The notes under the pieces are model-generated. The model had not been told where the DNA came from, searched no databases, and worked only from the letters and a program-made list of their open reading frames with translations. A program made the position numbers and the translations under genes. From an uncultured Bacteroidales bacterium (GTDB taxonomy: Bacteria > Bacteroidota > Bacteroidia > Bacteroidales > Paludibacteraceae): a DNA stretch of 52,469 nucleotides. Location: assembly GCA_900321005.1 (NCBI GenBank), contig ONUF01000023.1, positions 1-52,469 of the forward strand, given 5' to 3'. Position 1 is the stretch's first letter, and each line of letters begins with the position of its first letter. Shown here one piece after another: positions 1 through 52,469 of the stretch.

Positions 1-2373
1 GGTCTTCAGTTTCGGGCAGTTGTTAAACGTACCGTTGAGCGAGTTGATGCCGCCGCTCAGCACGACCTCTTCGAGGTTCGGGCAGTCGTTGAACTGGTGG
101 CCGAGTTTCTCTAACGTACCTTGTATCTCGATACGTTTCACTTTCGATTTGGCACTACTGCTGATGGTAAAGCCGGTGTTGATGTTCTGCGGATCCGTCG
201 GAGCGGAAGCGCTGATGATCATCGTTCCGTCCGCATAGAGCACATACAGACCGTCGTAAGCTTGGTCGCTCTCTACAATGCCGCCATGCTCGCCGATGTA
301 CTCAAACGAGAAGAGGTTCCAGTATTGCGCTGCCAGATACTTGGAGATATGCGCATCGGGGACGTCCAATTTGACACTCTTTTGTCCGGACGAAGCAGCT
401 TTGACACCGTTTCTACCCGGAGCAGAGGCGGCAGTCACACCCATGCCTTGGAACGTAGTGGAACTAACCGTAGGTGGCGTAGGAGTGGAAAGGCTCATAG
501 TTGCTTCTACAGGACAACCATTAAATGCCATACTGCCGATGGATTGTAGATTGGAACCAAAGGTGTAATTCTTTAGCCGCGTACAACCATTAAAGGCTTG
601 GTCTCCAATGGTTTCCACTCCTTTAAGACTAACTTCGCTCAGTTGGTCGTTGTTCTCAAAAGCATGCGCACCCAGTGTTTTGATAGGCGTGTGCTCGTTG
701 TCAAAATATGACTCAATAACCGTAACTTTAGAAATACCACCTGTCGGGAATGCGAAGGCATAGTTTCCAATAGAGGTCACACCGGAAGCAATCTTGATCT
801 TTCTAATAAACTCACGGTAGTTATACCATGGTTGGTTTTGTGGAGAGGTGTAGTTCGGGACATTCTTATAAATCATCAATGTGCCATCATCAAACAAACG
901 CCACATTGGATCCAATGAAGAATCCGCTACAGGGAATTGGGCAATAGTCCTGTCAAACGTAAAACTATTCCATGGGGCCACCTCGTACGTGTTAGCAATA
1001 TTGGCAGGAACAACTAACGTGACATTGGCAGCAGTCACATTCTCAAAGGTGTTACTCGGAGTCGTGGGGGCTTCACCCATTACTACAATCTTATGCAAAG
1101 TGGTGTTACGGAAAGCCTGACTGCCTATAGTGGTTAAATCTGCACCAAGGGAAAGATAAACTAACGGTGCTCCGTCAAATGCATTGGAACTGATGAGTGT
1201 AGCTGCATTGAGACTAACCGAACCTAATTGGGTATTGGCAAAAGCATTTGCTCCGATGGATGTTACTTCTGATAAGTCGGCAGTCTTCAAATTCGTACAT
1301 CCTTCGAATGCACTAACACCGACAGTATGCAACATACTATTGATACTTGTAAGGTTGGTGTAACCCTTAAAGGAATTTTTACCAACCGTCCTTGTGCCCT
1401 CGTAATAAACCTGCTTAATCTCATTTCGCAACGAATACCAAGGTGCATCAGACGGAGATGCAAAATCACCGGTTGCTTTACATACAGTTAATACGCCATA
1501 TTCATTCAAATACCATGTATCATCACCCTTTAACCAACGGCAATTCGTATATGCTGAGAAAGGAATGTTGCCAAATTGAGATTTGAAAGAAGAATATTTG
1601 CTGACAGGAACAATGATACGGAAACTGGAATTGGCTTTCACAACATCGGTATAATAAATTCCATTATTGGAAGTAGTATGTTTAAGCTTTACACCTTTCT
1701 TGCAGCCTTCTGCTATACACTCAAAACCTTTGATTACATCTGCGTTGACGGAAACATTATTGCCAAGCTGTACCAGCCCTTTATTATACAATTTATAACA
1801 AAGGTGGAATGCCTCATATCCTGTATAAGTAATAGCAGGAAAACTATTGGATTCTAGGTTCGGGCAGCCTAGAAACGCCCGTTCTCCAATGCTTGATACA
1901 TGGGTGAAATCGAACGTCTTCAAGTTGTTAATATTAGCAAAAGCCATTTCGCCTATTGTAACGGTTGAAGTTCGATTATCGAAAGTGACTTTTTTAATCA
2001 GCCACATGCCAGCAAACGCATATTTTCCAATATAAGTAACCGAAGAGGAAAAGCGTACAGAGGTTATGTATGAAAAATATGCATGCCACGGACTGGTGCA
2101 AGATGTTATTTCAAATGTAGTGTTATACGAATAATTTGTTGTTGTATTACCGTATATATCTCGTACTGTCTCTTCGGTCACATATATTTGCGATGGAGAG
2201 TAATCAACTTTTGCCTTGTAATCCGGCACAGTTACTGCATCGATATACAACTCGCCTTGGTCGCTAATCTTCCACGTACCACCGTTCTTGAACGTGCCGG
2301 ACGCAATGTCCTTTGCACTCACCGTCCATATAGCCAACAGGCTACAGACGACTAAAGTTAATAATTTTTTCAT
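1..2373 (-). CDS. BspA-like leucine-rich-repeat surface protein (3' part cut by window edge)
   Basis: I read the minus-strand frame from the ATG at 2373-2371 to the left edge and found no stop, giving 791 codons. It begins with a signal peptide (MKKLLTLVVCSLLAIWTVSA). The body is built of LRR_5/BspA repeats, recognisable by phrases such as SSIGERAFLGCPNLES, ETIGDQAFNGCTRL, FNDCPNLEEV and FNNCPKLKT about every 22-25 residues. Blocks of repeats alternate with short segments containing W-Y-L or Y-V-L-Y-A-D-G-T that read like small beta domains. Such proteins are exported adhesins or surface proteins in Bacteroidales. The C-terminus, where a T9SS sorting tail would be, is outside the window. A terminator-like hairpin lies upstream, so the gene is probably transcribed separately from the ORF6N gene. 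I found no clear TAnnTTTG promoter in front of it. Confidence 0.9.
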   Translation of the reverse strand, partial: MKKLLTLVVCSLLAIWTVSAKDIASGTFKNGGTWKISDQGELYIDAVTVPDYKAKVDYSPSQIYVTEETVRDIYGNTTTNYSYNTTFEITSCTSPWHAYFSYITSVRFSSSVTYIGKYAFAGMWLIKKVTFDNRTSTVTIGEMAFANINNLKTFDFTHVSSIGERAFLGCPNLESNSFPAITYTGYEAFHLCYKLYNKGLVQLGNNVSVNADVIKGFECIAEGCKKGVKLKHTTSNNGIYYTDVVKANSSFRIIVPVSKYSSFKSQFGNIPFSAYTNCRWLKGDDTWYLNEYGVLTVCKATGDFASPSDAPWYSLRNEIKQVYYEGTRTVGKNSFKGYTNLTSINSMLHTVGVSAFEGCTNLKTADLSEVTSIGANAFANTQLGSVSLNAATLISSNAFDGAPLVYLSLGADLTTIGSQAFRNTTLHKIVVMGEAPTTPSNTFENVTAANVTLVVPANIANTYEVAPWNSFTFDRTIAQFPVADSSLDPMWRLFDDGTLMIYKNVPNYTSPQNQPWYNYREFIRKIKIASGVTSIGNYAFAFPTGGISKVTVIESYFDNEHTPIKTLGAHAFENNDQLSEVSLKGVETIGDQAFNGCTRLKNYTFGSNLQSIGSMAFNGCPVEATMSLSTPTPPTVSSTTFQGMGVTAASAPGRNGVKAASSGQKSVKLDVPDAHISKYLAAQYWNLFSFEYIGEHGGIVESDQAYDGLYVLYADGTMIISASAPTDPQNINTGFTISSSAKSKVKRIEIQGTLEKLGHQFNDCPNLEEVVLSGGINSLNGTFNNCPKLKT

Positions 2374-2452
2374 AAGCATTTTTGGCGGTTATATCCCATC
2401 GCCCCATCGGTTTTAAATTGTTTGTTATGTTAGTTGTTTGTGATATGCATAC

Positions 2453-2486
2453 AAAAAGACGGCATACACAATGAGTGTACACCGCC
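2453..2486 (-). terminator. Intrinsic-terminator-like hairpin after the ORF6N gene
   Basis: On the minus strand an imperfect inverted repeat (2486-2458, arms GGCGGTGTACAC and GTGTATGCCGTC around TCATT) is followed by five T. It lies 100 nt after the ORF6N stop and 80 nt before the BspA start. Three mismatches weaken the stem. Confidence 0.55.
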
Positions 2487-2536
2487 TATAGCGTTGCGAA
2501 TAATCATACCACCTCTATTTACGACATATTCGTACT

Positions 2537-2546
2537 GGGGGGGGGG
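2537..2546. repeat. Homopolymer tract of ten G
   Basis: Ten consecutive G on the plus strand lie between the ORF6N stop (2587) and the BspA start (2373). No other G or C run of this length was seen in the window. Tracts of this kind are prone to slipped-strand change and to assembly error. Confidence 0.9.
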
Positions 2547-2586
2547 TAAAATTAAACATTTGTTTTACAATCAGTTGCATAGGATT

Positions 2587-3267
2587 TTATATCCAGTCGT
2601 CGTCCGTTGCGTTAAAGCCGATACGCTTGCGAGGTTTCTCTTTGGGCTTGGCTTGCAGTTCTGCCAATGACTGATTAATCAGCTCCAACTGCATACTTGT
2701 CTCTTCGTTGATCGTCCGTTGTTCCTCGTTGATATCATTCTGGTCTCGCAATACTTCCTCAATATACAGATTCAACCGTTCTACCCGTTCATTCAGTAAC
2801 TCTATCTTACTCTCCGTGGATGCCAAAGCAGCGATTGTCCGGCGCATCGCTACAAAAGCACGAGTTATCTGCACACTCATCGTCACTGCAATATCGCTAC
2901 GTAATAGTGATGCTAACATCACCACGCCATGCTCCGTAAAGGCGTATGGCAGAGCGGATTTGGGACGCTTTTGAGGGGATGTCGTCACAGATTGTGATGA
3001 CATATTGGTTTTTTCTTGTGATGTCGTCACAGATTGTGATGACATTCTGCCTTCATGTAAGGTCACAATTTGTGATTCCCAATTTTCCCATTCCGCTTTG
3101 GTGAGTTGGAACATAAAATCTTCCGGAAATCGGTCTATATTACGTTTGACAGCTTGGTTGAGGACACGAGTCTCTACCTGATACAAAGCCGCCAAATCGC
3201 GGTCGAGAATTACTTTTTGACCACGTATTTCATATATCTTTCGCTGTATAGGAACTAGATCATTCAT
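2587..3267 (-). CDS. ORF6N domain-containing protein
   Basis: A 226-residue protein. Its N-terminal half matches the ORF6N domain known from phages and Bacteroidetes genomes: I-RGQKVILDRDLAALYQVET, then LNQAVKRNIDRFPEDFMFQLT, then LPYAFTEHGVVMLASLL at about residues 105-121. The second half is a coiled-coil-like segment (KIELLNERVERLNLYIEEV, then QLELINQSLAELQAKPKEK). ORF6N domains are thought to bind DNA; the cellular role is not known. Between the two conserved motifs is a 14-residue tandem repeat (SSQSVTTS...) encoded by palindromic DNA. Two candidate promoters lie upstream. No phage genes are next to it. Start chosen at the first ATG, about 25 nt after the predicted start site of the nearer promoter. 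Confidence 0.85.
   Translation of the reverse strand: MNDLVPIQRKIYEIRGQKVILDRDLAALYQVETRVLNQAVKRNIDRFPEDFMFQLTKAEWENWESQIVTLHEGRMSSQSVTTSQEKTNMSSQSVTTSPQKRPKSALPYAFTEHGVVMLASLLRSDIAVTMSVQITRAFVAMRRTIAALASTESKIELLNERVERLNLYIEEVLRDQNDINEEQRTINEETSMQLELINQSLAELQAKPKEKPRKRIGFNATDDDWI
2979..3045. repeat. In-frame 42-nt tandem repeat carrying a near-palindrome
   Basis: The 25-nt segment at 2979-3003 recurs exactly at 3021-3045, 42 nt away, so reading frame is kept. Each copy is nearly self-complementary (ATGTC-GTCACA-GATT-GTGATGACAT). A degenerate third copy (GTCACAATTTGTGA) lies at 3062-3075. The repeats encode SQ-x-VT peptides in the ORF6N protein. Confidence 0.85.
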
Positions 3268-3299
3268 TTGGTTTATTTAAGCTTTGCAACTTTCGGCTG

Positions 3300-3330
3300 C
3301 AAAGTTACAGTTTTTTTTTCATATATGCAA
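3300..3330 (-). promoter_or_regulatory. Candidate proximal promoter of the ORF6N gene
   Basis: On the minus strand, TTG (3330-3328), a 20-nt spacer, then TAACTTTG (3307-3300), matching the Bacteroidetes pattern TTTG...TAnnTTTG. Expected leader is about 25 nt. The downstream GCAGCCGAAAGT is repeated after the distal promoter. Confidence 0.7.
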
Positions 3331-3472
3331 GAAAATGGGCGAGAAAGTGAGAAATTTCTGCGTTTTGTTATTGAAACTGCTTGAAATTGCGGATAAGCAC
3401 GGAAGTCCAGATAACACCTTTTTGTAGCGACTTTTGACAGAAGTCACACATTTTCCTAACGACTTTCGGCTG

Positions 3473-3502
3473 CAAAGATACACAAAAAAATGACATACGC
3501 AA
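3473..3502 (-). promoter_or_regulatory. Candidate distal promoter of the ORF6N gene (composite element, copy A)
   Basis: On the minus strand, TTG (3502-3500), 19 nt, then TATCTTTG (3480-3473). The -33 triplet sits in the loop of the palindrome at 3487-3518, so anything bound to the palindrome would cover it. The leader to the ORF6N start would be about 200 nt. Confidence 0.6.
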
Positions 3503-3518
3503 GCACGCATGTCATTTT
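3487..3518 (-). terminator. Palindromic terminator overlapping a promoter (copy A)
   Basis: Arms AAAATGACAT and ATGTCATTTT are perfectly complementary, and inner GCG/TGC bases extend the stem with G-U pairs to a GCTT loop. A T7 run follows on the minus strand, about 20 nt after the stop of the SpmAB-like gene. This looks like an intrinsic terminator whose T-run doubles as the promoter spacer. Confidence 0.7.
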
Positions 3519-3536
3519 AGGGGGATTTTATTGATT

Positions 3537-4769
3537 TTATCCGAAGAAGATAGGCGCGATGGCGAAGGCAGCGATGGCGCCGGCGAGGTCAGCGAGCAGG
3601 CAGCATACCACGGCGTGGCCCGTATCTTTGATATTTACCGACCCGAAATAGACAGCGAGCACATAGAACGTGGTGTCCGTCGTGCCTTGCAGGATGCAGC
3701 ACAGACGACCGACGAGACTGTCTGCACCATAGGTCGTCATCGCCTCTAACATCAGTCCGCGCGCACCACTACCGCTCAGCGGTTTCATCAATGCCGTCGG
3801 AACAGCACCCGCGAGGTCGGGATTGATGCCGCAAGCCGCGAAAAGCCAGGCGATACCGTGCTCTAACAAACCCATCGCTCCGCTGGCGCGGAACATACCG
3901 ACTGCTACCAGGATAGCGATGAGGTAGGGGATGATGCCGATAGCAGTCTGGAACCCGCCTTTGGCGCCGTCAATAAACGCATCATAGACGTTGATATGCT
4001 TGGCCGTCGCCTGGATGATGAACCAGCAGATGACACCGAGCAGCAAGACCGCTGCTATCGCCGCTGAGACGATGGCTAAAGCGTGATGCGAAAGAAGGGT
4101 CGAACCCCAAACTAACAGGCCTACAAGGGCAGTCAGACCAATGAGTGTGCCCAACACCACCGGATCTTTCATCTTGATCTTCTGGGCAATGCACACGCAT
4201 ATCAGTCCCACAAGCGTGGCTACATACGTCGCGATGAGTATCGGCAGGAAGACATCCGCCGGATTGGCAGCACCGAGTTGGGCGCGGTACGCCATGATGG
4301 TCGTCGGGATAAGCGTCAGACCGCTCGCACCCAATACCACGAACATCACCATCGCATTGGAGGCTTTCGTCTTGTCTTTGTTCAGTTCCTGCAACTCGCC
4401 CATCGCCTTCAGACCCATCGGCGTAGCCGCATTATCCAGCCCTAACATGTTCGCTGCGAAATTCATCAGCATCGAACCATAGACGGGATGACCCTTCGGA
4501 ATCTCCGGGAAGATACGACTGAAGAAGGGGTTAATGGCTTTTCCAAGGGTGTTCACCGCACCGGCTTTCTCGCCGATCTTCATGATGCCCATCCAAAGTG
4601 CGAGTACACCCGTCAGACCCAACGAGAGTTCAAAACCCGTCTTGGCACTGTCGAAGGTGGAGTTGAGAATCGCGGAGAAGATATCCACGTTCCCGTAACA
4701 GATCGCTTGCACCAATCCCATCAGGACAGCCAGCAAAATGAGCGAAATCCAGATATAATTCAAAATCAT
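3537..4769 (-). CDS. SpmA/SpmB-type fused membrane protein (nucleoside-recognition Gate domain)
   Basis: 410 residues, strongly hydrophobic, with at least eight predicted membrane spans. The N-terminal half resembles spore maturation protein A (GLTGVLALWMGIMKIGEKAG, then SMLMNFAANMLGLDNAATP). The C-terminal half resembles SpmB (GIIPYLIAILVAVGMFRASGA, then GARGLMLEAM and LQGTTDTTFYVLAVYFGS). In Firmicutes these are two genes; here they are one protein of the length usual in Bacteroidetes. The role outside spore formers is unknown; transport of a small molecule is possible. The predicted transcription start falls almost on the ATG (see the divergent promoter). A terminator-like hairpin follows. 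Confidence 0.85.
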   Translation of the reverse strand: MILNYIWISLILLAVLMGLVQAICYGNVDIFSAILNSTFDSAKTGFELSLGLTGVLALWMGIMKIGEKAGAVNTLGKAINPFFSRIFPEIPKGHPVYGSMLMNFAANMLGLDNAATPMGLKAMGELQELNKDKTKASNAMVMFVVLGASGLTLIPTTIMAYRAQLGAANPADVFLPILIATYVATLVGLICVCIAQKIKMKDPVVLGTLIGLTALVGLLVWGSTLLSHHALAIVSAAIAAVLLLGVICWFIIQATAKHINVYDAFIDGAKGGFQTAIGIIPYLIAILVAVGMFRASGAMGLLEHGIAWLFAACGINPDLAGAVPTALMKPLSGSGARGLMLEAMTTYGADSLVGRLCCILQGTTDTTFYVLAVYFGSVNIKDTGHAVVCCLLADLAGAIAAFAIAPIFFG

Positions 4770-4773
4770 GCGA

Positions 4774-4805
4774 CAAAATTACATTTTTTTTTGGATATGT
4801 GCAAA
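4774..4805 (-). promoter_or_regulatory. Promoter of the SpmAB-like gene, divergent and overlapping
   Basis: Minus strand: TTTG (4805-4802), 20 nt, TAATTTTG (4781-4774). The predicted start is within a few bases of the ATG at 4769. It overlaps the plus-strand promoter at 4790-4821. Confidence 0.8.
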
Positions 4806-4821
4806 AAAAATAGTATTTTTG
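4790..4821 (+). promoter_or_regulatory. Promoter of the methyltransferase-adenosyltransferase pair
   Basis: TTTG (4790-4793), 20 nt, TATTTTTG (4814-4821). The ATG at 4830 is only 8 nt past the -7 box, so the mRNA would have almost no leader. Confidence 0.8.
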
Positions 4822-4829
4822 CACCCTAA

Positions 4830-5642
4830 ATGGCAAAAAAAGATATCACACATCGGTTTTTTGCGTATCTGAGGCACATTTTTTGTGCTTGGAATACCAC
4901 CGGCGAAGGCATTCACTCGCCCTACCTGTTTGAGTTGGTGCGGTTCGTCCTGCGCGACGAGAATGCCTACTATTGCTTTGCCGATATCGAGCGCCGGCGC
5001 GAGTTGTTGTTGGCATGCCAAGATGTACTGGACGTGACGGATTTCGGTTCAGCAGGCTCGCCGGAAGGTAAGTTGGTGCAACGCCGCGTATGCGACATCG
5101 CCAAGACCCACTTGGAGCGTCCGAAGATAGGACAGCTGCTCTTCCGCTTGGTCAATTTTATCGCACAACACGAGAAACGACCTTTGGAGATCATCGAGTT
5201 AGGTACTTCGCTGGGTGTGACCACTGCTTATTTGGCGAGTGCTGACAGCCGTCACCGCGTGCTGACGTTCGAAGGTAGCGAAGCGGTGCTACGCGTCGCG
5301 CAGGGCGTTTGGCGGGCGTTGCGGTTGGAGAATATCGCGTGGCAGCAAGGCAATATCGACGATACCTTATTTAAATGCGCGCGCGAGAAACTGGACCTGG
5401 CGTATGTCGATGCTAATCATACTTTCGAGGCCACGATGCGGTATGTGCACTTCTTGCTGCCGCGTATGAACGAGAAGGGCGTCATCGTCATCGATGATAT
5501 CCACCATTCCGAACAGATGGAGCGGGCATGGAAAGCACTTCAAACCGATGGGCGCGTGACGACCAGCATGGACCTTTACCACGTAGGACTGCTGTTCGTT
5601 GATCCGCATTACTTGAAACGTCATTATAGAATAAGAGTTTAG
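4830..5642 (+). CDS. Class I SAM-dependent methyltransferase
   Basis: 270 residues with a Rossmann-type methyltransferase core: IIELGTSLGVTTAYLA (motif I, about residues 130-145), then VLTFEGSEAVLRVAQ (acidic residue for the SAM ribose), KLDLAYVDANHTFEATMRY and KGVIVIDDIHHSEQMERAW. This order is typical of O-methyltransferases of the catechol/caffeoyl-CoA fold that use a metal-bound diol, but the substrate cannot be told. The N-terminal part (FAYLRHIFCAWNTTGEGIHSPYLFELV) is of the type seen in Bacteroidetes members. The next gene begins about 10 nt after the stop, so the two are probably co-transcribed. Confidence 0.85.
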   Translation: MAKKDITHRFFAYLRHIFCAWNTTGEGIHSPYLFELVRFVLRDENAYYCFADIERRRELLLACQDVLDVTDFGSAGSPEGKLVQRRVCDIAKTHLERPKIGQLLFRLVNFIAQHEKRPLEIIELGTSLGVTTAYLASADSRHRVLTFEGSEAVLRVAQGVWRALRLENIAWQQGNIDDTLFKCAREKLDLAYVDANHTFEATMRYVHFLLPRMNEKGVIVIDDIHHSEQMERAWKALQTDGRVTTSMDLYHVGLLFVDPHYLKRHYRIRV

Positions 5643-5653
5643 TGTTTGGAAAT

Positions 5654-6184
5654 ATGGCAATTTACACCAAAACAGGAGACAAAGGCGAGACATCGCTGGC
5701 CAACGGCGAGCGTATCTCGAAGGCCGATGCGCGCATTGAGGCGTACGGTACGGTGGATGAACTGAACAGTTGGATCGGACTGCTGCGGGCAGGACTGAAG
5801 CAATCCGCGGTCAGTCTTCAACCGACAGATGAGCAGTTGGCATGGATGCAGAACAAGTTGTTTAACTTAGGTGCAGCCTTGAGTCTGGCTCCGGGAGAAT
5901 GGGTGAGTGAAGCCGATGTACATCATGTGGAGGCATGGATTGATGCGATGCAAGCTCAGGTGCCGAAACAACGTGCGTTCATTCTCCCAGCCGGTTCCGA
6001 ATGCGTCGCGCGATGCCATGTATGCCGTACGATTTGTCGTCGTGCGGAGCGCCGAATGATTGCGTTGGGTTGCCCCGACGAAGCGATGCAACTGATGAAC
6101 CGTATCAGTGACTATTTGTTCGTCCTTTCCCGCTATATCGGATGCAAGACCGGCGAGCCGGAAGAAGCATGGAAAAAGGACTAA
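5654..6184 (+). CDS. PduO-type cob(I)alamin adenosyltransferase
   Basis: 176 residues from the ATG at 5654. A GTG at 5642 would add four residues but lies on the previous stop, so I prefer the ATG. The N-terminus MAIYTKTGDKGETSL is the ATP-binding signature of the PduO family. AYGTVDELNSWIGLL, then FILPAGSE and CHVCRTICRRAERRMI, and finally LMNRISDYLFVLSRYI complete the family pattern. The enzyme transfers adenosine from ATP to reduced corrinoid to make coenzyme B12. No B12 riboswitch is visible upstream; the gene is expressed with the methyltransferase. Length is normal. Confidence 0.93.
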   Translation: MAIYTKTGDKGETSLANGERISKADARIEAYGTVDELNSWIGLLRAGLKQSAVSLQPTDEQLAWMQNKLFNLGAALSLAPGEWVSEADVHHVEAWIDAMQAQVPKQRAFILPAGSECVARCHVCRTICRRAERRMIALGCPDEAMQLMNRISDYLFVLSRYIGCKTGEPEEAWKKD

Positions 6185-6258
6185 AATGTGGAAAAATTGA
6201 CGGAAAAGTGCACATTTGTGTAAAAAACACCAAAAATTGTAAAATATTGCAAAAAATA

Positions 6259-6290
6259 TTTGCATGAATCAAAGTTTTTGAGTACTTTTG
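6259..6290 (+). promoter_or_regulatory. Promoter of the T9SS gene run
   Basis: TTTG (6259-6262), 20 nt, TACTTTTG (6283-6290). The first intact coding sequence, porP, begins about 210 nt downstream, with the broken DUF2795 gene between. Confidence 0.8.
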
Positions 6291-6347
6291 CACGCTATTT
6301 TGAAAAACTATGCCCGTATTGGGTCGATTTGTTATTAAAAATAAACT

Positions 6348-6525
6348 ATGTATTGGACGCTTGAATTGGCTTCGAAATTAGAGGATGCTCCCTGGCCGGG
6401 AGGTAATAGAGAATTTGCACGAGCTGGAGGACGAGGACGATGAACAGTATGAGAGCATCTTGGATATATGGCCGGATTATCCTACACAGGATGAAGACTT
6501 TTTCTTCGATGAAGAAGAGTATTAG
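6348..6525 (+). pseudogene. DUF2795-like small acidic protein, broken by a frame change
   Basis: The ATG at 6348 opens MYWTLELASKLEDAPWP, which I recognise as the start of a small acidic Bacteroidetes protein of about 70 residues (DUF2795). After CCG at 6396-6398 the frame runs to a stop at 6441-6443. From 6400 the +1 frame continues the same protein: EVIENLHELEDEDDEQ, then SILDIWPDYPTQDED and FFFDEEEY, stop at 6523-6525. From memory of the family, some 17 residues (a TKDELIDYA...SGAPL-like segment) are missing at the junction. So this is a loss of about 50 nt (3n+2) near 6399, real or an assembly error. Its end overlaps the porP start by 17 nt. Confidence 0.7.
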
Positions 6526-7459
6526 TCTGCTGCTTGGTCTTTTGGCCTTCGTTACTGCGAGTGCGCAGTTCGATCCGCAGATGGGACAATATATGTATAT
6601 GCCGACAGCCTACAATCCCGCGGCGGTGGGAGAAGGTGACTTGATGAGAGTGGTTGGTTTGCACCGCATGCAGTATGTGGACATCCCCAACGCGCCGATG
6701 AGCACTTGGTTCACTTTCTGTTCGCCGTTTGTGATAGGCAAGACGCGGCACGGCGCAGGGTTGCGGTTCCTCAATGACCGGTTCGGATTATTCTCCACCC
6801 AATCGTTGTACGCCCAATATGCGTACCGCCAGAAACTGGGAAACGGATATCTGAGTATCGGAATAGATCTGGGTTTTGTGAATGTGGGGTTCAAAGGGGA
6901 TTCGATTAACCTCAGCAAGATGGAGGATGATTATCACGAGGCGACTGATGAGTCTGTGCCGACGGGTAGTAAATCGGGTATGAAGTTCGACATGGGATTC
7001 GGTTTGTACTACAGCACTCCGACCTGGTGGGTAGGCGCGAGTTACAGCCACCTGACCCGTCCGACAGTCGATTGGGATGAATATACGTCGGTGACACTGG
7101 TGGGAACGATGTACGTCTCTGGCGGATACCATTTCCGGGTGAAGGACCACAGAGAATGGATGTTGACGCCGAGCGCGATGGTGATGAGCGATTTTATCAG
7201 TTGGGACATCAACCTCACGCTGATGTGCGACTACAAAGACCGTTACCGCTGGGGATTGGGATATCGCATCGCCGGAAGTGTGAATATCCTATTGGGAATA
7301 GATATTATTACCGGTCTGCAATTGGGATACAGTTGCGAGTTGCCGACGAACAAACTGATGTTGGAAAGTTACGGTAGTCATGAGATATACCTGGCCTACG
7401 GATTTGATATCCTGAAGCCGAAAAGAACGAACAAATATAAATCAATTCGATACTTGTAA
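6509..7459 (+). CDS. porP: PorP/SprF family type IX secretion outer-membrane protein
   Basis: 316 residues from the ATG at 6509, chosen because it gives a clean signal peptide (MKKSISLLLGLLAFVTASAQ); longer upstream reading is the shadow of the DUF2795 remnant. FDPQMGQYMYMPTAYNPA, then GLHRMQYVDIPNAP and GLRFLNDRFGLFSTQ, then LSIGIDLGFVNVGF are typical of PorP/SprF, a 14-strand-type barrel of the T9SS outer membrane that helps anchor or export substrates. It precedes gldK by 2 nt spacing and is the usual first gene of the PorPKLMN cluster. Confidence 0.93.
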   Translation: MKKSISLLLGLLAFVTASAQFDPQMGQYMYMPTAYNPAAVGEGDLMRVVGLHRMQYVDIPNAPMSTWFTFCSPFVIGKTRHGAGLRFLNDRFGLFSTQSLYAQYAYRQKLGNGYLSIGIDLGFVNVGFKGDSINLSKMEDDYHEATDESVPTGSKSGMKFDMGFGLYYSTPTWWVGASYSHLTRPTVDWDEYTSVTLVGTMYVSGGYHFRVKDHREWMLTPSAMVMSDFISWDINLTLMCDYKDRYRWGLGYRIAGSVNILLGIDIITGLQLGYSCELPTNKLMLESYGSHEIYLAYGFDILKPKRTNKYKSIRYL

Positions 7460-7461
7460 GT

Positions 7462-8808
7462 ATGAAAGTAACAAAGATTTTGCCATTGATCGCATTAGCG
7501 ATTGCATTGGCGAGTTGCAACAAGCCGGCCGGCGAATTAGTCGGAGTAGGCAAGAGTGGTAACTTTAAAGAGGCGAATCCTTATGGAATGTTATTCATTA
7601 AGAAGGGTTCCTTCATGATGGGTGCCAACACCCAGTCCGCTGTGTTTGAGCAGCCGGATAACATCGTAATGGTGACGGTGGACGCCTTCTGGATGGATGA
7701 GACCGAGATCACCAACAATGAGTATCACCAGTTCGTAAACTGGGTGCGTGACTCCATCGCACTGTCCAGCCTGATTGCAGCCGGTATGACCGACTATGCT
7801 ATCCAGCCGAAGGACGAGGATTTTGACGAGAACGATTTCCGCATCAACTGGCGTAAGAAAGTGCCTTGGAAAAGCAAGGAGGAGGATGTTGTCGACGCAT
7901 TGTCCACAATGTACTATTCGGACGGTAAGATCAACACCAACAACCTGCACTATCGTTACAGTTGGGTGAATATGGACGAGGCACTGCCGCAACGTAACAA
8001 GTTCGATGTGGCTACGAGTACCTATCCTCCCGGCGCTACGGCACGTGTTGATACCTTCTGGGTAAACGCCAACAACGAGATCAAGGACTCGACCATCATC
8101 CGTCCGTTGCGTGAGCCGAAAGACCTGTTGACCGAGAAGATCATCAGTATCTATCCGGATACGCTGGTTTGGGCGCGTGACTTCCAGTTCTCGTACAACG
8201 ACCCGCTGCTCCATATGTACTTCAGACACCCGGGTTATGGCGAGTATCCGGTAGTAGGTGTGACCTGGGAGCAGGCGCATGCCTTCTGCAACTGGCGTAC
8301 CAAGTACTTCAATATGTATTCGTCCACAGAGGTCAATGAGTATCGTCTGCCGACGGAAGCACAGTGGGAGTATGCCGCTCGTGGCGGTCGCAAGATGGCG
8401 ATGTATCCCTGGGGTAGTAACTATGCCCGTGACGGTAAGGGTTGCTTCTTTGCTAACTTCAAACCGTACCGCGGTGCGTACAACGATGATACCGGTACGA
8501 CGACCATGAAGGTGGCTCAGTTCCGTCCGAACGACTTCGGTCTGTTCGATATGGCAGGTAACGTATCGGAGTGGACCAACTCCGCTTATCAGAGTGGTGC
8601 CAATATCCATATCCACGACTTGAATCCGGACTATAGTTATATGGCTCGTAAGGCCGATCCGGACATCCTGAAACGCAAAGTCGTTAAGGGCGGTAGCTGG
8701 AAGGATATCAGCTATTTCATGCAGTGCGGCGTACGTACTTATGAGTATCAGTATGAGAGCCGTCCGTACATCGGCTTCCGTTGCGTCCGCGCATACATAG
8801 GTGAATAA
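7462..8808 (+). CDS. gldK: T9SS ring lipoprotein GldK/PorK
   Basis: 448 residues. An N-terminal signal peptide ends in a lipobox (ALASC, Cys at about residue 19). The rest is an FGE-sulfatase (formylglycine-generating-enzyme-like) fold: YGMLFIKKGSFMMGAN, then VDAFWMDETEITNNEYHQF, GVTWEQAHAFCNWR, EYRLPTEAQWEYAARGG, FGLFDMAGNVSEW and RPYIGFRCVRAY. In GldK/PorK this fold is structural, not catalytic. The lipoprotein forms the periplasmic ring under the outer membrane with GldN/PorN. It sits in the canonical order between porP and gldL. Confidence 0.95.
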   Translation: MKVTKILPLIALAIALASCNKPAGELVGVGKSGNFKEANPYGMLFIKKGSFMMGANTQSAVFEQPDNIVMVTVDAFWMDETEITNNEYHQFVNWVRDSIALSSLIAAGMTDYAIQPKDEDFDENDFRINWRKKVPWKSKEEDVVDALSTMYYSDGKINTNNLHYRYSWVNMDEALPQRNKFDVATSTYPPGATARVDTFWVNANNEIKDSTIIRPLREPKDLLTEKIISIYPDTLVWARDFQFSYNDPLLHMYFRHPGYGEYPVVGVTWEQAHAFCNWRTKYFNMYSSTEVNEYRLPTEAQWEYAARGGRKMAMYPWGSNYARDGKGCFFANFKPYRGAYNDDTGTTTMKVAQFRPNDFGLFDMAGNVSEWTNSAYQSGANIHIHDLNPDYSYMARKADPDILKRKVVKGGSWKDISYFMQCGVRTYEYQYESRPYIGFRCVRAYIGE

Positions 8809-8852
8809 TAAAGAAGAAAAAAACATACATTAACATAAAGTTATAACAAACT

Positions 8853-9785
8853 ATGGCTACAGAAAAAGCTTCAAACCAAGGTTTTGGCGCAAGATTCTTC
8901 CACTGGTATGAGTCTTACCAAGGTAAGAATGTGGTTAACATCGTTTATTCCGCAGGTGCATCGGTCGTTATTATCGGTGCGTTGTTTAAGATTTTGCACT
9001 GGCCGGGAGCTAGTCAGGTGCTGATGGTCGGAATGTTCACCGAGGCATTCCTGTTCCTTATCGGTACGTTGGAGCATCCGCATCCTGAGTTCCACTGGGA
9101 GAATGTTTTCCCGCAATTGTTGGAGTACGGTACAAAACCGGAATTGCTCGAGGAGAAGTCTCATCAACCGCGTCCTACGCTGTTAGGCGCAGGTGTTGCC
9201 GGTGAGGCTACCGCAGCAGTTGCCGGAATGAACGCAAGCGGCGCAGCCGCTCCTGCTGCTGCTTCGGCTAAGGTTCCTTCTTTGAAGGAAGAGGAACTCA
9301 AAGCGCTGAAGGACGGTATCGCTGATCTGGCGAAGACGGCTTCGCAACTGAGTGAGTTGAACAAGGTGGCTGCTACTGGCGTGAAGTTGAACGACCGCTT
9401 GGTAGCTGCAGAGGCTGCTACGATGGAGTACACCTCGAAGATCACCGCCGTTGGTCTGTCCACCGATTCGCTGACCAAGGCTACCGAAGGCCTGTCCGGT
9501 TCGTATGCACAGATCGGTGAGGACATCAAGGCTGTGGCTGAGGAGACCAAGGCTTACAAGCAGGGTGTTGAGCTGGTAGGAAAGAACATCGCTTCGCTGA
9601 ACTCGGTATATGAGCTCCAATTGCAGGCTGTCAATGCGCAGGTAGAGGCTCAGAAGAACGCAGCCGCTTCCGCAAAAGAGGCCGCAGAGGCTCAATTGGC
9701 ATTCGCCAACGGTACCAAGCAGTTGCAGAAGCACGTAGCTGACTTGAACGCCATCTACGGAAACATGCTCAATGCACTCGCATAA
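8853..9785 (+). CDS. gldL: T9SS inner-membrane motor protein GldL/PorL
   Basis: 310 residues. Two N-terminal membrane helices are visible (about residues 26-45, NIVYSAGASVVIIGALFKIL, and 54-72, VLMVGMFTEAFLFLIGTL), joined by the short HWPGAS turn. Glu in the second helix (FTEAF) corresponds to the conserved charged residue proposed to couple proton flow. A long cytoplasmic coiled-coil region follows (many A/E/K residues, about 140-310). GldL and GldM form the proton-driven motor that powers T9SS export and gliding. The spacing to gldK is 44 nt and to gldM 24 nt. Confidence 0.95.
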   Translation: MATEKASNQGFGARFFHWYESYQGKNVVNIVYSAGASVVIIGALFKILHWPGASQVLMVGMFTEAFLFLIGTLEHPHPEFHWENVFPQLLEYGTKPELLEEKSHQPRPTLLGAGVAGEATAAVAGMNASGAAAPAAASAKVPSLKEEELKALKDGIADLAKTASQLSELNKVAATGVKLNDRLVAAEAATMEYTSKITAVGLSTDSLTKATEGLSGSYAQIGEDIKAVAEETKAYKQGVELVGKNIASLNSVYELQLQAVNAQVEAQKNAAASAKEAAEAQLAFANGTKQLQKHVADLNAIYGNMLNALA

Positions 9786-9809
9786 GTTTAACATCTAAAC
9801 ACTTCAGCA

Positions 9810-11378
9810 ATGGGTGGAGCAAAAAACTGTCCGGAAACCCCGAGACAAAAAATGATTGGTATGATGTACTTGGTGCTCACCGCCATGTTGGCGTTGAACG
9901 TAAGTACGGATATCCTCAATGGTTTTACATTGGTGGACAATAGTCTGCATTCCTCTATCGCTGCTTCGGATAAACGTAACGCGCAACTCTATCTGGATTT
10001 CCAGGCTGCTAACGCAGACAACCCGGAGAAAACGCAAGAATGGTTCGATAAAGCCAAAGAGGTACAACATCGTGCCGACTCGTTGTTCAACTATATTCAG
10101 GACTTCAAGGAGCATATCGCAGCATTGGCCGATAGCAAGAAGAAAGTAGAGGAGTTGAAGGCGCAAGGTATCGACCCGACGATGCATATCGAGGGAAACT
10201 CGAACTTGGACGTAACGGCTCAGTACGCTATCGTACAAGGTAACGGAGCCATCCTCAAAGAGGTAGTTGCTTACTATCGTGATTATGCTGCCGGTTTGGC
10301 AGAGGCCGATGCCGAGTTGCGCGGTTCGATTCTTCAGAACCTCGCTACCGAGCGCGGTTGGAATGCACACGAGAAAGACTCCTGCGACTGGGAGGTAGCT
10401 ATTTTCGAAGGTATGCCTGTAGGCGCATCGATCACGATTCTAACTAAGATGCAGAACGACGTACGTGCTACCGAGAGTCAAGTGATTCAATACCTTATGG
10501 ATCGTACGGACGCGGGTGACCTGCGCGTGAATAAACTGAACGCGTACGTGATACCGAACTCGAACTACGTGATCCGTGGTGGTAAATACTCGGCACAAAT
10601 TATCTTGGCCGCTATCGACTCGACACAGCGTCCGGAGTACTATATCGATGGCCAGCGTATCAATGACCAAGGTATCTACGAAGTAGCCGCTTCGGGTGTG
10701 GGATTGAAGAAATACTCCGGTTGGATCGCTTATCAAAACCCCTCGACCGGCGAGATGGAGAATCTGCCGTTCTCGAGTGAGTATAGCGTTGGCGAACCGG
10801 CTGTGACGATCTCGAATACCGACCTCAACATCATGTACCGCGGATACGAGAACAAGTTCTCGATCTCCGTACCGGGTGTGGCAAACGACAAAGTGAAAGT
10901 GTCTGTCAACGGTGCTCAAGTAAAGCAGCAAGGTGGTCTGTGGATCATCAAACCGGGTGACGGTGCCAAGAGCGTTTCGATTTCCGTAAGCGCTGAGTTG
11001 GACGGCCGTATGCAGCCGATGGGAAGCAAGGAGTACCGCGTGAAGGCACTGCCGAAACCGGGTGCTTACTTCAAGTCGGGCGAGAAAGAGTACTCCGATG
11101 GAAATATCTCCCGTGGTGCGTTGTTGAACACCTCTGCTACGGTGATCGCTTCCTACGGCCCCGACGGATTGTTGGACCTGCCGTACCGCATCACGAGCTT
11201 TAAGGTGAATATCAACGGTATCTTGACCGAGTCCCGTGGTAACAAGTTTACGCGCGATCAGTTGGATCGTCTGGGTAAACTGAAGATGGGTGCCATCGTT
11301 GTCATCACCGATATCCGTGCGCAAGGTCCGGATGGTAAGGAGACCCGTCTGTCGCCTATTCCTCTATCACTGAATTAA
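9810..11378 (+). CDS. gldM: T9SS periplasm-spanning protein GldM/PorM
   Basis: 522 residues. MGGAKNCPETPRQKMIG precedes a single membrane helix (MMYLVLTAMLALNVS, about residues 18-32), as in all GldM/PorM. A helical domain follows (to about residue 220), then three beta-rich domains; PKPGAYFKSGEKEY opens the last. GldM crosses the periplasm as a dimer and links the GldL motor to the GldK/GldN ring. Length is normal. Confidence 0.95.
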   Translation: MGGAKNCPETPRQKMIGMMYLVLTAMLALNVSTDILNGFTLVDNSLHSSIAASDKRNAQLYLDFQAANADNPEKTQEWFDKAKEVQHRADSLFNYIQDFKEHIAALADSKKKVEELKAQGIDPTMHIEGNSNLDVTAQYAIVQGNGAILKEVVAYYRDYAAGLAEADAELRGSILQNLATERGWNAHEKDSCDWEVAIFEGMPVGASITILTKMQNDVRATESQVIQYLMDRTDAGDLRVNKLNAYVIPNSNYVIRGGKYSAQIILAAIDSTQRPEYYIDGQRINDQGIYEVAASGVGLKKYSGWIAYQNPSTGEMENLPFSSEYSVGEPAVTISNTDLNIMYRGYENKFSISVPGVANDKVKVSVNGAQVKQQGGLWIIKPGDGAKSVSISVSAELDGRMQPMGSKEYRVKALPKPGAYFKSGEKEYSDGNISRGALLNTSATVIASYGPDGLLDLPYRITSFKVNINGILTESRGNKFTRDQLDRLGKLKMGAIVVITDIRAQGPDGKETRLSPIPLSLN

Positions 11379-11390
11379 TACCAAACAGAT

Positions 11391-12338
11391 ATGATAAAGA
11401 AAATTAGTATTATCGCATGTATGTTGCTGGGCATCGTAACGGCTCAAGCACAACATAACGTAGTCTCGTTCTTCGACGAGGTGGGTAGCGCACGCATCCA
11501 GACGGAGGAGTTCTCTCAGGCGCATGACACAATCGTGATGGTGGACCATCGTATTGACGATGTCATCTGGGCGCGTTACGTATATCGTATCATCGATATG
11601 CGCTTCAAGCAGAACTACCAGCTCTACTTCCCGACGAAGTCGGACGATGCAGACTACCGTAACCTGTTCAAAGTGATCACAGACGCCGTAGTGGACGGTC
11701 TTCCTATCTATGAGAAGAACATGGAGACCATTAAGCCGGATCTGCACCAGGATCCTGTATCGCGCAGCGTCCTCCCGACGATGTTCATGGCCGATGATCC
11801 TCTGGCTGACTACTCGGATGATCCTTCGCACTTCGATATCGCGACTTCGGACGCTATGTTGGTTCACTACGACAGTATCGCGGATGAGTTGTCGTTCCAC
11901 TTCTATCCGTTCGAGCAACTGGTAAAGAACCAGTTGAAGTACCTGATTCAAGAAGTGGTGTTCTTCGACAAGCACACCTCGCGTCTGCATACGAAGATTA
12001 TGGCTATCGCTCCGCTGCAGTCCGATAAGATCTCGACGCGCGACAACTCGAATATCATGGCTTCACTTCGTGAGTCCATCATGTTCTGGGTAGCTTTCGA
12101 TCAGCTGCGTCCGTATCTGGCAATGCAATATGCGATACCTAACCGCAATGAGGTAAAGCGCGTGACATTCGACGAGTTCTTCCAGAAACGTCTCTTCACG
12201 TCGTACATCGTAGGTGAGGGTAACATGTATAACCGCTGGATCCCGGATTATGCGGGTACGGCAGAGGAGGTAAAGAAAGAGCAAGATCGTATCGCTACGG
12301 AGCTGCTCAATTTTGAACAAGACCTCTGGGAATATTAA
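11391..12338 (+). CDS. gldN: T9SS ring protein GldN/PorN
   Basis: 315 residues with signal peptide MIKKISIIACMLLGIVTAQAQ. VDHRIDDVIWARYVYRIIDMR, NYQLYFPTKSDDADYRNLFKVI and the C-terminal YDYAGT-like YMYNRWIPDYAG mark GldN/PorN. It binds GldK to form the periplasmic ring. The gene follows gldM after 12 nt and its stop abuts the ftsX start. Confidence 0.94.
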   Translation: MIKKISIIACMLLGIVTAQAQHNVVSFFDEVGSARIQTEEFSQAHDTIVMVDHRIDDVIWARYVYRIIDMRFKQNYQLYFPTKSDDADYRNLFKVITDAVVDGLPIYEKNMETIKPDLHQDPVSRSVLPTMFMADDPLADYSDDPSHFDIATSDAMLVHYDSIADELSFHFYPFEQLVKNQLKYLIQEVVFFDKHTSRLHTKIMAIAPLQSDKISTRDNSNIMASLRESIMFWVAFDQLRPYLAMQYAIPNRNEVKRVTFDEFFQKRLFTSYIVGEGNMYNRWIPDYAGTAEEVKKEQDRIATELLNFEQDLWEY

Positions 12339-13199
12339 ATGCGGAAACATCGTTTTCGGAATTCCTATTTAACTTCCGCCGTCAGCGTCTCGCTGGTGTT
12401 GTGCCTTATTGGCTTGGAATGTGTGCTCCTGCTTTCTGCAGGAGCGCTTGTTACGCGCATGCGCGAGAACATCACACTTACGGCGGTGCTGACGCAAGAC
12501 GCAGACAGCGCGCAGTGCGCCCGTCTGGAGAAGATCCTGAATGTCAGCGACCGCTGTAGCAGTTTTCGTTATGTGTCAAGCGAAGAGGCATTACAGGAGC
12601 ATATCACTTCTTTAGGCGAAGACCCCAGTGCTTTCTTGGGTTATAACCCCCTTTCGGCCAGTTATGAGATTCATCCGACGGAGGTATACAGCGCCCCGGA
12701 CAGTCTGACGGTGCTGGTGGACCAACTGAAAGCGCTGCCGTATGTGTCGGATGTGATTTATCCGCGGGACCTGGCAGACCTGATGAGCAGTAATATCCAT
12801 GATTTCTCGTTGATCCTGTTGGGCGTGGCGTTGGCGTTGCTGTTGATATCGATGGTGCTCATCGTGAATACCATCCGTCTGCAGATATACGCGAAACGCT
12901 TCCTGATCAACACGATGACGCTGGTGGGCGCGACCTCGTGGGTAACCCGCCGTCCGTTTGTATGGCGCAATATGCTGATGGGCTTCTTCTCCGGTATCGC
13001 CGCACTGGTTGTACTGAGCGGAGTGGTCTATTATGTGGAGAACCGCCTGGGCGTGTTGCTCTTCCCCTTGACATGGCAGAATATCGCGTTCGTGTCGGCC
13101 GTCGTGCTGGTAAGCGGATTGCTCATCACGCTCTTTGCCTCCCTGATTGCCACCGGACGTTACATCCGCATGGATAATAACTCATTGTACGAGATTTGA
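12339..13199 (+). CDS. ftsX: Cell-division ABC-type permease FtsX
   Basis: 286 residues with four predicted membrane helices, one N-terminal (about 13-36) and three C-terminal (about 155-185, 205-232, 245-270), separated by an extracytoplasmic domain. RENITLTAVLTQDADS and LPYVSDVIYPRDLADLM match the FtsX extracellular domain, and FLINTMTLVGATSWVTRRPFV matches its cytoplasmic coupling helix. FtsX pairs with the ATPase FtsE, which is not in the window, to control cell-wall hydrolases at division. It begins directly after the gldN stop, so it probably shares the transcript. Confidence 0.9.
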   Translation: MRKHRFRNSYLTSAVSVSLVLCLIGLECVLLLSAGALVTRMRENITLTAVLTQDADSAQCARLEKILNVSDRCSSFRYVSSEEALQEHITSLGEDPSAFLGYNPLSASYEIHPTEVYSAPDSLTVLVDQLKALPYVSDVIYPRDLADLMSSNIHDFSLILLGVALALLLISMVLIVNTIRLQIYAKRFLINTMTLVGATSWVTRRPFVWRNMLMGFFSGIAALVVLSGVVYYVENRLGVLLFPLTWQNIAFVSAVVLVSGLLITLFASLIATGRYIRMDNNSLYEI

Positions 13200-13219
13200 T
13201 AACTGACAATTGAGATTTT

Positions 13220-13435
13220 ATGAAACATACATTGCCCAAACTCAACCTCATCCTGATCGCGGTATCGTTTGTGATCATCGTGGTCGGTTTCTGCTTGATG
13301 GTTGGTGCGCCTTCCGGTGAGGAAGCGTATAATCCGGATATCTTCTCCGTTCGCCGTATTACGGTAGGACCGATGATCGCGTTATTCGGTTTTGTGAGTA
13401 TGATTTTTGCCATCTTATTCCGCGGTAAGAAATGA
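13220..13435 (+). CDS. DUF3098 small membrane protein
   Basis: 71 residues with two membrane helices (about 10-28 and 48-66) around the phrase [18 protein letters not shown], which is typical of DUF3098. Function unknown; in Bacteroidetes it commonly lies between ftsX and uppP as here. Its stop overlaps the uppP start (ATGA), indicating translational coupling. Confidence 0.88.
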
Positions 13436-14238
13436 GTTGGTTGCAAGCACTTATACTGGGTATCGTGCAGGGACTTACGGAGTTCCTGCCCGTTTCGTCT
13501 TCCGGGCACCTGGAGATCGGGCATGTGCTGCTCGGCACATCAGGCGAAGAGAACCTGACCTTTGCCATCATCGTGCATGCCGCTACAGTACTCTCGACGC
13601 TTGTAGTACTCTGGAACCAAGTGGCACAACTCTTCCGCGGCACGTTTACCACCTTGCAGTGGAACGCAGAGAAAGACTATGTGGCGAAGATTCTGGTGTC
13701 GATGATACCGGTTTTCATCGTCGGCATGTTCTTCAAGGACCAAGTGGAGTCGTTCTTCGGCAACGGATTACTGTTAGTCGGTATCTGTCTGCTTGTCACG
13801 GCGGCTTTGTTGGCTTTGAGTGAGTGGTTACAGAAGAAGCGTCAGGATGCCGGCCATGAGGTAGGATACAAAGACGCCATCATCATCGGTATTGCGCAAG
13901 CCTGCGCTGTATTGCCGGGGCTGAGTCGTTCGGGCACAACCATCGCCACGGGTCTGCTCTGCGGCGTGAAGAAAGAGAGCGTAGCGCAGTTCTCCTTCCT
14001 GATGGTACTCATTCCTATCTTAGGCGAAGCGTTCTTAGATCTGATGAAACTGCTCCAAGGCGAGATAGTAAGCGATTTAGGGCTCGTACCGGCCATTGTG
14101 GGATTCGTTGCAGCGTTTGTGACCGGTTGCTTTGCTTGCCGCTTTATGATAGAGATCGTCCGCCGTCAGCGCTTGATATGGTTCGCGCTTTACTGCGCTG
14201 TCGTAGGCTCGGTAGCTATCATCGCCACGGTTTGCTGA
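13432..14238 (+). CDS. uppP: Undecaprenyl-diphosphate phosphatase
   Basis: 268 residues, about eight membrane spans. The two family motifs are present: [13 protein letters not shown] (about residues 16-28) and [13 protein letters not shown] (about 162-174), which carry the catalytic Glu/His/Ser and Arg. The enzyme dephosphorylates undecaprenyl diphosphate so the carrier lipid can be reused for peptidoglycan and surface glycans. It overlaps DUF3098 by four bases and is followed two bases later by truB. Confidence 0.96.
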
Positions 14239-14239
14239 T

Positions 14240-14950
14240 ATGTGGGATTTTGAAGAAGGCGAAGTTCTGGCGTTTGACAAACCGCTACACTGGACGTCAT
14301 TCGACTTGGTGGCGAAGGTGCGATGGAACTTGTGCCATAAATTAGGACGGAAGAAGCTGAAAGTGGGTCATACCGGAACTTTGGATCCTTTGGCCACCGG
14401 CGTAGTGATTATCTGCACGGGAAAAAAGACCAAACTGATCGACCAATTGCAGTATGACGTAAAGGAATATATTGCTACACTGCAATTAGGTGCTACGACG
14501 CCGAGTTATGACTTGGAAAAGGAGATTGATGCAACCTATCCGACGGAGCATATCACCCGCGAGTTGATCGACCAAACGATCCCGCAGTTCCTCGGAGAAC
14601 AATGGCAAGTGCCGCCGATTTTCTCCGCCGTCCAGATCAACGGGAAACGTGCGTATGAGTTTGCCCGCAAAGGCGAAGAAGTGGAACTCAAGCCCAAGTT
14701 GCTGGTGATTGATGAGATAGAGGTGCTGGCGTTTGACGCAACGACCATGCAACTGACGATACGCGTCGTATGCTCGAAGGGCACGTATATCCGTGCGTTG
14801 GCCCGCGACATCGGCGAACGCTTACACTCCGGCGCACACCTGACGGCCTTACGCCGTACACGCGTAGGCAATACCCGAGTAGAAGACTGCTATACGATAG
14901 AGAACTTTTTAGACGCATTAAAAAACTACGAGTATGTACAAAACCAATGA
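14240..14950 (+). CDS. truB: tRNA pseudouridine-55 synthase
   Basis: 236 residues. The catalytic motif GHTGTLDPLATGVVIICTGK lies at about residues 42-61, with the nucleophile Asp in LDP. ADVEYIA-like KEYIATLQLGATTPSYD, VPPIFSAVQINGKRAYEFAR and CSKGTYIRALARDIG complete the TruB pattern. The C-terminal PUA domain is absent, as in many Bacteroidetes TruB. It modifies U55 in tRNA T-loops. Confidence 0.95.
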   Translation: MWDFEEGEVLAFDKPLHWTSFDLVAKVRWNLCHKLGRKKLKVGHTGTLDPLATGVVIICTGKKTKLIDQLQYDVKEYIATLQLGATTPSYDLEKEIDATYPTEHITRELIDQTIPQFLGEQWQVPPIFSAVQINGKRAYEFARKGEEVELKPKLLVIDEIEVLAFDATTMQLTIRVVCSKGTYIRALARDIGERLHSGAHLTALRRTRVGNTRVEDCYTIENFLDALKNYEYVQNQ

Positions 14951-14951
14951 T

Positions 14952-16055
14952 ATGAAACTCAGCCAGTTTAAGTTCAAACTGCCTGAAGAATTGATTGCTC
15001 AGTTTCCGGCCTCTTATCGCGATGAGGCCCGCATGATGGTGCTGCACCGTAAGTCCGGAGAGATCGAGCATAAGAAAGTGTCCGACTTAGTGGAGTATTT
15101 CGATGAAGGGGACCTCTTCGTGATGAACGACAGCAAGGTGTTCCCGGCACGCCTATATGCGCATAAGGAGAAGACCAACGCCCTGATAGAGGTATTCCTC
15201 TTGCGCGAGTTGAATCATAAGTCGCGTTACTGGGACGTACTCGTTGATCCGGCGCGTAAGATCCGCATCGGTAACAAACTGACCTTTGATGAAGACCCAT
15301 CTATCGTAGCGGAGGTGATTGATAACACTACGAGTCGCGGTCGTACCTTCCGTTTTCTCACGGACTATGACAATGAAGAGTTTGTGCCTCGTCTGTATGC
15401 CTTGGGAAGTGCTCCGCTGCCGAAATATATCCGTCGTCCTATGGATGCAGCAACGCAGGCGGAATATGACGAGGTCTTCCACGACCAACCAGTGCGTGAG
15501 ATGGATACCGAGCGTTACCAGACCATCTTTGCGGACAAGATAGGTGCGGTGGCAGCACCGGCAGCCGGCCTGCATTTCTCCAAACAGTTACTTAAACGCA
15601 TGGAGATTCGTGGTATAGAGACCACCTTCTTGACCAGCCATATGTCGTTAGGTATCTTCAAAGATATCGACGTGGAGGACCTGACGAAGAACAAGATGGA
15701 GTCGGAGCAGATCATCCTGCCGGAGAAGATGATTAGAGCGGTCAACAAAACCCGCGCAGAGATGCACCGCGTATGTGCGGTCGGCACGGAGGTGATGCGT
15801 GCTATGGAGCATGTGGCAGGAACGAACGGTGTACTCAAAGAGTACAACGGATGGACGAATAAGTTTATTTTCCCGCCTTATCGCTTCATGGTGGCCAACA
15901 GTTTCTTTGTGAACTTCTACATGCCGCAGTCGAGTCAGTTGCTGATGGTGGCTGCTTTCGGAGGTTTCGAAGAGACCATGCACGCTTACGAAGAGGCCAT
16001 TAAGGAAGGTTATCGTTTTGGAGACTACGGAGACGCAATGTTAATCGTCGATTGA
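14952..16055 (+). CDS. queA: S-adenosylmethionine:tRNA ribosyltransferase-isomerase
   Basis: 367 residues from the ATG at 14952 (MKLSQFKFKLPEELIAQFPA); an upstream ATG at 14934 lies inside truB and adds residues not typical of the family. RDEARMMVLHRKSGEIEH, FVMNDSKVFPARL, then PAAGLHFSKQLL and GIETTFLTSHMSLGIFKDI and FGGFEETMHAYEEAI are characteristic. QueA builds epoxyqueuosine in tRNA. No other queuosine genes are in the window. Confidence 0.95.
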   Translation: MKLSQFKFKLPEELIAQFPASYRDEARMMVLHRKSGEIEHKKVSDLVEYFDEGDLFVMNDSKVFPARLYAHKEKTNALIEVFLLRELNHKSRYWDVLVDPARKIRIGNKLTFDEDPSIVAEVIDNTTSRGRTFRFLTDYDNEEFVPRLYALGSAPLPKYIRRPMDAATQAEYDEVFHDQPVREMDTERYQTIFADKIGAVAAPAAGLHFSKQLLKRMEIRGIETTFLTSHMSLGIFKDIDVEDLTKNKMESEQIILPEKMIRAVNKTRAEMHRVCAVGTEVMRAMEHVAGTNGVLKEYNGWTNKFIFPPYRFMVANSFFVNFYMPQSSQLLMVAAFGGFEETMHAYEEAIKEGYRFGDYGDAMLIVD

Positions 16056-16717
16056 TGCAGGTACGAATAGATCCATCTTGGCAGCGCGTGTTACAAACGG
16101 AGTTTGACAAACCCTATTTCGAACTCCTCACTCAATATGTGCGCCAACAGTATAAGACCCGTCGGTGCTTTCCTCCGGCAGGTCTTATTTTTAACGCCTT
16201 TGACTCCTGTCCGTTCGAGAAGGTACGCGTGGTCATTATCGGCCAAGACCCGTATCACGAGGAGAATCAGGCGATGGGACTCAGTTTCTCGGTGCCGGAA
16301 GGCGTGCAGATTCCTCCTTCGCTGATGAATATCTACAAGGAGATCCACCGCGACTTAGGCACTCCGATTCCTCAGAGCGGAGACCTGCGCCGATGGGCGG
16401 TGCAAGGTGTGTTGCTGCTGAATGCTACGCTGACGGTGGAGGCCCACAAGGCCGGAAGTCACCAGGGCAAGGGATGGGAAGAACTGACGGACGCCGCTAT
16501 CGCCGCCCTGAATAAAGAACGCGAGCATCTAGTGTTTATGCTCTGGGGATCTTATGCCCAGCGAAAAGGCCAAATCATCGACCGACGCAAACATCTTGTT
16601 CTGCAAACTTCTCACCCATCACCACTCTCCGTATATCGCGGATTTGACGGCTGCGGACATTTCAGTGCCGCCAATCAATACTTAGTTAATCACGGCTTAG
16701 CGCCTATTCAATGGTAA
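16055..16717 (+). CDS. ung: Uracil-DNA glycosylase
   Basis: 220 residues. The start is the ATG at 16055, which overlaps the queA stop (TGATG); a TTG three bases upstream is less likely. The water-activating motif GQDPYHEENQAMGLSFSVP lies at about residues 66-84 and the DNA-intercalation motif HPSPLSVYRG near residue 190. VLLLNATLTVEAHKAGSHQGKGWE is also family-typical. It removes uracil from DNA. polA follows, so two DNA-repair genes are adjacent. Confidence 0.96.
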   Translation: MQVRIDPSWQRVLQTEFDKPYFELLTQYVRQQYKTRRCFPPAGLIFNAFDSCPFEKVRVVIIGQDPYHEENQAMGLSFSVPEGVQIPPSLMNIYKEIHRDLGTPIPQSGDLRRWAVQGVLLLNATLTVEAHKAGSHQGKGWEELTDAAIAALNKEREHLVFMLWGSYAQRKGQIIDRRKHLVLQTSHPSPLSVYRGFDGCGHFSAANQYLVNHGLAPIQW

Positions 16718-16718
16718 T

Positions 16719-19046
16719 ATGAAAAAGTTACTGCTTATCGATGCCTACGCGATGATTTTTCGCGCGTACTACGCTTTTATCCGCGCGCCGCGCATGAACA
16801 GCAAGGGCGAGAACACCTCGGCGATCTTCGGTTTTGCCATCACGCTGGATGACCTGTTAAAAAAAGTCAATCCGACGCATGTCGGCGTCGCCTTTGACCC
16901 GAAAGGCGGTACCTTCCGTCACGAGGCATACGAGCAGTATAAGGCGCAGCGCGAAGAGACGCCGGAGGATATCCGTAAGGCTGTGCCGGTTATCAAACGA
17001 CTGTTGGAGACGATGAATATACCGGCTTTCGAAGTTCCGGGTTTTGAGGCGGACGATGTCATCGGAACACTCGCCAAGCAAGGCGAACAAGCCGGATTTG
17101 AAGTGTTTATGGCTACGCCGGACAAAGATTATGGCCAATTGGTAAGCGAGCATATTTTTATGTACCGTCCGCGCCATACCGGTGGCTTTGAAGTGATGGG
17201 TCCCAAAGAGGTGTGTGAGAAATACGGGCTGCAAGATAAGACGCAGGTGATTGATTTGTTGGGCCTGATGGGTGATGCGAGTGACAATATCCCCGGATGT
17301 AAAGGGGTAGGTGAGAAGACTGCTGTGGCGCTGCTCCAGCAGTTTGGATCGATTGATAACATGCTCGCGCATACCGACGAGATCAAAGGGGCGCTGCGTG
17401 CCAAAGTTGAGAGCCAGGTGGAAGACATAAAGTTCTCCCGTTTCTTGGCGACTATTCGAACGGATGTGCCTATTACCTTAGACGAAGCGCTGCTGGTGAA
17501 GAAAGAACCGAACCTCGAGGCCCTCGCAGAACTGTATCGCGAACTGGAATTCAACACCCTGCTCAAGAAACTGCCCCAGAAGAATCAGAATATTCCGAGT
17601 AATCAGAGTACTCCGGCTTCTCCGAAAAAGTCCAAACCTGCCGACCCGAATCAGTTGGACCTCTTTGGCGATTTCGGCGCCGATCCGAATACTCAGAATA
17701 CTCCGAGCACTCCGCAGTACGACACGATTGAGAATCGTCTATGTCAGTACTTGTTGAACCCCGAGGTGGCTTTCAATCCCGAGATTGAGCCCAATTGGGC
17801 AGCGTTGAAGGCGGATGCGGACTTATGGAACTTGTATAACGACGTCGAGTTGCCCTTAGTGCCGGTGTTGCGCGAGATGGAAGCCGCCGGCGTGCGCTTT
17901 GATGTGAATAAACTGCATGAGGCGGAAGCCACGCTGACAGCAGAACTGCATGAGTTAGAGCAGCGTATTTATGAACTAGCCGGCGAGACTTTTAATATCA
18001 ATAGTCCGAAACAAGTGGGCGAACTGCTCTTCGACAAACTCAAACTCGACCCCAAAGCCAAAAAATCCCGCACGGGCCAGTACTCGACTTCCGAAGAAGT
18101 ACTGGTTGCATTGAAGGAACGTCATGCCATTGTCGGGGTAATCCTAGACTTTAGAGCATTGAGCAAGCTAATCTCTACCTACATATCTGCTCTTCCCAGT
18201 TATATCGCGGCGGACGGAAAAATTCATACGACGTATAATCAAACCGTGACAGCAACGGGACGATTGAGTAGTAGTAATCCGAATTTACAGAACCTGCCGA
18301 TTCGTTCCGAACGCGGCAAACTCATTCGTGAGGCGGTCATTCCCGACGAAGGTTGCCTGTTCCTTAGCGCCGATTACAGTCAGATTGAACTGCGTCTGCT
18401 CGCGCACATGAGCAAAGACGAACACCTGCTGCATGCTTTCCACTCTGGACAAGACATCCATGCGGCGACGGCGGCTCGGATCTTCCGGAAACCCATCGAA
18501 GAGATAAATAAGGATGAGCGCCGTAAAGCCAAGACCGCCAATTTCGGTATTATCTACGGCATCTCGGCCTTCGGATTGGCGCAACAACTCGACTGCCCGC
18601 GCGCCGAGGCACGCCAACTGATAGATGACTATTTCGCCGCTTTCCCGGGCGTGATCCGCTATATCGAGAAGCAGAAAGAGATCGCGCGCGAACGCGGTTT
18701 TGCAGAGACACTGTTCGGTCGCAAGCGGTACCTTCCGGATATATTGTCCAATAACGCCACGGTGCGTTCGTTCGCCGAGCGCAATGCGGTCAATGCCCCG
18801 ATTCAGGGCACCGCAGCCGATATCATCAAGATCGCTATGGTCGCTATCCATCGTCGGCTGAAAGAGGAAAATCTGAAGGCGCAAATGATTATGCAGGTGC
18901 ACGATGAATTGAACTTCAACGTGCCTGAGAATGAGGTGGAGCGCGTGCGGGAGATAGTGGTGTCCGAAATGCAGAACGCGGTGCATTTGTCTATTCCTTT
19001 GATCGCTGACTGCGGTGTCGGCAAGAACTGGCTTGAGGCTCATTAA
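16719..19046 (+). CDS. polA: DNA polymerase I without the 3'-5' exonuclease domain
   Basis: 775 residues, about 150 shorter than usual for Bacteroidetes. Residues 1-290 are the 5' nuclease (LLIDAYAMIFRAYYAF, VPGFEADDVIGTLA, PDKDYGQLV, GDASDNIPGCKGVGEKTA). Residues about 290-345 are a low-complexity linker encoded by 9-nt repeats. Residues about 345-370 keep only a stub (LCQYLLNPEVAFNPEI). From about 370 the polymerase domain is complete: ELPLVPVLREMEAAGV, motif A SADYSQIELRLLAHMS (about 549), motif B RRKAKTANFGIIYG (about 600), motif C QVHDELNFNV (about 725). No DTETTGL-like exonuclease motif is present, so proofreading should be absent. Confidence 0.95.
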   Translation: MKKLLLIDAYAMIFRAYYAFIRAPRMNSKGENTSAIFGFAITLDDLLKKVNPTHVGVAFDPKGGTFRHEAYEQYKAQREETPEDIRKAVPVIKRLLETMNIPAFEVPGFEADDVIGTLAKQGEQAGFEVFMATPDKDYGQLVSEHIFMYRPRHTGGFEVMGPKEVCEKYGLQDKTQVIDLLGLMGDASDNIPGCKGVGEKTAVALLQQFGSIDNMLAHTDEIKGALRAKVESQVEDIKFSRFLATIRTDVPITLDEALLVKKEPNLEALAELYRELEFNTLLKKLPQKNQNIPSNQSTPASPKKSKPADPNQLDLFGDFGADPNTQNTPSTPQYDTIENRLCQYLLNPEVAFNPEIEPNWAALKADADLWNLYNDVELPLVPVLREMEAAGVRFDVNKLHEAEATLTAELHELEQRIYELAGETFNINSPKQVGELLFDKLKLDPKAKKSRTGQYSTSEEVLVALKERHAIVGVILDFRALSKLISTYISALPSYIAADGKIHTTYNQTVTATGRLSSSNPNLQNLPIRSERGKLIREAVIPDEGCLFLSADYSQIELRLLAHMSKDEHLLHAFHSGQDIHAATAARIFRKPIEEINKDERRKAKTANFGIIYGISAFGLAQQLDCPRAEARQLIDDYFAAFPGVIRYIEKQKEIARERGFAETLFGRKRYLPDILSNNATVRSFAERNAVNAPIQGTAADIIKIAMVAIHRRLKEENLKAQMIMQVHDELNFNVPENEVERVREIVVSEMQNAVHLSIPLIADCGVGKNWLEAH
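17583..17625 (+). repeat. Nonamer tandem repeat inside polA, first array
   Basis: Units such as ATTCCGAGT, AATCAGAGT, ACTCCGGCT and TCTCCGAAA follow at 9-nt spacing in frame, encoding the Asn/Ser/Pro-rich linker (NIPSNQSTPASPKKS). Confidence 0.75.
17686..17718 (+). repeat. Nonamer tandem repeat inside polA, second array
   Basis: GAATACTCA, GAATACTCC, GAGCACTCC at 9-nt spacing, in frame (NTQNTPSTPQ). The unit is close to that of the first array and to the reverse complement of the array in trmH. Confidence 0.75.
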
Positions 19047-19806
19047 CATCATATTAGTCATCCGCGTTCTGTGTATCGGAAACTCGTTTTCTTGGGATGC
19101 GGTAGAACAGGAACTGGTGCCTTTATGTGACGCCAGTGGTGTACAAGTGGAGGTGCATAACCTTTACTACGGCGGTTGTTCGTTACAGCAGCACGTCGAG
19201 TTTCTTCTGGCGAAAGATACGGCGGCTTATTCGCACCGCGTATGCACGAATACAGAAGGTCGAGTGGAGAAGGATACCATTAGTCTAAAGCAGGCCTTGC
19301 GGGACGGAAAGTACGACTTTATCTCCTTGCAGCAGGCGAGCCATGACAGTGGTGTTCGCAGCAGCTACGAACCCTGGTTGACGATACTTATCGACACCGT
19401 GCGGGCATACCAACCGGAAGCCAAACTATGCTGGATGCAGACTTGGGCGTACAGCAAGGATGCCAACCACCCCGCTTATCCGCGCTACCAATCGGACCAA
19501 CAAGTGATGTGGGATAGTATTCAGGCTTGTATCAAATCACAAATCACAAATCACAAATTACAAATTATTCCGTGTGGAAGCGCTATTCAGAATGCGCGAC
19601 ACACGAAATTAGGTGATACCTTATGCCGCGACGGCTACCATCTAAACTATGTTTATGGTCGTTATACGGCGGCGTGTGTGTGGTATGAGCTGTTGACAGG
19701 AAAAGATGTTCGGAAGAATCGCTATAAGAACCCGCAGATGACTTCTTGTCAAAAACGACTTACGCAACGCGCTGCTCATCAAGCAAACAAAAAGAGGATG
19801 CCATAA
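19015..19806 (+). CDS. DUF4886 SGNH-hydrolase-like protein
   Basis: 263 residues if read from GTG at 19015, overlapping polA by 32 bp. The true start is uncertain, since no ATG precedes the first motif. VLCIGNSFSWDAVEQEL (about residues 18-34) is the Gly-Asn-Ser block I of SGNH hydrolases in the DUF4886 form. NLYYGGCSLQQHVEFL, then DFISLQQASHDSG and the late CRDGYHLNYVYGRYTAA (Asp-x-x-His catalytic pair) agree. Such proteins are probable carbohydrate or lipid esterases. Residues near 180 (KSQITNHKLQII) come from a heptamer repeat. The last four codons lie in a terminator hairpin. No clear signal peptide. Confidence 0.8.
   Translation: MSARTGLRLINIILVIRVLCIGNSFSWDAVEQELVPLCDASGVQVEVHNLYYGGCSLQQHVEFLLAKDTAAYSHRVCTNTEGRVEKDTISLKQALRDGKYDFISLQQASHDSGVRSSYEPWLTILIDTVRAYQPEAKLCWMQTWAYSKDANHPAYPRYQSDQQVMWDSIQACIKSQITNHKLQIIPCGSAIQNARHTKLGDTLCRDGYHLNYVYGRYTAACVWYELLTGKDVRKNRYKNPQMTSCQKRLTQRAAHQANKKRMP
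19534..19567 (+). repeat. Heptamer repeat AAATCAC inside the DUF4886 gene
   Basis: Four and a half units of AAATCAC/AAATTAC in tandem, translated as KSQITNHKLQI. Confidence 0.85.
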
Positions 19807-19820
19807 TTGACATCCTCTTG
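19786..19820. terminator. Bidirectional terminator between the DUF4886 gene and tRNA-Arg
   Basis: AAGAGGATG (19792-19800) and CATCCTCTT (19811-19819) pair perfectly around a 10-nt loop. On the minus strand a T-run follows, fitting termination after tRNA-Arg. The plus arm lies within the end of the DUF4886 coding sequence. Confidence 0.75.
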
Positions 19821-19894
19821 TGATCCATGCAGGATTCAAACCTGCAACCCCCACATCCGTAGTGTGGTACTCTATTCAGTTGAGCTAATGGACC
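19821..19894 (-). tRNA. tRNA-Arg (anticodon ACG)
   Basis: Minus strand, 74 nt. Acceptor GGTCCAT pairs with ATGGATC; the anticodon arm CCACA-CTACGGA-TGTGG gives anticodon ACG; the T arm is GCAGG-TTTGAAT-CCTGC. CCA is not encoded. It follows tRNA-Asp and probably shares its promoter. Confidence 0.95.
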
Positions 19895-19897
19895 ATT

Positions 19898-19928
19898 GCT
19901 TCAAAAAGAAGAGGGCTTGCGCCCTTGG
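19898..19928 (-). terminator. Short hairpin between tRNA-Asp and tRNA-Arg
   Basis: On the minus strand AGGGC-GCAA-GCCCT is followed by CTTCTTTTT. It may be a weak terminator or a processing signal between the two tRNAs. Confidence 0.5.
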
Positions 19929-20002
19929 CGGTGCGGACGAGACTCGAACTCGCGACCTACGGCGTGACAGGCCGGTATTCTAACCAACTGAACTACCGCA
20001 CC
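19929..20002 (-). tRNA. tRNA-Asp (anticodon GTC)
   Basis: Minus strand, 74 nt. Acceptor GGTGCGG pairs with CCGCACC; the anticodon loop is CTGTCAC; the T arm is GCGAG-TTCGAGT-CTCGT with one G-U pair. The anticodon stem CCGGC/GCCGT has a C-U mismatch at its outermost pair (27-43), where a C-G pair is usual. Confidence 0.95.
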
Positions 20003-20028
20003 AGTAGTCTTCTTTTCAAAAGCGGGTG

Positions 20029-20060
20029 CAAAAGTACTGCTTTTTTTTGACATGAGCAAA
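20029..20060 (-). promoter_or_regulatory. Promoter of the tRNA-Asp/tRNA-Arg pair
   Basis: Minus strand: TTTG (20060-20057), 20-nt spacer ending in TC-A8-GCAG, then TACTTTTG (20036-20029). The spacer and the following CACCCGCTTTTGA are shared with the tRNA-Lys promoter. Confidence 0.85.
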
Positions 20061-20098
20061 TTTTTTGGCAACTTTTTTCAAAAAAAGTGCATTTTCAT

Positions 20099-20130
20099 GA
20101 AAAAAGGCTACCTCTCAGCAGCCTTTTTTC
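20099..20130 (-). terminator. Terminator after trpB2
   Basis: On the minus strand a GGCTGC...GTAGCC hairpin sits between A6 and T6 runs, 5 nt after the trpB2 stop. The symmetry allows termination from both sides. Confidence 0.85.
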
Positions 20131-20134
20131 TTCT

Positions 20135-21457
20135 TTATCCTTTGAATTCGGGATCGGTGAGGTCTCCGTTCAGATAACTATCATAGGCCGTCATGTCGAT
20201 CAATCCGTGTCCGCTGAGGTTGAAGAGAATGACTTTCTCTTCGCCCGTCTCGATACATTTCTTCGCTTCGCGAATCGTTGCCGCGATGGCGTGACAACTC
20301 TCCGGCGCAGGAATAATACTCTCTGTCTGCGCAAAGAGCAAACCGGCTGCGAAGGATTCCGTCTGAGGGATATCTACCGCGCGCATGTAACCGTCTTTGA
20401 GCAGTTGGCTGACGATGGTGCCGGCTCCGTGGTATCGAAGACCACCCGCGTGGATGTTTGCCGGTTTGAACTCGTGGCCGAGCGTGTACATCGGCAGCAG
20501 CGGTGTGTAGCCGGCCTCATCACCGAAGTCGTACTCGAACTTACCCTTTGTCAGTTTCGGACAACTGGAGGGTTCGGCTGCGATATATTCGGTTTTCTTG
20601 CCTTCGAGAATGGTATGGCGCATAAAGGGGAAGGCAAGTCCGCCGAAGTTACTTCCGCCGCCGAAGCACGCGATGATGGTGTCGGGGTACTCACCGGCTT
20701 TCTCCATCTGCTTCTCGGCTTCAAGACCAATGACGGTCTGGTGCAGAGAGACATGGCTCATGACCGAACCAAGGGTATATTTGCAGTTCGGCGTGGTGGT
20801 GGCGAGTTCGACAGCCTCCGAGATGGCGGTGCCGAGTGAACCCGGATGCAGCGGGTCGCGGGTGATGATGTCTTTTCCGGCGCGCGTGGACATCGACGGC
20901 GAACCCTCCACGGTCGCGCCAAAAGTGCGCATGATCGAACTGCGGTAGGGTTTCTGCTGCATGGAGATCTTCACTTGATAGACCGCGCACTCAAGTCCGA
21001 AGGCTTTGGCCGCATAACTGAGCGCAGCACCCCATTGTCCGGCACCCGTCTCGGTAGTGACATTGGTCGTTCCTTCCTGCTTGCAGTAATAACATTGCGG
21101 CAGGGCGGAGTTGATCTTATGCGAGCCGAGTGGATTCACACTCTCGTTCTTGAAATAGATATGTGCGGGTGTGCCTAAGGCTTTCTCCAAGGCGTACGCA
21201 CGAACGAGCGGCGTAGAGCGGTAGTATTTATATCGGTCGAAGACTTCTTCCGGGATATCTATCCAGGCGTGCTCTTGATCCAACTCCTGTTTGGCGCACT
21301 CGGCGGCGAAGATATGCGCGAGGTCATCCGCTGTCAGCGGTTCTTTCGTCGCCGGATTGAGTAACGGCAACGGTTTGTTGATCATGTCCGCTTGGATGTT
21401 ATACCATTGGCGAGGCAGTTCGCTCTCGTCCAATAAAAATCGTTTTTGCTTGCTCAT
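20135..21457 (-). CDS. trpB: Tryptophan synthase beta chain, TrpB2 type
   Basis: 440 residues from the ATG at 21457 (MSKQKRFLLDESELPRQWYN). The longer reading to 21505 would begin in the promoter. PLP-binding Lys is in NPLGSHKINSALPQ; TETGAGQWGAALS and FGGGSNFGGLAFPF bind phosphate and the indole/serine site; LSGHGLIDMTAYDSYL ends the domain. The extra N-terminal segment and length are those of the TrpB2 group, often found without TrpA, as here. It makes tryptophan from indole and serine; alternative roles such as indole salvage are discussed for this group. No trp leader peptide or other trp genes are seen. Confidence 0.93.
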   Translation of the reverse strand: MSKQKRFLLDESELPRQWYNIQADMINKPLPLLNPATKEPLTADDLAHIFAAECAKQELDQEHAWIDIPEEVFDRYKYYRSTPLVRAYALEKALGTPAHIYFKNESVNPLGSHKINSALPQCYYCKQEGTTNVTTETGAGQWGAALSYAAKAFGLECAVYQVKISMQQKPYRSSIMRTFGATVEGSPSMSTRAGKDIITRDPLHPGSLGTAISEAVELATTTPNCKYTLGSVMSHVSLHQTVIGLEAEKQMEKAGEYPDTIIACFGGGSNFGGLAFPFMRHTILEGKKTEYIAAEPSSCPKLTKGKFEYDFGDEAGYTPLLPMYTLGHEFKPANIHAGGLRYHGAGTIVSQLLKDGYMRAVDIPQTESFAAGLLFAQTESIIPAPESCHAIAATIREAKKCIETGEEKVILFNLSGHGLIDMTAYDSYLNGDLTDPEFKG

Positions 21458-21502
21458 AACAGAAAAAATGTAAATTTTGTACCTTTTATACGTAAACGAC
21501 CG

Positions 21503-21533
21503 CAAAGGTACAACAAAAAAATGAAATAAACAA
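21503..21533 (-). promoter_or_regulatory. Promoter of trpB2
   Basis: Minus strand: TTG (21533-21531), 20 nt containing TCATTTTTTTGTTG, then TACCTTTG (21510-21503). The spacer resembles those of the composite elements at 37738 and 52032, but the palindrome is missing. Confidence 0.85.
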
Positions 21534-21580
21534 GAGGGTAATGAGTTTTTTAGAGAAAAAATGTTCCAAATATCGAATTG

Positions 21581-21618
21581 CCCCCGAGATGCCCCCGAGT
21601 TTACCCCGATTTAACCCC
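21581..21618. other. Potential G-quadruplex after the trmH-family gene
   Basis: The minus strand has four G runs of 4, 4, 5 and 5 separated by 7, 7 and 6 nt. The tract begins 4 nt after the stop of the methyltransferase gene and lies upstream of the trpB2 promoter, so it would be in the 3' end of the methyltransferase mRNA. Confidence 0.65.
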
Positions 21619-21621
21619 TGC

Positions 21622-22377
21622 TTAACCCTGCCGGCGAAACTCCGCCAAAACGATCGCGGTAGCGATAGCTACGTTGAGACTCTCCGAGGTCTCTGCGTCT
21701 TTGGGGTAGGAAGGAATACGCAGGGGATGGGTGATGAACGGCCGCACAGCCTGCGAGATACCATTGCCTTCATTACCCATGACGATGATGGCTTTGCTCT
21801 TTAACTCGTTCACTCCTTCACTCCTTAATTCCTCATACATGTCGCGGCCATCCAGAAGGGTCCCGTAGACTGGGATGGTAGTGCTTTTAAGGAAAGTCGG
21901 CAGGTCAAGGTAGTGCACTTGTACGCGGGCCAGCGCACCCATCGTCGCTTGTACCACCTTGGGGTTGTAGCAATCGGCCGTATCCGGCGAACAGAGGATG
22001 GTGCGAACGCCGAACCAGTCGCAGGTGCGAATGATGGTACCTAAGTTTCCCGGGTCTTGGATGCCGTCGAGCACTAATAAAAGATCGGAGTTTTCCGAAT
22101 ACTCGGAATAATCGGAGTGCTCCGACTTCTTAAAGACCCCGATGACGCCCTGCGGCGTGCGGAGACCGGACATTTGCTCCAATTGTGTCTGCGACACGTG
22201 GATAGCTTCGCGTTTATCGGCTTCGCCGTTTATAAACAGGTGCACGAGTTCGAAGCCTTTGCGCAATTCCTCCACGCATTTCTCGCCCTCAGCGACAAAC
22301 AGACCCGTCTCGTCGCGGTATTTCTTCAGCTGCAAACTTTTAACAAGTTTGATCTGCGTTTTGCTGATTCTTTCCAT
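21622..22377 (-). CDS. TrmH/SpoU-family RNA 2'-O-methyltransferase
   Basis: 251 residues from the ATG at 22377; a GTG at 22398 falls on the -7 box and is rejected. An N-terminal substrate-binding domain (about 1-85: ISKTQIKLVKSLQLKKYR, FVAEGEKCVEEL) is followed by the SpoU catalytic domain with knot motifs LLVLDGIQDPGNLGTIIRT, IIVMGNEGNGIS and SESLNVAIATAIVLAEF. It methylates ribose 2'-OH in rRNA or tRNA; the target is not clear. The linker between the domains (SEHSDYSEYSENSD) is encoded by a nonamer repeat. Confidence 0.9.
   Translation of the reverse strand: MERISKTQIKLVKSLQLKKYRDETGLFVAEGEKCVEELRKGFELVHLFINGEADKREAIHVSQTQLEQMSGLRTPQGVIGVFKKSEHSDYSEYSENSDLLLVLDGIQDPGNLGTIIRTCDWFGVRTILCSPDTADCYNPKVVQATMGALARVQVHYLDLPTFLKSTTIPVYGTLLDGRDMYEELRSEGVNELKSKAIIVMGNEGNGISQAVRPFITHPLRIPSYPKDAETSESLNVAIATAIVLAEFRRQG
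22085..22125 (-). repeat. Nonamer tandem repeat inside the trmH-family gene
   Basis: Read on the minus strand: GAGCACTCC, GATTATTCC, GAGTATTCG, GAAAACTCC at 9-nt spacing, in frame. It encodes EHSDYSEYSENS. The unit resembles those in polA. Confidence 0.8.
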
Positions 22378-22397
22378 AGACACACTCAAAAACGCCA

Positions 22398-22445
22398 CAA
22401 AAGTACAAAAATATTTTGATATATCAAAATTTTTGACTAATTTTG
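22398..22445. promoter_or_regulatory. Divergent promoter pair sharing a 16-bp palindrome
   Basis: TTTTGATATATCAAAA at 22414-22429 is a perfect palindrome. Its right arm is the -33 element for the minus promoter (19 nt to TACTTTTG, 22405-22398, for the trmH-family gene). Its left arm is the -33 element for the plus promoter (19 nt to TAATTTTG, 22438-22445, for tamL). The arrangement is symmetric. Confidence 0.85.
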
Positions 22446-22455
22446 CACGCTCATT

Positions 22456-24636
22456 ATGTTAGGCGCAGTGCGTACATATGGTTTTCGATGCTTGAGTATA
22501 GCCCTTCTGGCGGTGCTTTTTGCATCGTGTAACACCACGAAATTTGTGCCGCAAGACAAGTACTTGCTGAACAAAGTTCGGGTGAAATGTGTGGATGACA
22601 AGAATGTCTCCACCGGTGCGTTGGCCAGTTATGTGCGCCAGAAGCAGAACACCGAGATTTTCGGGTTCTGGAAATTGCAGTTACATATTTACAATACCGC
22701 CCCGGTAGATACGACGACCAAATCCCGTGCCCGCGCGGCGCGCAATGCGAAGAAGATGGGTGAAGCGCCGATCATCTATGACGAGGAAATGACGGAAGTG
22801 AGTATGCAACAGATCCGTCAGCAGATGAATAACATGGGTTATTTCCACGCGGAGGTGGACACGCAGTTGCGGTTTAAGAAGCGGAAAGTGGAAGTGACGT
22901 ATCTGGTGACGGCGCATCAGCCGTACTATGTACGGAACTACGAGGTGGATATTCCTGCTTCGGCGGTTCGCGATATCGCGCAAAACGAGCGGCGTAAGGT
23001 GCACCCCGGCGCGCAGTTCTCTACGGCGGTGCTGGACGAGGAGCGCGAGCGTATCACTACGGCGATGCGCAATCAGGGTTATTACTATTTCGAAAAATCG
23101 CTTTTGGAATATACGGCCGACAGTTCGCTGAACACCCACCAGGTGGATGTCCGCTTGCATATCGCGCCGTATGTGTCGCAGTTGGATTCGGCGGAGTTGA
23201 AGCGCTTGAGTACCCGTTATTCGATTCGCGAGGTCAATTTCTCGCAGGACTATCCGTTCTTGCGCAAGAGTGCGCTGCGCCGCGCGAGCCGTATCCGTGC
23301 CGGTGAGCGCTATGCGGAATGGCGTGAGGAGCGCACCTACGCGCGCATGAACGCGCTGCCGCCGGTGAAGTATGTTGATATAGCGTTCACGCCGGCTGGC
23401 GATACCTTGCTGGACTGTAACATCATGGTGTCGCGTAGCAAATTGAACTCCGTGACAGCAGAAGTGGAAGGCACCTACAGCGCCGGCGATTGGGGTGTTG
23501 CGGCGGGACTAAGATACACCAATAAGAATATCTTCCACGGCGCAGAAGTGCTGACGGTCGGTGCGCGCGCTTCGTATGAGTGGCGCACTAACGGCGGGCG
23601 GGCGATCGAGGCGCGTGCCGATGTGGGCTTGCATTTCCCTTCGAACGTGGCGGTGGATGTGGCGTATAACTACCAGCAGCGGCCCGACGAGTACACGCGT
23701 ACGATCGCCAATGCCAGTCTGTCCTATCGGATCCCGCGTCAACCCGGCAGTCGCTGGACGCATGAGTTCAACCTCATCGATCTCAATTATATCTACGTGC
23801 CCTGGATGTCGGACGCATTCCGGCGCCAGTTCATGGATCGCTCGTCGGTGCTGAAGGCCAGCTACGAGGACCATTTCATTGTCGATTGGAGTTATACGGG
23901 TTCGTACTCGACCTTCAATCCGCGCTTCCCGAACCGCTCCTATCTGCAGTTTGTGCTCCGCGCGGAGACGGCCGGTAACTTCCTGTATGCCCTAAGCGAG
24001 TTGTTCCATTTTCCGAGGAACGAAGACGGCGCTTATATGATCGGTACCATCCCCTTTGCGCAGTATGCCAAAGGTGATTTTAACTTCACCTACCACGGCA
24101 TCATCGCGCCGAAGCACCACTTAGTGACGCATATCGGTTTCGGAGCTGCGGTGCCGTACCTGAATGCGAAGGTTATTCCGTTCGAGAAGCGCTATTTCGG
24201 TGGCGGCGCGAGCGGCGTGCGCGGATGGCAGGCACGCACGCTGGGACCGGGCACATTCCGCAACACAGGCAACAGGATGGCATATGACTTGCAGGTGGGC
24301 GATATTCACCTGGAGATGAATCTCGAATACCGCTTTAAGGTGCTGAAGTTCTTGGAGTTGGCGGCTTTCACGGACGCAGGAAACATATGGACGATCTTTA
24401 GTTATGACTCGCAACCGGGCGGCGCCTTCACATCGGATTTCTACAAGCAGATTGCGTGGAGCTACGGAGCCGGACTTCGCTTCGACCTCTCGGTGATGAT
24501 CTTCCGTATAGACTTCGGCGTGAAGCTGTACGACCCGGGCCGCATGGACTTAGGTACGCAGTGGCGTATCGCGCCCAACGGCTTATGCTGGCGGGATGAC
24601 ATGACCTTCCACTTCGCAATCGGCTACCCGTTCTGA
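22456..24636 (+). CDS. tamL: BamA/TamA-family outer-membrane assembly lipoprotein (TamL)
   Basis: 726 residues. A signal peptide ends in a lipobox (AVLFASC, Cys at about residue 24), followed by NTTKFVPQDKYLLNKVRV, which is typical of the Bacteroidetes lipoprotein form of TamA. POTRA-like domains fill about residues 35-300 (MQQIRQQMNNMGYFHAEV, ITTAMRNQGYYYFEKSLL). A 16-strand-type barrel follows, with KRYFGGGASGVRGWQARTLG as the lid-lock-like (VRGF/Y) motif at about 575-595 and the C-terminal strand MTFHFAIGYPF. It probably inserts outer-membrane or surface proteins. The predicted mRNA leader is only a few bases. First gene of a run ending at mnmA. Confidence 0.92.
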   Translation: MLGAVRTYGFRCLSIALLAVLFASCNTTKFVPQDKYLLNKVRVKCVDDKNVSTGALASYVRQKQNTEIFGFWKLQLHIYNTAPVDTTTKSRARAARNAKKMGEAPIIYDEEMTEVSMQQIRQQMNNMGYFHAEVDTQLRFKKRKVEVTYLVTAHQPYYVRNYEVDIPASAVRDIAQNERRKVHPGAQFSTAVLDEERERITTAMRNQGYYYFEKSLLEYTADSSLNTHQVDVRLHIAPYVSQLDSAELKRLSTRYSIREVNFSQDYPFLRKSALRRASRIRAGERYAEWREERTYARMNALPPVKYVDIAFTPAGDTLLDCNIMVSRSKLNSVTAEVEGTYSAGDWGVAAGLRYTNKNIFHGAEVLTVGARASYEWRTNGGRAIEARADVGLHFPSNVAVDVAYNYQQRPDEYTRTIANASLSYRIPRQPGSRWTHEFNLIDLNYIYVPWMSDAFRRQFMDRSSVLKASYEDHFIVDWSYTGSYSTFNPRFPNRSYLQFVLRAETAGNFLYALSELFHFPRNEDGAYMIGTIPFAQYAKGDFNFTYHGIIAPKHHLVTHIGFGAAVPYLNAKVIPFEKRYFGGGASGVRGWQARTLGPGTFRNTGNRMAYDLQVGDIHLEMNLEYRFKVLKFLELAAFTDAGNIWTIFSYDSQPGGAFTSDFYKQIAWSYGAGLRFDLSVMIFRIDFGVKLYDPGRMDLGTQWRIAPNGLCWRDDMTFHFAIGYPF

Positions 24637-24638
24637 TT

Positions 24639-25250
24639 ATGCTGAAAACTCACATGATATCGGGGCTCATCGAAGCCGGTTGTGACGAAGCGGGACGCGG
24701 GCCGTTGGCGGGAAGTGTGTTTGCGGCGGCGGTGATCCTGGACCCGAAACGGGTAGGAGAGGTGCCGGAGTTCGAGTGGCTCAATGACTCGAAGCAACTG
24801 ACGGACAAACAGCGCTATGCCCTCCGGCCGGTCATCGAACGCGAAGCGGTCAGTTGGGCGGTGGTGGAAGTGACGGCGAAGGAGATCGACGAACGTAATA
24901 TATTGCAATGTTCCATCTTGGGCATGCAGCGCGCGCTGGGCAAGCTGTCCGTACGCCCGCAGCACATCCTGGTGGATGGCAATAAATGGAAACCCTACGT
25001 GCCGGAAGGCGAGCTGCTGGAGATTCCGGCCGACACGGTGGTGCATGGTGATGCGACCTACATGTCGATAGCGGCGGCGAGTGTGCTGGCCAAGACCTAC
25101 CGCGATGACTACATGCTGCGGCTGCACGACGAGTTTCCCCAATACGGCTGGGCGAATAACAAAGGCTATCCGACGGCCGAACATTATGCGGCAATAAAGA
25201 AATATGGTGTAACACCTTATCATAGATTAACGTTTAACTTAAAATTGTAA
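24639..25250 (+). CDS. rnhB: Ribonuclease HII
   Basis: 203 residues. EAGCDEAGRGPLAGSVFAAAVIL (about residues 11-33) holds the first catalytic Asp-Glu, DGN in ILVDGNKWKPY the next Asp, and HGDATYMSIAAASVLAKTYRD the last. It removes single ribonucleotides and RNA from RNA:DNA hybrids. Two bases separate it from tamL and four from sppA. Confidence 0.95.
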   Translation: MLKTHMISGLIEAGCDEAGRGPLAGSVFAAAVILDPKRVGEVPEFEWLNDSKQLTDKQRYALRPVIEREAVSWAVVEVTAKEIDERNILQCSILGMQRALGKLSVRPQHILVDGNKWKPYVPEGELLEIPADTVVHGDATYMSIAAASVLAKTYRDDYMLRLHDEFPQYGWANNKGYPTAEHYAAIKKYGVTPYHRLTFNLKL

Positions 25251-25254
25251 CAGT

Positions 25255-27030
25255 ATGTGTTTTTTTCGTAAAACAGTTGTGGTAGAAGGACAGGAACGTC
25301 CTCGCCGCAAAGTAGGCTGCCTCGGCGGCTGCCTGATTTTCCTGGCTGTGTATTTCCTCTGCAGCGCCCTCCTCGGATGGATCATGGGAGATGTATTCTC
25401 CTCGTCGAATGTCAAACTGGAGGACAAGACCATCTATCGTTTGGAGATGAAGGGTACGCTCGTGGAGCAGGCCAAAGAAGAGAGTCCGTTCGCATCGCTG
25501 ATGAGTTCCGTGCCTTACAGCAGTTATGCCGGCAAGGGCGAGACGGTCGGCTTGGACGAGATCCTGAGTAATATTCGTCTGGCGAAGAACGATGATAAGA
25601 TCCTCGGTATATGGGTGGACGGCGCCGAGCTGGAGACGGCTCCGGCGAATGCGAAAGCGATTCGCGATGCGTTGCTCGACTTCAAGCAGAGCGGTAAATG
25701 GGTCATCGCTTCAGCGAAGAACTTCGGTCAGACCAATTATTACATCGCTTCTGTTGCCGACCGTATATGTCTGGACCCGACGGGGGCCGTGGACTGGAAC
25801 GGTCTCTCGGCTACGAAGATGTACTTCACCCGCGTGATGGAGAAAATCGGCGTCGAGATGCAGATCCTCAAAGTGGGCACCTTCAAGTCGGCTGTAGAAC
25901 CGTATTTCCGCACCTCGATGTCGGATGCCGACCGCTTGCAGACAGAGCAATACCTCAGCGGTATTTGGAACGAGTACAAGTCCGCTGTCTCGGCTGCCCG
26001 TCATATTGACGAGGCGCAGTTGGATGCGCTCGCTGACCGCGTCATGGGGCTGCAGTCGGCCGAAGAGAACCTCGCGGCAGGTCTCGTGGACACCATCGTC
26101 TATGCCCAGGATATGGACTCGCTGCTGCGCGTCTATGCCGGCACGAAGGACTATCATCTGCTCTCCACTGCGAAGATGGCGAAGGTAAAACGTCCGGAGT
26201 CGAAGGCGAAAGACAAAGTAGCAGTGCTCTATCTCGAAGGGGAGATCACCGATGAGACAGGCGACGGTATTGTCGGCAAGGATGTCGTAAAGACCCTCAA
26301 GAAGATCCGCAAGCAAGATGATATCAAAGCCCTCGTGCTGCGCGTCAACAGCCCGGGCGGTTCGGCCAACGCCAGCGAAGTGATCTGGCATGCCGTGCAG
26401 AACATCAAGGCGGATAGTATTCCGGTTGTTGTCTCCATGGGCGACTATGCCGCTTCGGGTGGCTATTACATCTCCTGCGGCGCGGATTATATCTTTGCTG
26501 AACCGACCACGCTCACCGGTTCGATTGGTATCTTTGGTACTATCCCGAACGTGTCCAAACTGCGCAATAAAGTGGGTCTGGACATCGACGGCGTCAGCAC
26601 CAACAAACACTCGGATATGGGAACCAACATGATCTACAAAGGCATGAATGCCGAAGAGCACGCGATCATGCAGACGATGATTGAGCGCGGCTATGACCTG
26701 TTCACCAGCCGTTGTGCGCAAGGCCGTCATGTAGAGCAGGCGTATATCAAATCCATCGGCGAAGGCCGTGTTTGGTTGGGCGACAAAGGTAAAGAGATTG
26801 GTATCGTCGATGAACTCGGTAATATCGATGACGCCATCGCGAAAGCCGTAGAACTTGCCGGACTGGAGTCCTATCAACTGACGTACTTCCCGGAGAAAGA
26901 AGATCCGTACGAGGAGTTGCTCAAGATGCTCGATAACACCACGGAAGAGGAACGCCTCATCATGAAAGTCCGCGACTTCTGCTCCAAACCGCGTATCATG
27001 GCCCTCATGCCGGAAGTGACGATCCAATAA
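25255..27030 (+). CDS. sppA: Signal peptide peptidase SppA (67K type)
   Basis: 591 residues. An N-terminal helix (about 22-45) anchors it in the inner membrane. The two tandem ClpP-like domains of the long form are present. The catalytic Lys is in VGTFKSAVEPYFR (about residue 210) and the catalytic Ser in GDYAASGGYYISCGADYIFA (about 400), followed by TTLTGSIGIFG. It degrades signal peptides left in the membrane. A heptamer array separates it from lpxK. Confidence 0.94.
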   Translation: MCFFRKTVVVEGQERPRRKVGCLGGCLIFLAVYFLCSALLGWIMGDVFSSSNVKLEDKTIYRLEMKGTLVEQAKEESPFASLMSSVPYSSYAGKGETVGLDEILSNIRLAKNDDKILGIWVDGAELETAPANAKAIRDALLDFKQSGKWVIASAKNFGQTNYYIASVADRICLDPTGAVDWNGLSATKMYFTRVMEKIGVEMQILKVGTFKSAVEPYFRTSMSDADRLQTEQYLSGIWNEYKSAVSAARHIDEAQLDALADRVMGLQSAEENLAAGLVDTIVYAQDMDSLLRVYAGTKDYHLLSTAKMAKVKRPESKAKDKVAVLYLEGEITDETGDGIVGKDVVKTLKKIRKQDDIKALVLRVNSPGGSANASEVIWHAVQNIKADSIPVVVSMGDYAASGGYYISCGADYIFAEPTTLTGSIGIFGTIPNVSKLRNKVGLDIDGVSTNKHSDMGTNMIYKGMNAEEHAIMQTMIERGYDLFTSRCAQGRHVEQAYIKSIGEGRVWLGDKGKEIGIVDELGNIDDAIAKAVELAGLESYQLTYFPEKEDPYEELLKMLDNTTEEERLIMKVRDFCSKPRIMALMPEVTIQ

Positions 27031-27053
27031 ATCATCAATCATCAATCACCAAT
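27030..27053. repeat. Heptamer repeat AATCATC between sppA and lpxK
   Basis: AATCATC, AATCATC, AATCACC, AAT fill nearly all of the 26-nt gap between the two genes. Confidence 0.85.
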
Positions 27054-27056
27054 ACG

Positions 27057-28067
27057 ATGTATCACATCGTCTCCATCCCGCTCAGTGGACTCTACACTTT
27101 TGGTGTAGCCATCCGCCATGTGCTGTTTGACCAGCGTCTGTTACCCTCGTTTAGCGTCGATGTGCCGACGATAGGCGTGGGTAACCTGGCGGTGGGCGGC
27201 ACGGGCAAGACGCCGATGGTGGAGTACCTGCTGCGACTGCTCTTGGACAACGGCTATCGGCCGGCGGTCCTCTCGCGCGGGTACAAGCGCAAGACGCACG
27301 GTTTCCGTTTGGCTGACAGTGAGTCCACCGTAGAGACTATCGGAGACGAGGCGATGCAACTGCATCGGAAGTTCCCGGAGGTACCCGTGGCGGTGTGCGA
27401 GAACCGCGTGCGCGGTGTCAAGCAACTGCAGCGCCAACTGACGAAGCTCGATGTGGTGGTGCTCGACGATGCGATGCAGCACCGCGCCTTGCGCTGCGGC
27501 TTCACCATCCTCCTCACGCCTTACGACCACCTCTATATCGATGATCATATGTTGCCGTGGGGCACGCTGCGCGACCTGCCGAGCAGGGCGTTGACGGCCG
27601 ACGCGGTGGTGGTGACCAAGTGCCCGGACAGCATTCGCCCGATAGACATGCGCGTGGTCGATAACCGTCTCCACCTGCCTACGTTCCAGCAACTGCATTT
27701 CACGGGATTGAGCTACGCGCCGATGGAGCAGGAGGGTACGCCCCTCGTGCTGTGCGGCATCGCCCGACCGAAGTATATGATGCGATATGTGAGCAAGCAC
27801 TATCCGAAGGCTGAACTGATGGCTTATCCGGATCATCATCATTACACGCCGGCGGACATCGACGCTATCATGCAGCGCGCCGCGGATTTCGACTTTGTCC
27901 TCACGACGGAGAAAGATATCCAGCGCCTGCGTACTACGTCCCTGGTGGACCGCCTGCAGGCGCAGAACAAGCGTCTCATCGCTCTGCCGGTGAGCGTGCG
28001 GTTCTGCACTCCCAAAGAACTTTTTGACCGACAAATACTGACGTATGTGCGGGAAAATAAAAAATGA
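27057..28067 (+). CDS. lpxK: Tetraacyldisaccharide 4'-kinase
   Basis: 336 residues. VPTIGVGNLAVGGTGKTPMVEYL (about residues 37-59) is the P-loop, followed by PAVLSRGYKRKTHGF and VVLDDAMQHRAL (the DDxxQH motif). It phosphorylates the lipid A precursor, so the organism makes lipid A. The stop overlaps the next start (ATGA). Confidence 0.95.
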   Translation: MYHIVSIPLSGLYTFGVAIRHVLFDQRLLPSFSVDVPTIGVGNLAVGGTGKTPMVEYLLRLLLDNGYRPAVLSRGYKRKTHGFRLADSESTVETIGDEAMQLHRKFPEVPVAVCENRVRGVKQLQRQLTKLDVVVLDDAMQHRALRCGFTILLTPYDHLYIDDHMLPWGTLRDLPSRALTADAVVVTKCPDSIRPIDMRVVDNRLHLPTFQQLHFTGLSYAPMEQEGTPLVLCGIARPKYMMRYVSKHYPKAELMAYPDHHHYTPADIDAIMQRAADFDFVLTTEKDIQRLRTTSLVDRLQAQNKRLIALPVSVRFCTPKELFDRQILTYVRENKK

Positions 28068-29950
28068 CCAATGGTACATGGTACATGGTAAATGGTAAAT
28101 TAATACATATCCTTCGTCGTTTCGTGCCGCCGTATCGCGCGCAGTTGGGGTGGAATATCTTCTTCAACCTCCTCTCGACGATCCTGTCGCTCTTCTCCTT
28201 CGCGGCGATCATCCCGGTGCTGCGCATCCTCTTCGGACTCAACAGCCTCGAGGTGACGCGTATCCCGCTGGAGGAGGTACACGGACTGCAAGAGACCATC
28301 GCCGCCCTGCGCACGAACCTCTACTGCGTGCTCAACGAACAGATCGCGCTGCATGGCGCCGGGTATGTGTTGCTGCTCTTGGGGCTTTTCCTTATCGTGA
28401 TGACGGGACTCAAAGTGCTCACGGCGTGGCTGGCGAACTATTTCATGGTGCCTATCCGCACGGGTGTGTTACGCGACTTGCGCAAACAGCTCTACGACAA
28501 GATCCTCTCGCTGCCTATGGGCTATTTCACCCAGGCGCGGCGGGGCGATATTATCTCGCGTATGACGAACGACGTGAACGAAGTGGAAGCGTCCATCATG
28601 TCGGCCCTCGACATCCTGTTCAAGGACCCCATCATGATTCTCGTCTATCTCATCACACTCTTCGTCATCTCGTGGCAACTGACGCTCTTCGTGTTGCTGC
28701 TCATGCCCGTTGCTATCTTCCTCATCGGCCGTATCGGACGCAGCCTCAAGCGGGCGTCGAAACGCGGACAGGAGCAGAACGCCGAGATCCTCTCGTCCAT
28801 CGACGAGACGTTGTTGGGACTGCGCGTGGTCAAAGGATTTAATGCCCAGAATAAACTGCGGGCGCGTTTTGAGGCGCTCATTAATGCGACTCGCGCAACC
28901 TTCAATCGCATCAATCGGCGCTATTACATGGCGCACCCGCTCTCGGAATTCCTCGGCACGATACTCATCGCCGTCATCCTTTGGTTCGGCGGACTGCTGA
29001 TACTTGCCGACCATGCGACCATTGACGCAGCGACGTTCATCTACTACCTCGTCATCTTTTATTCGATCATCAATCCTTCGAAAGACCTCAGCAAAGCGGC
29101 GTATGGCATTCGTCGCGGCATGGCCTCGCTCGAACGCATCGATACGGTTCTTAATACGGAGTCGAATATCCTTGAACCCGCGCAAGCGCTGCCGGTACAT
29201 TTCGAGAAAGAGATTGTCTTCGACCATGTGTCTTTTGCGTACCAACCGGAACGCGAAGTGTTAACAGATATCTGTCTGACGGTGCCCAAAGGCAAGACTG
29301 TCGCGCTGGTAGGGCAGTCGGGTAGTGGTAAGACCACCCTCACGGACCTCCTGCCGCGCTTCTATGATCCGACCTCAGGCTTTATCTCTATCGATGGCAC
29401 CGATGTCCGATGCCATACGACGCACGACTTGCGCGATTTCATGGGTATCGTATGCCAGGAACCCATCCTGTTCAACGACACGGTACTCAATAACATCACC
29501 TTCGGCGTCGATACGTCCCAAACTGCGCCGAACGGACTGACTTGGCGCGAAGCGGCCGAACAGGCTGCGCGTATTGCCAATGCCCATACTTTCATCGCCG
29601 CTATGCCGGAAGGGTATGACACCGTCATTGGTGACCGCGGATCGCGTCTCTCCGGAGGACAGCGCCAGCGCCTCTCTATCGCGCGGGCCATCCTCAAGAA
29701 CCCACCCATCCTCATCCTCGATGAAGCGACCTCGGCACTTGACAGCGAGTCCGAACGACTGGTGCAGGAAGCCCTTGAGCACCTCATGCGCGACCGTACG
29801 ACCCTCGTCGTAGCGCACCGCCTGTCCACTATCCGCCATGCCGATCTCATCTGCGTGATGCACGAAGGACAAATCGTCGAGCGTGGCACACACAACGAAC
29901 TCTACGCCCTCGGCGGCTATTATACCAAACTCGTTGATATGCAGGCCTAA
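28064..29950 (+). CDS. msbA: ABC exporter of the MsbA type (permease plus ATPase)
   Basis: 628 residues. Six membrane helices lie in about residues 20-330, with FTQARRGDIISRMTNDVNEVE as the conserved intracellular loop. The ATPase domain has Walker A GQSGSGKTTL (about 418), signature RLSGGQRQRLS (about 527), Walker B ILILDEATSALD (about 548) and VVAHRLSTIRHAD. Position after lpxK suggests lipid A flipping. The first residues (MTNGTWYMVNGKLIHI) come from a heptamer repeat, so the natural start could be this ATG, which overlaps the lpxK stop, or the one at MVNGK. Confidence 0.88.
   Translation: MTNGTWYMVNGKLIHILRRFVPPYRAQLGWNIFFNLLSTILSLFSFAAIIPVLRILFGLNSLEVTRIPLEEVHGLQETIAALRTNLYCVLNEQIALHGAGYVLLLLGLFLIVMTGLKVLTAWLANYFMVPIRTGVLRDLRKQLYDKILSLPMGYFTQARRGDIISRMTNDVNEVEASIMSALDILFKDPIMILVYLITLFVISWQLTLFVLLLMPVAIFLIGRIGRSLKRASKRGQEQNAEILSSIDETLLGLRVVKGFNAQNKLRARFEALINATRATFNRINRRYYMAHPLSEFLGTILIAVILWFGGLLILADHATIDAATFIYYLVIFYSIINPSKDLSKAAYGIRRGMASLERIDTVLNTESNILEPAQALPVHFEKEIVFDHVSFAYQPEREVLTDICLTVPKGKTVALVGQSGSGKTTLTDLLPRFYDPTSGFISIDGTDVRCHTTHDLRDFMGIVCQEPILFNDTVLNNITFGVDTSQTAPNGLTWREAAEQAARIANAHTFIAAMPEGYDTVIGDRGSRLSGGQRQRLSIARAILKNPPILILDEATSALDSESERLVQEALEHLMRDRTTLVVAHRLSTIRHADLICVMHEGQIVERGTHNELYALGGYYTKLVDMQA
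28067..28101 (+). repeat. Heptamer repeat ATGGTAC at the lpxK/msbA junction
   Basis: ATGGTAC, ATGGTAC, ATGGTAA, ATGGTAA in tandem, translated as the N-terminus of the ABC exporter. Confidence 0.88.
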
Positions 29951-29979
29951 ACTGATTACTGATTACTGATTACTGAATG
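29951..29979. repeat. Heptamer repeat GATTACT between msbA and mnmA
   Basis: Three units of GATTACT plus a variant fill the 26-nt gap from the msbA stop to the mnmA start. Confidence 0.9.
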
Positions 29980-31071
29980 CTGAAAACTAGAGTACTCTTA
30001 GGAATGTCCGGTGGCATTGATTCCACCGTCAGCGCCATGCTTCTTTTGGAGCAAGGCTATGAGGTAGTAGGCGTCACTTTTCGTACATACGATAGCATCA
30101 AAGAGAGTTGTATCGCCAAAGAGAAAGGCTGCTGCACCATTGACTCCATCATGGAGGCGCGGCACAACGCGGAGAAAATGGGTTTTGAGCACCATATCGT
30201 GGACTTCCGAGAGACTTTCCGCCGGTGCGTGATTCAGAACTTCATCGACGAGTATATGGCGGGCCGCACGCCCAACCCTTGCGTGCTGTGCAACAGCCAT
30301 ATCAAGTGGGGCGAACTGATGCGCGTAGCGGATGAGTTGCATTGTGACTATATCGCCACCGGCCACTACGCCCGCATCGCCGAACGCGACGGACATGTGT
30401 TCCTGCGCACCGCCGCCGATACGCATAAAGACCAGACCTATTTCCTCTGGATGCTCACCGAAGAGCAACTGCGCCGAACGATTTTTCCGTTGGGCAACTA
30501 TACGAAAGAAGAAGTGCGGGAGATAGCGCGTCAGCACGGTTACGAGAAACTCGCCGTCAAGCGCGAGAGCCAGGAGATATGCTTCATCCCCGACGATGAC
30601 TACCGCGCTTTCCTGCGCGCGAACGTGCCCGACTATAAGGAGCGCGTGCGCGCGGGCGAATACATCGACAAAGACGGCAAGGTCTTAGGCCATCACGAAG
30701 GCTATGTCAACTACACCATCGGTCAACGCAAGGGACTTGGTATCGCCCTTGGTCAACCCGCCTATATTACGCATATCGACGCCGCCACCAACCGCATCAC
30801 CCTCGGCACCAACGATGACATGTACGCGACGGAACTCCGCTATAAATCAATCATCAATCATAAATCATCAATCTCCAATTCGCCCCTCACGGCGAAAATC
30901 CGCTACCGTTCGAAAGCCGTGCCCGTCAAAGAAATAAAATCAGCAATCACCAATGACCAATCACAAATAAGCTCGCTGATCTTCAGCGAGCCTATCTGGG
31001 GTATCACTCCCGGTCAGTCTGTCGTCCTCTATCAGGACGACCTCGTCATCGGGGGAGGAATAATAGTCTGA
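29977..31071 (+). CDS. mnmA: tRNA-specific 2-thiouridylase
   Basis: 364 residues. The PP-loop GMSGGIDSTVSAMLL lies at about 9-23, the first catalytic Cys in TPNPCVLCNSHIKWG (about 100) and the second in SQEICFIPDDDYRAF (about 200). YVNYTIGQRKGLGIALG and PAYITHIDAATNRI are typical. It makes 2-thiouridine at wobble position 34. The C-terminal beta domain contains two heptamer-encoded insertions (SIINHKSSISNS and KSAITNDQSQISS) flanking KIRYRSKAVPV. Confidence 0.94.
   Translation: MLKTRVLLGMSGGIDSTVSAMLLLEQGYEVVGVTFRTYDSIKESCIAKEKGCCTIDSIMEARHNAEKMGFEHHIVDFRETFRRCVIQNFIDEYMAGRTPNPCVLCNSHIKWGELMRVADELHCDYIATGHYARIAERDGHVFLRTAADTHKDQTYFLWMLTEEQLRRTIFPLGNYTKEEVREIARQHGYEKLAVKRESQEICFIPDDDYRAFLRANVPDYKERVRAGEYIDKDGKVLGHHEGYVNYTIGQRKGLGIALGQPAYITHIDAATNRITLGTNDDMYATELRYKSIINHKSSISNSPLTAKIRYRSKAVPVKEIKSAITNDQSQISSLIFSEPIWGITPGQSVVLYQDDLVIGGGIIV
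30843..30880 (+). repeat. Heptamer repeat inside mnmA, first array
   Basis: AATCAATCATCAATCATAAATCATCAATC-type units, translated as KSIINHKSSISN. Confidence 0.8.
30936..30970 (+). repeat. Heptamer repeat inside mnmA, second array
   Basis: AATCAGC, AATCACC, AATGACC, AATCACA, AATAAG in tandem, translated as KSAITNDQSQIS. Confidence 0.85.
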
Positions 31072-31090
31072 TTACTGACTACTGATCACT
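31068..31090. repeat. Heptamer repeat at the mnmA/rubrerythrin junction
   Basis: TGATTAC, TGACTAC, TGATCAC in tandem across the convergent gene ends; it supplies the mnmA stop. Confidence 0.8.
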
Positions 31091-31634
31091 TTCCGAAGTA
31101 ACGCTTGTACAATCCTTCGAAACCTTTGCCGTGGCGAGCTTCGTCGCGTGCCATCTCATGTACGGTGTCATGAATCGGGTCGAGGTTCAACTCTTTCGCA
31201 CGCTTAGCGATATTCAACTTGTCTTCGCATGCGCCGGACTCCGCTAACATGCGTTTCTCGAGGTTTGTCTTGGTATCCCATACAATCTCTCCGAGCAGTT
31301 CAGCGAAACGGGAAGCATGGTCAGCCTCTTCATAAGCGTAGCGGCGGAAAGCTTCAGCTACCTCAGGATAACCTTCGCGGTCAGCCTGACGAGCCATCGC
31401 CAGATATTGACCTACTTCGGTACATTCACCGATGAAGTGCGCACGCAGGCCTTCTGCGATGATCGGGTCCTTCTCGTCTTTTGCTACTCCCAAAATGTGC
31501 TCGCATGCGAAAGAGAGTTTGTCGTCGGATGCTACTTTCCATTCAACGATTTGCTTACATTGCGGACAACGCTCAGGTGCCTCTGTGCCCTCGTGAACAT
31601 AACCACAGATCGGGCAGATAAATTTCTTTACCAT
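31086..31634 (-). CDS. Reverse rubrerythrin
   Basis: 182 residues. An N-terminal rubredoxin-type Fe site (CPICGY and CPQC, Cys at about 7, 10, 23, 26) precedes a ferritin-like four-helix diiron domain with E-x-x-H pairs ([51 protein letters not shown]). This order, the reverse of classical rubrerythrin, is known from anaerobes and reduces hydrogen peroxide and oxygen. It implies an oxygen-sensitive life style. Transcribed toward mnmA (convergent). No clear promoter box was found upstream. Confidence 0.92.
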
Positions 31635-31670
31635 AAGATAAATAATTAAAAGGTTAATAAAAAGGGTTAT

Positions 31671-31708
31671 TATAAATTACAAATTTCAAATTACAAATCA
31701 CCAATAAG
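31671..31708. repeat. Heptamer repeat between the CotH-like and rubrerythrin genes
   Basis: AAATTAC, AAATTTC, AAATTAC, AAATCAC units. They run into the 3' end of the CotH-like gene and supply its stop codon and last residues (IGDL). Confidence 0.85.
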
Positions 31709-33454
31709 CGTCCCCGACGCTGTATAAGTTTTTCCGTTACGAATGATAACGAGTTGTCCGTCTTGAATACGCTTGATGCTCGTGTCGGAAAGGGGGCTTG
31801 CCGCCTGTTCTACATCGTAGGTGGCGGGACGTGTGCCCTCTCCCCACTGTTGATAGAGCCATTCTGTTCTCCAATTGAATTTGTTGACGAACTCGTTATG
31901 CTTGGCGGTCATGTTACTGTTGTCGCAATAATTGAGCGTACCGCCCCACTTGGCGGCATCGTTTTTCGCGCCTTGCTTAATCAGTGTGGCGAGTTTGTCC
32001 ATCGCCGTGAGAAAATCGCTTTGCTGGTCATGTCGGAACATATACCAGATCTCCCGCAGTCTGGCTTGGAACTGTGGCCATGTAGCCAGTTGGCCGATCC
32101 AGTATTGGGGGAAGGTAGGGGAGTCGTATATCCAGGTGTTCCAGCCGCGGTTGTATGCGTTGCCGAAGTCCCACACAGGACCGAAATACCATTTCTCGGA
32201 CATGCCGTTGCGGTCGCGCTCTTTATAGAGATAGCAACTGCCGTGATAACTCTCGCAATCTTCCATCAGTTCCTGCACAAGGTAGAATTTGACAGCCTCG
32301 TCCAGATCCATCATCTCCCATAAGGGGTAATCGGTGTTGCCCCAGATAGCCTCATTCAGACTATGGAGCTGGCTTTCGATATATGTACGTTGCGACGCGG
32401 AGAGCAGTTCGGGACTCTTCATGGTAAACCATACTTCCTGTGCGTTCTGCTCGAAGAGGGTCACGTTGCCTTCCTCTTCATAGTTGTCTATCTCCACTAA
32501 CCAACCGCCGCTGACGGAGTCGGTCGCATAATCCTCCTGCTCGGTGACGTTCACGCGATTGGAGCCTACGCGCACTTGCTCGGTGAGGAAATACAAACCG
32601 TAATATTCGCCGTTCATCACCAGTTCTACCGGTACGGCCTTTGGCGTCCATTTCAGCCCGAGGGCTTCGCTCAGTTGGTATCCTGCGTAGTTCTTGAGGA
32701 ATCCTAAGCAGTCATCCGCGTGAGCCATCAAGCACCAATGTTTATTGCTCGGCATGCCTAAGACAGCCTGCTTCTTGTCAAACTTGATGCGGTAGGGTTT
32801 CTTGTCAAAACCGGTCCACGTCCAGTTGCCGCGTCCTTTGAATTGTCCGGCAATAGGAGCTTCCGCCGAACCTAAGGCTTTATAATTTGTGCTGAGCGGG
32901 TCTATATAGAGACTGCCGGTGACGTATTCTTCTTTGCTGGTGATGGCGACATTACCGGTGGTGTTCAGATATACGACGGGTAGCGTGCCGGAGATAGAGG
33001 CGGTGCCGGGGGTGGTCTCCTGTTGCGATTCCCAATAACCCAATGACTGCCACGCACCTTGCGCCCAGTTATCGCCCGTCTGGGGTACGAAAATGTCTCC
33101 GGCATTCATCTGCGCCTCGGAGGTCGCGGTGCGGTTGTAATTCAAGGTGTGGCTCACGTACTCCTTGAAATCGCTGAACCGCTGGTCGTACGTACCGGCT
33201 TGGATATCTCCGCCCACGAACGTAAAGCGATAGATGTCATTGACGGCCTGAGCGATGGAGACCGCCCATTTCTGCCCGTCAAAACTCATATCCAACACAT
33301 GAGTCTCGGAGACATCGTCTCTGCCGTACACCATCTTGACGGTGGAATATCCGGTCTTAGAGTTGTCAAAATAGAGCGATCCCTGCGGAATCGTCATCGC
33401 CTGCATCCCTGCGCTCAGCAGGCAAACCCAAAGGAATACTATATACTTTTTCAT
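31691..33454 (-). CDS. CotH-family protein with T9SS-like C-terminal tail
   Basis: 587 residues from the ATG at 33454, chosen because it gives a signal peptide (MKKYIVFLWVCLLSAGMQA) and lies 25 nt after the promoter. Residues about 25-140 are a beta-rich segment. The CotH domain (about 180-500) shows GQFKGRGNWTWTGFDKKPYRI, LMAHADDCLGFLKNYAGYQL, VELVMNGEYYGLYFLTEQVRV, EIDNYEEEGN and WYFGPVWDFGNAYNRG. Most relatives have Asp after WDF; here it is Gly. CotH proteins are kinase-fold enzymes in spore formers; the Bacteroidetes ones are secreted and uncharacterised. The end (RIQDGQLVIIRNGKTYTASG) resembles a T9SS sorting tail. Confidence 0.88.
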   Translation of the reverse strand: MKKYIVFLWVCLLSAGMQAMTIPQGSLYFDNSKTGYSTVKMVYGRDDVSETHVLDMSFDGQKWAVSIAQAVNDIYRFTFVGGDIQAGTYDQRFSDFKEYVSHTLNYNRTATSEAQMNAGDIFVPQTGDNWAQGAWQSLGYWESQQETTPGTASISGTLPVVYLNTTGNVAITSKEEYVTGSLYIDPLSTNYKALGSAEAPIAGQFKGRGNWTWTGFDKKPYRIKFDKKQAVLGMPSNKHWCLMAHADDCLGFLKNYAGYQLSEALGLKWTPKAVPVELVMNGEYYGLYFLTEQVRVGSNRVNVTEQEDYATDSVSGGWLVEIDNYEEEGNVTLFEQNAQEVWFTMKSPELLSASQRTYIESQLHSLNEAIWGNTDYPLWEMMDLDEAVKFYLVQELMEDCESYHGSCYLYKERDRNGMSEKWYFGPVWDFGNAYNRGWNTWIYDSPTFPQYWIGQLATWPQFQARLREIWYMFRHDQQSDFLTAMDKLATLIKQGAKNDAAKWGGTLNYCDNSNMTAKHNEFVNKFNWRTEWLYQQWGEGTRPATYDVEQAASPLSDTSIKRIQDGQLVIIRNGKTYTASGTLIGDL

Positions 33455-33479
33455 ACTAACTTCTCCTTCATATCCGGTG

Positions 33480-33510
33480 CAAAGATAATATAAAAAAATG
33501 ATATACACAA
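33480..33510 (-). promoter_or_regulatory. Promoter of the CotH-like gene
   Basis: Minus strand: TTG (33510-33508), 20 nt, TATCTTTG (33487-33480). The right part matches the composite element (TGTATATCATTTTTTT) but the left arm of the palindrome is degenerate. Confidence 0.8.
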
Positions 33511-33610
33511 GGGCGTGCGCATTTTTCTTGATAATTTGTATGTACTTACTTGCGGAAATGTGTATTTTCTGACGCATTTTATGAAAAAAACAAAAATAAT
33601 TCAAGAAAAA

Positions 33611-33642
33611 TTTGTGTATTTCAAAAAAAAGCAGTACCTTTG
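33611..33642 (+). promoter_or_regulatory. Promoter of the rpmB operon
   Basis: TTTG (33611-33614), 20 nt ending in TC-A8-GCAG, TACCTTTG (33635-33642). The spacer is shared with the two tRNA promoters. Leader of about 60 nt. Confidence 0.88.
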
Positions 33643-33709
33643 CGCGATTTTTCGTGTAATTATGCGAAAAGTCCCCGAATTTGAACGAAAATATAAAATA
33701 TATACTACA

Positions 33710-33943
33710 ATGTCAAAGATTTGTCAAATTACAGGCAAGAAAGCCATGGTCGGCTGCAATGTCTCACACTCGAAGCGCCATACAAAGCGCAGTTTCGATG
33801 TGAACCTCTTCCGCCGCAAGTTCTACTGGGTAGAACAAGATGTATGGATCGAGCTGAACGTGAGTGCAGCAGGTCTGAGAACTATTAACAAGATCGGTCT
33901 CGACAACGCGCTGAAACAGGCTGCGGAGAAGGGCTATCTCTAA
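33710..33943 (+). CDS. rpmB: 50S ribosomal protein L28
   Basis: 77 residues from the ATG at 33710 ([32 protein letters not shown], in two parts, is the L28 N-terminus). [19 protein letters not shown] and [15 protein letters not shown] follow. An upstream open reading of 65 codons lies across the promoter and is not coding. First gene of the L28-L33-DUF4295 set. Confidence 0.96.
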
Positions 33944-33961
33944 AACGAAAGGAGCTAAACA

Positions 33962-34150
33962 ATGGCAAAGAAAACAAAAGAAGCACGCGTTCAGGTTATC
34001 CTCGAGTGCACGGAACAAAAGGCCAGCGGTGTTCCCGGAATGTCTCGTTACATCACCACCAAGAACCGCAAGAACACTCCGGATCGTTTGGAACTCATGA
34101 AGTACAATCCCTACTTGAAGAAATACACGCTTCATAAGGAGATTAAGTAA
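33962..34150 (+). CDS. rpmG: 50S ribosomal protein L33
   Basis: 62 residues. [12 protein letters not shown], then [20 protein letters not shown] and [16 protein letters not shown] are L33. The family's zinc cysteines are largely missing (one Cys remains), as in the zinc-free form. Begins 18 nt after rpmB. Confidence 0.96.
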
Positions 34151-34178
34151 TTAACCCTAATTAGAAAGGCTTAGAACT

Positions 34179-34304
34179 ATGGCAAAGAAAGCGGTCGCAA
34201 CACTGCAAACCGGTAACTCCGGACGCGCGTCGCCTAAAACGGGTGCTTACATCTTCCAAGAAGAGATCGTTCTGAACGAAAAGGTGAACGAGTTCTTTAA
34301 GTAA
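34179..34304 (+). CDS. DUF4295 protein, shortened
   Basis: 41 residues (MAKKAVATLQTGNSGRASPK, then TGAYIFQEEIVLNEKVNEFFK). This small basic protein regularly follows L33 in Bacteroidetes and may be a ribosome-associated factor. Relatives I recall are about 50 residues and have a segment like YSKVIKMVKS between GRA and SPKTGAY; it is missing here without a frame change. Begins 28 nt after rpmG. The usual downstream ftsY is absent. Confidence 0.85.
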   Translation: MAKKAVATLQTGNSGRASPKTGAYIFQEEIVLNEKVNEFFK

Positions 34305-34313
34305 CAAACCTAA

Positions 34314-34355
34314 CAATTAGCGCACTACATCTTTCGTGGTGCGCTAATTGTTTTC
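34314..34355 (+). terminator. Strong intrinsic terminator of the rpmB operon
   Basis: CAATTAGCGCAC pairs perfectly with GTGCGCTAATTG, with three further pairs inside and a 7-nt loop, followed by TTTTCT. Confidence 0.92.
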
Positions 34356-34358
34356 TAA

Positions 34359-34396
34359 CAACTGATCACTGAATACTGATCACTGAATACTGAATC
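34359..34396. repeat. Heptamer repeat before the lipid-kinase gene
   Basis: TGATCAC, TGAATAC, TGATCAC, TGAATAC, TGAATCC in tandem, ending 5 nt before the ATG at 34402. Confidence 0.9.
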
Positions 34397-34401
34397 CTAC
34401 C

Positions 34402-35325
34402 ATGCTGGGCATCATCATCAATCCGAAATCGGGCAAGAACTACTTCCGTGCGCAACGTATCTACCTTTGGCACCTGCTGCGTAAGCGCCATCTGCCCTTT
34501 GCGTATCGCGTGACCAAATACGCGGGCCATGCAATCGAGTTGGCGCGCGAACTGGTCGAGAAAGGATATGACGAGATTCTCATCCTCGGAGGAGACGGCA
34601 CGCTCTCCGAAGCCGTTAACGGCATCATGCGTTCTGTCCTCACTCCCGAGCAGAAAGCGAAGATCCAAGTCGGACTCATGCCGCGGGGAACGGGTAACGA
34701 CTGGGCGCGGTACTGGAACCTCACTAAGAACCATAAGGAATCCCTTCGTCGCTTCTTCGAGGGCGAAGGACATCCGATCGACATCGGTTGCCTCACCTAT
34801 TGGCGCAATAACATCGAGCACCACCGCTATTTCATCAACTCCGTCGGTTTCGGAGTCGATCCGCTGTGCTGCAAGAAAGCCGAGGCGCTCAAGTACTATA
34901 TCGGCTCGCATCACGTCAACTACCTCTTCGGACTCATCGGTGCTATCGTTCAGCATAAGGCGCAACATATGGTGCTGACCGTCGACGGCAAGGAAGCGGT
35001 CAATGACCGACTTTTCACGATGAATATCGGCAACGGACCGTTCTCCGGCGGAGGTATCCGGCAAAACCCCGAAGCTGATCCTACAGACGGTGTGTTCAAC
35101 TCGATGTTCATCTGCAAACCTACCTTCGGGCAGATCCTCAAAGCGATGCCGAAACTGTACAACGGCCGCCTGACCGAACTGCCCTTCGTCTATCCGATCG
35201 TAGGCCGCGAGATAGAGATCTCCTATCGCAAGCATATTCTCTTCGAGGCGGATGGTATTTTGGAGAACATCATTGGTCCGTGCAAGGTAACCTGCCTCCA
35301 CAACGCGTTGCAGTTCCGGTGCTAA
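34402..35325 (+). CDS. Diacylglycerol/sphingosine-kinase-like lipid kinase
   Basis: 307 residues. The catalytic domain has IIINPKSGKNYF at the start, ILILGGDGTLSEAVNGIM (about 69-86) and LMPRGTGNDWARYW (about 93-106), as in the DgkB/YegS/BmrU family. The second, beta-sandwich domain contains NIGNGPFSGGGI (about 210). These soluble kinases phosphorylate diacylglycerol or related lipids. No terminator is seen before the next gene; a heptamer array lies between. Confidence 0.9.
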   Translation: MLGIIINPKSGKNYFRAQRIYLWHLLRKRHLPFAYRVTKYAGHAIELARELVEKGYDEILILGGDGTLSEAVNGIMRSVLTPEQKAKIQVGLMPRGTGNDWARYWNLTKNHKESLRRFFEGEGHPIDIGCLTYWRNNIEHHRYFINSVGFGVDPLCCKKAEALKYYIGSHHVNYLFGLIGAIVQHKAQHMVLTVDGKEAVNDRLFTMNIGNGPFSGGGIRQNPEADPTDGVFNSMFICKPTFGQILKAMPKLYNGRLTELPFVYPIVGREIEISYRKHILFEADGILENIIGPCKVTCLHNALQFRC

Positions 35326-35327
35326 CA

Positions 35328-35366
35328 ACTGATCACTGATTACTGATTACTGATTACTGATTACTG
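35328..35366. repeat. Heptamer repeat GATTACT before the AmgK-like gene
   Basis: TGATCAC followed by four units TGATTAC fills the gap up to the ATG at 35367, whose A directly follows the array. Confidence 0.92.
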
Positions 35367-36287
35367 ATGGCTATCCAACAGCAGGGCTCCAATAGAATCT
35401 ATACCCGTGAGACGGACGCGAACGGTCGCACGTTCATTCGCGTGCAGGGAACGAACCGCGATGAGAACCGCGCGTTCATCTATATGGCGCGCCATTTTCA
35501 TGCGCTCGGCCTGCCTGTCCCCGAACTCTATTCGGTCAGCGACGATGAGATGAGTTATACCCAGGAGGACTTGGGGGACACCATCCTCTTCGACCATCTG
35601 GATAACTATACCTTATTGGAACGCACGATACGCGCGCTCGCGCATATACAGGTCACGGGCGCGCAGGACTTCGACTGGTCTGTGTGTTTCCCCGTACCCG
35701 CGATGGACGAACGCGCCATCCGCTGGGACCTCAACTATTTCAAGTACTGCTTCCTCAAAGGCACGAAGATCGAGTTCTCCGAACCCAAACTGGAAGATGA
35801 GTTCGATAAGTTGGTGAAGGTCATTTTGGAGCAACCGGCAGAGACTTTCCTCTACCGCGATTTCCAGAGCCGCAATGTGATGATCAAGGACGGGCAACCG
35901 TACTTCATCGATTTCCAAGGCGGTCGCCGCGGACCGACCCAGTACGACGTAGCCTCTTTCCTATGGCAAGCCAAAGCGAACTTCCCGCCCGAACTCCGCA
36001 ACAAACTGATTGATGTGTATCTGGATGAGTTGGAGAAAGTCATCAATTCATCATTCCATCAATCCATCAATAAAGCCGCTTGGCGTGCTGCTCTGCCCCA
36101 TTTCGTTCTCCTCCGCACCCTTCAGGTCCTCGGCGCTTACGGATACAGAGGCTATTTCGAGCGCAAACCGCATTTCCTCGAGTCCATACCCCTTGCGCTG
36201 AAGAACCTGCGCGAGGTACTCGAGCAACTCAAAGAAGAATATCCTTACCTATATGCTCTCAGTAACGATCTACTCGTTCTCCTTTAA
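35367..36287 (+). CDS. AmgK-like sugar kinase (aminoglycoside phosphotransferase fold)
   Basis: 306 residues. IYTRETDANGRTFIRVQGTN gives the glycine-poor N-lobe, YTQEDLGDTILFD (about 69-81) the hinge. TFLYRDFQSRNVMIKDG (about 160-176) is the Brenner-type catalytic loop with Tyr in place of His, and YFIDFQGGRRGPTQYDVAS the metal-binding Asp loop. This is the pattern of AmgK, the MurNAc/GlcNAc anomeric kinase that works with MurU. Often in Bacteroidetes this kinase is fused to a RapZ C-terminal domain; here that domain is the next gene, overlapping by 35 bp. A heptamer-encoded stretch (VINSSFHQSINKA) lies near residue 230. Confidence 0.82.
   Translation: MAIQQQGSNRIYTRETDANGRTFIRVQGTNRDENRAFIYMARHFHALGLPVPELYSVSDDEMSYTQEDLGDTILFDHLDNYTLLERTIRALAHIQVTGAQDFDWSVCFPVPAMDERAIRWDLNYFKYCFLKGTKIEFSEPKLEDEFDKLVKVILEQPAETFLYRDFQSRNVMIKDGQPYFIDFQGGRRGPTQYDVASFLWQAKANFPPELRNKLIDVYLDELEKVINSSFHQSINKAAWRAALPHFVLLRTLQVLGAYGYRGYFERKPHFLESIPLALKNLREVLEQLKEEYPYLYALSNDLLVLL
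36040..36073 (+). repeat. Imperfect heptamer repeat inside the AmgK-like gene
   Basis: CATCAAT/CATCATT/CCATCAA-type units, translated as INSSFHQSINK. Confidence 0.65.
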
Positions 36288-36654
36288 GAAGGGAACTCCT
36301 GAAGATACCTCCGGCAACGGAGGAGGTTATGTGTTCGACTGCCGGTCAACCCATAACCCGGGTAAGTACGAGCAGTACAAGTCCCTCACGGGCTTGGACC
36401 AACCCGTCATCGACTTCCTCGAATCGGACGGCGAGATACTCACCTTCCTCCGCTCCGTCTATGCCCTTATCGACCATCATGTGGAGCGGTTCATTGAGCG
36501 CGAATTCACCCACCTGCAGGTCGCTTTCGGTTGCACCGGCGGTCAGCACCGTTCGGTCTATTGTGCCGAGCACTTGGCCAAGCACCTCAAAGAGAAATAT
36601 AACGTCACCATTCATCTCATCCACCGCGAGCGCGGAATATCCCGTAAATGGTAA
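36253..36654 (+). CDS. Stand-alone RapZ C-terminal domain protein
   Basis: 133 residues. IYSFSFKKGTPEDTSGNGGG, FDCRSTHNPGKYEQYKSLTG, VIDFLE and the motif VAFGCTGGQHRSVYCAEHLA (about residues 90-109) match the C-terminal domain of RapZ. In E. coli that domain senses glucosamine-6-phosphate and binds the small RNAs that control GlmS. The N-terminal P-loop domain of RapZ is absent. Lying between the kinase and nucleotidyltransferase genes, it may sense an amino-sugar phosphate for this pathway. The last codons and stop (RKW-stop) are made by a heptamer array. Confidence 0.88.
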   Translation: MLSVTIYSFSFKKGTPEDTSGNGGGYVFDCRSTHNPGKYEQYKSLTGLDQPVIDFLESDGEILTFLRSVYALIDHHVERFIEREFTHLQVAFGCTGGQHRSVYCAEHLAKHLKEKYNVTIHLIHRERGISRKW

Positions 36655-36692
36655 ATGGTACATGGTAAATGATCAAATGGTACATGGTATGA
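36648..36692 (+). repeat. Heptamer repeat ATGGTAA/ATGGTAC at the rapZ-like/murU-like junction
   Basis: AAATGGT-type units run through the end of the RapZ-like gene, its stop codon, the gap, and the first codons of the next gene. Confidence 0.9.
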
Positions 36693-37489
36693 TCTTTTGT
36701 GCGGGTCTTGGCACGCGTCTCAAACCCCTCACGGACACGATGCCGAAAGCGCTGGTTCCGCTGGCGGGCAAACCCCTGCTGCAGTGGCAGGTGGAGAAAC
36801 TCCGTGACGCCGGCATCACCGATATCATCGTCAATGTCCATCATTTCCCCGACCAGATCATCGACGCCGTCCGCGCCAACAACGGCTGGGGCTGTAACAT
36901 CACTATCTCCGACGAACGCGACCAACTCCTCGACACTGGCGGAGGATTAAAGAAAGCCTTACACATTACACATTACACATCACACAATACACCAATATTG
37001 GCTTGCAACGTCGATATATTAAGCAACATCGACCTCCGCGCGCTGATAGAGTATTATCAATCACCAGAAACGAAGTTAATCGCGCCCTTGCGGCAGAGAA
37101 TCAGCAATCATCAATCACCAATGAGTCTTCTCGTTGTTTCGGAACGAGAGACTCAGCGCTATCTCTGCTTCGACGAGCAGGATACCCTTTGCGGTTGGAC
37201 GAATATCGCCACCGGCGAAGTGAAAGGCCGCGACGGTCGGCACTTAGCTTTCTCAGGATTGCAGATTCTCAGTCCGGAGGTTTTGGCGCTCTTAGCGCAG
37301 ATGCCCGAGGATAAATTCTCCCTCATCGATTTCTATCTGCAAATCATCAATCATCCATACGGCGACAGCAGATCGGAAGAATCAGCAATCAGCAATTTGA
37401 AAGCGTTCATACCGAACGCTTACAAGATGATGGATGTCGGCAAAATCGACCAGATTGCCGAAGCAGAAGCCTTCGCCGAGAGCTTATAA
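36689..37489 (+). CDS. MurU-like sugar-1-phosphate nucleotidyltransferase
   Basis: 266 residues from the ATG at 36689; ATGs at 36677 and 36662 lie in the repeat array and are possible. MIFCAGLGTRLKPLTDTMPK is the nucleotide-binding signature, LVPLAGKPLLQWQVEKL follows, then ACNVDILSNIDLRALI with the metal-binding Asp. MurU activates MurNAc-1-phosphate to UDP-MurNAc, bypassing part of peptidoglycan synthesis. Several insertions are translated heptamers (LHITHYTSHNTP, RISNHQSPMS, LQIINHPYG, SAISNL). The neighbours fit the kinase-uridylyltransferase pair. Confidence 0.85.
   Translation: MIFCAGLGTRLKPLTDTMPKALVPLAGKPLLQWQVEKLRDAGITDIIVNVHHFPDQIIDAVRANNGWGCNITISDERDQLLDTGGGLKKALHITHYTSHNTPILACNVDILSNIDLRALIEYYQSPETKLIAPLRQRISNHQSPMSLLVVSERETQRYLCFDEQDTLCGWTNIATGEVKGRDGRHLAFSGLQILSPEVLALLAQMPEDKFSLIDFYLQIINHPYGDSRSEESAISNLKAFIPNAYKMMDVGKIDQIAEAEAFAESL
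36960..36997 (+). repeat. Heptamer repeat ACACATT inside the murU-like gene
   Basis: ACACATT, ACACATT, ACACATC, ACACAAT, ACACCAAT in tandem, translated as HITHYTSHNTP. Confidence 0.88.
37098..37124 (+). repeat. Heptamer repeat AATCATC inside the murU-like gene
   Basis: AATCAGC, AATCATC, AATCACC, AATGAG, translated as ISNHQSPM. Shorter relatives occur at 37341-37354 and 37380-37395. Confidence 0.82.
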
Positions 37490-37492
37490 ACG

Positions 37493-37520
37493 AAAAAAGA
37501 CATCCGCGCGGATGTCCTTT
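37493..37520. terminator. Bidirectional terminator between the murU-like gene and tRNA-Lys
   Basis: GACATCCGC/GCGGATGTC (37499-37516) is a perfect palindrome flanked by A6 on the left and CTTTT on the right. It serves both convergent transcripts. A tight loop must form within the GC centre. Confidence 0.82.
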
Positions 37521-37522
37521 TG

Positions 37523-37595
37523 TGTCCCCCGAGAGGCTCGAACTCTCGACCCACTGATTAAGAGTCAGTTGCTCTACCAACTGAGCTAGGGAGAC
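37523..37595 (-). tRNA. tRNA-Lys (anticodon CTT)
   Basis: Minus strand, 73 nt. Acceptor GTCTCCC/GGGGGAC with one U-G pair, D arm GCTC/GAGC, anticodon arm ACTGA-CTCTTAA-TCAGT, T arm GAGAG-TTCGAGC-CTCTC. CCA is not encoded. Confidence 0.96.
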
Positions 37596-37616
37596 TCACT
37601 TTCTCAAAAGCGGGTG

Positions 37617-37648
37617 CAAAGGTACTGCTTTTTTTTGATATGACCAAA
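37617..37648 (-). promoter_or_regulatory. Promoter of tRNA-Lys
   Basis: Minus strand: TTTG (37648-37645), 20 nt ending in TC-A8-GCAG, TACCTTTG (37624-37617), then CACCCGCTTTTGA as in the tRNA-Asp promoter. Confidence 0.88.
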
Positions 37649-37720
37649 TTTTTCGGCAAAAAAATACAGATAAATTGTTTTTTCCTCTTTTTGGCTGGGT
37701 TGGTGGGCCTATAATTGGTT

Positions 37721-37756
37721 AAAAATGACGTGCGTACTTGTGTATGTCATTTTTTT
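37721..37756 (+). other. Palindromic composite element (copy B) before the ABC ATPase gene
   Basis: AAAATGACGTGCG and TGTATGTCATTTT pair (with G-U pairs) and are followed by T7, as in copy A. It lies between two promoters rather than after a gene on the same strand, so an operator role is at least as likely as termination. Confidence 0.65.
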
Positions 37757-37768
37757 ATTGTACCTTTG
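37738..37768 (+). promoter_or_regulatory. Promoter of the ABC ATPase gene
   Basis: TTG (37738-37740) in the palindrome loop, 20 nt, TACCTTTG (37761-37768). Leader about 20 nt to the ATG at 37794. Confidence 0.85.
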
Positions 37769-37793
37769 CAGTCGCAAAGGTTTTTTCGACAAA

Positions 37794-38495
37794 ATGGTGC
37801 ATATTGAGCATATCAACAAGTCTTTTGGGTCGCAGCAAGTCCTGCGCGACGTCACGCTGTCCATTCCTGAAGGCCAAGTCCTCGGACTGCTCGGACCCAA
37901 CGGTGCCGGTAAGTCCACGCTGATGAAGATCCTCATCGGCCTCTGGCGCGCTGACAGCGGTTCCGTTGCCGTACCCGAACGCATCGGTTACCTCCCCGAG
38001 AACAACCCCCTCTACGACGAGATGTACGTCGCCGAGTACCTCGAGTTCATGGCGAAAATGACTCAATGTCCAAATAAATGGTACATGGTAAATGACCAAA
38101 TGGTAAATGACCTCATCGACCGCGTGGGTTTGACGCCGGAGCGCCACAAGCATATCCGCGAACTGAGTAAAGGCTACCGCCAGCGTGTTGGCCTCGCCCA
38201 GGCGCTCCTCGGCAATCCCCAACTGCTCATCCTTGATGAACCTACTACCGGCCTCGACCCCAACCAACTCGTTGAGATTAGGAGTTTGATAAAAAATCTC
38301 GCCCACGGCGAGCCTCTAAACCCTAATTCCCGAAACCCTAAACCCTTGACAATTATATTGTCCACCCACATCATGCAAGAGGTCAGTGCCATGTGCGACC
38401 GCGTTGTCATCTTGGACCACGGCGTCATCAAGGCCGACCAACCCATAAACGAAATAAACGACCTCGAGGAGTTATTTCATCGTGTAACAGTTTAG
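37794..38495 (+). CDS. ABC transporter ATP-binding protein (GldA-like)
   Basis: 233 residues from the ATG at 37794. HIEHINKSFGSQQVLRDVTL opens the domain; Walker A GPNGAGKSTLMK (about 36-47), signature ELSKGYRQRVGLAQALLG (about 121-138), Walker B LLILDEPTTGLDPNQ (about 143-157), and ILSTHIMQEVSAMCDRVVIL. It resembles the ATPase of gliding-associated and drug/copper exporters. No permease gene is next to it; ruvB follows. Two stretches are heptamer-encoded: QCPNKWYMVNDQMVNDLID (helical domain) and EPLNPNSRNPKPL before the switch region. Both are insertions relative to typical members, so activity may need testing. Confidence 0.88.
   Translation: MVHIEHINKSFGSQQVLRDVTLSIPEGQVLGLLGPNGAGKSTLMKILIGLWRADSGSVAVPERIGYLPENNPLYDEMYVAEYLEFMAKMTQCPNKWYMVNDQMVNDLIDRVGLTPERHKHIRELSKGYRQRVGLAQALLGNPQLLILDEPTTGLDPNQLVEIRSLIKNLAHGEPLNPNSRNPKPLTIILSTHIMQEVSAMCDRVVILDHGVIKADQPINEINDLEELFHRVTV
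38072..38112 (+). repeat. Heptamer repeat ATGGTAC/ATGGTAA inside the ABC ATPase gene
   Basis: Units AATGGTA, CATGGTA, AATGACC, AATGGTA, AATGACC in tandem, translated as NKWYMVNDQMVND. Confidence 0.85.
38316..38349 (+). repeat. Heptamer repeat TAAACCC inside the ABC ATPase gene
   Basis: TAAACCC, TAATTCCC, GAAACCC, TAAACCC, translated as LNPNSRNPKPL. The unit happens to equal the plant telomere repeat. Confidence 0.75.
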
Positions 38496-38586
38496 AGCTG
38501 CTGCGCAGCGTGTAGCGCTTCGCTTGGTTTAAACGTTCCGGAGGAACACTAAACGTCCGTAAGGACATTAAACAGTTAAACTTATT
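38496..38586. repeat. Cluster of tiny hairpins between the ABC ATPase gene and ruvB
   Basis: Four small inverted repeats follow one another: GCTGC/GCAGC, AGCG-CTT-CGCT, GTTCC-GGA-GGAAC and GTCC-GTAA-GGAC, separated by GTTTAAAC or TAAAC spacers. The type differs from the heptamer arrays. The ruvB start follows immediately. Confidence 0.75.
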
Positions 38587-39603
38587 ATGGCAGAATTTGA
38601 TATCCGACAACAAATGTCCGAAAAGGAGCAGGACAATGCGCTCCGCCCGTTGTGCTTCGCCGACTTCGCCGGCCAGAGCAAGGTGACCTCCAACCTCAAG
38701 ATCTTCGTCGAGGCTGCCAAACTGCGTGGTGAGAGTTTGGACCATGTGCTGCTCTTCGGCCCTCCGGGACTCGGTAAGACGACCCTCAGTAATATCATCG
38801 CGAACGAACTCGGAGTGGGCTTTAAGGTCACTTCCGGTCCGGTGCTCGACAAACCCGGTGACCTCGCGGGACTGCTCACCTCGCTCGAACCCAACGACGT
38901 GCTGTTCATCGATGAGATCCATCGTCTCAGTCCGATTGTGGAGGAGTACCTCTATTCCGCGATGGAGGACTACCGCATCGACATCATGATCGACAAAGGA
39001 CCCTCGGCGCGCACGATACAGATTGATCTCAATCATTTCACCCTCATCGGTGCTACCACGCGCAGCGGTCTCTTGACCAGTCCGCTCCGTGCCCGTTTCG
39101 GCATCAACTGCCATCTCGAGTACTACGACGCGGATATCCTCGCCGGAATCGTGAAGCGCAGTGCGCGCCTTCTTGGTGTGGAGATCAACGAGCAGGCAGC
39201 CGGCGAGATCGCCCGCCGTTCGCGCGGCACGCCCCGTATCGCCAATGCCCTGTTGCGCCGCGTGCGCGACTTCGCGCAGGTCAAGGGGGACGGCACCATC
39301 GACCTCGAGATGGCGCAGTATGCGCTCGAGGCACTCAATATCGACACCTTCGGCCTCGACCAGATAGATAACAAACTGCTCACCACCATCATCGATAAGT
39401 TCCGCGGCGGACCGGTCGGCCTGAACACCATCGCCACTGCTATGGGCGAGGATGCCGGCACCATCGAAGATGTCTATGAGCCCTACCTCATCAAGGAAGG
39501 CTTCATCAAGCGCACCCCGCGCGGCCGCGAAGCCACCGAACTGGCGTACAAGCACCTCGGCAAGACCCCCATCTCGCCCGACGGCCAGCAGAGTATATTT
39601 TGA
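38587..39603 (+). CDS. ruvB: Holliday junction branch-migration helicase RuvB
   Basis: 338 residues. [20 protein letters not shown] opens it; Walker [13 protein letters not shown] (about 56-67), Walker [13 protein letters not shown] (about 102-113), sensor 1 [20 protein letters not shown] (about 152-171), arginine-finger region [19 protein letters not shown], and C-terminal wing [20 protein letters not shown]. RuvB drives branch migration with RuvA, which is not in the window. Length is normal. Confidence 0.97.
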
Positions 39604-39627
39604 GGAAATTGTAAAACAACCATGTAT

Positions 39628-40050
39628 ATGAAAAAGTTTTATTTTCTTTTGGCGGCTTTCGTAGCTGTAACAATGACCTCGTGTGTGAAATTCAAGACCG
39701 AGGCAACCGTAGATGTGAAGGTGCTCAAGGACGGTCAACCGGTTCCCGGTGCCGTAGTGTTCAAATTTAAAGACAACGGTTTGGGCGCAGGTATCACACT
39801 TAGTAAGAGCAGTGCCAGCGGTAGCGCTACCGCTGATGGCGGTGGTATAGCTCATTTCGAGCTCAAGTCTCCGGATGATCTGGATCCGAGTGATGTAGCC
39901 GGTGTAGAACTCAACGATGAAGCTACGTTCTTCTTCTGTACCTATAATGCAGATGACGTCCGCAACTCGCTTGTAACAGTTGGTGTCAAAACCGGTGACA
40001 ACAAGAATGTGGAGCTGGTGATCGAAGAAATCAACGACGGTGATGAATAA
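39628..40050 (+). CDS. Small lipoprotein, unknown function
   Basis: 140 residues from the ATG at 39628 (another ATG six bases upstream is possible). A lipobox (TMTSC, Cys at about residue 19) follows the signal peptide. The body (VDVKVLKDGQPVPGAVVFKF, then SASGSATADGGGIAHFEL) looks like a single Ig/prealbumin-like beta domain of the kind that carries surface decorations. Only about 20 nt separate it from ruvB, so no separate promoter is evident. It begins a run of exported proteins. Confidence 0.82.
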   Translation: MKKFYFLLAAFVAVTMTSCVKFKTEATVDVKVLKDGQPVPGAVVFKFKDNGLGAGITLSKSSASGSATADGGGIAHFELKSPDDLDPSDVAGVELNDEATFFFCTYNADDVRNSLVTVGVKTGDNKNVELVIEEINDGDE

Positions 40051-40077
40051 TCCTTTAACCCTTTAATATTCACAAGT

Positions 40078-40509
40078 ATGAAAAAGTTATTTTTTGCCAT
40101 GCTCGCGCTCTGCGTAGCAGCCATGTCGTTCACTTCGTGCAACAATGGATTGGAATCCACAGCCGACCCGAAGACCCAACCGATTGCCGGAAAGACCTAT
40201 CGTGCAAACTCCTCTACCGGAGACGGCTATGCCCAACTGACGTTCCTCTTGAATTACAGATGTACGCTGGTCGGCAAGAGAGATGGCCAATCACCAGTCC
40301 CAAATACAAATTTCGAGTGGTGGATGTCCCCTAACGATCCGGAAGTTGTAGTTCGCTATATACAGGGCGCTAAAAACATGGAAACAGGCGAATGGCTCTC
40401 AGGAAAGACTTTCCTTTCCGGCTCGTATGATGCGACTACTAAAACGGTGACCTTGAGCGGAGAGTTCGACGGCGAGCAGGCTACCTATACCATGAAAGAA
40501 GTGCAATAA
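40078..40509 (+). CDS. Small lipoprotein, unknown function
   Basis: 143 residues. Signal peptide with lipobox (SFTSC, Cys at about residue 20), then a short beta-rich domain (IAGKTYRANSS, YAQLTFLLNYRCTLVG, FLSGSYDATTKTVTLSGEFD). This is reminiscent of the small lipocalin-like beta proteins common in Bacteroidales. Its stop overlaps the next short ORF. Confidence 0.82.
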   Translation: MKKLFFAMLALCVAAMSFTSCNNGLESTADPKTQPIAGKTYRANSSTGDGYAQLTFLLNYRCTLVGKRDGQSPVPNTNFEWWMSPNDPEVVVRYIQGAKNMETGEWLSGKTFLSGSYDATTKTVTLSGEFDGEQATYTMKEVQ

Positions 40510-40631
40510 TGCATCCGAATAAATTCCATTCGTTCGTCATCGGCGCCATACTTCTTGTGGCGCCCGCTACGGTCTTGGCGCAGAACTGGTTTGAGACGCT
40601 GGATCAAACTCAACCCCGTCATGCCGTATAA
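40509..40631 (+). CDS. Possible short secreted peptide, perhaps frameshifted
   Basis: 40 residues, MHPNKFHSFVIGAILLVAPA followed by TVLAQNWFETLDQTQPRHAV. The first 25 residues look like a signal peptide with an A-x-A-type site. The ATG overlaps the stop of the previous gene (TAATG), which suggests coupling. In another frame the DNA continues open (RWIKLNPVMPYNNPPIGDEG) to a stop at about 40674, so a one-base change may have shortened a peptide of about 55 residues. No family recognised. Confidence 0.35.
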   Translation: MHPNKFHSFVIGAILLVAPATVLAQNWFETLDQTQPRHAV

Positions 40632-40695
40632 CAACCCGCCGATAGGCGATGAAGGGGACACCAACGAATAAAAGCAAACGGGAATCGAATCGCAT

Positions 40696-41778
40696 ATGAA
40701 ACATCTTCTTTTTTCCGACAGCGAAATCAACACCGGTCGTCAGATAGGGGTCGATATGGCGAAGATGTTCGCCATCTTCTTCATGGTGATCATCCATACC
40801 TTCGAAGCCGGCGAAGCCGACATGGATACGGGTTTGGGCTATTTCTTCGACTCGATAGCCGGCGCGCAGTTCGGTGCTCCGGTCTTCATGCTCTGTATGG
40901 GTATCGGTCTGACCTTCAGTCGCAAGAACGATGCCGCCACAATGATGAGACGCGGCGTCATGCTCTTTGTTGCCGGCTATGTGCTCAATATCATCCGTGC
41001 GCTACCGTTCCTCATTCTGTGGTTGATCAACAGCGATGAGGAGTACATCACCGATACCATACATGCCCTGACGGACGTGGATATCTTCCAGTTCGCCGGC
41101 ACGGCCTTTCTGCTGCTCGCTCTTTTCAAACGGCTCAGACTGTCGATGGGCTGGGCGGCTGTTGCTGCGGCGCTGATGTCGGTGGCGGGCTGCTTCATAC
41201 GTCAACTGGATCTGGGTTCTTTCTGGCTCAATCTCATTGTCAGCCCCTTTGTCGGGATCAATGCCGAGTTGGTACAGACGGATTTTCCGCTGCTCAACTG
41301 GTTCGGCTTCGTCATCGTCGGTTATGGAGTAGGTAAGATGCTTCGTCGCTGTGCGGACGTGGACAAGTTGTGCCTGATCATTCTGCCCGTATCGGCAGTG
41401 GTGTACGGTGTGTATGCCGCCTATGCCATCCCGCGCGGGATAGGTATGTTCGGCACGGACTGCACGGAATTCTATCACATGAATACCCTTGATTTTGCGA
41501 TATGCGTCGTTGCCTCTCTATTGGCTATGAGTCTGTGCCATCTCATCGCCAAGTACATGCCGGACGGTCTGATGCATGTGGTGACACGCATATGCAGTGA
41601 CCTGACGAAGATATACATTGCCCAATGGATCATCATCATGTGGGTGGTCTATGCGTTCATGACGGACTATATGGACTGGCAGCTGCCTGTCGAATGGCTG
41701 TTCGTCGTAGGTGTCGTCGTGCTGCTCCTTTCCATCGAATGGGCACGGCTCAAACCGCTCTCCAAACTGAAAATGTAA
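40696..41778 (+). CDS. Multi-pass membrane acyltransferase-like protein (DUF1624/HGSNAT type)
   Basis: 360 residues with about ten membrane helices. RQIGVDMAKMFAIFFMVIIH (about 13-32) has the conserved Asp and His of the heparan-alpha-glucosaminide N-acetyltransferase-like family, followed by PVFMLCMGIGLTFSRKND. Such proteins move acyl groups across the membrane onto extracytoplasmic sugars; the acceptor is unknown. Its place between exported proteins suggests it modifies a surface glycan or the products of this locus. Confidence 0.8.
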   Translation: MKHLLFSDSEINTGRQIGVDMAKMFAIFFMVIIHTFEAGEADMDTGLGYFFDSIAGAQFGAPVFMLCMGIGLTFSRKNDAATMMRRGVMLFVAGYVLNIIRALPFLILWLINSDEEYITDTIHALTDVDIFQFAGTAFLLLALFKRLRLSMGWAAVAAALMSVAGCFIRQLDLGSFWLNLIVSPFVGINAELVQTDFPLLNWFGFVIVGYGVGKMLRRCADVDKLCLIILPVSAVVYGVYAAYAIPRGIGMFGTDCTEFYHMNTLDFAICVVASLLAMSLCHLIAKYMPDGLMHVVTRICSDLTKIYIAQWIIIMWVVYAFMTDYMDWQLPVEWLFVVGVVVLLLSIEWARLKPLSKLKM

Positions 41779-41791
41779 ACCAATACAGCAT

Positions 41792-44700
41792 ATGAAAAAG
41801 ATCACGTTTTTATTACTTTTAGCCCTCGTGGCGGTGCTGATGCCGCTACATGTACAGGCCAATGACTATCTGGAGGTGCAGCGTCACTACCAGGTCTATA
41901 GCAATGGCCGCAATTCGATTCACTTCAAGATCCCCGTATGGGCTTACGGGCGGATCAATGACTACCATCTGGACTCCGCCTTCACGACGATCCGTTGGCA
42001 GGTAAAAGGACAGTCTGTGGAGCCGTTTATGTACGTGGGCGGTCCTGCGTATGGCGTCAACCGTCAGGACAATGACCGTGGTAATGCGTCCGTTAAGATG
42101 TATAAGAAAGCCAATAGTTCTGAGTCCAAAGGCGGCGTGATTGTAGTTACCAACGAGTACAACGGTAATCGTTTGCAGATCGACCGTACCGATGATTATA
42201 CTATGATCGACCTCAAGCAGGTGGCGGATGACGACTGCAAGCGCGTGACGATCCTGGAGTTCGATTGGTATCCGCCTGTTGAGCTCAATAATAAGAAATT
42301 CACGATCTCTATTCAAACCGATATTCGTACCAAGAGTGCCTCAAGTGCGGACTACAATCCGCTCTTTACTTTCTCTACCACCTTTACGGGAGGAGAGAAC
42401 ACCGCGGCTCCGCAGCTCTATACGCCTTATCTCTATATGGTTAACGAGGCGGGTTTTGCCGGACGGGGACTGGCTGCCGTGCCGTATTACTCGCAGGCGA
42501 AGCCGATAGCTTATACCAATCCGCTGATTAAGGACACGATCCTCGTCCAAGAGAACAGCGGTACGATGTATGTGCCTACTTCCGACACGGGGTACTACGC
42601 TTTTGATGCGACCTTTAAGGTCTATCGAAACGAGGAGACGAGCGATGTTGAGTTGATCCGGTCGAAAGCAGTCAATGTGCCCGCTTACCACCGTATTTAT
42701 GATTTCCAGGGTACAGCCGAGCAGGATGAGCATGGCAGTTTCACGGGTGCTAATATCCTGACTTGGAAGGTGAAAAGCCCCGAAGCCAAGGATCTTATTC
42801 CGGGGGATTATTTTGAGTTGCAGCGTGCTTTCCAAAGCGATTTCTCGGATGCACAGACTGTCCGTCTTGAACCGATGACGACCACCGACAGTATCTATCG
42901 ATATGTGGACGACAACCGTACCGCGTGGAACGGCACGGAGCTGCGTACCGATACGATAGATACCAAACTGTCTTATACGTACCAAGGTTATGAGCTCATC
43001 AGTGACGATAATGTGTTTATGGCGCATCTGGACGTGACGCTTACCGCCAAGACGGTAGTCAAACCCTCTGCTCCGGTCTATTACCGCATCCGGCGTACGT
43101 CGTCCGCTATCTGGGAATGGGAACATGATTTCGCCAAGTCGTACGAACTCAACAAGAGCACTTATCTGGCGCCTCTCAAGCAGAAACAGCCGGATTATAA
43201 GCTTGACCCGGACTTTGGGAAAAACAAGAAGCTCCATTTCACGATTGAGCTGGATAATATGGAGATCGGTCCTCGTCCTTTGTCTATTGATGACTGCGAG
43301 TTGACGTACAGATGCAAGAGTAACCATGTAGATGATGGTTTTGTCAATTATATTGTCGATCTCCCGGAGGAGTTCGTGGATGACAAAGGCAACCGTCGCA
43401 AGCATGGTCTGGATGTGTATATCTATGCTGTTACCCGTGACGGAAAAGAGCTGTATGGTCCCCGTCCGGGCAAGAAAGCAGGTTTCGGCAAAACGAAGTT
43501 CCGTGTACCGCTTTACGGCACGGTTGAGCGGCTTATCAGCGAGGATAATGCTTCTATTCAGTCTTCCTATTCCTATGGGACGCACCGTTTTTCCTCGACC
43601 TATATCTACCCTTACAAGGAAGACCGGTATGAGACCTTCCTCTTTTCTTACCGCCCTGCACAGGGCTCTTCTAATCCCGAAGGGATAGAGATCGATACGC
43701 GTTCCGGTTACAGAACTCCTACGACTTCTCCTGCGATGGACAGTGTGCTTGCGCTCAGGGAAAAACAACTCAAACAGCAGTTATATGTCAAACTAAGCGC
43801 CTTGAACGGCAACTACGGGCGTTGTACATGGGATAAAACGGCGCAGCTGATTCTGCGTCGTACGATGGTCGAGACGGGACAAAGCATCGACCTGATTGTT
43901 CCTCAGGATAGTATTGTGCGGCAGGCAGACGGTAGTTGGCGGGCACATATGACCGACATCGCCGATGCTCCTTGTACCCATTATACGTATCAGGTGCTCG
44001 TTGATCAGTCCCACGCGACGCTCCGTGTGGTGGATTCGGTCTATTTGTTGCCGAAGACTATTTCGGGTCAGAAATTCTATATAGAACAGGCTGCATGGAT
44101 TACCTCTTTCTCCGCTTCGCAGGGCGATGCGCGGGGCAGATACAAGTCCGGCGTACAACTCCGGTGGGAGGTCAGCTCGTTGGCAGTCGATTCGTTCGTG
44201 CTACGCCGCGTGCCGAAGAACAGTTCGGACGCACCCGAAGTGATCTACATCGGTGAGGACAACCATTTCTTCGACGAGACAGCCGTACCCGGCAGACAGT
44301 ATGAATATACCGTTTCGGCGCTTTATACCTGTAATGGAAACGCCACGACTAACTCCAAGACCGCTGATGGCTACCGTTCACCATTCGGACAGATCGGCGG
44401 TACGATACAGATGCCTGATAACGCCGGTATGGCCGGGGTGCAGGTGAGTCTCTCCGTAGATGGTCAGACCCTCAAGACCGTCACTACCGGTGCTACGGGT
44501 GCTTTCCTCTTCGACAGCCTGGCGTATGACCTCTCTTCGGGTACGGTCTATACCATCATGCCTACTTCGCAGTATGGTGTCTTCAGTTATAACAACACCT
44601 CTTCCGGCGTGGCTACTATCGCGCTGGATGCCGCGCATGCTATCGCCGAAGAGGTCAATTTCGTCAATACGAGTACTGTCCGTCTCTCGGGACGTGTGTT

Positions 44701-47700
44701 ATATGATTTCTCTACTATCCCAGTGGCGGAGGCATGCTTTGTGCTCAACGGCGACACTCTCCTGCGCGGCAATAAGGTCTATCGTACCGGCGCGGATGGT
44801 ACCTTCGAACTGATTGTACCGAAATCCATGCCTTGCCGCTTGCAAGTAGCGAAAAAAGGGCATACGTTCAAAAACGACGGCTGGCTCTTCGTTACAGGCA
44901 CGGACACGACCTTCTCGCTCGTCAAGGCGCTCGACGGCGTGCGTTTCTACGATGATACGAAGGTGCGCCTCGTCGGTCGTGTAGCCGGTGGTAATGATCA
45001 GCGGGATCTGCCCCATGGTTTGGGTTTGGGAAAGAACAACCTCGGTGATGACCTCCAGCTCGTGCTGATGCTAGAAGGCGATAACACCGCCCATATCGTC
45101 CATGACCCCGACGACCTGACGCATGATACGCTGCACCGCTCCGTCAACGGTACGGACATCCTCTTCGAGCAGAAACGCATCATCCTCCGTCCGGATGTTA
45201 CGACGGGTGAATATGCGGCAGACCTCTTCCCCGTCAAGTACAAAGTGGTGCAGGCTACTGCCAAAGGCTACGCTACGCTTTTTGCAAACGGAACCGGAAG
45301 CGAGACCTTCGACCTCACCAACGCCCCGCTCACACTCGTCACCGATTCACTCGCGGACAAGAAAGTGAGCTACAACGCCGTCTATGACCGTATCTACCAT
45401 AACCCCGTTCAGATCAAGATGACCCAGCTCCTCTATGGTATGGAGAAAGCCGGATATGGAGAGCAAACGGGTGTATTTACGGATATAGATGGTAGGACAT
45501 ACGACTTGTCGTTCTATACCGAGCAGAACGGCGAAGCCGTATATACCTTGGGTTATCCGGTCTTCCTGTATAACCGGCAATACCAATTTATGATCTCGGC
45601 TTTCGAGGAGTATTGCTATAACAACGACCGGCAGACCAATCGCATCGACCGTGTGCCTCTTCGTAGTGGTTCGGTGGTTATCCGAAACGGACTCCATTCC
45701 ACAACGGAGAGCCTGACTTACGTCCTTGACAACAATGGCAGGAACAATACCATCCTGCTCAAGAGCGATAATATCGACTTCTCCAACTCCGGTTTGGATG
45801 CTCTTCGTACAGTCAGCGCTGCTTTGCAGACAGAGGGAAACACCGTGGAGACCGATCTCTTCCGCGCTTTCGTCAGCGGTGATGTGGTGCAGAGTAATTC
45901 GCTTACCTCATCGACTGCTGATATCAAACTGCTGGATGTCATCCGTGATCCCGGAGGTATGGGCAGTTCCTCATGGCTCGAAGCAGGTAGTACCTATAAG
46001 TTCGGTTATAGTACCCATTACCATTGGGAGTTTGGTGCCGAGATCGGTGCTAAATGGGGTGAAGGAGTCTCCCAGAGTATAGGTGTCGTATCTGCTCCGG
46101 CGGGAGCAGGTACCTATGCCGGTTCGGTCTTCGAGACCAACCGTTCGCTCACCCTCTCCCTGCCTTTCACATGGGAGTGGGATTGGACCAATAAGTACAG
46201 CTATGAATATACTACCTCCACTCGTATTGCAACCAGTTCCTCTTATACGAACGTAGGCGCTAACGCGGATGTCTTCTTGGGTGCTACCCGTAGTGTCATC
46301 ACCGGTCTTGCCAAGTCCGTTTCGGTCATATCCGATAGCCTTTGGCAAGCTCGTCAGACTGCTTATCAGGGCGGTGCCATCAAACTCCTTGCGCAGGGTA
46401 CGGATGCCGATGGACATGCTTTCTATCTCGTCACGGGAGAGAAGACAGTCTTGGGTTCGACGATGGACAATACCTTCGTTTATTCGCAGAAATACATCAT
46501 CCAATCAGTCATTCCTACCTTGGCGAAAAGGCGTCTGGACTTGCTGGAGAACTTCCCGAGTAAGGAGGCAGCACAGGCGGCTGCTAATGAGCGGGATGAA
46601 CCGGTCTATTGGTATAAAGGCAAAGAGGAAAAGATCATCGATGCCGATACTATCCGCACCACTGCTTACGAGATGTTTGTGCCGAAGTACTCTTCGAAAG
46701 CCTTCCTCGATGAGGTAGCGTCCCTGAATACCCGCATCATGAGTTGGCTTAATATCCTCTTCTTTAATGAGAAAGAGAAAGTCATGGCGCGTATGTCGGG
46801 TCAGAAATACGGCACTTTCTCCGTCGGCGGAGGTAATTCCTACACCCGTAATGATTCGTATTCCTACGGCGGATCCTATACCCATATGCCGCAGGAGGGC
46901 TTGTTCTTGTATAATCTTTCGCAGTCCGGTACGACCTTGGTGGAGCGTCTTACGGATAGCAACCTGCGTAATTTAGTGGATTTCTTGGAGAGTTCAGGAG
47001 GCGTTATTGGCGAGTCCGTCAAGGATGTGATCAAGAATCAGTTCTCCAAATTCTCCGATCAGTTCAAATTAGACGATAAAGTGACTAAAAAACCCGAGGA
47101 CCTGACCGGAAAAACCGCTAATGCGCAGTGGAAGCTGGTCTTCGAACCAATCCTCTCCTTTACCAACGATGAGTTCCGCTCGAAGGAAATCTCCTGTAGC
47201 CGCAAAGTGGGCTTTACCCTCTCTCCCGATCCGCACGGAGACATCGCGGTGTCGGTTTATCGTGCGAGCATAGATAAAGTCTTCGATGAGCAGTCGAAAG
47301 TCGCGCGTGAGCAAACCGAAATGGAGAATGACTCCATCGTCTATGGTAGTTATGTCTTCTTCACCGAAGCCGGTACTTCCTATTGTCCGCACGAGGGCGA
47401 GGAGCGCACGCGTTTGTACAACGCCGGTACGGCTGTCCTCGGTAACGGTACCCTCTATGCTGCCAAACCGGAGATATCTACCAACACCTATGAGCAGACT
47501 AACGTAGCTCCGGATAAACCCGCAGTCTTCCGTCTTACGCTCATGAATAACGCCGATCTGCAGACCCCCTTCCAAGGCGGTGAGTATATGCATCTCTCGC
47601 TTGCAGGAGGTAACCCCGATGGCGCGAAAGTGTTCATCGACGGTGTGCCTATCGCTGCTGGATACCCGCTTTATATCGTTCCCGGAAGTCCCGTTGTCAA

Positions 47701-50700
47701 GACCATGGAGGTCTATCGCGGACAGGCCGATGACTATACCGATATGGAGCTCCAACTCTCTCTTGATGAATGTCCGAAGGTCTATAGCTCGCTCAAGTTC
47801 TCCGTGCATTACCTGCCGGAGTCTTCGCCCGTGCAGATAGCGTTCCCGAGGGACAAATGGGTGATGAACACCCTCTCGGCGCGCGACTCGATAGGCTATT
47901 ACCTGCCCGTCACTATTGATGGCTTCGATATTCACCATAAGAACTTCGACCATATTGAGTTTCAATACAAACTGTCCACGGAGAATAACGACGCCTGGGT
48001 AACCCAGTGCTCCTTCTTCGCCGATGACAGCCTCTATAACAAGGCTTCGGGTAACAAAGCCATGATCGAGAACGGGCGTATCACGCCGTTCCGCTTCTAC
48101 GGCGAGCGCGACCCGAAGGAACTCAACTACGACCTGCGCGCCGTATCTTTCTGCCGCTACGGATCGGGCTTCGTCACCAAGGAATCGCCCGTCATCAGCG
48201 GTGTCAAAGATACCCGCCCGCCGGTGCTCTTCGGCAAACCGCTGCCCGCCAACGGCATCCTCACGCTCGACGGAGATATCAAGCTGCGCTTCAGCGAACC
48301 CATTGCAGGTAACTGGCTCGACGAGGATAATAACTTCCAGGTGCTCGGTGTGACCAATGCCACCGGCATCACCCAGACCACCTCGCTCTATTTCGATGGC
48401 AAAGAGAACCACTATGCCGCCAGCCTCGCTTCGCGCGAACTGGCCATCACCGACCTCACGCTCGACATGCTTATCAAGCCCGCCGAGAAAGGACGCGAGA
48501 TGATCCTCTTTGCACATGGTAACGAGGAAGAGTCATTCACCTTCAGCCTCACGGCGGACAACCGTCTCAAACTCTCTACCGAGTCCGACGGAAGCCATAA
48601 GGAGTACCTCTCCAAGCCAATGGACGAACTGTCCTCCACCGACTTCACGCGGGTAATCATGGCCTACGGGCTGTTCGATAACTCCATCCGTTTCTATGCC
48701 GGCACGAAGGATATCACCGACAATGACTTCATCGGATGGGTACTGCAGGACGAAGCAGCTCCGTTGCGTTTAGGCTGCGGCCTGAACGGCGAAAACCCCT
48801 TCCACGGTAACATGATGGAAGTACGTGTATGGACCAAGGCACTCAGCCCCGCCGAGATAGCCAATACCCACCTGCGCCGACTCACCGGCTTTGAGCACGG
48901 CTTGATGGCGTACTATCCGATGACCGAGAGCAAAGGTACCGAGTTGGACGACCTCGCCTCCGGAGCGACGCTCCAGGCCAACGGACTCTCGTGGACCAAC
49001 CCGCAGGGTATATCCCTCACTACTAATGGCAACAAAGTACGCTTGCAACCGACGCTCTTCTCGCGCACTGAAGCTGAGGACTACACCTTCATGTGCTGGT
49101 TCCGTAGCGATAATGCCAAGCAGGATAACATTTCGCTCTTCGGCACCGCAATGAGTGACTCTGTCACCATGCAGCTCGCGTTCAGCGACGGGTCTATCCG
49201 CTTTACGGCCGACGACGTGGATGCCTTCGCTTCTGCCGACCTGACCGACGGCAATTGGCACCACTGCGTGCTCGTCGTCAGCAAGACCTATAACGCCGGT
49301 TCGCTCTATATCGACGGTCAACTGAAGTTCAACTTCCCGACGATAGGCCTCGGCGCGCTCTCCGGCACGTCCGTATGGATAGCCGACGGTCTGGAAGGAA
49401 ACATCGACGATGTGTGTCTCTTCGAGCAGGCCCTGCCCGCGGAACTCATCGCCGAGTTCGGCAAGCAAACTCCTAACGGCGATGAAATGGGTCTGATCAA
49501 CCTCCTCACTTTCTCGTGCGTCAAGCGCAATTCGTCGGGCGTGATGGAGCAAGTCTTCAGCCCCGATAACCAGCGCGTCTTCCGCGATGCCAACGGTAAT
49601 GTAGTGAATAAAGTGCAACCGCTGCTTGTGGACGACCTTACATCGCAAGCCGACAAGAGCAACTATGCGCCTGTCCGAGACCGAGGACTGCTCACCAACC
49701 TGCCGTTCAACTGGACCTATCAGGAATCCGAACTGCTCATCAATATCAAGGCGCAGCCGCGCGAGATCAACAAACGCACGATGTACCTCACCGTACGTGA
49801 CGTCGAAGACCTCAACGGCAACCGCCTGCCCTCGCCGGTTATGTGGACCGCCTATGCGAACCTCAACAGCATTGTATGGGGCGGGCGCTCATTGCAGATC
49901 GTGACCGACTATGAACAGTCTTCCGTAGCGCGTAGCTCTATCACGATTGTTAACCAAACCGGTATGACGCGTCAATATACGATTGACCACCTGCCTACTT
50001 GGCTCTCTGTCTCGCCCGCACAAGGTACACTCGAAGCAGAGGATGAGAAGACGGTTACTTTCACCGTCAAGGAAGTTCTCAAACCCGGTCTGCATAACCA
50101 CATCGTCTATCTGACAGACGATCAGGGACTGTCTGAACCACTCCTCATAGAGGTAGAAGTAACGACCGAATGCCCGTACGACGAACCCGAAACGGGTAAG
50201 TATCCGTACAACATGTCGCTCTGCGGACAAGTCATGATCGGCGATGCCTTTGACACCGACCCGGAGGACAAAGTCATTGCGATTTACAACAACGAGTGCG
50301 TCGGTTTGGCGAATGTGGACTATGATAGAGTCACCAACAAGTCCAGAATCTACCTCACCGTCTTCGGCGATGACCAGATGAACCGCAAGCCGATCCAATT
50401 CCGCTTGTGGCAAGCCTCCACAGGAAAAGTCTTTGACCTCTCCCCGAACTGCGACATCGTCTTTGCGCACGGCGCAGTGTACGGTTGCGGAGACAGCGAA
50501 CTCGTCATCCTTACAACCAACGGCAACGAGCGGCAGACTATCAAACTGAATGCGGGATGGAACTGGACGTCCTTCAACCTCGACCTCCGTCAATATGTGG
50601 CGAAGATAGATAAGATCATGACGGCAGATCAACCCTGGACCGAAGGCGACCTCATCAAGAACCCCGCGACGCGTAACTTCACCGTCTATTCCGATTCCTT

Positions 50701-51565
50701 GGGTCGATTCGTGGGAGACTTCGACTACTTGCGCTATATCTACACCTATATGATTTATAGCCGGGACGGCAACACGATGCATATCAGCGGAAATAACCTG
50801 CCTGCCGACTCGATGTATGTCACGGTTGCCGGCAACGGTCAGTGGAGCGCACTGCCCTGTCTGCTCCGCGAAGCGACGCCGCTTCAGAAAGCACTCGGCG
50901 ACTACTACGACCATGCTTCGCAAGGCGACCTCATCAAGGCGCATAACCGCTTCGCGTACTTCTCGGAAGACAATAAGTGGGTAGGGGACCTTACTTCGCT
51001 CCGTCCGGGCGAAGGATACTTCCTCCGCCGCTTGGCACCGGGCAACGTGAAGATTCGCTTCTACAATTCGCCGAGTAATGCCCCTAAACGCGAAGCAGTA
51101 AACGCCGCAGGCTCTACACGCGAAGCAATAAACGCTTTCTCCAACCCCCACGCTGCGACCAACATGACCATGATTGCCCGTCTGGAGAATAGTTCGTTAG
51201 GTGCTCCGGACGTAAGGCCGGAGATCCGCGTCTTCATCAACGATGAACTCGCCGCCGTAGCCACCCCGCTTGTTATCGATAACGAGGCGCTCTATTTCCT
51301 CACGATCCAGAGCGACAAGTCCGGCACCCTCCGCTTCGAGACCCTGGACGGCATCGTGCTTACACCATTAAGCACCGAAGGTGCGTCACCATTAATCAAT
51401 TCACCATTGATGTACTCCCCCAACGCCCACGCGGGTTCGCTCAAAGCACCGGTAGTATTGCGTCCAGCCGAGAACACGGGAGTCTATAAACTCATCGAAA
51501 ACAACCATGTAGTAATAATTCGAAACAATGAGAAATATGATGTCACTGGTAAAAAGATGGAGTAA
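41792..51565 (+). CDS. Giant LamG-containing surface protein, probable T9SS cargo
   Basis: 3257 residues in one uninterrupted frame. Signal peptide MKKITFLLLLALVAVLMPLHVQA, split by size here only for its length: cleavage after VQA (residue 23). Regions: fibronectin-like beta domains to about 860; two or three carboxypeptidase-regulatory-like domains (GQIGGTIQMPDNAGMAGVQV at 865, VRLSGRVLYDFSTIPVAEA at 963, VRLVGRVAGG at 1057); a distinctive Gly/Ser/Tyr-rich segment at about 1380-1530 (VIRDPGGMGSSSWLEAGSTY to VGANADVFLGATRSV); a middle part with few landmarks; two LamG/concanavalin-like domains (about 2198-2370 and 2413-2558); a BACON-like domain (about 2710-2791); and a C-terminal tail VYKLIENNHVVIIRNNEKYD. 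No catalytic motif recognised. Probably an adhesin or matrix protein on the cell surface. Confidence 0.9.
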   Translation: MKKITFLLLLALVAVLMPLHVQANDYLEVQRHYQVYSNGRNSIHFKIPVWAYGRINDYHLDSAFTTIRWQVKGQSVEPFMYVGGPAYGVNRQDNDRGNASVKMYKKANSSESKGGVIVVTNEYNGNRLQIDRTDDYTMIDLKQVADDDCKRVTILEFDWYPPVELNNKKFTISIQTDIRTKSASSADYNPLFTFSTTFTGGENTAAPQLYTPYLYMVNEAGFAGRGLAAVPYYSQAKPIAYTNPLIKDTILVQENSGTMYVPTSDTGYYAFDATFKVYRNEETSDVELIRSKAVNVPAYHRIYDFQGTAEQDEHGSFTGANILTWKVKSPEAKDLIPGDYFELQRAFQSDFSDAQTVRLEPMTTTDSIYRYVDDNRTAWNGTELRTDTIDTKLSYTYQGYELISDDNVFMAHLDVTLTAKTVVKPSAPVYYRIRRTSSAIWEWEHDFAKSYELNKSTYLAPLKQKQPDYKLDPDFGKNKKLHFTIELDNMEIGPRPLSIDDCELTYRCKSNHVDDGFVNYIVDLPEEFVDDKGNRRKHGLDVYIYAVTRDGKELYGPRPGKKAGFGKTKFRVPLYGTVERLISEDNASIQSSYSYGTHRFSSTYIYPYKEDRYETFLFSYRPAQGSSNPEGIEIDTRSGYRTPTTSPAMDSVLALREKQLKQQLYVKLSALNGNYGRCTWDKTAQLILRRTMVETGQSIDLIVPQDSIVRQADGSWRAHMTDIADAPCTHYTYQVLVDQSHATLRVVDSVYLLPKTISGQKFYIEQAAWITSFSASQGDARGRYKSGVQLRWEVSSLAVDSFVLRRVPKNSSDAPEVIYIGEDNHFFDETAVPGRQYEYTVSALYTCNGNATTNSKTADGYRSPFGQIGGTIQMPDNAGMAGVQVSLSVDGQTLKTVTTGATGAFLFDSLAYDLSSGTVYTIMPTSQYGVFSYNNTSSGVATIALDAAHAIAEEVNFVNTSTVRLSGRVLYDFSTIPVAEACFVLNGDTLLRGNKVYRTGADGTFELIVPKSMPCRLQVAKKGHTFKNDGWLFVTGTDTTFSLVKALDGVRFYDDTKVRLVGRVAGGNDQRDLPHGLGLGKNNLGDDLQLVLMLEGDNTAHIVHDPDDLTHDTLHRSVNGTDILFEQKRIILRPDVTTGEYAADLFPVKYKVVQATAKGYATLFANGTGSETFDLTNAPLTLVTDSLADKKVSYNAVYDRIYHNPVQIKMTQLLYGMEKAGYGEQTGVFTDIDGRTYDLSFYTEQNGEAVYTLGYPVFLYNRQYQFMISAFEEYCYNNDRQTNRIDRVPLRSGSVVIRNGLHSTTESLTYVLDNNGRNNTILLKSDNIDFSNSGLDALRTVSAALQTEGNTVETDLFRAFVSGDVVQSNSLTSSTADIKLLDVIRDPGGMGSSSWLEAGSTYKFGYSTHYHWEFGAEIGAKWGEGVSQSIGVVSAPAGAGTYAGSVFETNRSLTLSLPFTWEWDWTNKYSYEYTTSTRIATSSSYTNVGANADVFLGATRSVITGLAKSVSVISDSLWQARQTAYQGGAIKLLAQGTDADGHAFYLVTGEKTVLGSTMDNTFVYSQKYIIQSVIPTLAKRRLDLLENFPSKEAAQAAANERDEPVYWYKGKEEKIIDADTIRTTAYEMFVPKYSSKAFLDEVASLNTRIMSWLNILFFNEKEKVMARMSGQKYGTFSVGGGNSYTRNDSYSYGGSYTHMPQEGLFLYNLSQSGTTLVERLTDSNLRNLVDFLESSGGVIGESVKDVIKNQFSKFSDQFKLDDKVTKKPEDLTGKTANAQWKLVFEPILSFTNDEFRSKEISCSRKVGFTLSPDPHGDIAVSVYRASIDKVFDEQSKVAREQTEMENDSIVYGSYVFFTEAGTSYCPHEGEERTRLYNAGTAVLGNGTLYAAKPEISTNTYEQTNVAPDKPAVFRLTLMNNADLQTPFQGGEYMHLSLAGGNPDGAKVFIDGVPIAAGYPLYIVPGSPVVKTMEVYRGQADDYTDMELQLSLDECPKVYSSLKFSVHYLPESSPVQIAFPRDKWVMNTLSARDSIGYYLPVTIDGFDIHHKNFDHIEFQYKLSTENNDAWVTQCSFFADDSLYNKASGNKAMIENGRITPFRFYGERDPKELNYDLRAVSFCRYGSGFVTKESPVISGVKDTRPPVLFGKPLPANGILTLDGDIKLRFSEPIAGNWLDEDNNFQVLGVTNATGITQTTSLYFDGKENHYAASLASRELAITDLTLDMLIKPAEKGREMILFAHGNEEESFTFSLTADNRLKLSTESDGSHKEYLSKPMDELSSTDFTRVIMAYGLFDNSIRFYAGTKDITDNDFIGWVLQDEAAPLRLGCGLNGENPFHGNMMEVRVWTKALSPAEIANTHLRRLTGFEHGLMAYYPMTESKGTELDDLASGATLQANGLSWTNPQGISLTTNGNKVRLQPTLFSRTEAEDYTFMCWFRSDNAKQDNISLFGTAMSDSVTMQLAFSDGSIRFTADDVDAFASADLTDGNWHHCVLVVSKTYNAGSLYIDGQLKFNFPTIGLGALSGTSVWIADGLEGNIDDVCLFEQALPAELIAEFGKQTPNGDEMGLINLLTFSCVKRNSSGVMEQVFSPDNQRVFRDANGNVVNKVQPLLVDDLTSQADKSNYAPVRDRGLLTNLPFNWTYQESELLINIKAQPREINKRTMYLTVRDVEDLNGNRLPSPVMWTAYANLNSIVWGGRSLQIVTDYEQSSVARSSITIVNQTGMTRQYTIDHLPTWLSVSPAQGTLEAEDEKTVTFTVKEVLKPGLHNHIVYLTDDQGLSEPLLIEVEVTTECPYDEPETGKYPYNMSLCGQVMIGDAFDTDPEDKVIAIYNNECVGLANVDYDRVTNKSRIYLTVFGDDQMNRKPIQFRLWQASTGKVFDLSPNCDIVFAHGAVYGCGDSELVILTTNGNERQTIKLNAGWNWTSFNLDLRQYVAKIDKIMTADQPWTEGDLIKNPATRNFTVYSDSLGRFVGDFDYLRYIYTYMIYSRDGNTMHISGNNLPADSMYVTVAGNGQWSALPCLLREATPLQKALGDYYDHASQGDLIKAHNRFAYFSEDNKWVGDLTSLRPGEGYFLRRLAPGNVKIRFYNSPSNAPKREAVNAAGSTREAINAFSNPHAATNMTMIARLENSSLGAPDVRPEIRVFINDELAAVATPLVIDNEALYFLTIQSDKSGTLRFETLDGIVLTPLSTEGASPLINSPLMYSPNAHAGSLKAPVVLRPAENTGVYKLIENNHVVIIRNNEKYDVTGKKME
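51364..51411 (+). repeat. Imperfect heptamer repeat CACCATT near the 3' end of the giant gene
   Basis: CACCATTAAGCACC and CACCATTAATCAATTCACCATTGA, translated as TPLSTEGASPLINSPLM, a linker before the C-terminal tail. Confidence 0.6.
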
Positions 51566-51995
51566 ATCTCCAATCTTCAATTTCCAATTTGCAATTATTC
51601 TTGCAGTCCTGCTCATCGGAGCAGGCTGCGAGAATTCCGATCCCGTCGTTAACCCGGGTGATACGCCGAACCCCAATTGGGTGCTCACGGTAGAGAATGA
51701 CCTGATGTCGTCCATGACGGTTATTGTCAAGGTATCCTTTGCGGAGAAGGAAGGTATCCTCGCGGCCTTTATCGGCGATGACTGCTGCGGCGTGACGAGT
51801 TCGGAGAACTATATAGACGGCCGTTATAACCTCTATATCTCGCCTTCGGAGCAGGGAGAGGATGTGCAACTGAAGTTCTATTCCCCGGACCTCAAGCGAA
51901 TCTTTGTGGCGAAGAAGACCTTCAAGTATGTCAACGACGACAGCCTCGGTTCGCCCTCCAATCCCTACACCCCGGAATGGACCGTTGCGAAATAG
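51528..51995 (+). CDS. Small lipoprotein with repeat-encoded signal peptide
   Basis: 155 residues; the start overlaps the giant gene by 38 bp (further ATGs at 51537 and 51540). The signal sequence SPIFNFQFAIILAVLLIGAG ends in a lipobox (GAGC, Cys at about 34); its first half is encoded by a heptamer array. The mature part (WVLTVENDLMSSMTVIVKVS, FIGDDCCGVTS, YNLYISPSEQGEDVQLKFYS) is a small beta domain. Sequence like this also appears near residue 2840 of the giant protein (VIAIYNNECVGLANVDYDR...YLTVF), so both may belong to one domain type. Probably surface-linked and co-expressed with the giant protein. Confidence 0.82.
   Translation: MRNMMSLVKRWSKSPIFNFQFAIILAVLLIGAGCENSDPVVNPGDTPNPNWVLTVENDLMSSMTVIVKVSFAEKEGILAAFIGDDCCGVTSSENYIDGRYNLYISPSEQGEDVQLKFYSPDLKRIFVAKKTFKYVNDDSLGSPSNPYTPEWTVAK
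51566..51598 (+). repeat. Heptamer repeat TCCAATC at the giant gene/lipoprotein junction
   Basis: TCCAATC, TTCAATT, TCCAATT, TGCAATT in tandem directly after the giant gene's stop; translated in the overlapping frame as PIFNFQFAI of the lipoprotein signal peptide. Confidence 0.88.
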
Positions 51996-52015
51996 TGCTA
52001 CTCCTGTTTTTGCAA

Positions 52016-52050
52016 AAAATGACATGCGTGCTTGCGTATGTCATTTTTTT
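52016..52050 (+). terminator. Palindromic terminator overlapping a promoter (copy C)
   Basis: AAAATGACATGCG...CGTATGTCATTTT with loop TGCTT and a following T7, 20 nt after the lipoprotein stop. The hairpin is the same as copy A in sequence. Confidence 0.75.
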
Positions 52051-52062
52051 GTTGTACCTTCG
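52032..52062 (+). promoter_or_regulatory. Candidate promoter in copy C
   Basis: TTG (52032-52034), 20 nt, TACCTTCG (52055-52062), one mismatch from TAnnTTTG. No plus-strand gene follows within the window; a long inverted repeat begins at 52076. Confidence 0.55.
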
Positions 52063-52075
52063 CAGCCATATTTCA

Positions 52076-52128
52076 CTTGTTCCCTTTTTGCTTGTTTCTT
52101 TTCCTATTTTTAGTAAAAAGGGAACAAG
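52076..52128 (+). ncRNA. Possible small RNA or hairpin element
   Basis: CTTGTTCCCTTTTT (52076-52089) and AAAAAGGGAACAAG (52115-52128) are exact reverse complements around a 25-nt pyrimidine-rich loop. The hairpin starts about 13 nt after the candidate -7 box. No coding sense was found. Confidence 0.35.
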
Positions 52129-52169
52129 CATAAGTAGAGACAGCGAAAAAATCTACCTCCTAAGATAAC

Positions 52170-52198
52170 AAAAAAAGAGCCTTTCCGAAGAAAGACTC
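52170..52198 (-). terminator. Terminator of the gene at the right edge
   Basis: On the minus strand GAGTCTTTC-TTCG-GAAAGGCTC, with a TTCG tetraloop and one G-U pair, is followed by T7, about 20 nt after the stop. Confidence 0.9.
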
Positions 52199-52219
52199 TC
52201 CTTTGCCGCGCGGCTCGGC

Positions 52220-52469
52220 TTACGCGCCGTGCTGCTGGTCGTACTCCTCGCCGCAGATGTGCCAGTAGTACGCCTTCATGGTCTTGATACCGCCGGCAGT
52301 GTCCTTCTGTGCGAGGAAGGCTGCCTGGTCGGCTGCGATCTGCATCAGGTCCTTGCTGCGCAGGCGCACTGCTGCTGCGACTTCCGTGAAGCGCGAGCGA
52401 GCTGCGAGCTCTTTCGCCTTCGGCGTGGTGGAACGCTGTACCTTGCGGCGGATATAGACGCGGTTACAG
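52220..52469 (-). CDS. Unknown protein, 5' part cut by window edge
   Basis: The last 82 residues before the stop at 52222-52220 are open to the window edge. They read CNRVYIRRKVQRSTTPKAKE, then LAARSRFTEVAAAVRLRSKD, LMQIAADQAAFLAQ and KAYYWHICGEEYDQQHGA. The composition is Arg/Ala/Lys-rich and helical, with strong use of GC-rich codons. I do not recognise the family; it could be a nucleic-acid-associated small protein. It has its own strong terminator. Confidence 0.75.
   Translation of the reverse strand, partial: CNRVYIRRKVQRSTTPKAKELAARSRFTEVAAAVRLRSKDLMQIAADQAAFLAQKDTAGGIKTMKAYYWHICGEEYDQQHGA

What the first reader, a model, noticed from the sequence alone, without database searches (positions are those of the whole stretch)
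27030..36692. Heptanucleotide tandem repeats occupy gene junctions throughout the window
At least seven gene gaps between 27.0 and 36.7 kb, plus the one at 51.57 kb, are filled by 3-5 tandem copies of a 7-nt unit. The unit differs from place to place (AATCATC, ATGGTAC, GATTACT, AAATTAC, TGATCAC/TGAATAC, TCCAATC), but the length of 7 is constant. They often supply a stop codon, a start region or the whole gap. Filamentous cyanobacteria have comparable short tandemly repeated repetitive (STRR) heptamers; I do not know of a description in Bacteroidales. Constant period with changing sequence suggests a generating process, not a shared regulatory site.
Basis: partly seen in the sequence, partly recalled or inferred. 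Interest (0 to 1): 0.82.

Follow-up and report, generated by a model that had tools for sequence, protein, structure and literature searches.

The report
Seven-base repeats filling operon gaps
In a group of rumen bacteria, short stretches of DNA repeated every seven bases fill many gaps between neighbouring genes and some loops inside genes, and the repeated word changes from species to species while the step of seven stays, which points to a mutation process rather than a fixed regulatory signal.

Summary
In 340,096 bases of this genome, exact arrays number 38 at period 7 and at most 4 at any other period from 4 to 13. Of 72 arrays, 45 are intergenic or at gene edges though 90% of sequence is coding. 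Co-directional gaps of 20-49 bp hold an array in 21 of 38 cases here, 32 of 102 in relatives. At the sppA-lpxK junction 16 of 35 loci have an array, with 16 distinct heptamers. Close relatives differ mostly by whole arrays, sometimes by 7-nt steps.

Best reading: a recurrent slippage-like mutation process with a 7-nt step, filtered by selection to operon gaps and tolerant protein loops. It belongs with known bacterial heptanucleotide repeats (cyanobacterial STRR; TAACTGA repeats, already reported in Paludibacter). New here: many units per genome, unit turnover at fixed orthologous junctions, in-frame arrays in core enzymes. The generator is unidentified; Pol I proofreading loss, MutS loss, reverse transcriptase and Y1 transposase do not track it.

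The parts
19533..19565 (+). CAAATCA x4.7, in frame inside a DUF4886 gene (called 19033-19806)
   Evidence: TRF; Pfam DUF4886; L041 identical over 36 nt, L042 one substitution, different heptamers in L040, no array in L112, L177, L180, L183
27030..27053 (+). AATCATC x3.4, fills the sppA-lpxK gap from the last base of the sppA stop to 3 nt before the lpxK start
   Evidence: this junction has arrays in 16 of 35 loci, 16 distinct consensus heptamers
28070..28100 (+). ATGGTAM x4.4, starts 2 nt after the lpxK stop (28067), inside the predicted first codons of the msbA-like gene (ORF start 28064)
   Evidence: junction arrays in 7 of 38 loci
29951..29983 (+). ACTGATT x3.7, fills the msbA-mnmA gap; the unit ACTGAATG supplies the mnmA ATG
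   Evidence: orthologous gap holds other heptamers or none in other species
30846..30873 (+). ATCAATC x4, in frame inside mnmA
   Evidence: the orthologous loop holds other repeats or non-repeated sequence
30938..30968 (+). AATCACC x4.4, in frame inside mnmA
31068..31089 (+). degenerate 3-unit ACTGATT-family stretch over the mnmA stop and the end of the convergent minus-strand ORF 31086-31634
   Evidence: read directly; not reported by TRF
31669..31698 (-). TTACAAA x4.3 between two minus-strand ORFs (31086-31634 and 31691-33577)
   Evidence: 5 of 8 loci have an array here, all with one heptamer, so this one is inherited
34361..34395 (+). ACTGATC/ACTGAAT alternating (period 14) upstream of the lipid-kinase-like gene 34402-35325
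   Evidence: at this junction L039 and L040 (neighbours 96/97% identical, 91 and 91 nt) have units that differ at 2 of 7 positions
35328..35368 (+). ACTGATT x5.9, fills the gap between the lipid-kinase-like and AmgK-like genes
   Evidence: L040, with neighbours 95/91% identical, has an anchor distance of -1 against 50 nt here
36041..36071 (+). CATCAATC x3.9 (period 8, not 7), in frame inside the AmgK-like gene
36644..36689 (+). GTAAATG/GTACATG x6.4 over the end of ORF 36253-36654 and the predicted start of the MurU-like gene (called 36662)
   Evidence: L041 has 42 against 49 nt, consistent with one unit fewer
36959..36992 (+). TTACACA x4.9, in frame in a MurU-like loop
   Evidence: the loop holds many different heptamers, or none, in orthologues
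37099..37122 (+). AATCANC x3.4, in frame in the MurU-like gene
   Evidence: score 34, below the cut
37345..37396 (+). AATCATC/AATCAGC short stretches (TRF: 37380-37396), in frame in the MurU-like gene
38075..38109 (+). TAAATGG x4.9, in frame in the called gene 37725-38495 (ABC ATPase by eye, not searched)
38316..38346 (+). CTAAACC x4.3, in frame in the same gene; one substitution from L041
51565..51596 (+). AATYTCC x4.6 from the last base of the 3257-aa ORF 41792-51565, also inside the called ORF 51537-51995
   Evidence: no orthologous comparison could be made

Best explanation
A recurrent mutation process with a strong 7-nt step, most likely slipped-strand duplication in replication or repair synthesis, keeps making short tandem arrays across the genomes of this Bacteroidales genus. 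Selection removes most of them. Survivors sit where length and sequence are free: spacers between co-directional genes, where the array often runs from the stop to the next start, and tolerant protein loops, where the unit must lack stops on the coding strand and the total must keep frame. Arrays then gain or lose units, decay, or vanish and are replaced by another unit, so position and period persist while the sequence turns over. Shown: period dominance, placement, turnover, some unit steps, local seeds. Inferred: that slippage is the birth mechanism; why 7; why certain units recur.
For: Period: own sample 38 exact arrays at p7 against at most 4 at other p4-13; 38 named relatives (750,653 b) 88 at p7, 18 at p11, 13 at p8. 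Placement: 45 of 72 own arrays intergenic or at edges with coding fraction 0.899; lag-7 identity 0.415 in 86 own co-directional gaps, other lags 1-13 at 0.25-0.30, 0.244 in 7 divergent gaps; clade A 0.389 in 231 co-directional and 0.250 in 34 divergent gaps. Stops: unit has a stop on the sense strand in 80 of 112 co-directional junction arrays but 17 of 88 internal genic ones. Turnover: 77 arrays in 267 observations over 11 orthologous junctions, 62 junction-by-heptamer combinations; the two junctions among small genes 33581-34304 have 0 of 34 (heterogeneity chi2 35.4, df 10, p=1.1e-4). Unit steps: at >=88% neighbour identity 8 of 29 distinct length differences are multiples of 7 (4.1 expected, one-sided p=0.046), with clean +7, -14 and -28 cases. 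Seeds: 13 of 19 array-less siblings with a gap of at least 7 nt hold a <=1-mismatch copy of the unit (4.9 expected; pairs not independent).
Against: Of 41 close junction pairs with an array, 28 are array-versus-none, and 9 siblings have gaps under 7 nt with no room for a seed; slippage alone does not make that in one step. At >=85% and >=80% identity the multiples-of-7 excess is gone (15 of 88, p=0.27; 41 of 320, p=0.80). Recurring units (identical-pair rate 0.023 against 0.003 for permuted letters) are not explained by slippage of random sequence; part of that is my sampling of ACTGATT-bearing stretches and shared ancestry. In one protein loop array-bearing members are shorter, not longer (median 14 against 18 aa, p=0.0007), and in MurU loop 1 equal (16 and 15). 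Convergent gaps of clade A also show a lag-7 excess (0.383, 25 gaps), so the preference for operon gaps is not exclusive.
Confidence: 0.6

Rival explanations
1. The arrays are functional spacers: A+T-rich unstructured linkers kept between operon genes to help termination, re-initiation or coupling of translation, with period 7 incidental.
For: Arrays often run from stop to start (distances). Junction units carry stops on the sense strand in 80 of 112 against 44 of 112 on the antisense; A exceeds T on the sense strand in 75 of 111. Actual units fold less than permuted-letter units (-1.59 against -2.81 kcal/mol, n=112, p=7.6e-6). STRR in cyanobacteria have been suggested to confer translation coupling (PMC2670836, passage).
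Against: Sister species do without: in 7 of the 9 junctions that ever carry an array the median gap without one is -4 to 14.5 nt. Start regions with arrays are not significantly less structured than those without (n=62 and 103, p=0.28). The stop asymmetry is partly built in, because a stop-free array is absorbed into the ORF call. Arrays inside genes are unexplained.
Confidence: 0.2
2. The arrays are dispersed by copying: existing arrays serve as templates (template switching, gene conversion or an element-encoded enzyme) and are pasted at new sites.
For: The same units recur at unrelated loci and across species (24 of 41 own units also in clade A). All-or-none difference dominates between close relatives (28 of 41), and 2 of 41 pairs have clearly different units at one junction. 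L039/L040 have the same total length and units differing at 2 of 7 positions between intact flanks, which could be a swap or divergence.
Against: Shared irregular stretches between arrays at different loci are no commoner than after shuffling unit order (4 against 1-6 in six shuffles; a weak test on short arrays). Reverse transcriptase (RVT_1) is not found in array-rich G050, G051, G019 and G006; Y1 transposase is not found in array-rich G050, G006, G015 and G021. These are draft genomes of 63-97% completeness, so absence is not proof.
Confidence: 0.15
3. Loss of Pol I proofreading drives array birth in this genus.
For: The window's PolA (775 aa) has no 3'-5' exonuclease domain in Pfam. Twenty-seven of 37 genus genomes have this short form. 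By eye no DxE exonuclease motif aligns in any of the 15 genus proteins examined, while outgroups G040, G055 and G059 keep DTETTG.
Against: G040 keeps the motif and is array-rich (1494 pattern hits). G044 (genus) and G032 (outgroup) lack it and have 1 and 0 hits. Within the genus the short form spans 6 to 791 hits and the longer form 1 to 616. Neither necessary nor sufficient.
Confidence: 0.05

Closest known systems
Heptanucleotide long simple sequence repeats (LSSR) of prokaryotes, Mrazek et al. 2007 (original not held; taken from passages of PMC4679880 and PMC4692102)
   Same: Period 7 is the most abundant class in most repeat-rich genomes, scattered over phyla, and attributed to polymerase slippage.
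   Different: Here found in a rumen Bacteroidales genus, with many units per genome and orthologous junctions holding different units in sister species.
TAACTGA direct repeats, MacGregor 2015 (PMC4679880; abstract, sections 7, 12, 15 and passages read)
   Same: 7-nt tandem repeats, mostly directly upstream of starts or overlapping the upstream stop; stops in all frames in forward orientation; in-ORF copies in the open orientation; two sets in Paludibacter propionicigenes. In some Flavobacteriia other heptamer repeats stand beside them, and near relatives have shorter gaps without repeats.
   Different: [quoted passage not shown] here 72 arrays use 41 distinct units and 27 of 72 are genic. The commonest own unit, ACTGATT, is one base from a rotation of TAACTGA (its count is inflated by my sampling).
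Cyanobacterial STRR (PMC2670836, one passage; a three-heptamer Calothrix report is cited in PMC4692102, passage)
   Same: 7-bp tandem units between genes of operons, function unknown.
   Different: Described for filamentous cyanobacteria with few units and, in the passage read, a hairpin ability; here 62% of junction units do not fold as repeats.
GGGAATC repeats of Xanthomonas and GGGGAYT repeats of Nostoc (PMC4692102, abstract and passages)
   Same: Heptameric intergenic arrays; length and sequence vary between close relatives while the position between genes is mostly kept.
   Different: Those are G-rich and quadruplex-forming; these are A+T-rich (junction arrays GC 0.28, internal 0.37).

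Membership tests
Bacterial heptanucleotide LSSR | Excess of period-7 tandem arrays over chance and over other periods | tested here: met
   38 at p7 against at most 4 at other p4-13; Markov null 0.2
Bacterial heptanucleotide LSSR | Arises by slippage (unit-step copy-number change) | tested here: inconclusive
   8 of 29 multiples of 7 at >=88% identity (p=0.046) but 15 of 88 at >=85% (p=0.27)
Cyanobacterial STRR | 7-bp units between operon genes | tested here: met
Cyanobacterial STRR | Host is a (filamentous) cyanobacterium | tested here: not met
   Closest named relatives are Paludibacteraceae or uncultured Bacteroidales MAGs (one record is titled Ruminococcus); T9SS PorP/SprF gene in the window
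Cyanobacterial STRR | Array able to form a hairpin | tested here: inconclusive
   62% of 112 junction units fold with MFE 0 as repeated units, the rest do fold
TAACTGA repeats | Unit TAACTGA | tested here: not met
   Not among the canonical units printed (40 of 41 own, 40 of 83 clade A); nearest printed own unit is ACTGATT, one base off a rotation
TAACTGA repeats | Forward orientation with stops towards a downstream start | tested here: met
   80 of 112 junction units carry a sense stop against 44 of 112 antisense; ORF-calling bias admitted
Phase-variation contingency loci | Copy number switches expression within a population | not testable with these tools
   No read data or strain series; genomes held are one per species

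The most novel reading that the evidence does not exclude
An unidentified, active writing process, for example self-templated filler synthesis at broken or gapped DNA with a fixed 7-nt realignment step (and a weaker 11-nt one), lays down whole arrays in one event and keeps overwriting the same operon gaps and protein loops with new heptamers as species diverge.
Probability: 0.15. Interest if true: 0.85.

Novelty: new variant of a known kind. Interest (0 to 1): 0.55.

Why it matters
Why seven-base repeats dominate among longer bacterial repeats is an open question raised in 2007 (Mrazek, as told in PMC4679880). This genus offers dozens of species with the same operons, in which one junction holds different heptamers or none, so birth, growth, decay and replacement of arrays can be followed and period can be separated from sequence. 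It also shows small junk-like arrays becoming translated loops of core enzymes (MnmA, MurU-like), and it warns annotators that many gene ends and starts here lie inside repeats.

Tried and rejected
Pol I proofreading loss as cause: by eye the exonuclease motif is gone in the 15 genus PolA proteins aligned, yet array load in the genus ranges from 1 to 791 pattern hits, and G040 has the motif with 1494. Mismatch-repair loss: MutS_V found in 60 of 61 genomes. Reverse transcriptase and Y1 transposase: 22 of 61 and 35 of 61 genomes, not found in several of the richest. Dispersal by copying: shared irregular stretches 4 against 1-6 in shuffles. Length-preserving replacement as a rule: MurU loop 1 fits, but over 11 loops arrays go with +3 aa on median (Wilcoxon p=0.041; single loops from -4 to +9), and one loop is 13 aa in 5 of 5 array-bearing members against 6 aa in 16 of 18 others. 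Exact 21-nt quantisation of in-gene arrays: not general (array length mod 3 is 33/23/32 for remainder 0/1/2). Selection for unstructured starts: p=0.28. The first gene caller found only 51% coding and its placement counts were discarded; one search replaced it, and only wrote the module. Mrazek 2007 was not held. Searches for print reports: (listings; two searches returned nothing), plus passages of the papers named; none describes genome-wide many-unit heptamer arrays in Bacteroidales in what I saw.

Sampling limits: four of the twenty own-genome stretches (on C11, C16, C26, C34) lie where one search had shown ACTGATT arrays. Leaving them and the window out, 41 arrays remain in 210,620 bases (195 per Mb against 212 per Mb with them; my arithmetic). 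The own count of AATCAGT is inflated by that choice, and clade A counts by shared ancestry. A few unnamed loci may come from the same species as named ones; I removed only the pairs I recognised (L184 = L043 and L175 = L045; L174-L177 and L184).
Full report
Observation. It also shows arrays in the same region inside genes: DUF4886 gene, mnmA (two), MurU-like (three), and a gene that by eye is an ABC ATPase (two). One listed repeat inside the AmgK-like gene has period 8. The sequence shows arrays running from the stop of one gene to the start of the next, for example sppA TAA to lpxK ATG and msbA TAA to mnmA ATG. Three of the eight junction arrays (28070, 36644, 51565) fall inside the first codons of the called downstream ORF.

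Origin. The window is contig C38 of a 2.12-Mb, 54-contig, 78%-complete genome. Its closest named relatives are Paludibacteraceae or uncultured Bacteroidales MAGs, many from rumen and gut of ruminants. Genes include T9SS PorP/SprF, polA, tamL, sppA, lpxK, an msbA-like gene (499 bits, cut-off 602) and mnmA.

More than chance. In 340,096 bases (window plus 20 stretches, 16% of the genome) exact runs of 11 or more matches number 38 at period 7; other periods from 4 to 13 give 0 to 4; period 14 gives 20 as a harmonic; Markov resampling gives 0.2. TRF at score 40 gives 62 at period 7, 24 at 14, 14 at 11 and 12 at 8. Of the 80 loci, the 38 nearest (MsbA at least 77% identical, one partial copy at 73%) give 88, 18 and 13 exact arrays at periods 7, 11 and 8; 13 more distant ones give 14 at 7 and 14 at 11; the 29 outermost give 10 at 7, seven of these in two loci, one of them a Paludibacter. 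The same kind of array recurs in MAGs of independent studies, so an assembly artefact is unlikely; raw reads were not available.

Placement. With a home-made gene caller (coding fraction 0.899), 72 arrays of TRF score 36 or more split into 29 intergenic, 16 edge and 27 genic; clade A gives 44, 43 and 87 of 174. Junctions with an array: 38 of 211 co-directional, 3 of 19 divergent, 0 of 22 convergent; in clade A 75 of 436, 5 of 70 and 8 of 72. So per junction the preference for co-directional pairs is modest, and in the own sample divergent pairs are about equal. Per gap base it is about 2-fold (own) and 7-fold (clade A) over divergent, and about 1.8-fold over convergent in clade A (my arithmetic). 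Of co-directional gaps of 20-49 bp, 21 of 38 own and 32 of 102 clade-A ones have an array. Lag-7 identity in own co-directional gaps is 0.415, other lags from 1 to 13 lie at 0.25-0.30, and 7 divergent gaps show 0.244. In clade A the values are 0.389 co-directional, 0.250 divergent and 0.383 convergent (25 gaps). Own co-directional gaps without a TRF array show no excess (0.289), so not every gap is repeat-built.

Orientation. In 112 co-directional junction arrays (own and clade A) the unit has a stop on the sense strand in 80 and on the antisense in 44; in 88 internal genic arrays the numbers are 17 and 59. The second is expected, because three or more 7-nt units pass through all frames. The first is partly an effect of ORF calling.

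Lexicon. The 72 own arrays use 41 canonical heptamers; 174 clade-A arrays use 83; 24 are shared. Identical-pair frequency is 0.023 and 0.015 against 0.003 and 0.002 for permuted letters. The four own stretches that hold ACTGATT hits, and shared ancestry in clade A, inflate these. Units fold less than permuted ones, so a preference for non-folding units may explain part of the recurrence.

Evolution at fixed places. Over 11 orthologous co-directional junctions, 77 of 267 observations have an array, with 62 junction-by-heptamer combinations. sppA-lpxK has 16 arrays in 35 loci with 16 distinct consensus heptamers; msbA-mnmA 11 of 37 with 9; the two junctions among the small genes 33581-34304 (ribosomal proteins by eye) have 0 of 34; one junction (31691/31086) has 5 arrays of one heptamer in 8 loci, so some arrays are inherited (called starts that run into arrays lower some of these counts, as one search shows for msbA-mnmA). 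Among 351 close junction pairs (both neighbours at least 88% identical), 41 have an array: 28 array against none, 10 same unit, 1 near (two positions), 2 different. Length differences that are multiples of 7: 8 of 29 at 88%, 15 of 88 at 85%, 41 of 320 at 80%, so the unit step is visible only in the nearest relatives. Clean cases: L050/L057 gain exactly 7 nt at two junctions, L057/L058 differ by 7 and 28, L040/L041 by 14, window/L041 by 7 at 36644. Array-less siblings keep a near copy of the unit in 13 of 19 usable cases against 4.9 expected, but 9 others have no room for one. L039 and L040 have the same total length, 91 nt, and intact flanks upstream of the lipid kinase, with units that differ at two of seven positions; that may be a swap or divergence.

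Inside genes. In 11 variable protein regions with at least one array, array-bearing members are longer by a median of 3 aa (p=0.041) with single regions from -4 to +9. In one MurU-like region the array-less state is 6 aa in 16 of 18 and the array state 13 aa in 5 of 5, a gain of 21 nt or three units. In another gene (orthologue of window 21622-22377) array-bearing members are shorter (14 against 18 aa, p=0.0007), and in MurU loop 1 lengths do not differ. That loop holds TTACACA, AAAGGTG, TTACGGG, AAATCAT, AAAAATT and other units in different species, and non-repeated sequence in others.

Distribution. A spaced pattern (AAT every 7 nt, four times) gives 366 hits in the own genome against 76 for the reversed control. 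Among 37 genus genomes the hits run from 1 to 791. In a spread of 148 genomes of the order, 23 including the own one have at least 100 hits and at least three times the control (my hand count); two other genera of the family have 1 and 2. The pattern sees only AAT-bearing units. The trait is patchy, as reported for other bacteria.

Candidate causes. The window's PolA lacks the 3'-5' exonuclease domain. Short PolA occurs in 27 of 37 genus genomes, a longer form in 8, fragments in 2. By eye none of 15 genus proteins aligned shows the DxE motif that outgroups G040, G055 and G059 keep; outgroup G032 has lost it too. Because G040 is rich while G044 and G032 are poor, this does not decide the trait. 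MutS, RVT_1 and Y1_Tnp do not track it either, with the caution that these are draft genomes.

Prior art. MacGregor 2015 (PMC4679880; abstract, sections 7, 12, 15 and passages read) describes TAACTGA arrays at the same kind of positions, reports two sets in Paludibacter propionicigenes, notes other heptamer repeats beside them in Gramella, Aequorivita and Elizabethkingia with shorter repeat-less gaps in some near relatives, and cites Mrazek 2007 for heptanucleotides as the most abundant class with a slippage idea. Rehm 2015 (PMC4692102, abstract and passages) describes G-rich heptamers in Xanthomonas and Nostoc with length and sequence variation at kept positions. PMC2670836 (one passage) calls STRR usually 7-bp repeats of unknown function. 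The kind is therefore known. The genome-wide many-unit form in a Bacteroidales genus, with unit turnover over orthologous junctions and in-frame arrays in core enzymes, I did not find in print.

Judgement. The arrays are best seen as products of a 7-nt-step duplication process screened by selection. Period dominance, placement, turnover and some unit steps are shown; slippage as birth, the reason for 7 and the recurring units are inferred. Rivals are functional spacers (20%), dispersal by copying (15%) and Pol I proofreading loss (5%).

Noticed in passing
window 16719-19046: DNA polymerase I of 775 aa without a 3'-5' exonuclease domain; 27 of 37 genus genomes have this short form, and the 8 longer ones show no DxE motif by eye, while three of four outgroups keep it.
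   Followed up: partly
L072, L075-L080, L107, L114 (clade B loci); also L046, L050, L057, L058, L069: A secondary peak of tandem arrays at period 11, equal to period 7 in the more distant relatives (14 and 14 exact arrays).
   Followed up: no
window 41792-51565: A 3257-aa ORF with two laminin-G-like stretches (Pfam); no period-7 row lies inside it, only one at its very end.
   Followed up: no
L046, L050, L057, L058, L067 gaps shown: Similar hairpin-like stretches (TGACATAC...GTATGTCA, or TGACAC...GTGTCA, plus a T run) followed by a GTACCTTTGCA-like box between co-directional genes; by eye a terminator joined to a Bacteroidetes promoter.
   Followed up: no
L012, L044, L178 mnmA loop: The mnmA loop that holds heptamers in the window holds 16-nt repeats (TACAGCGCAGCGGTCT-like) in other genomes, so tolerant loops collect several repeat kinds.
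   Followed up: no
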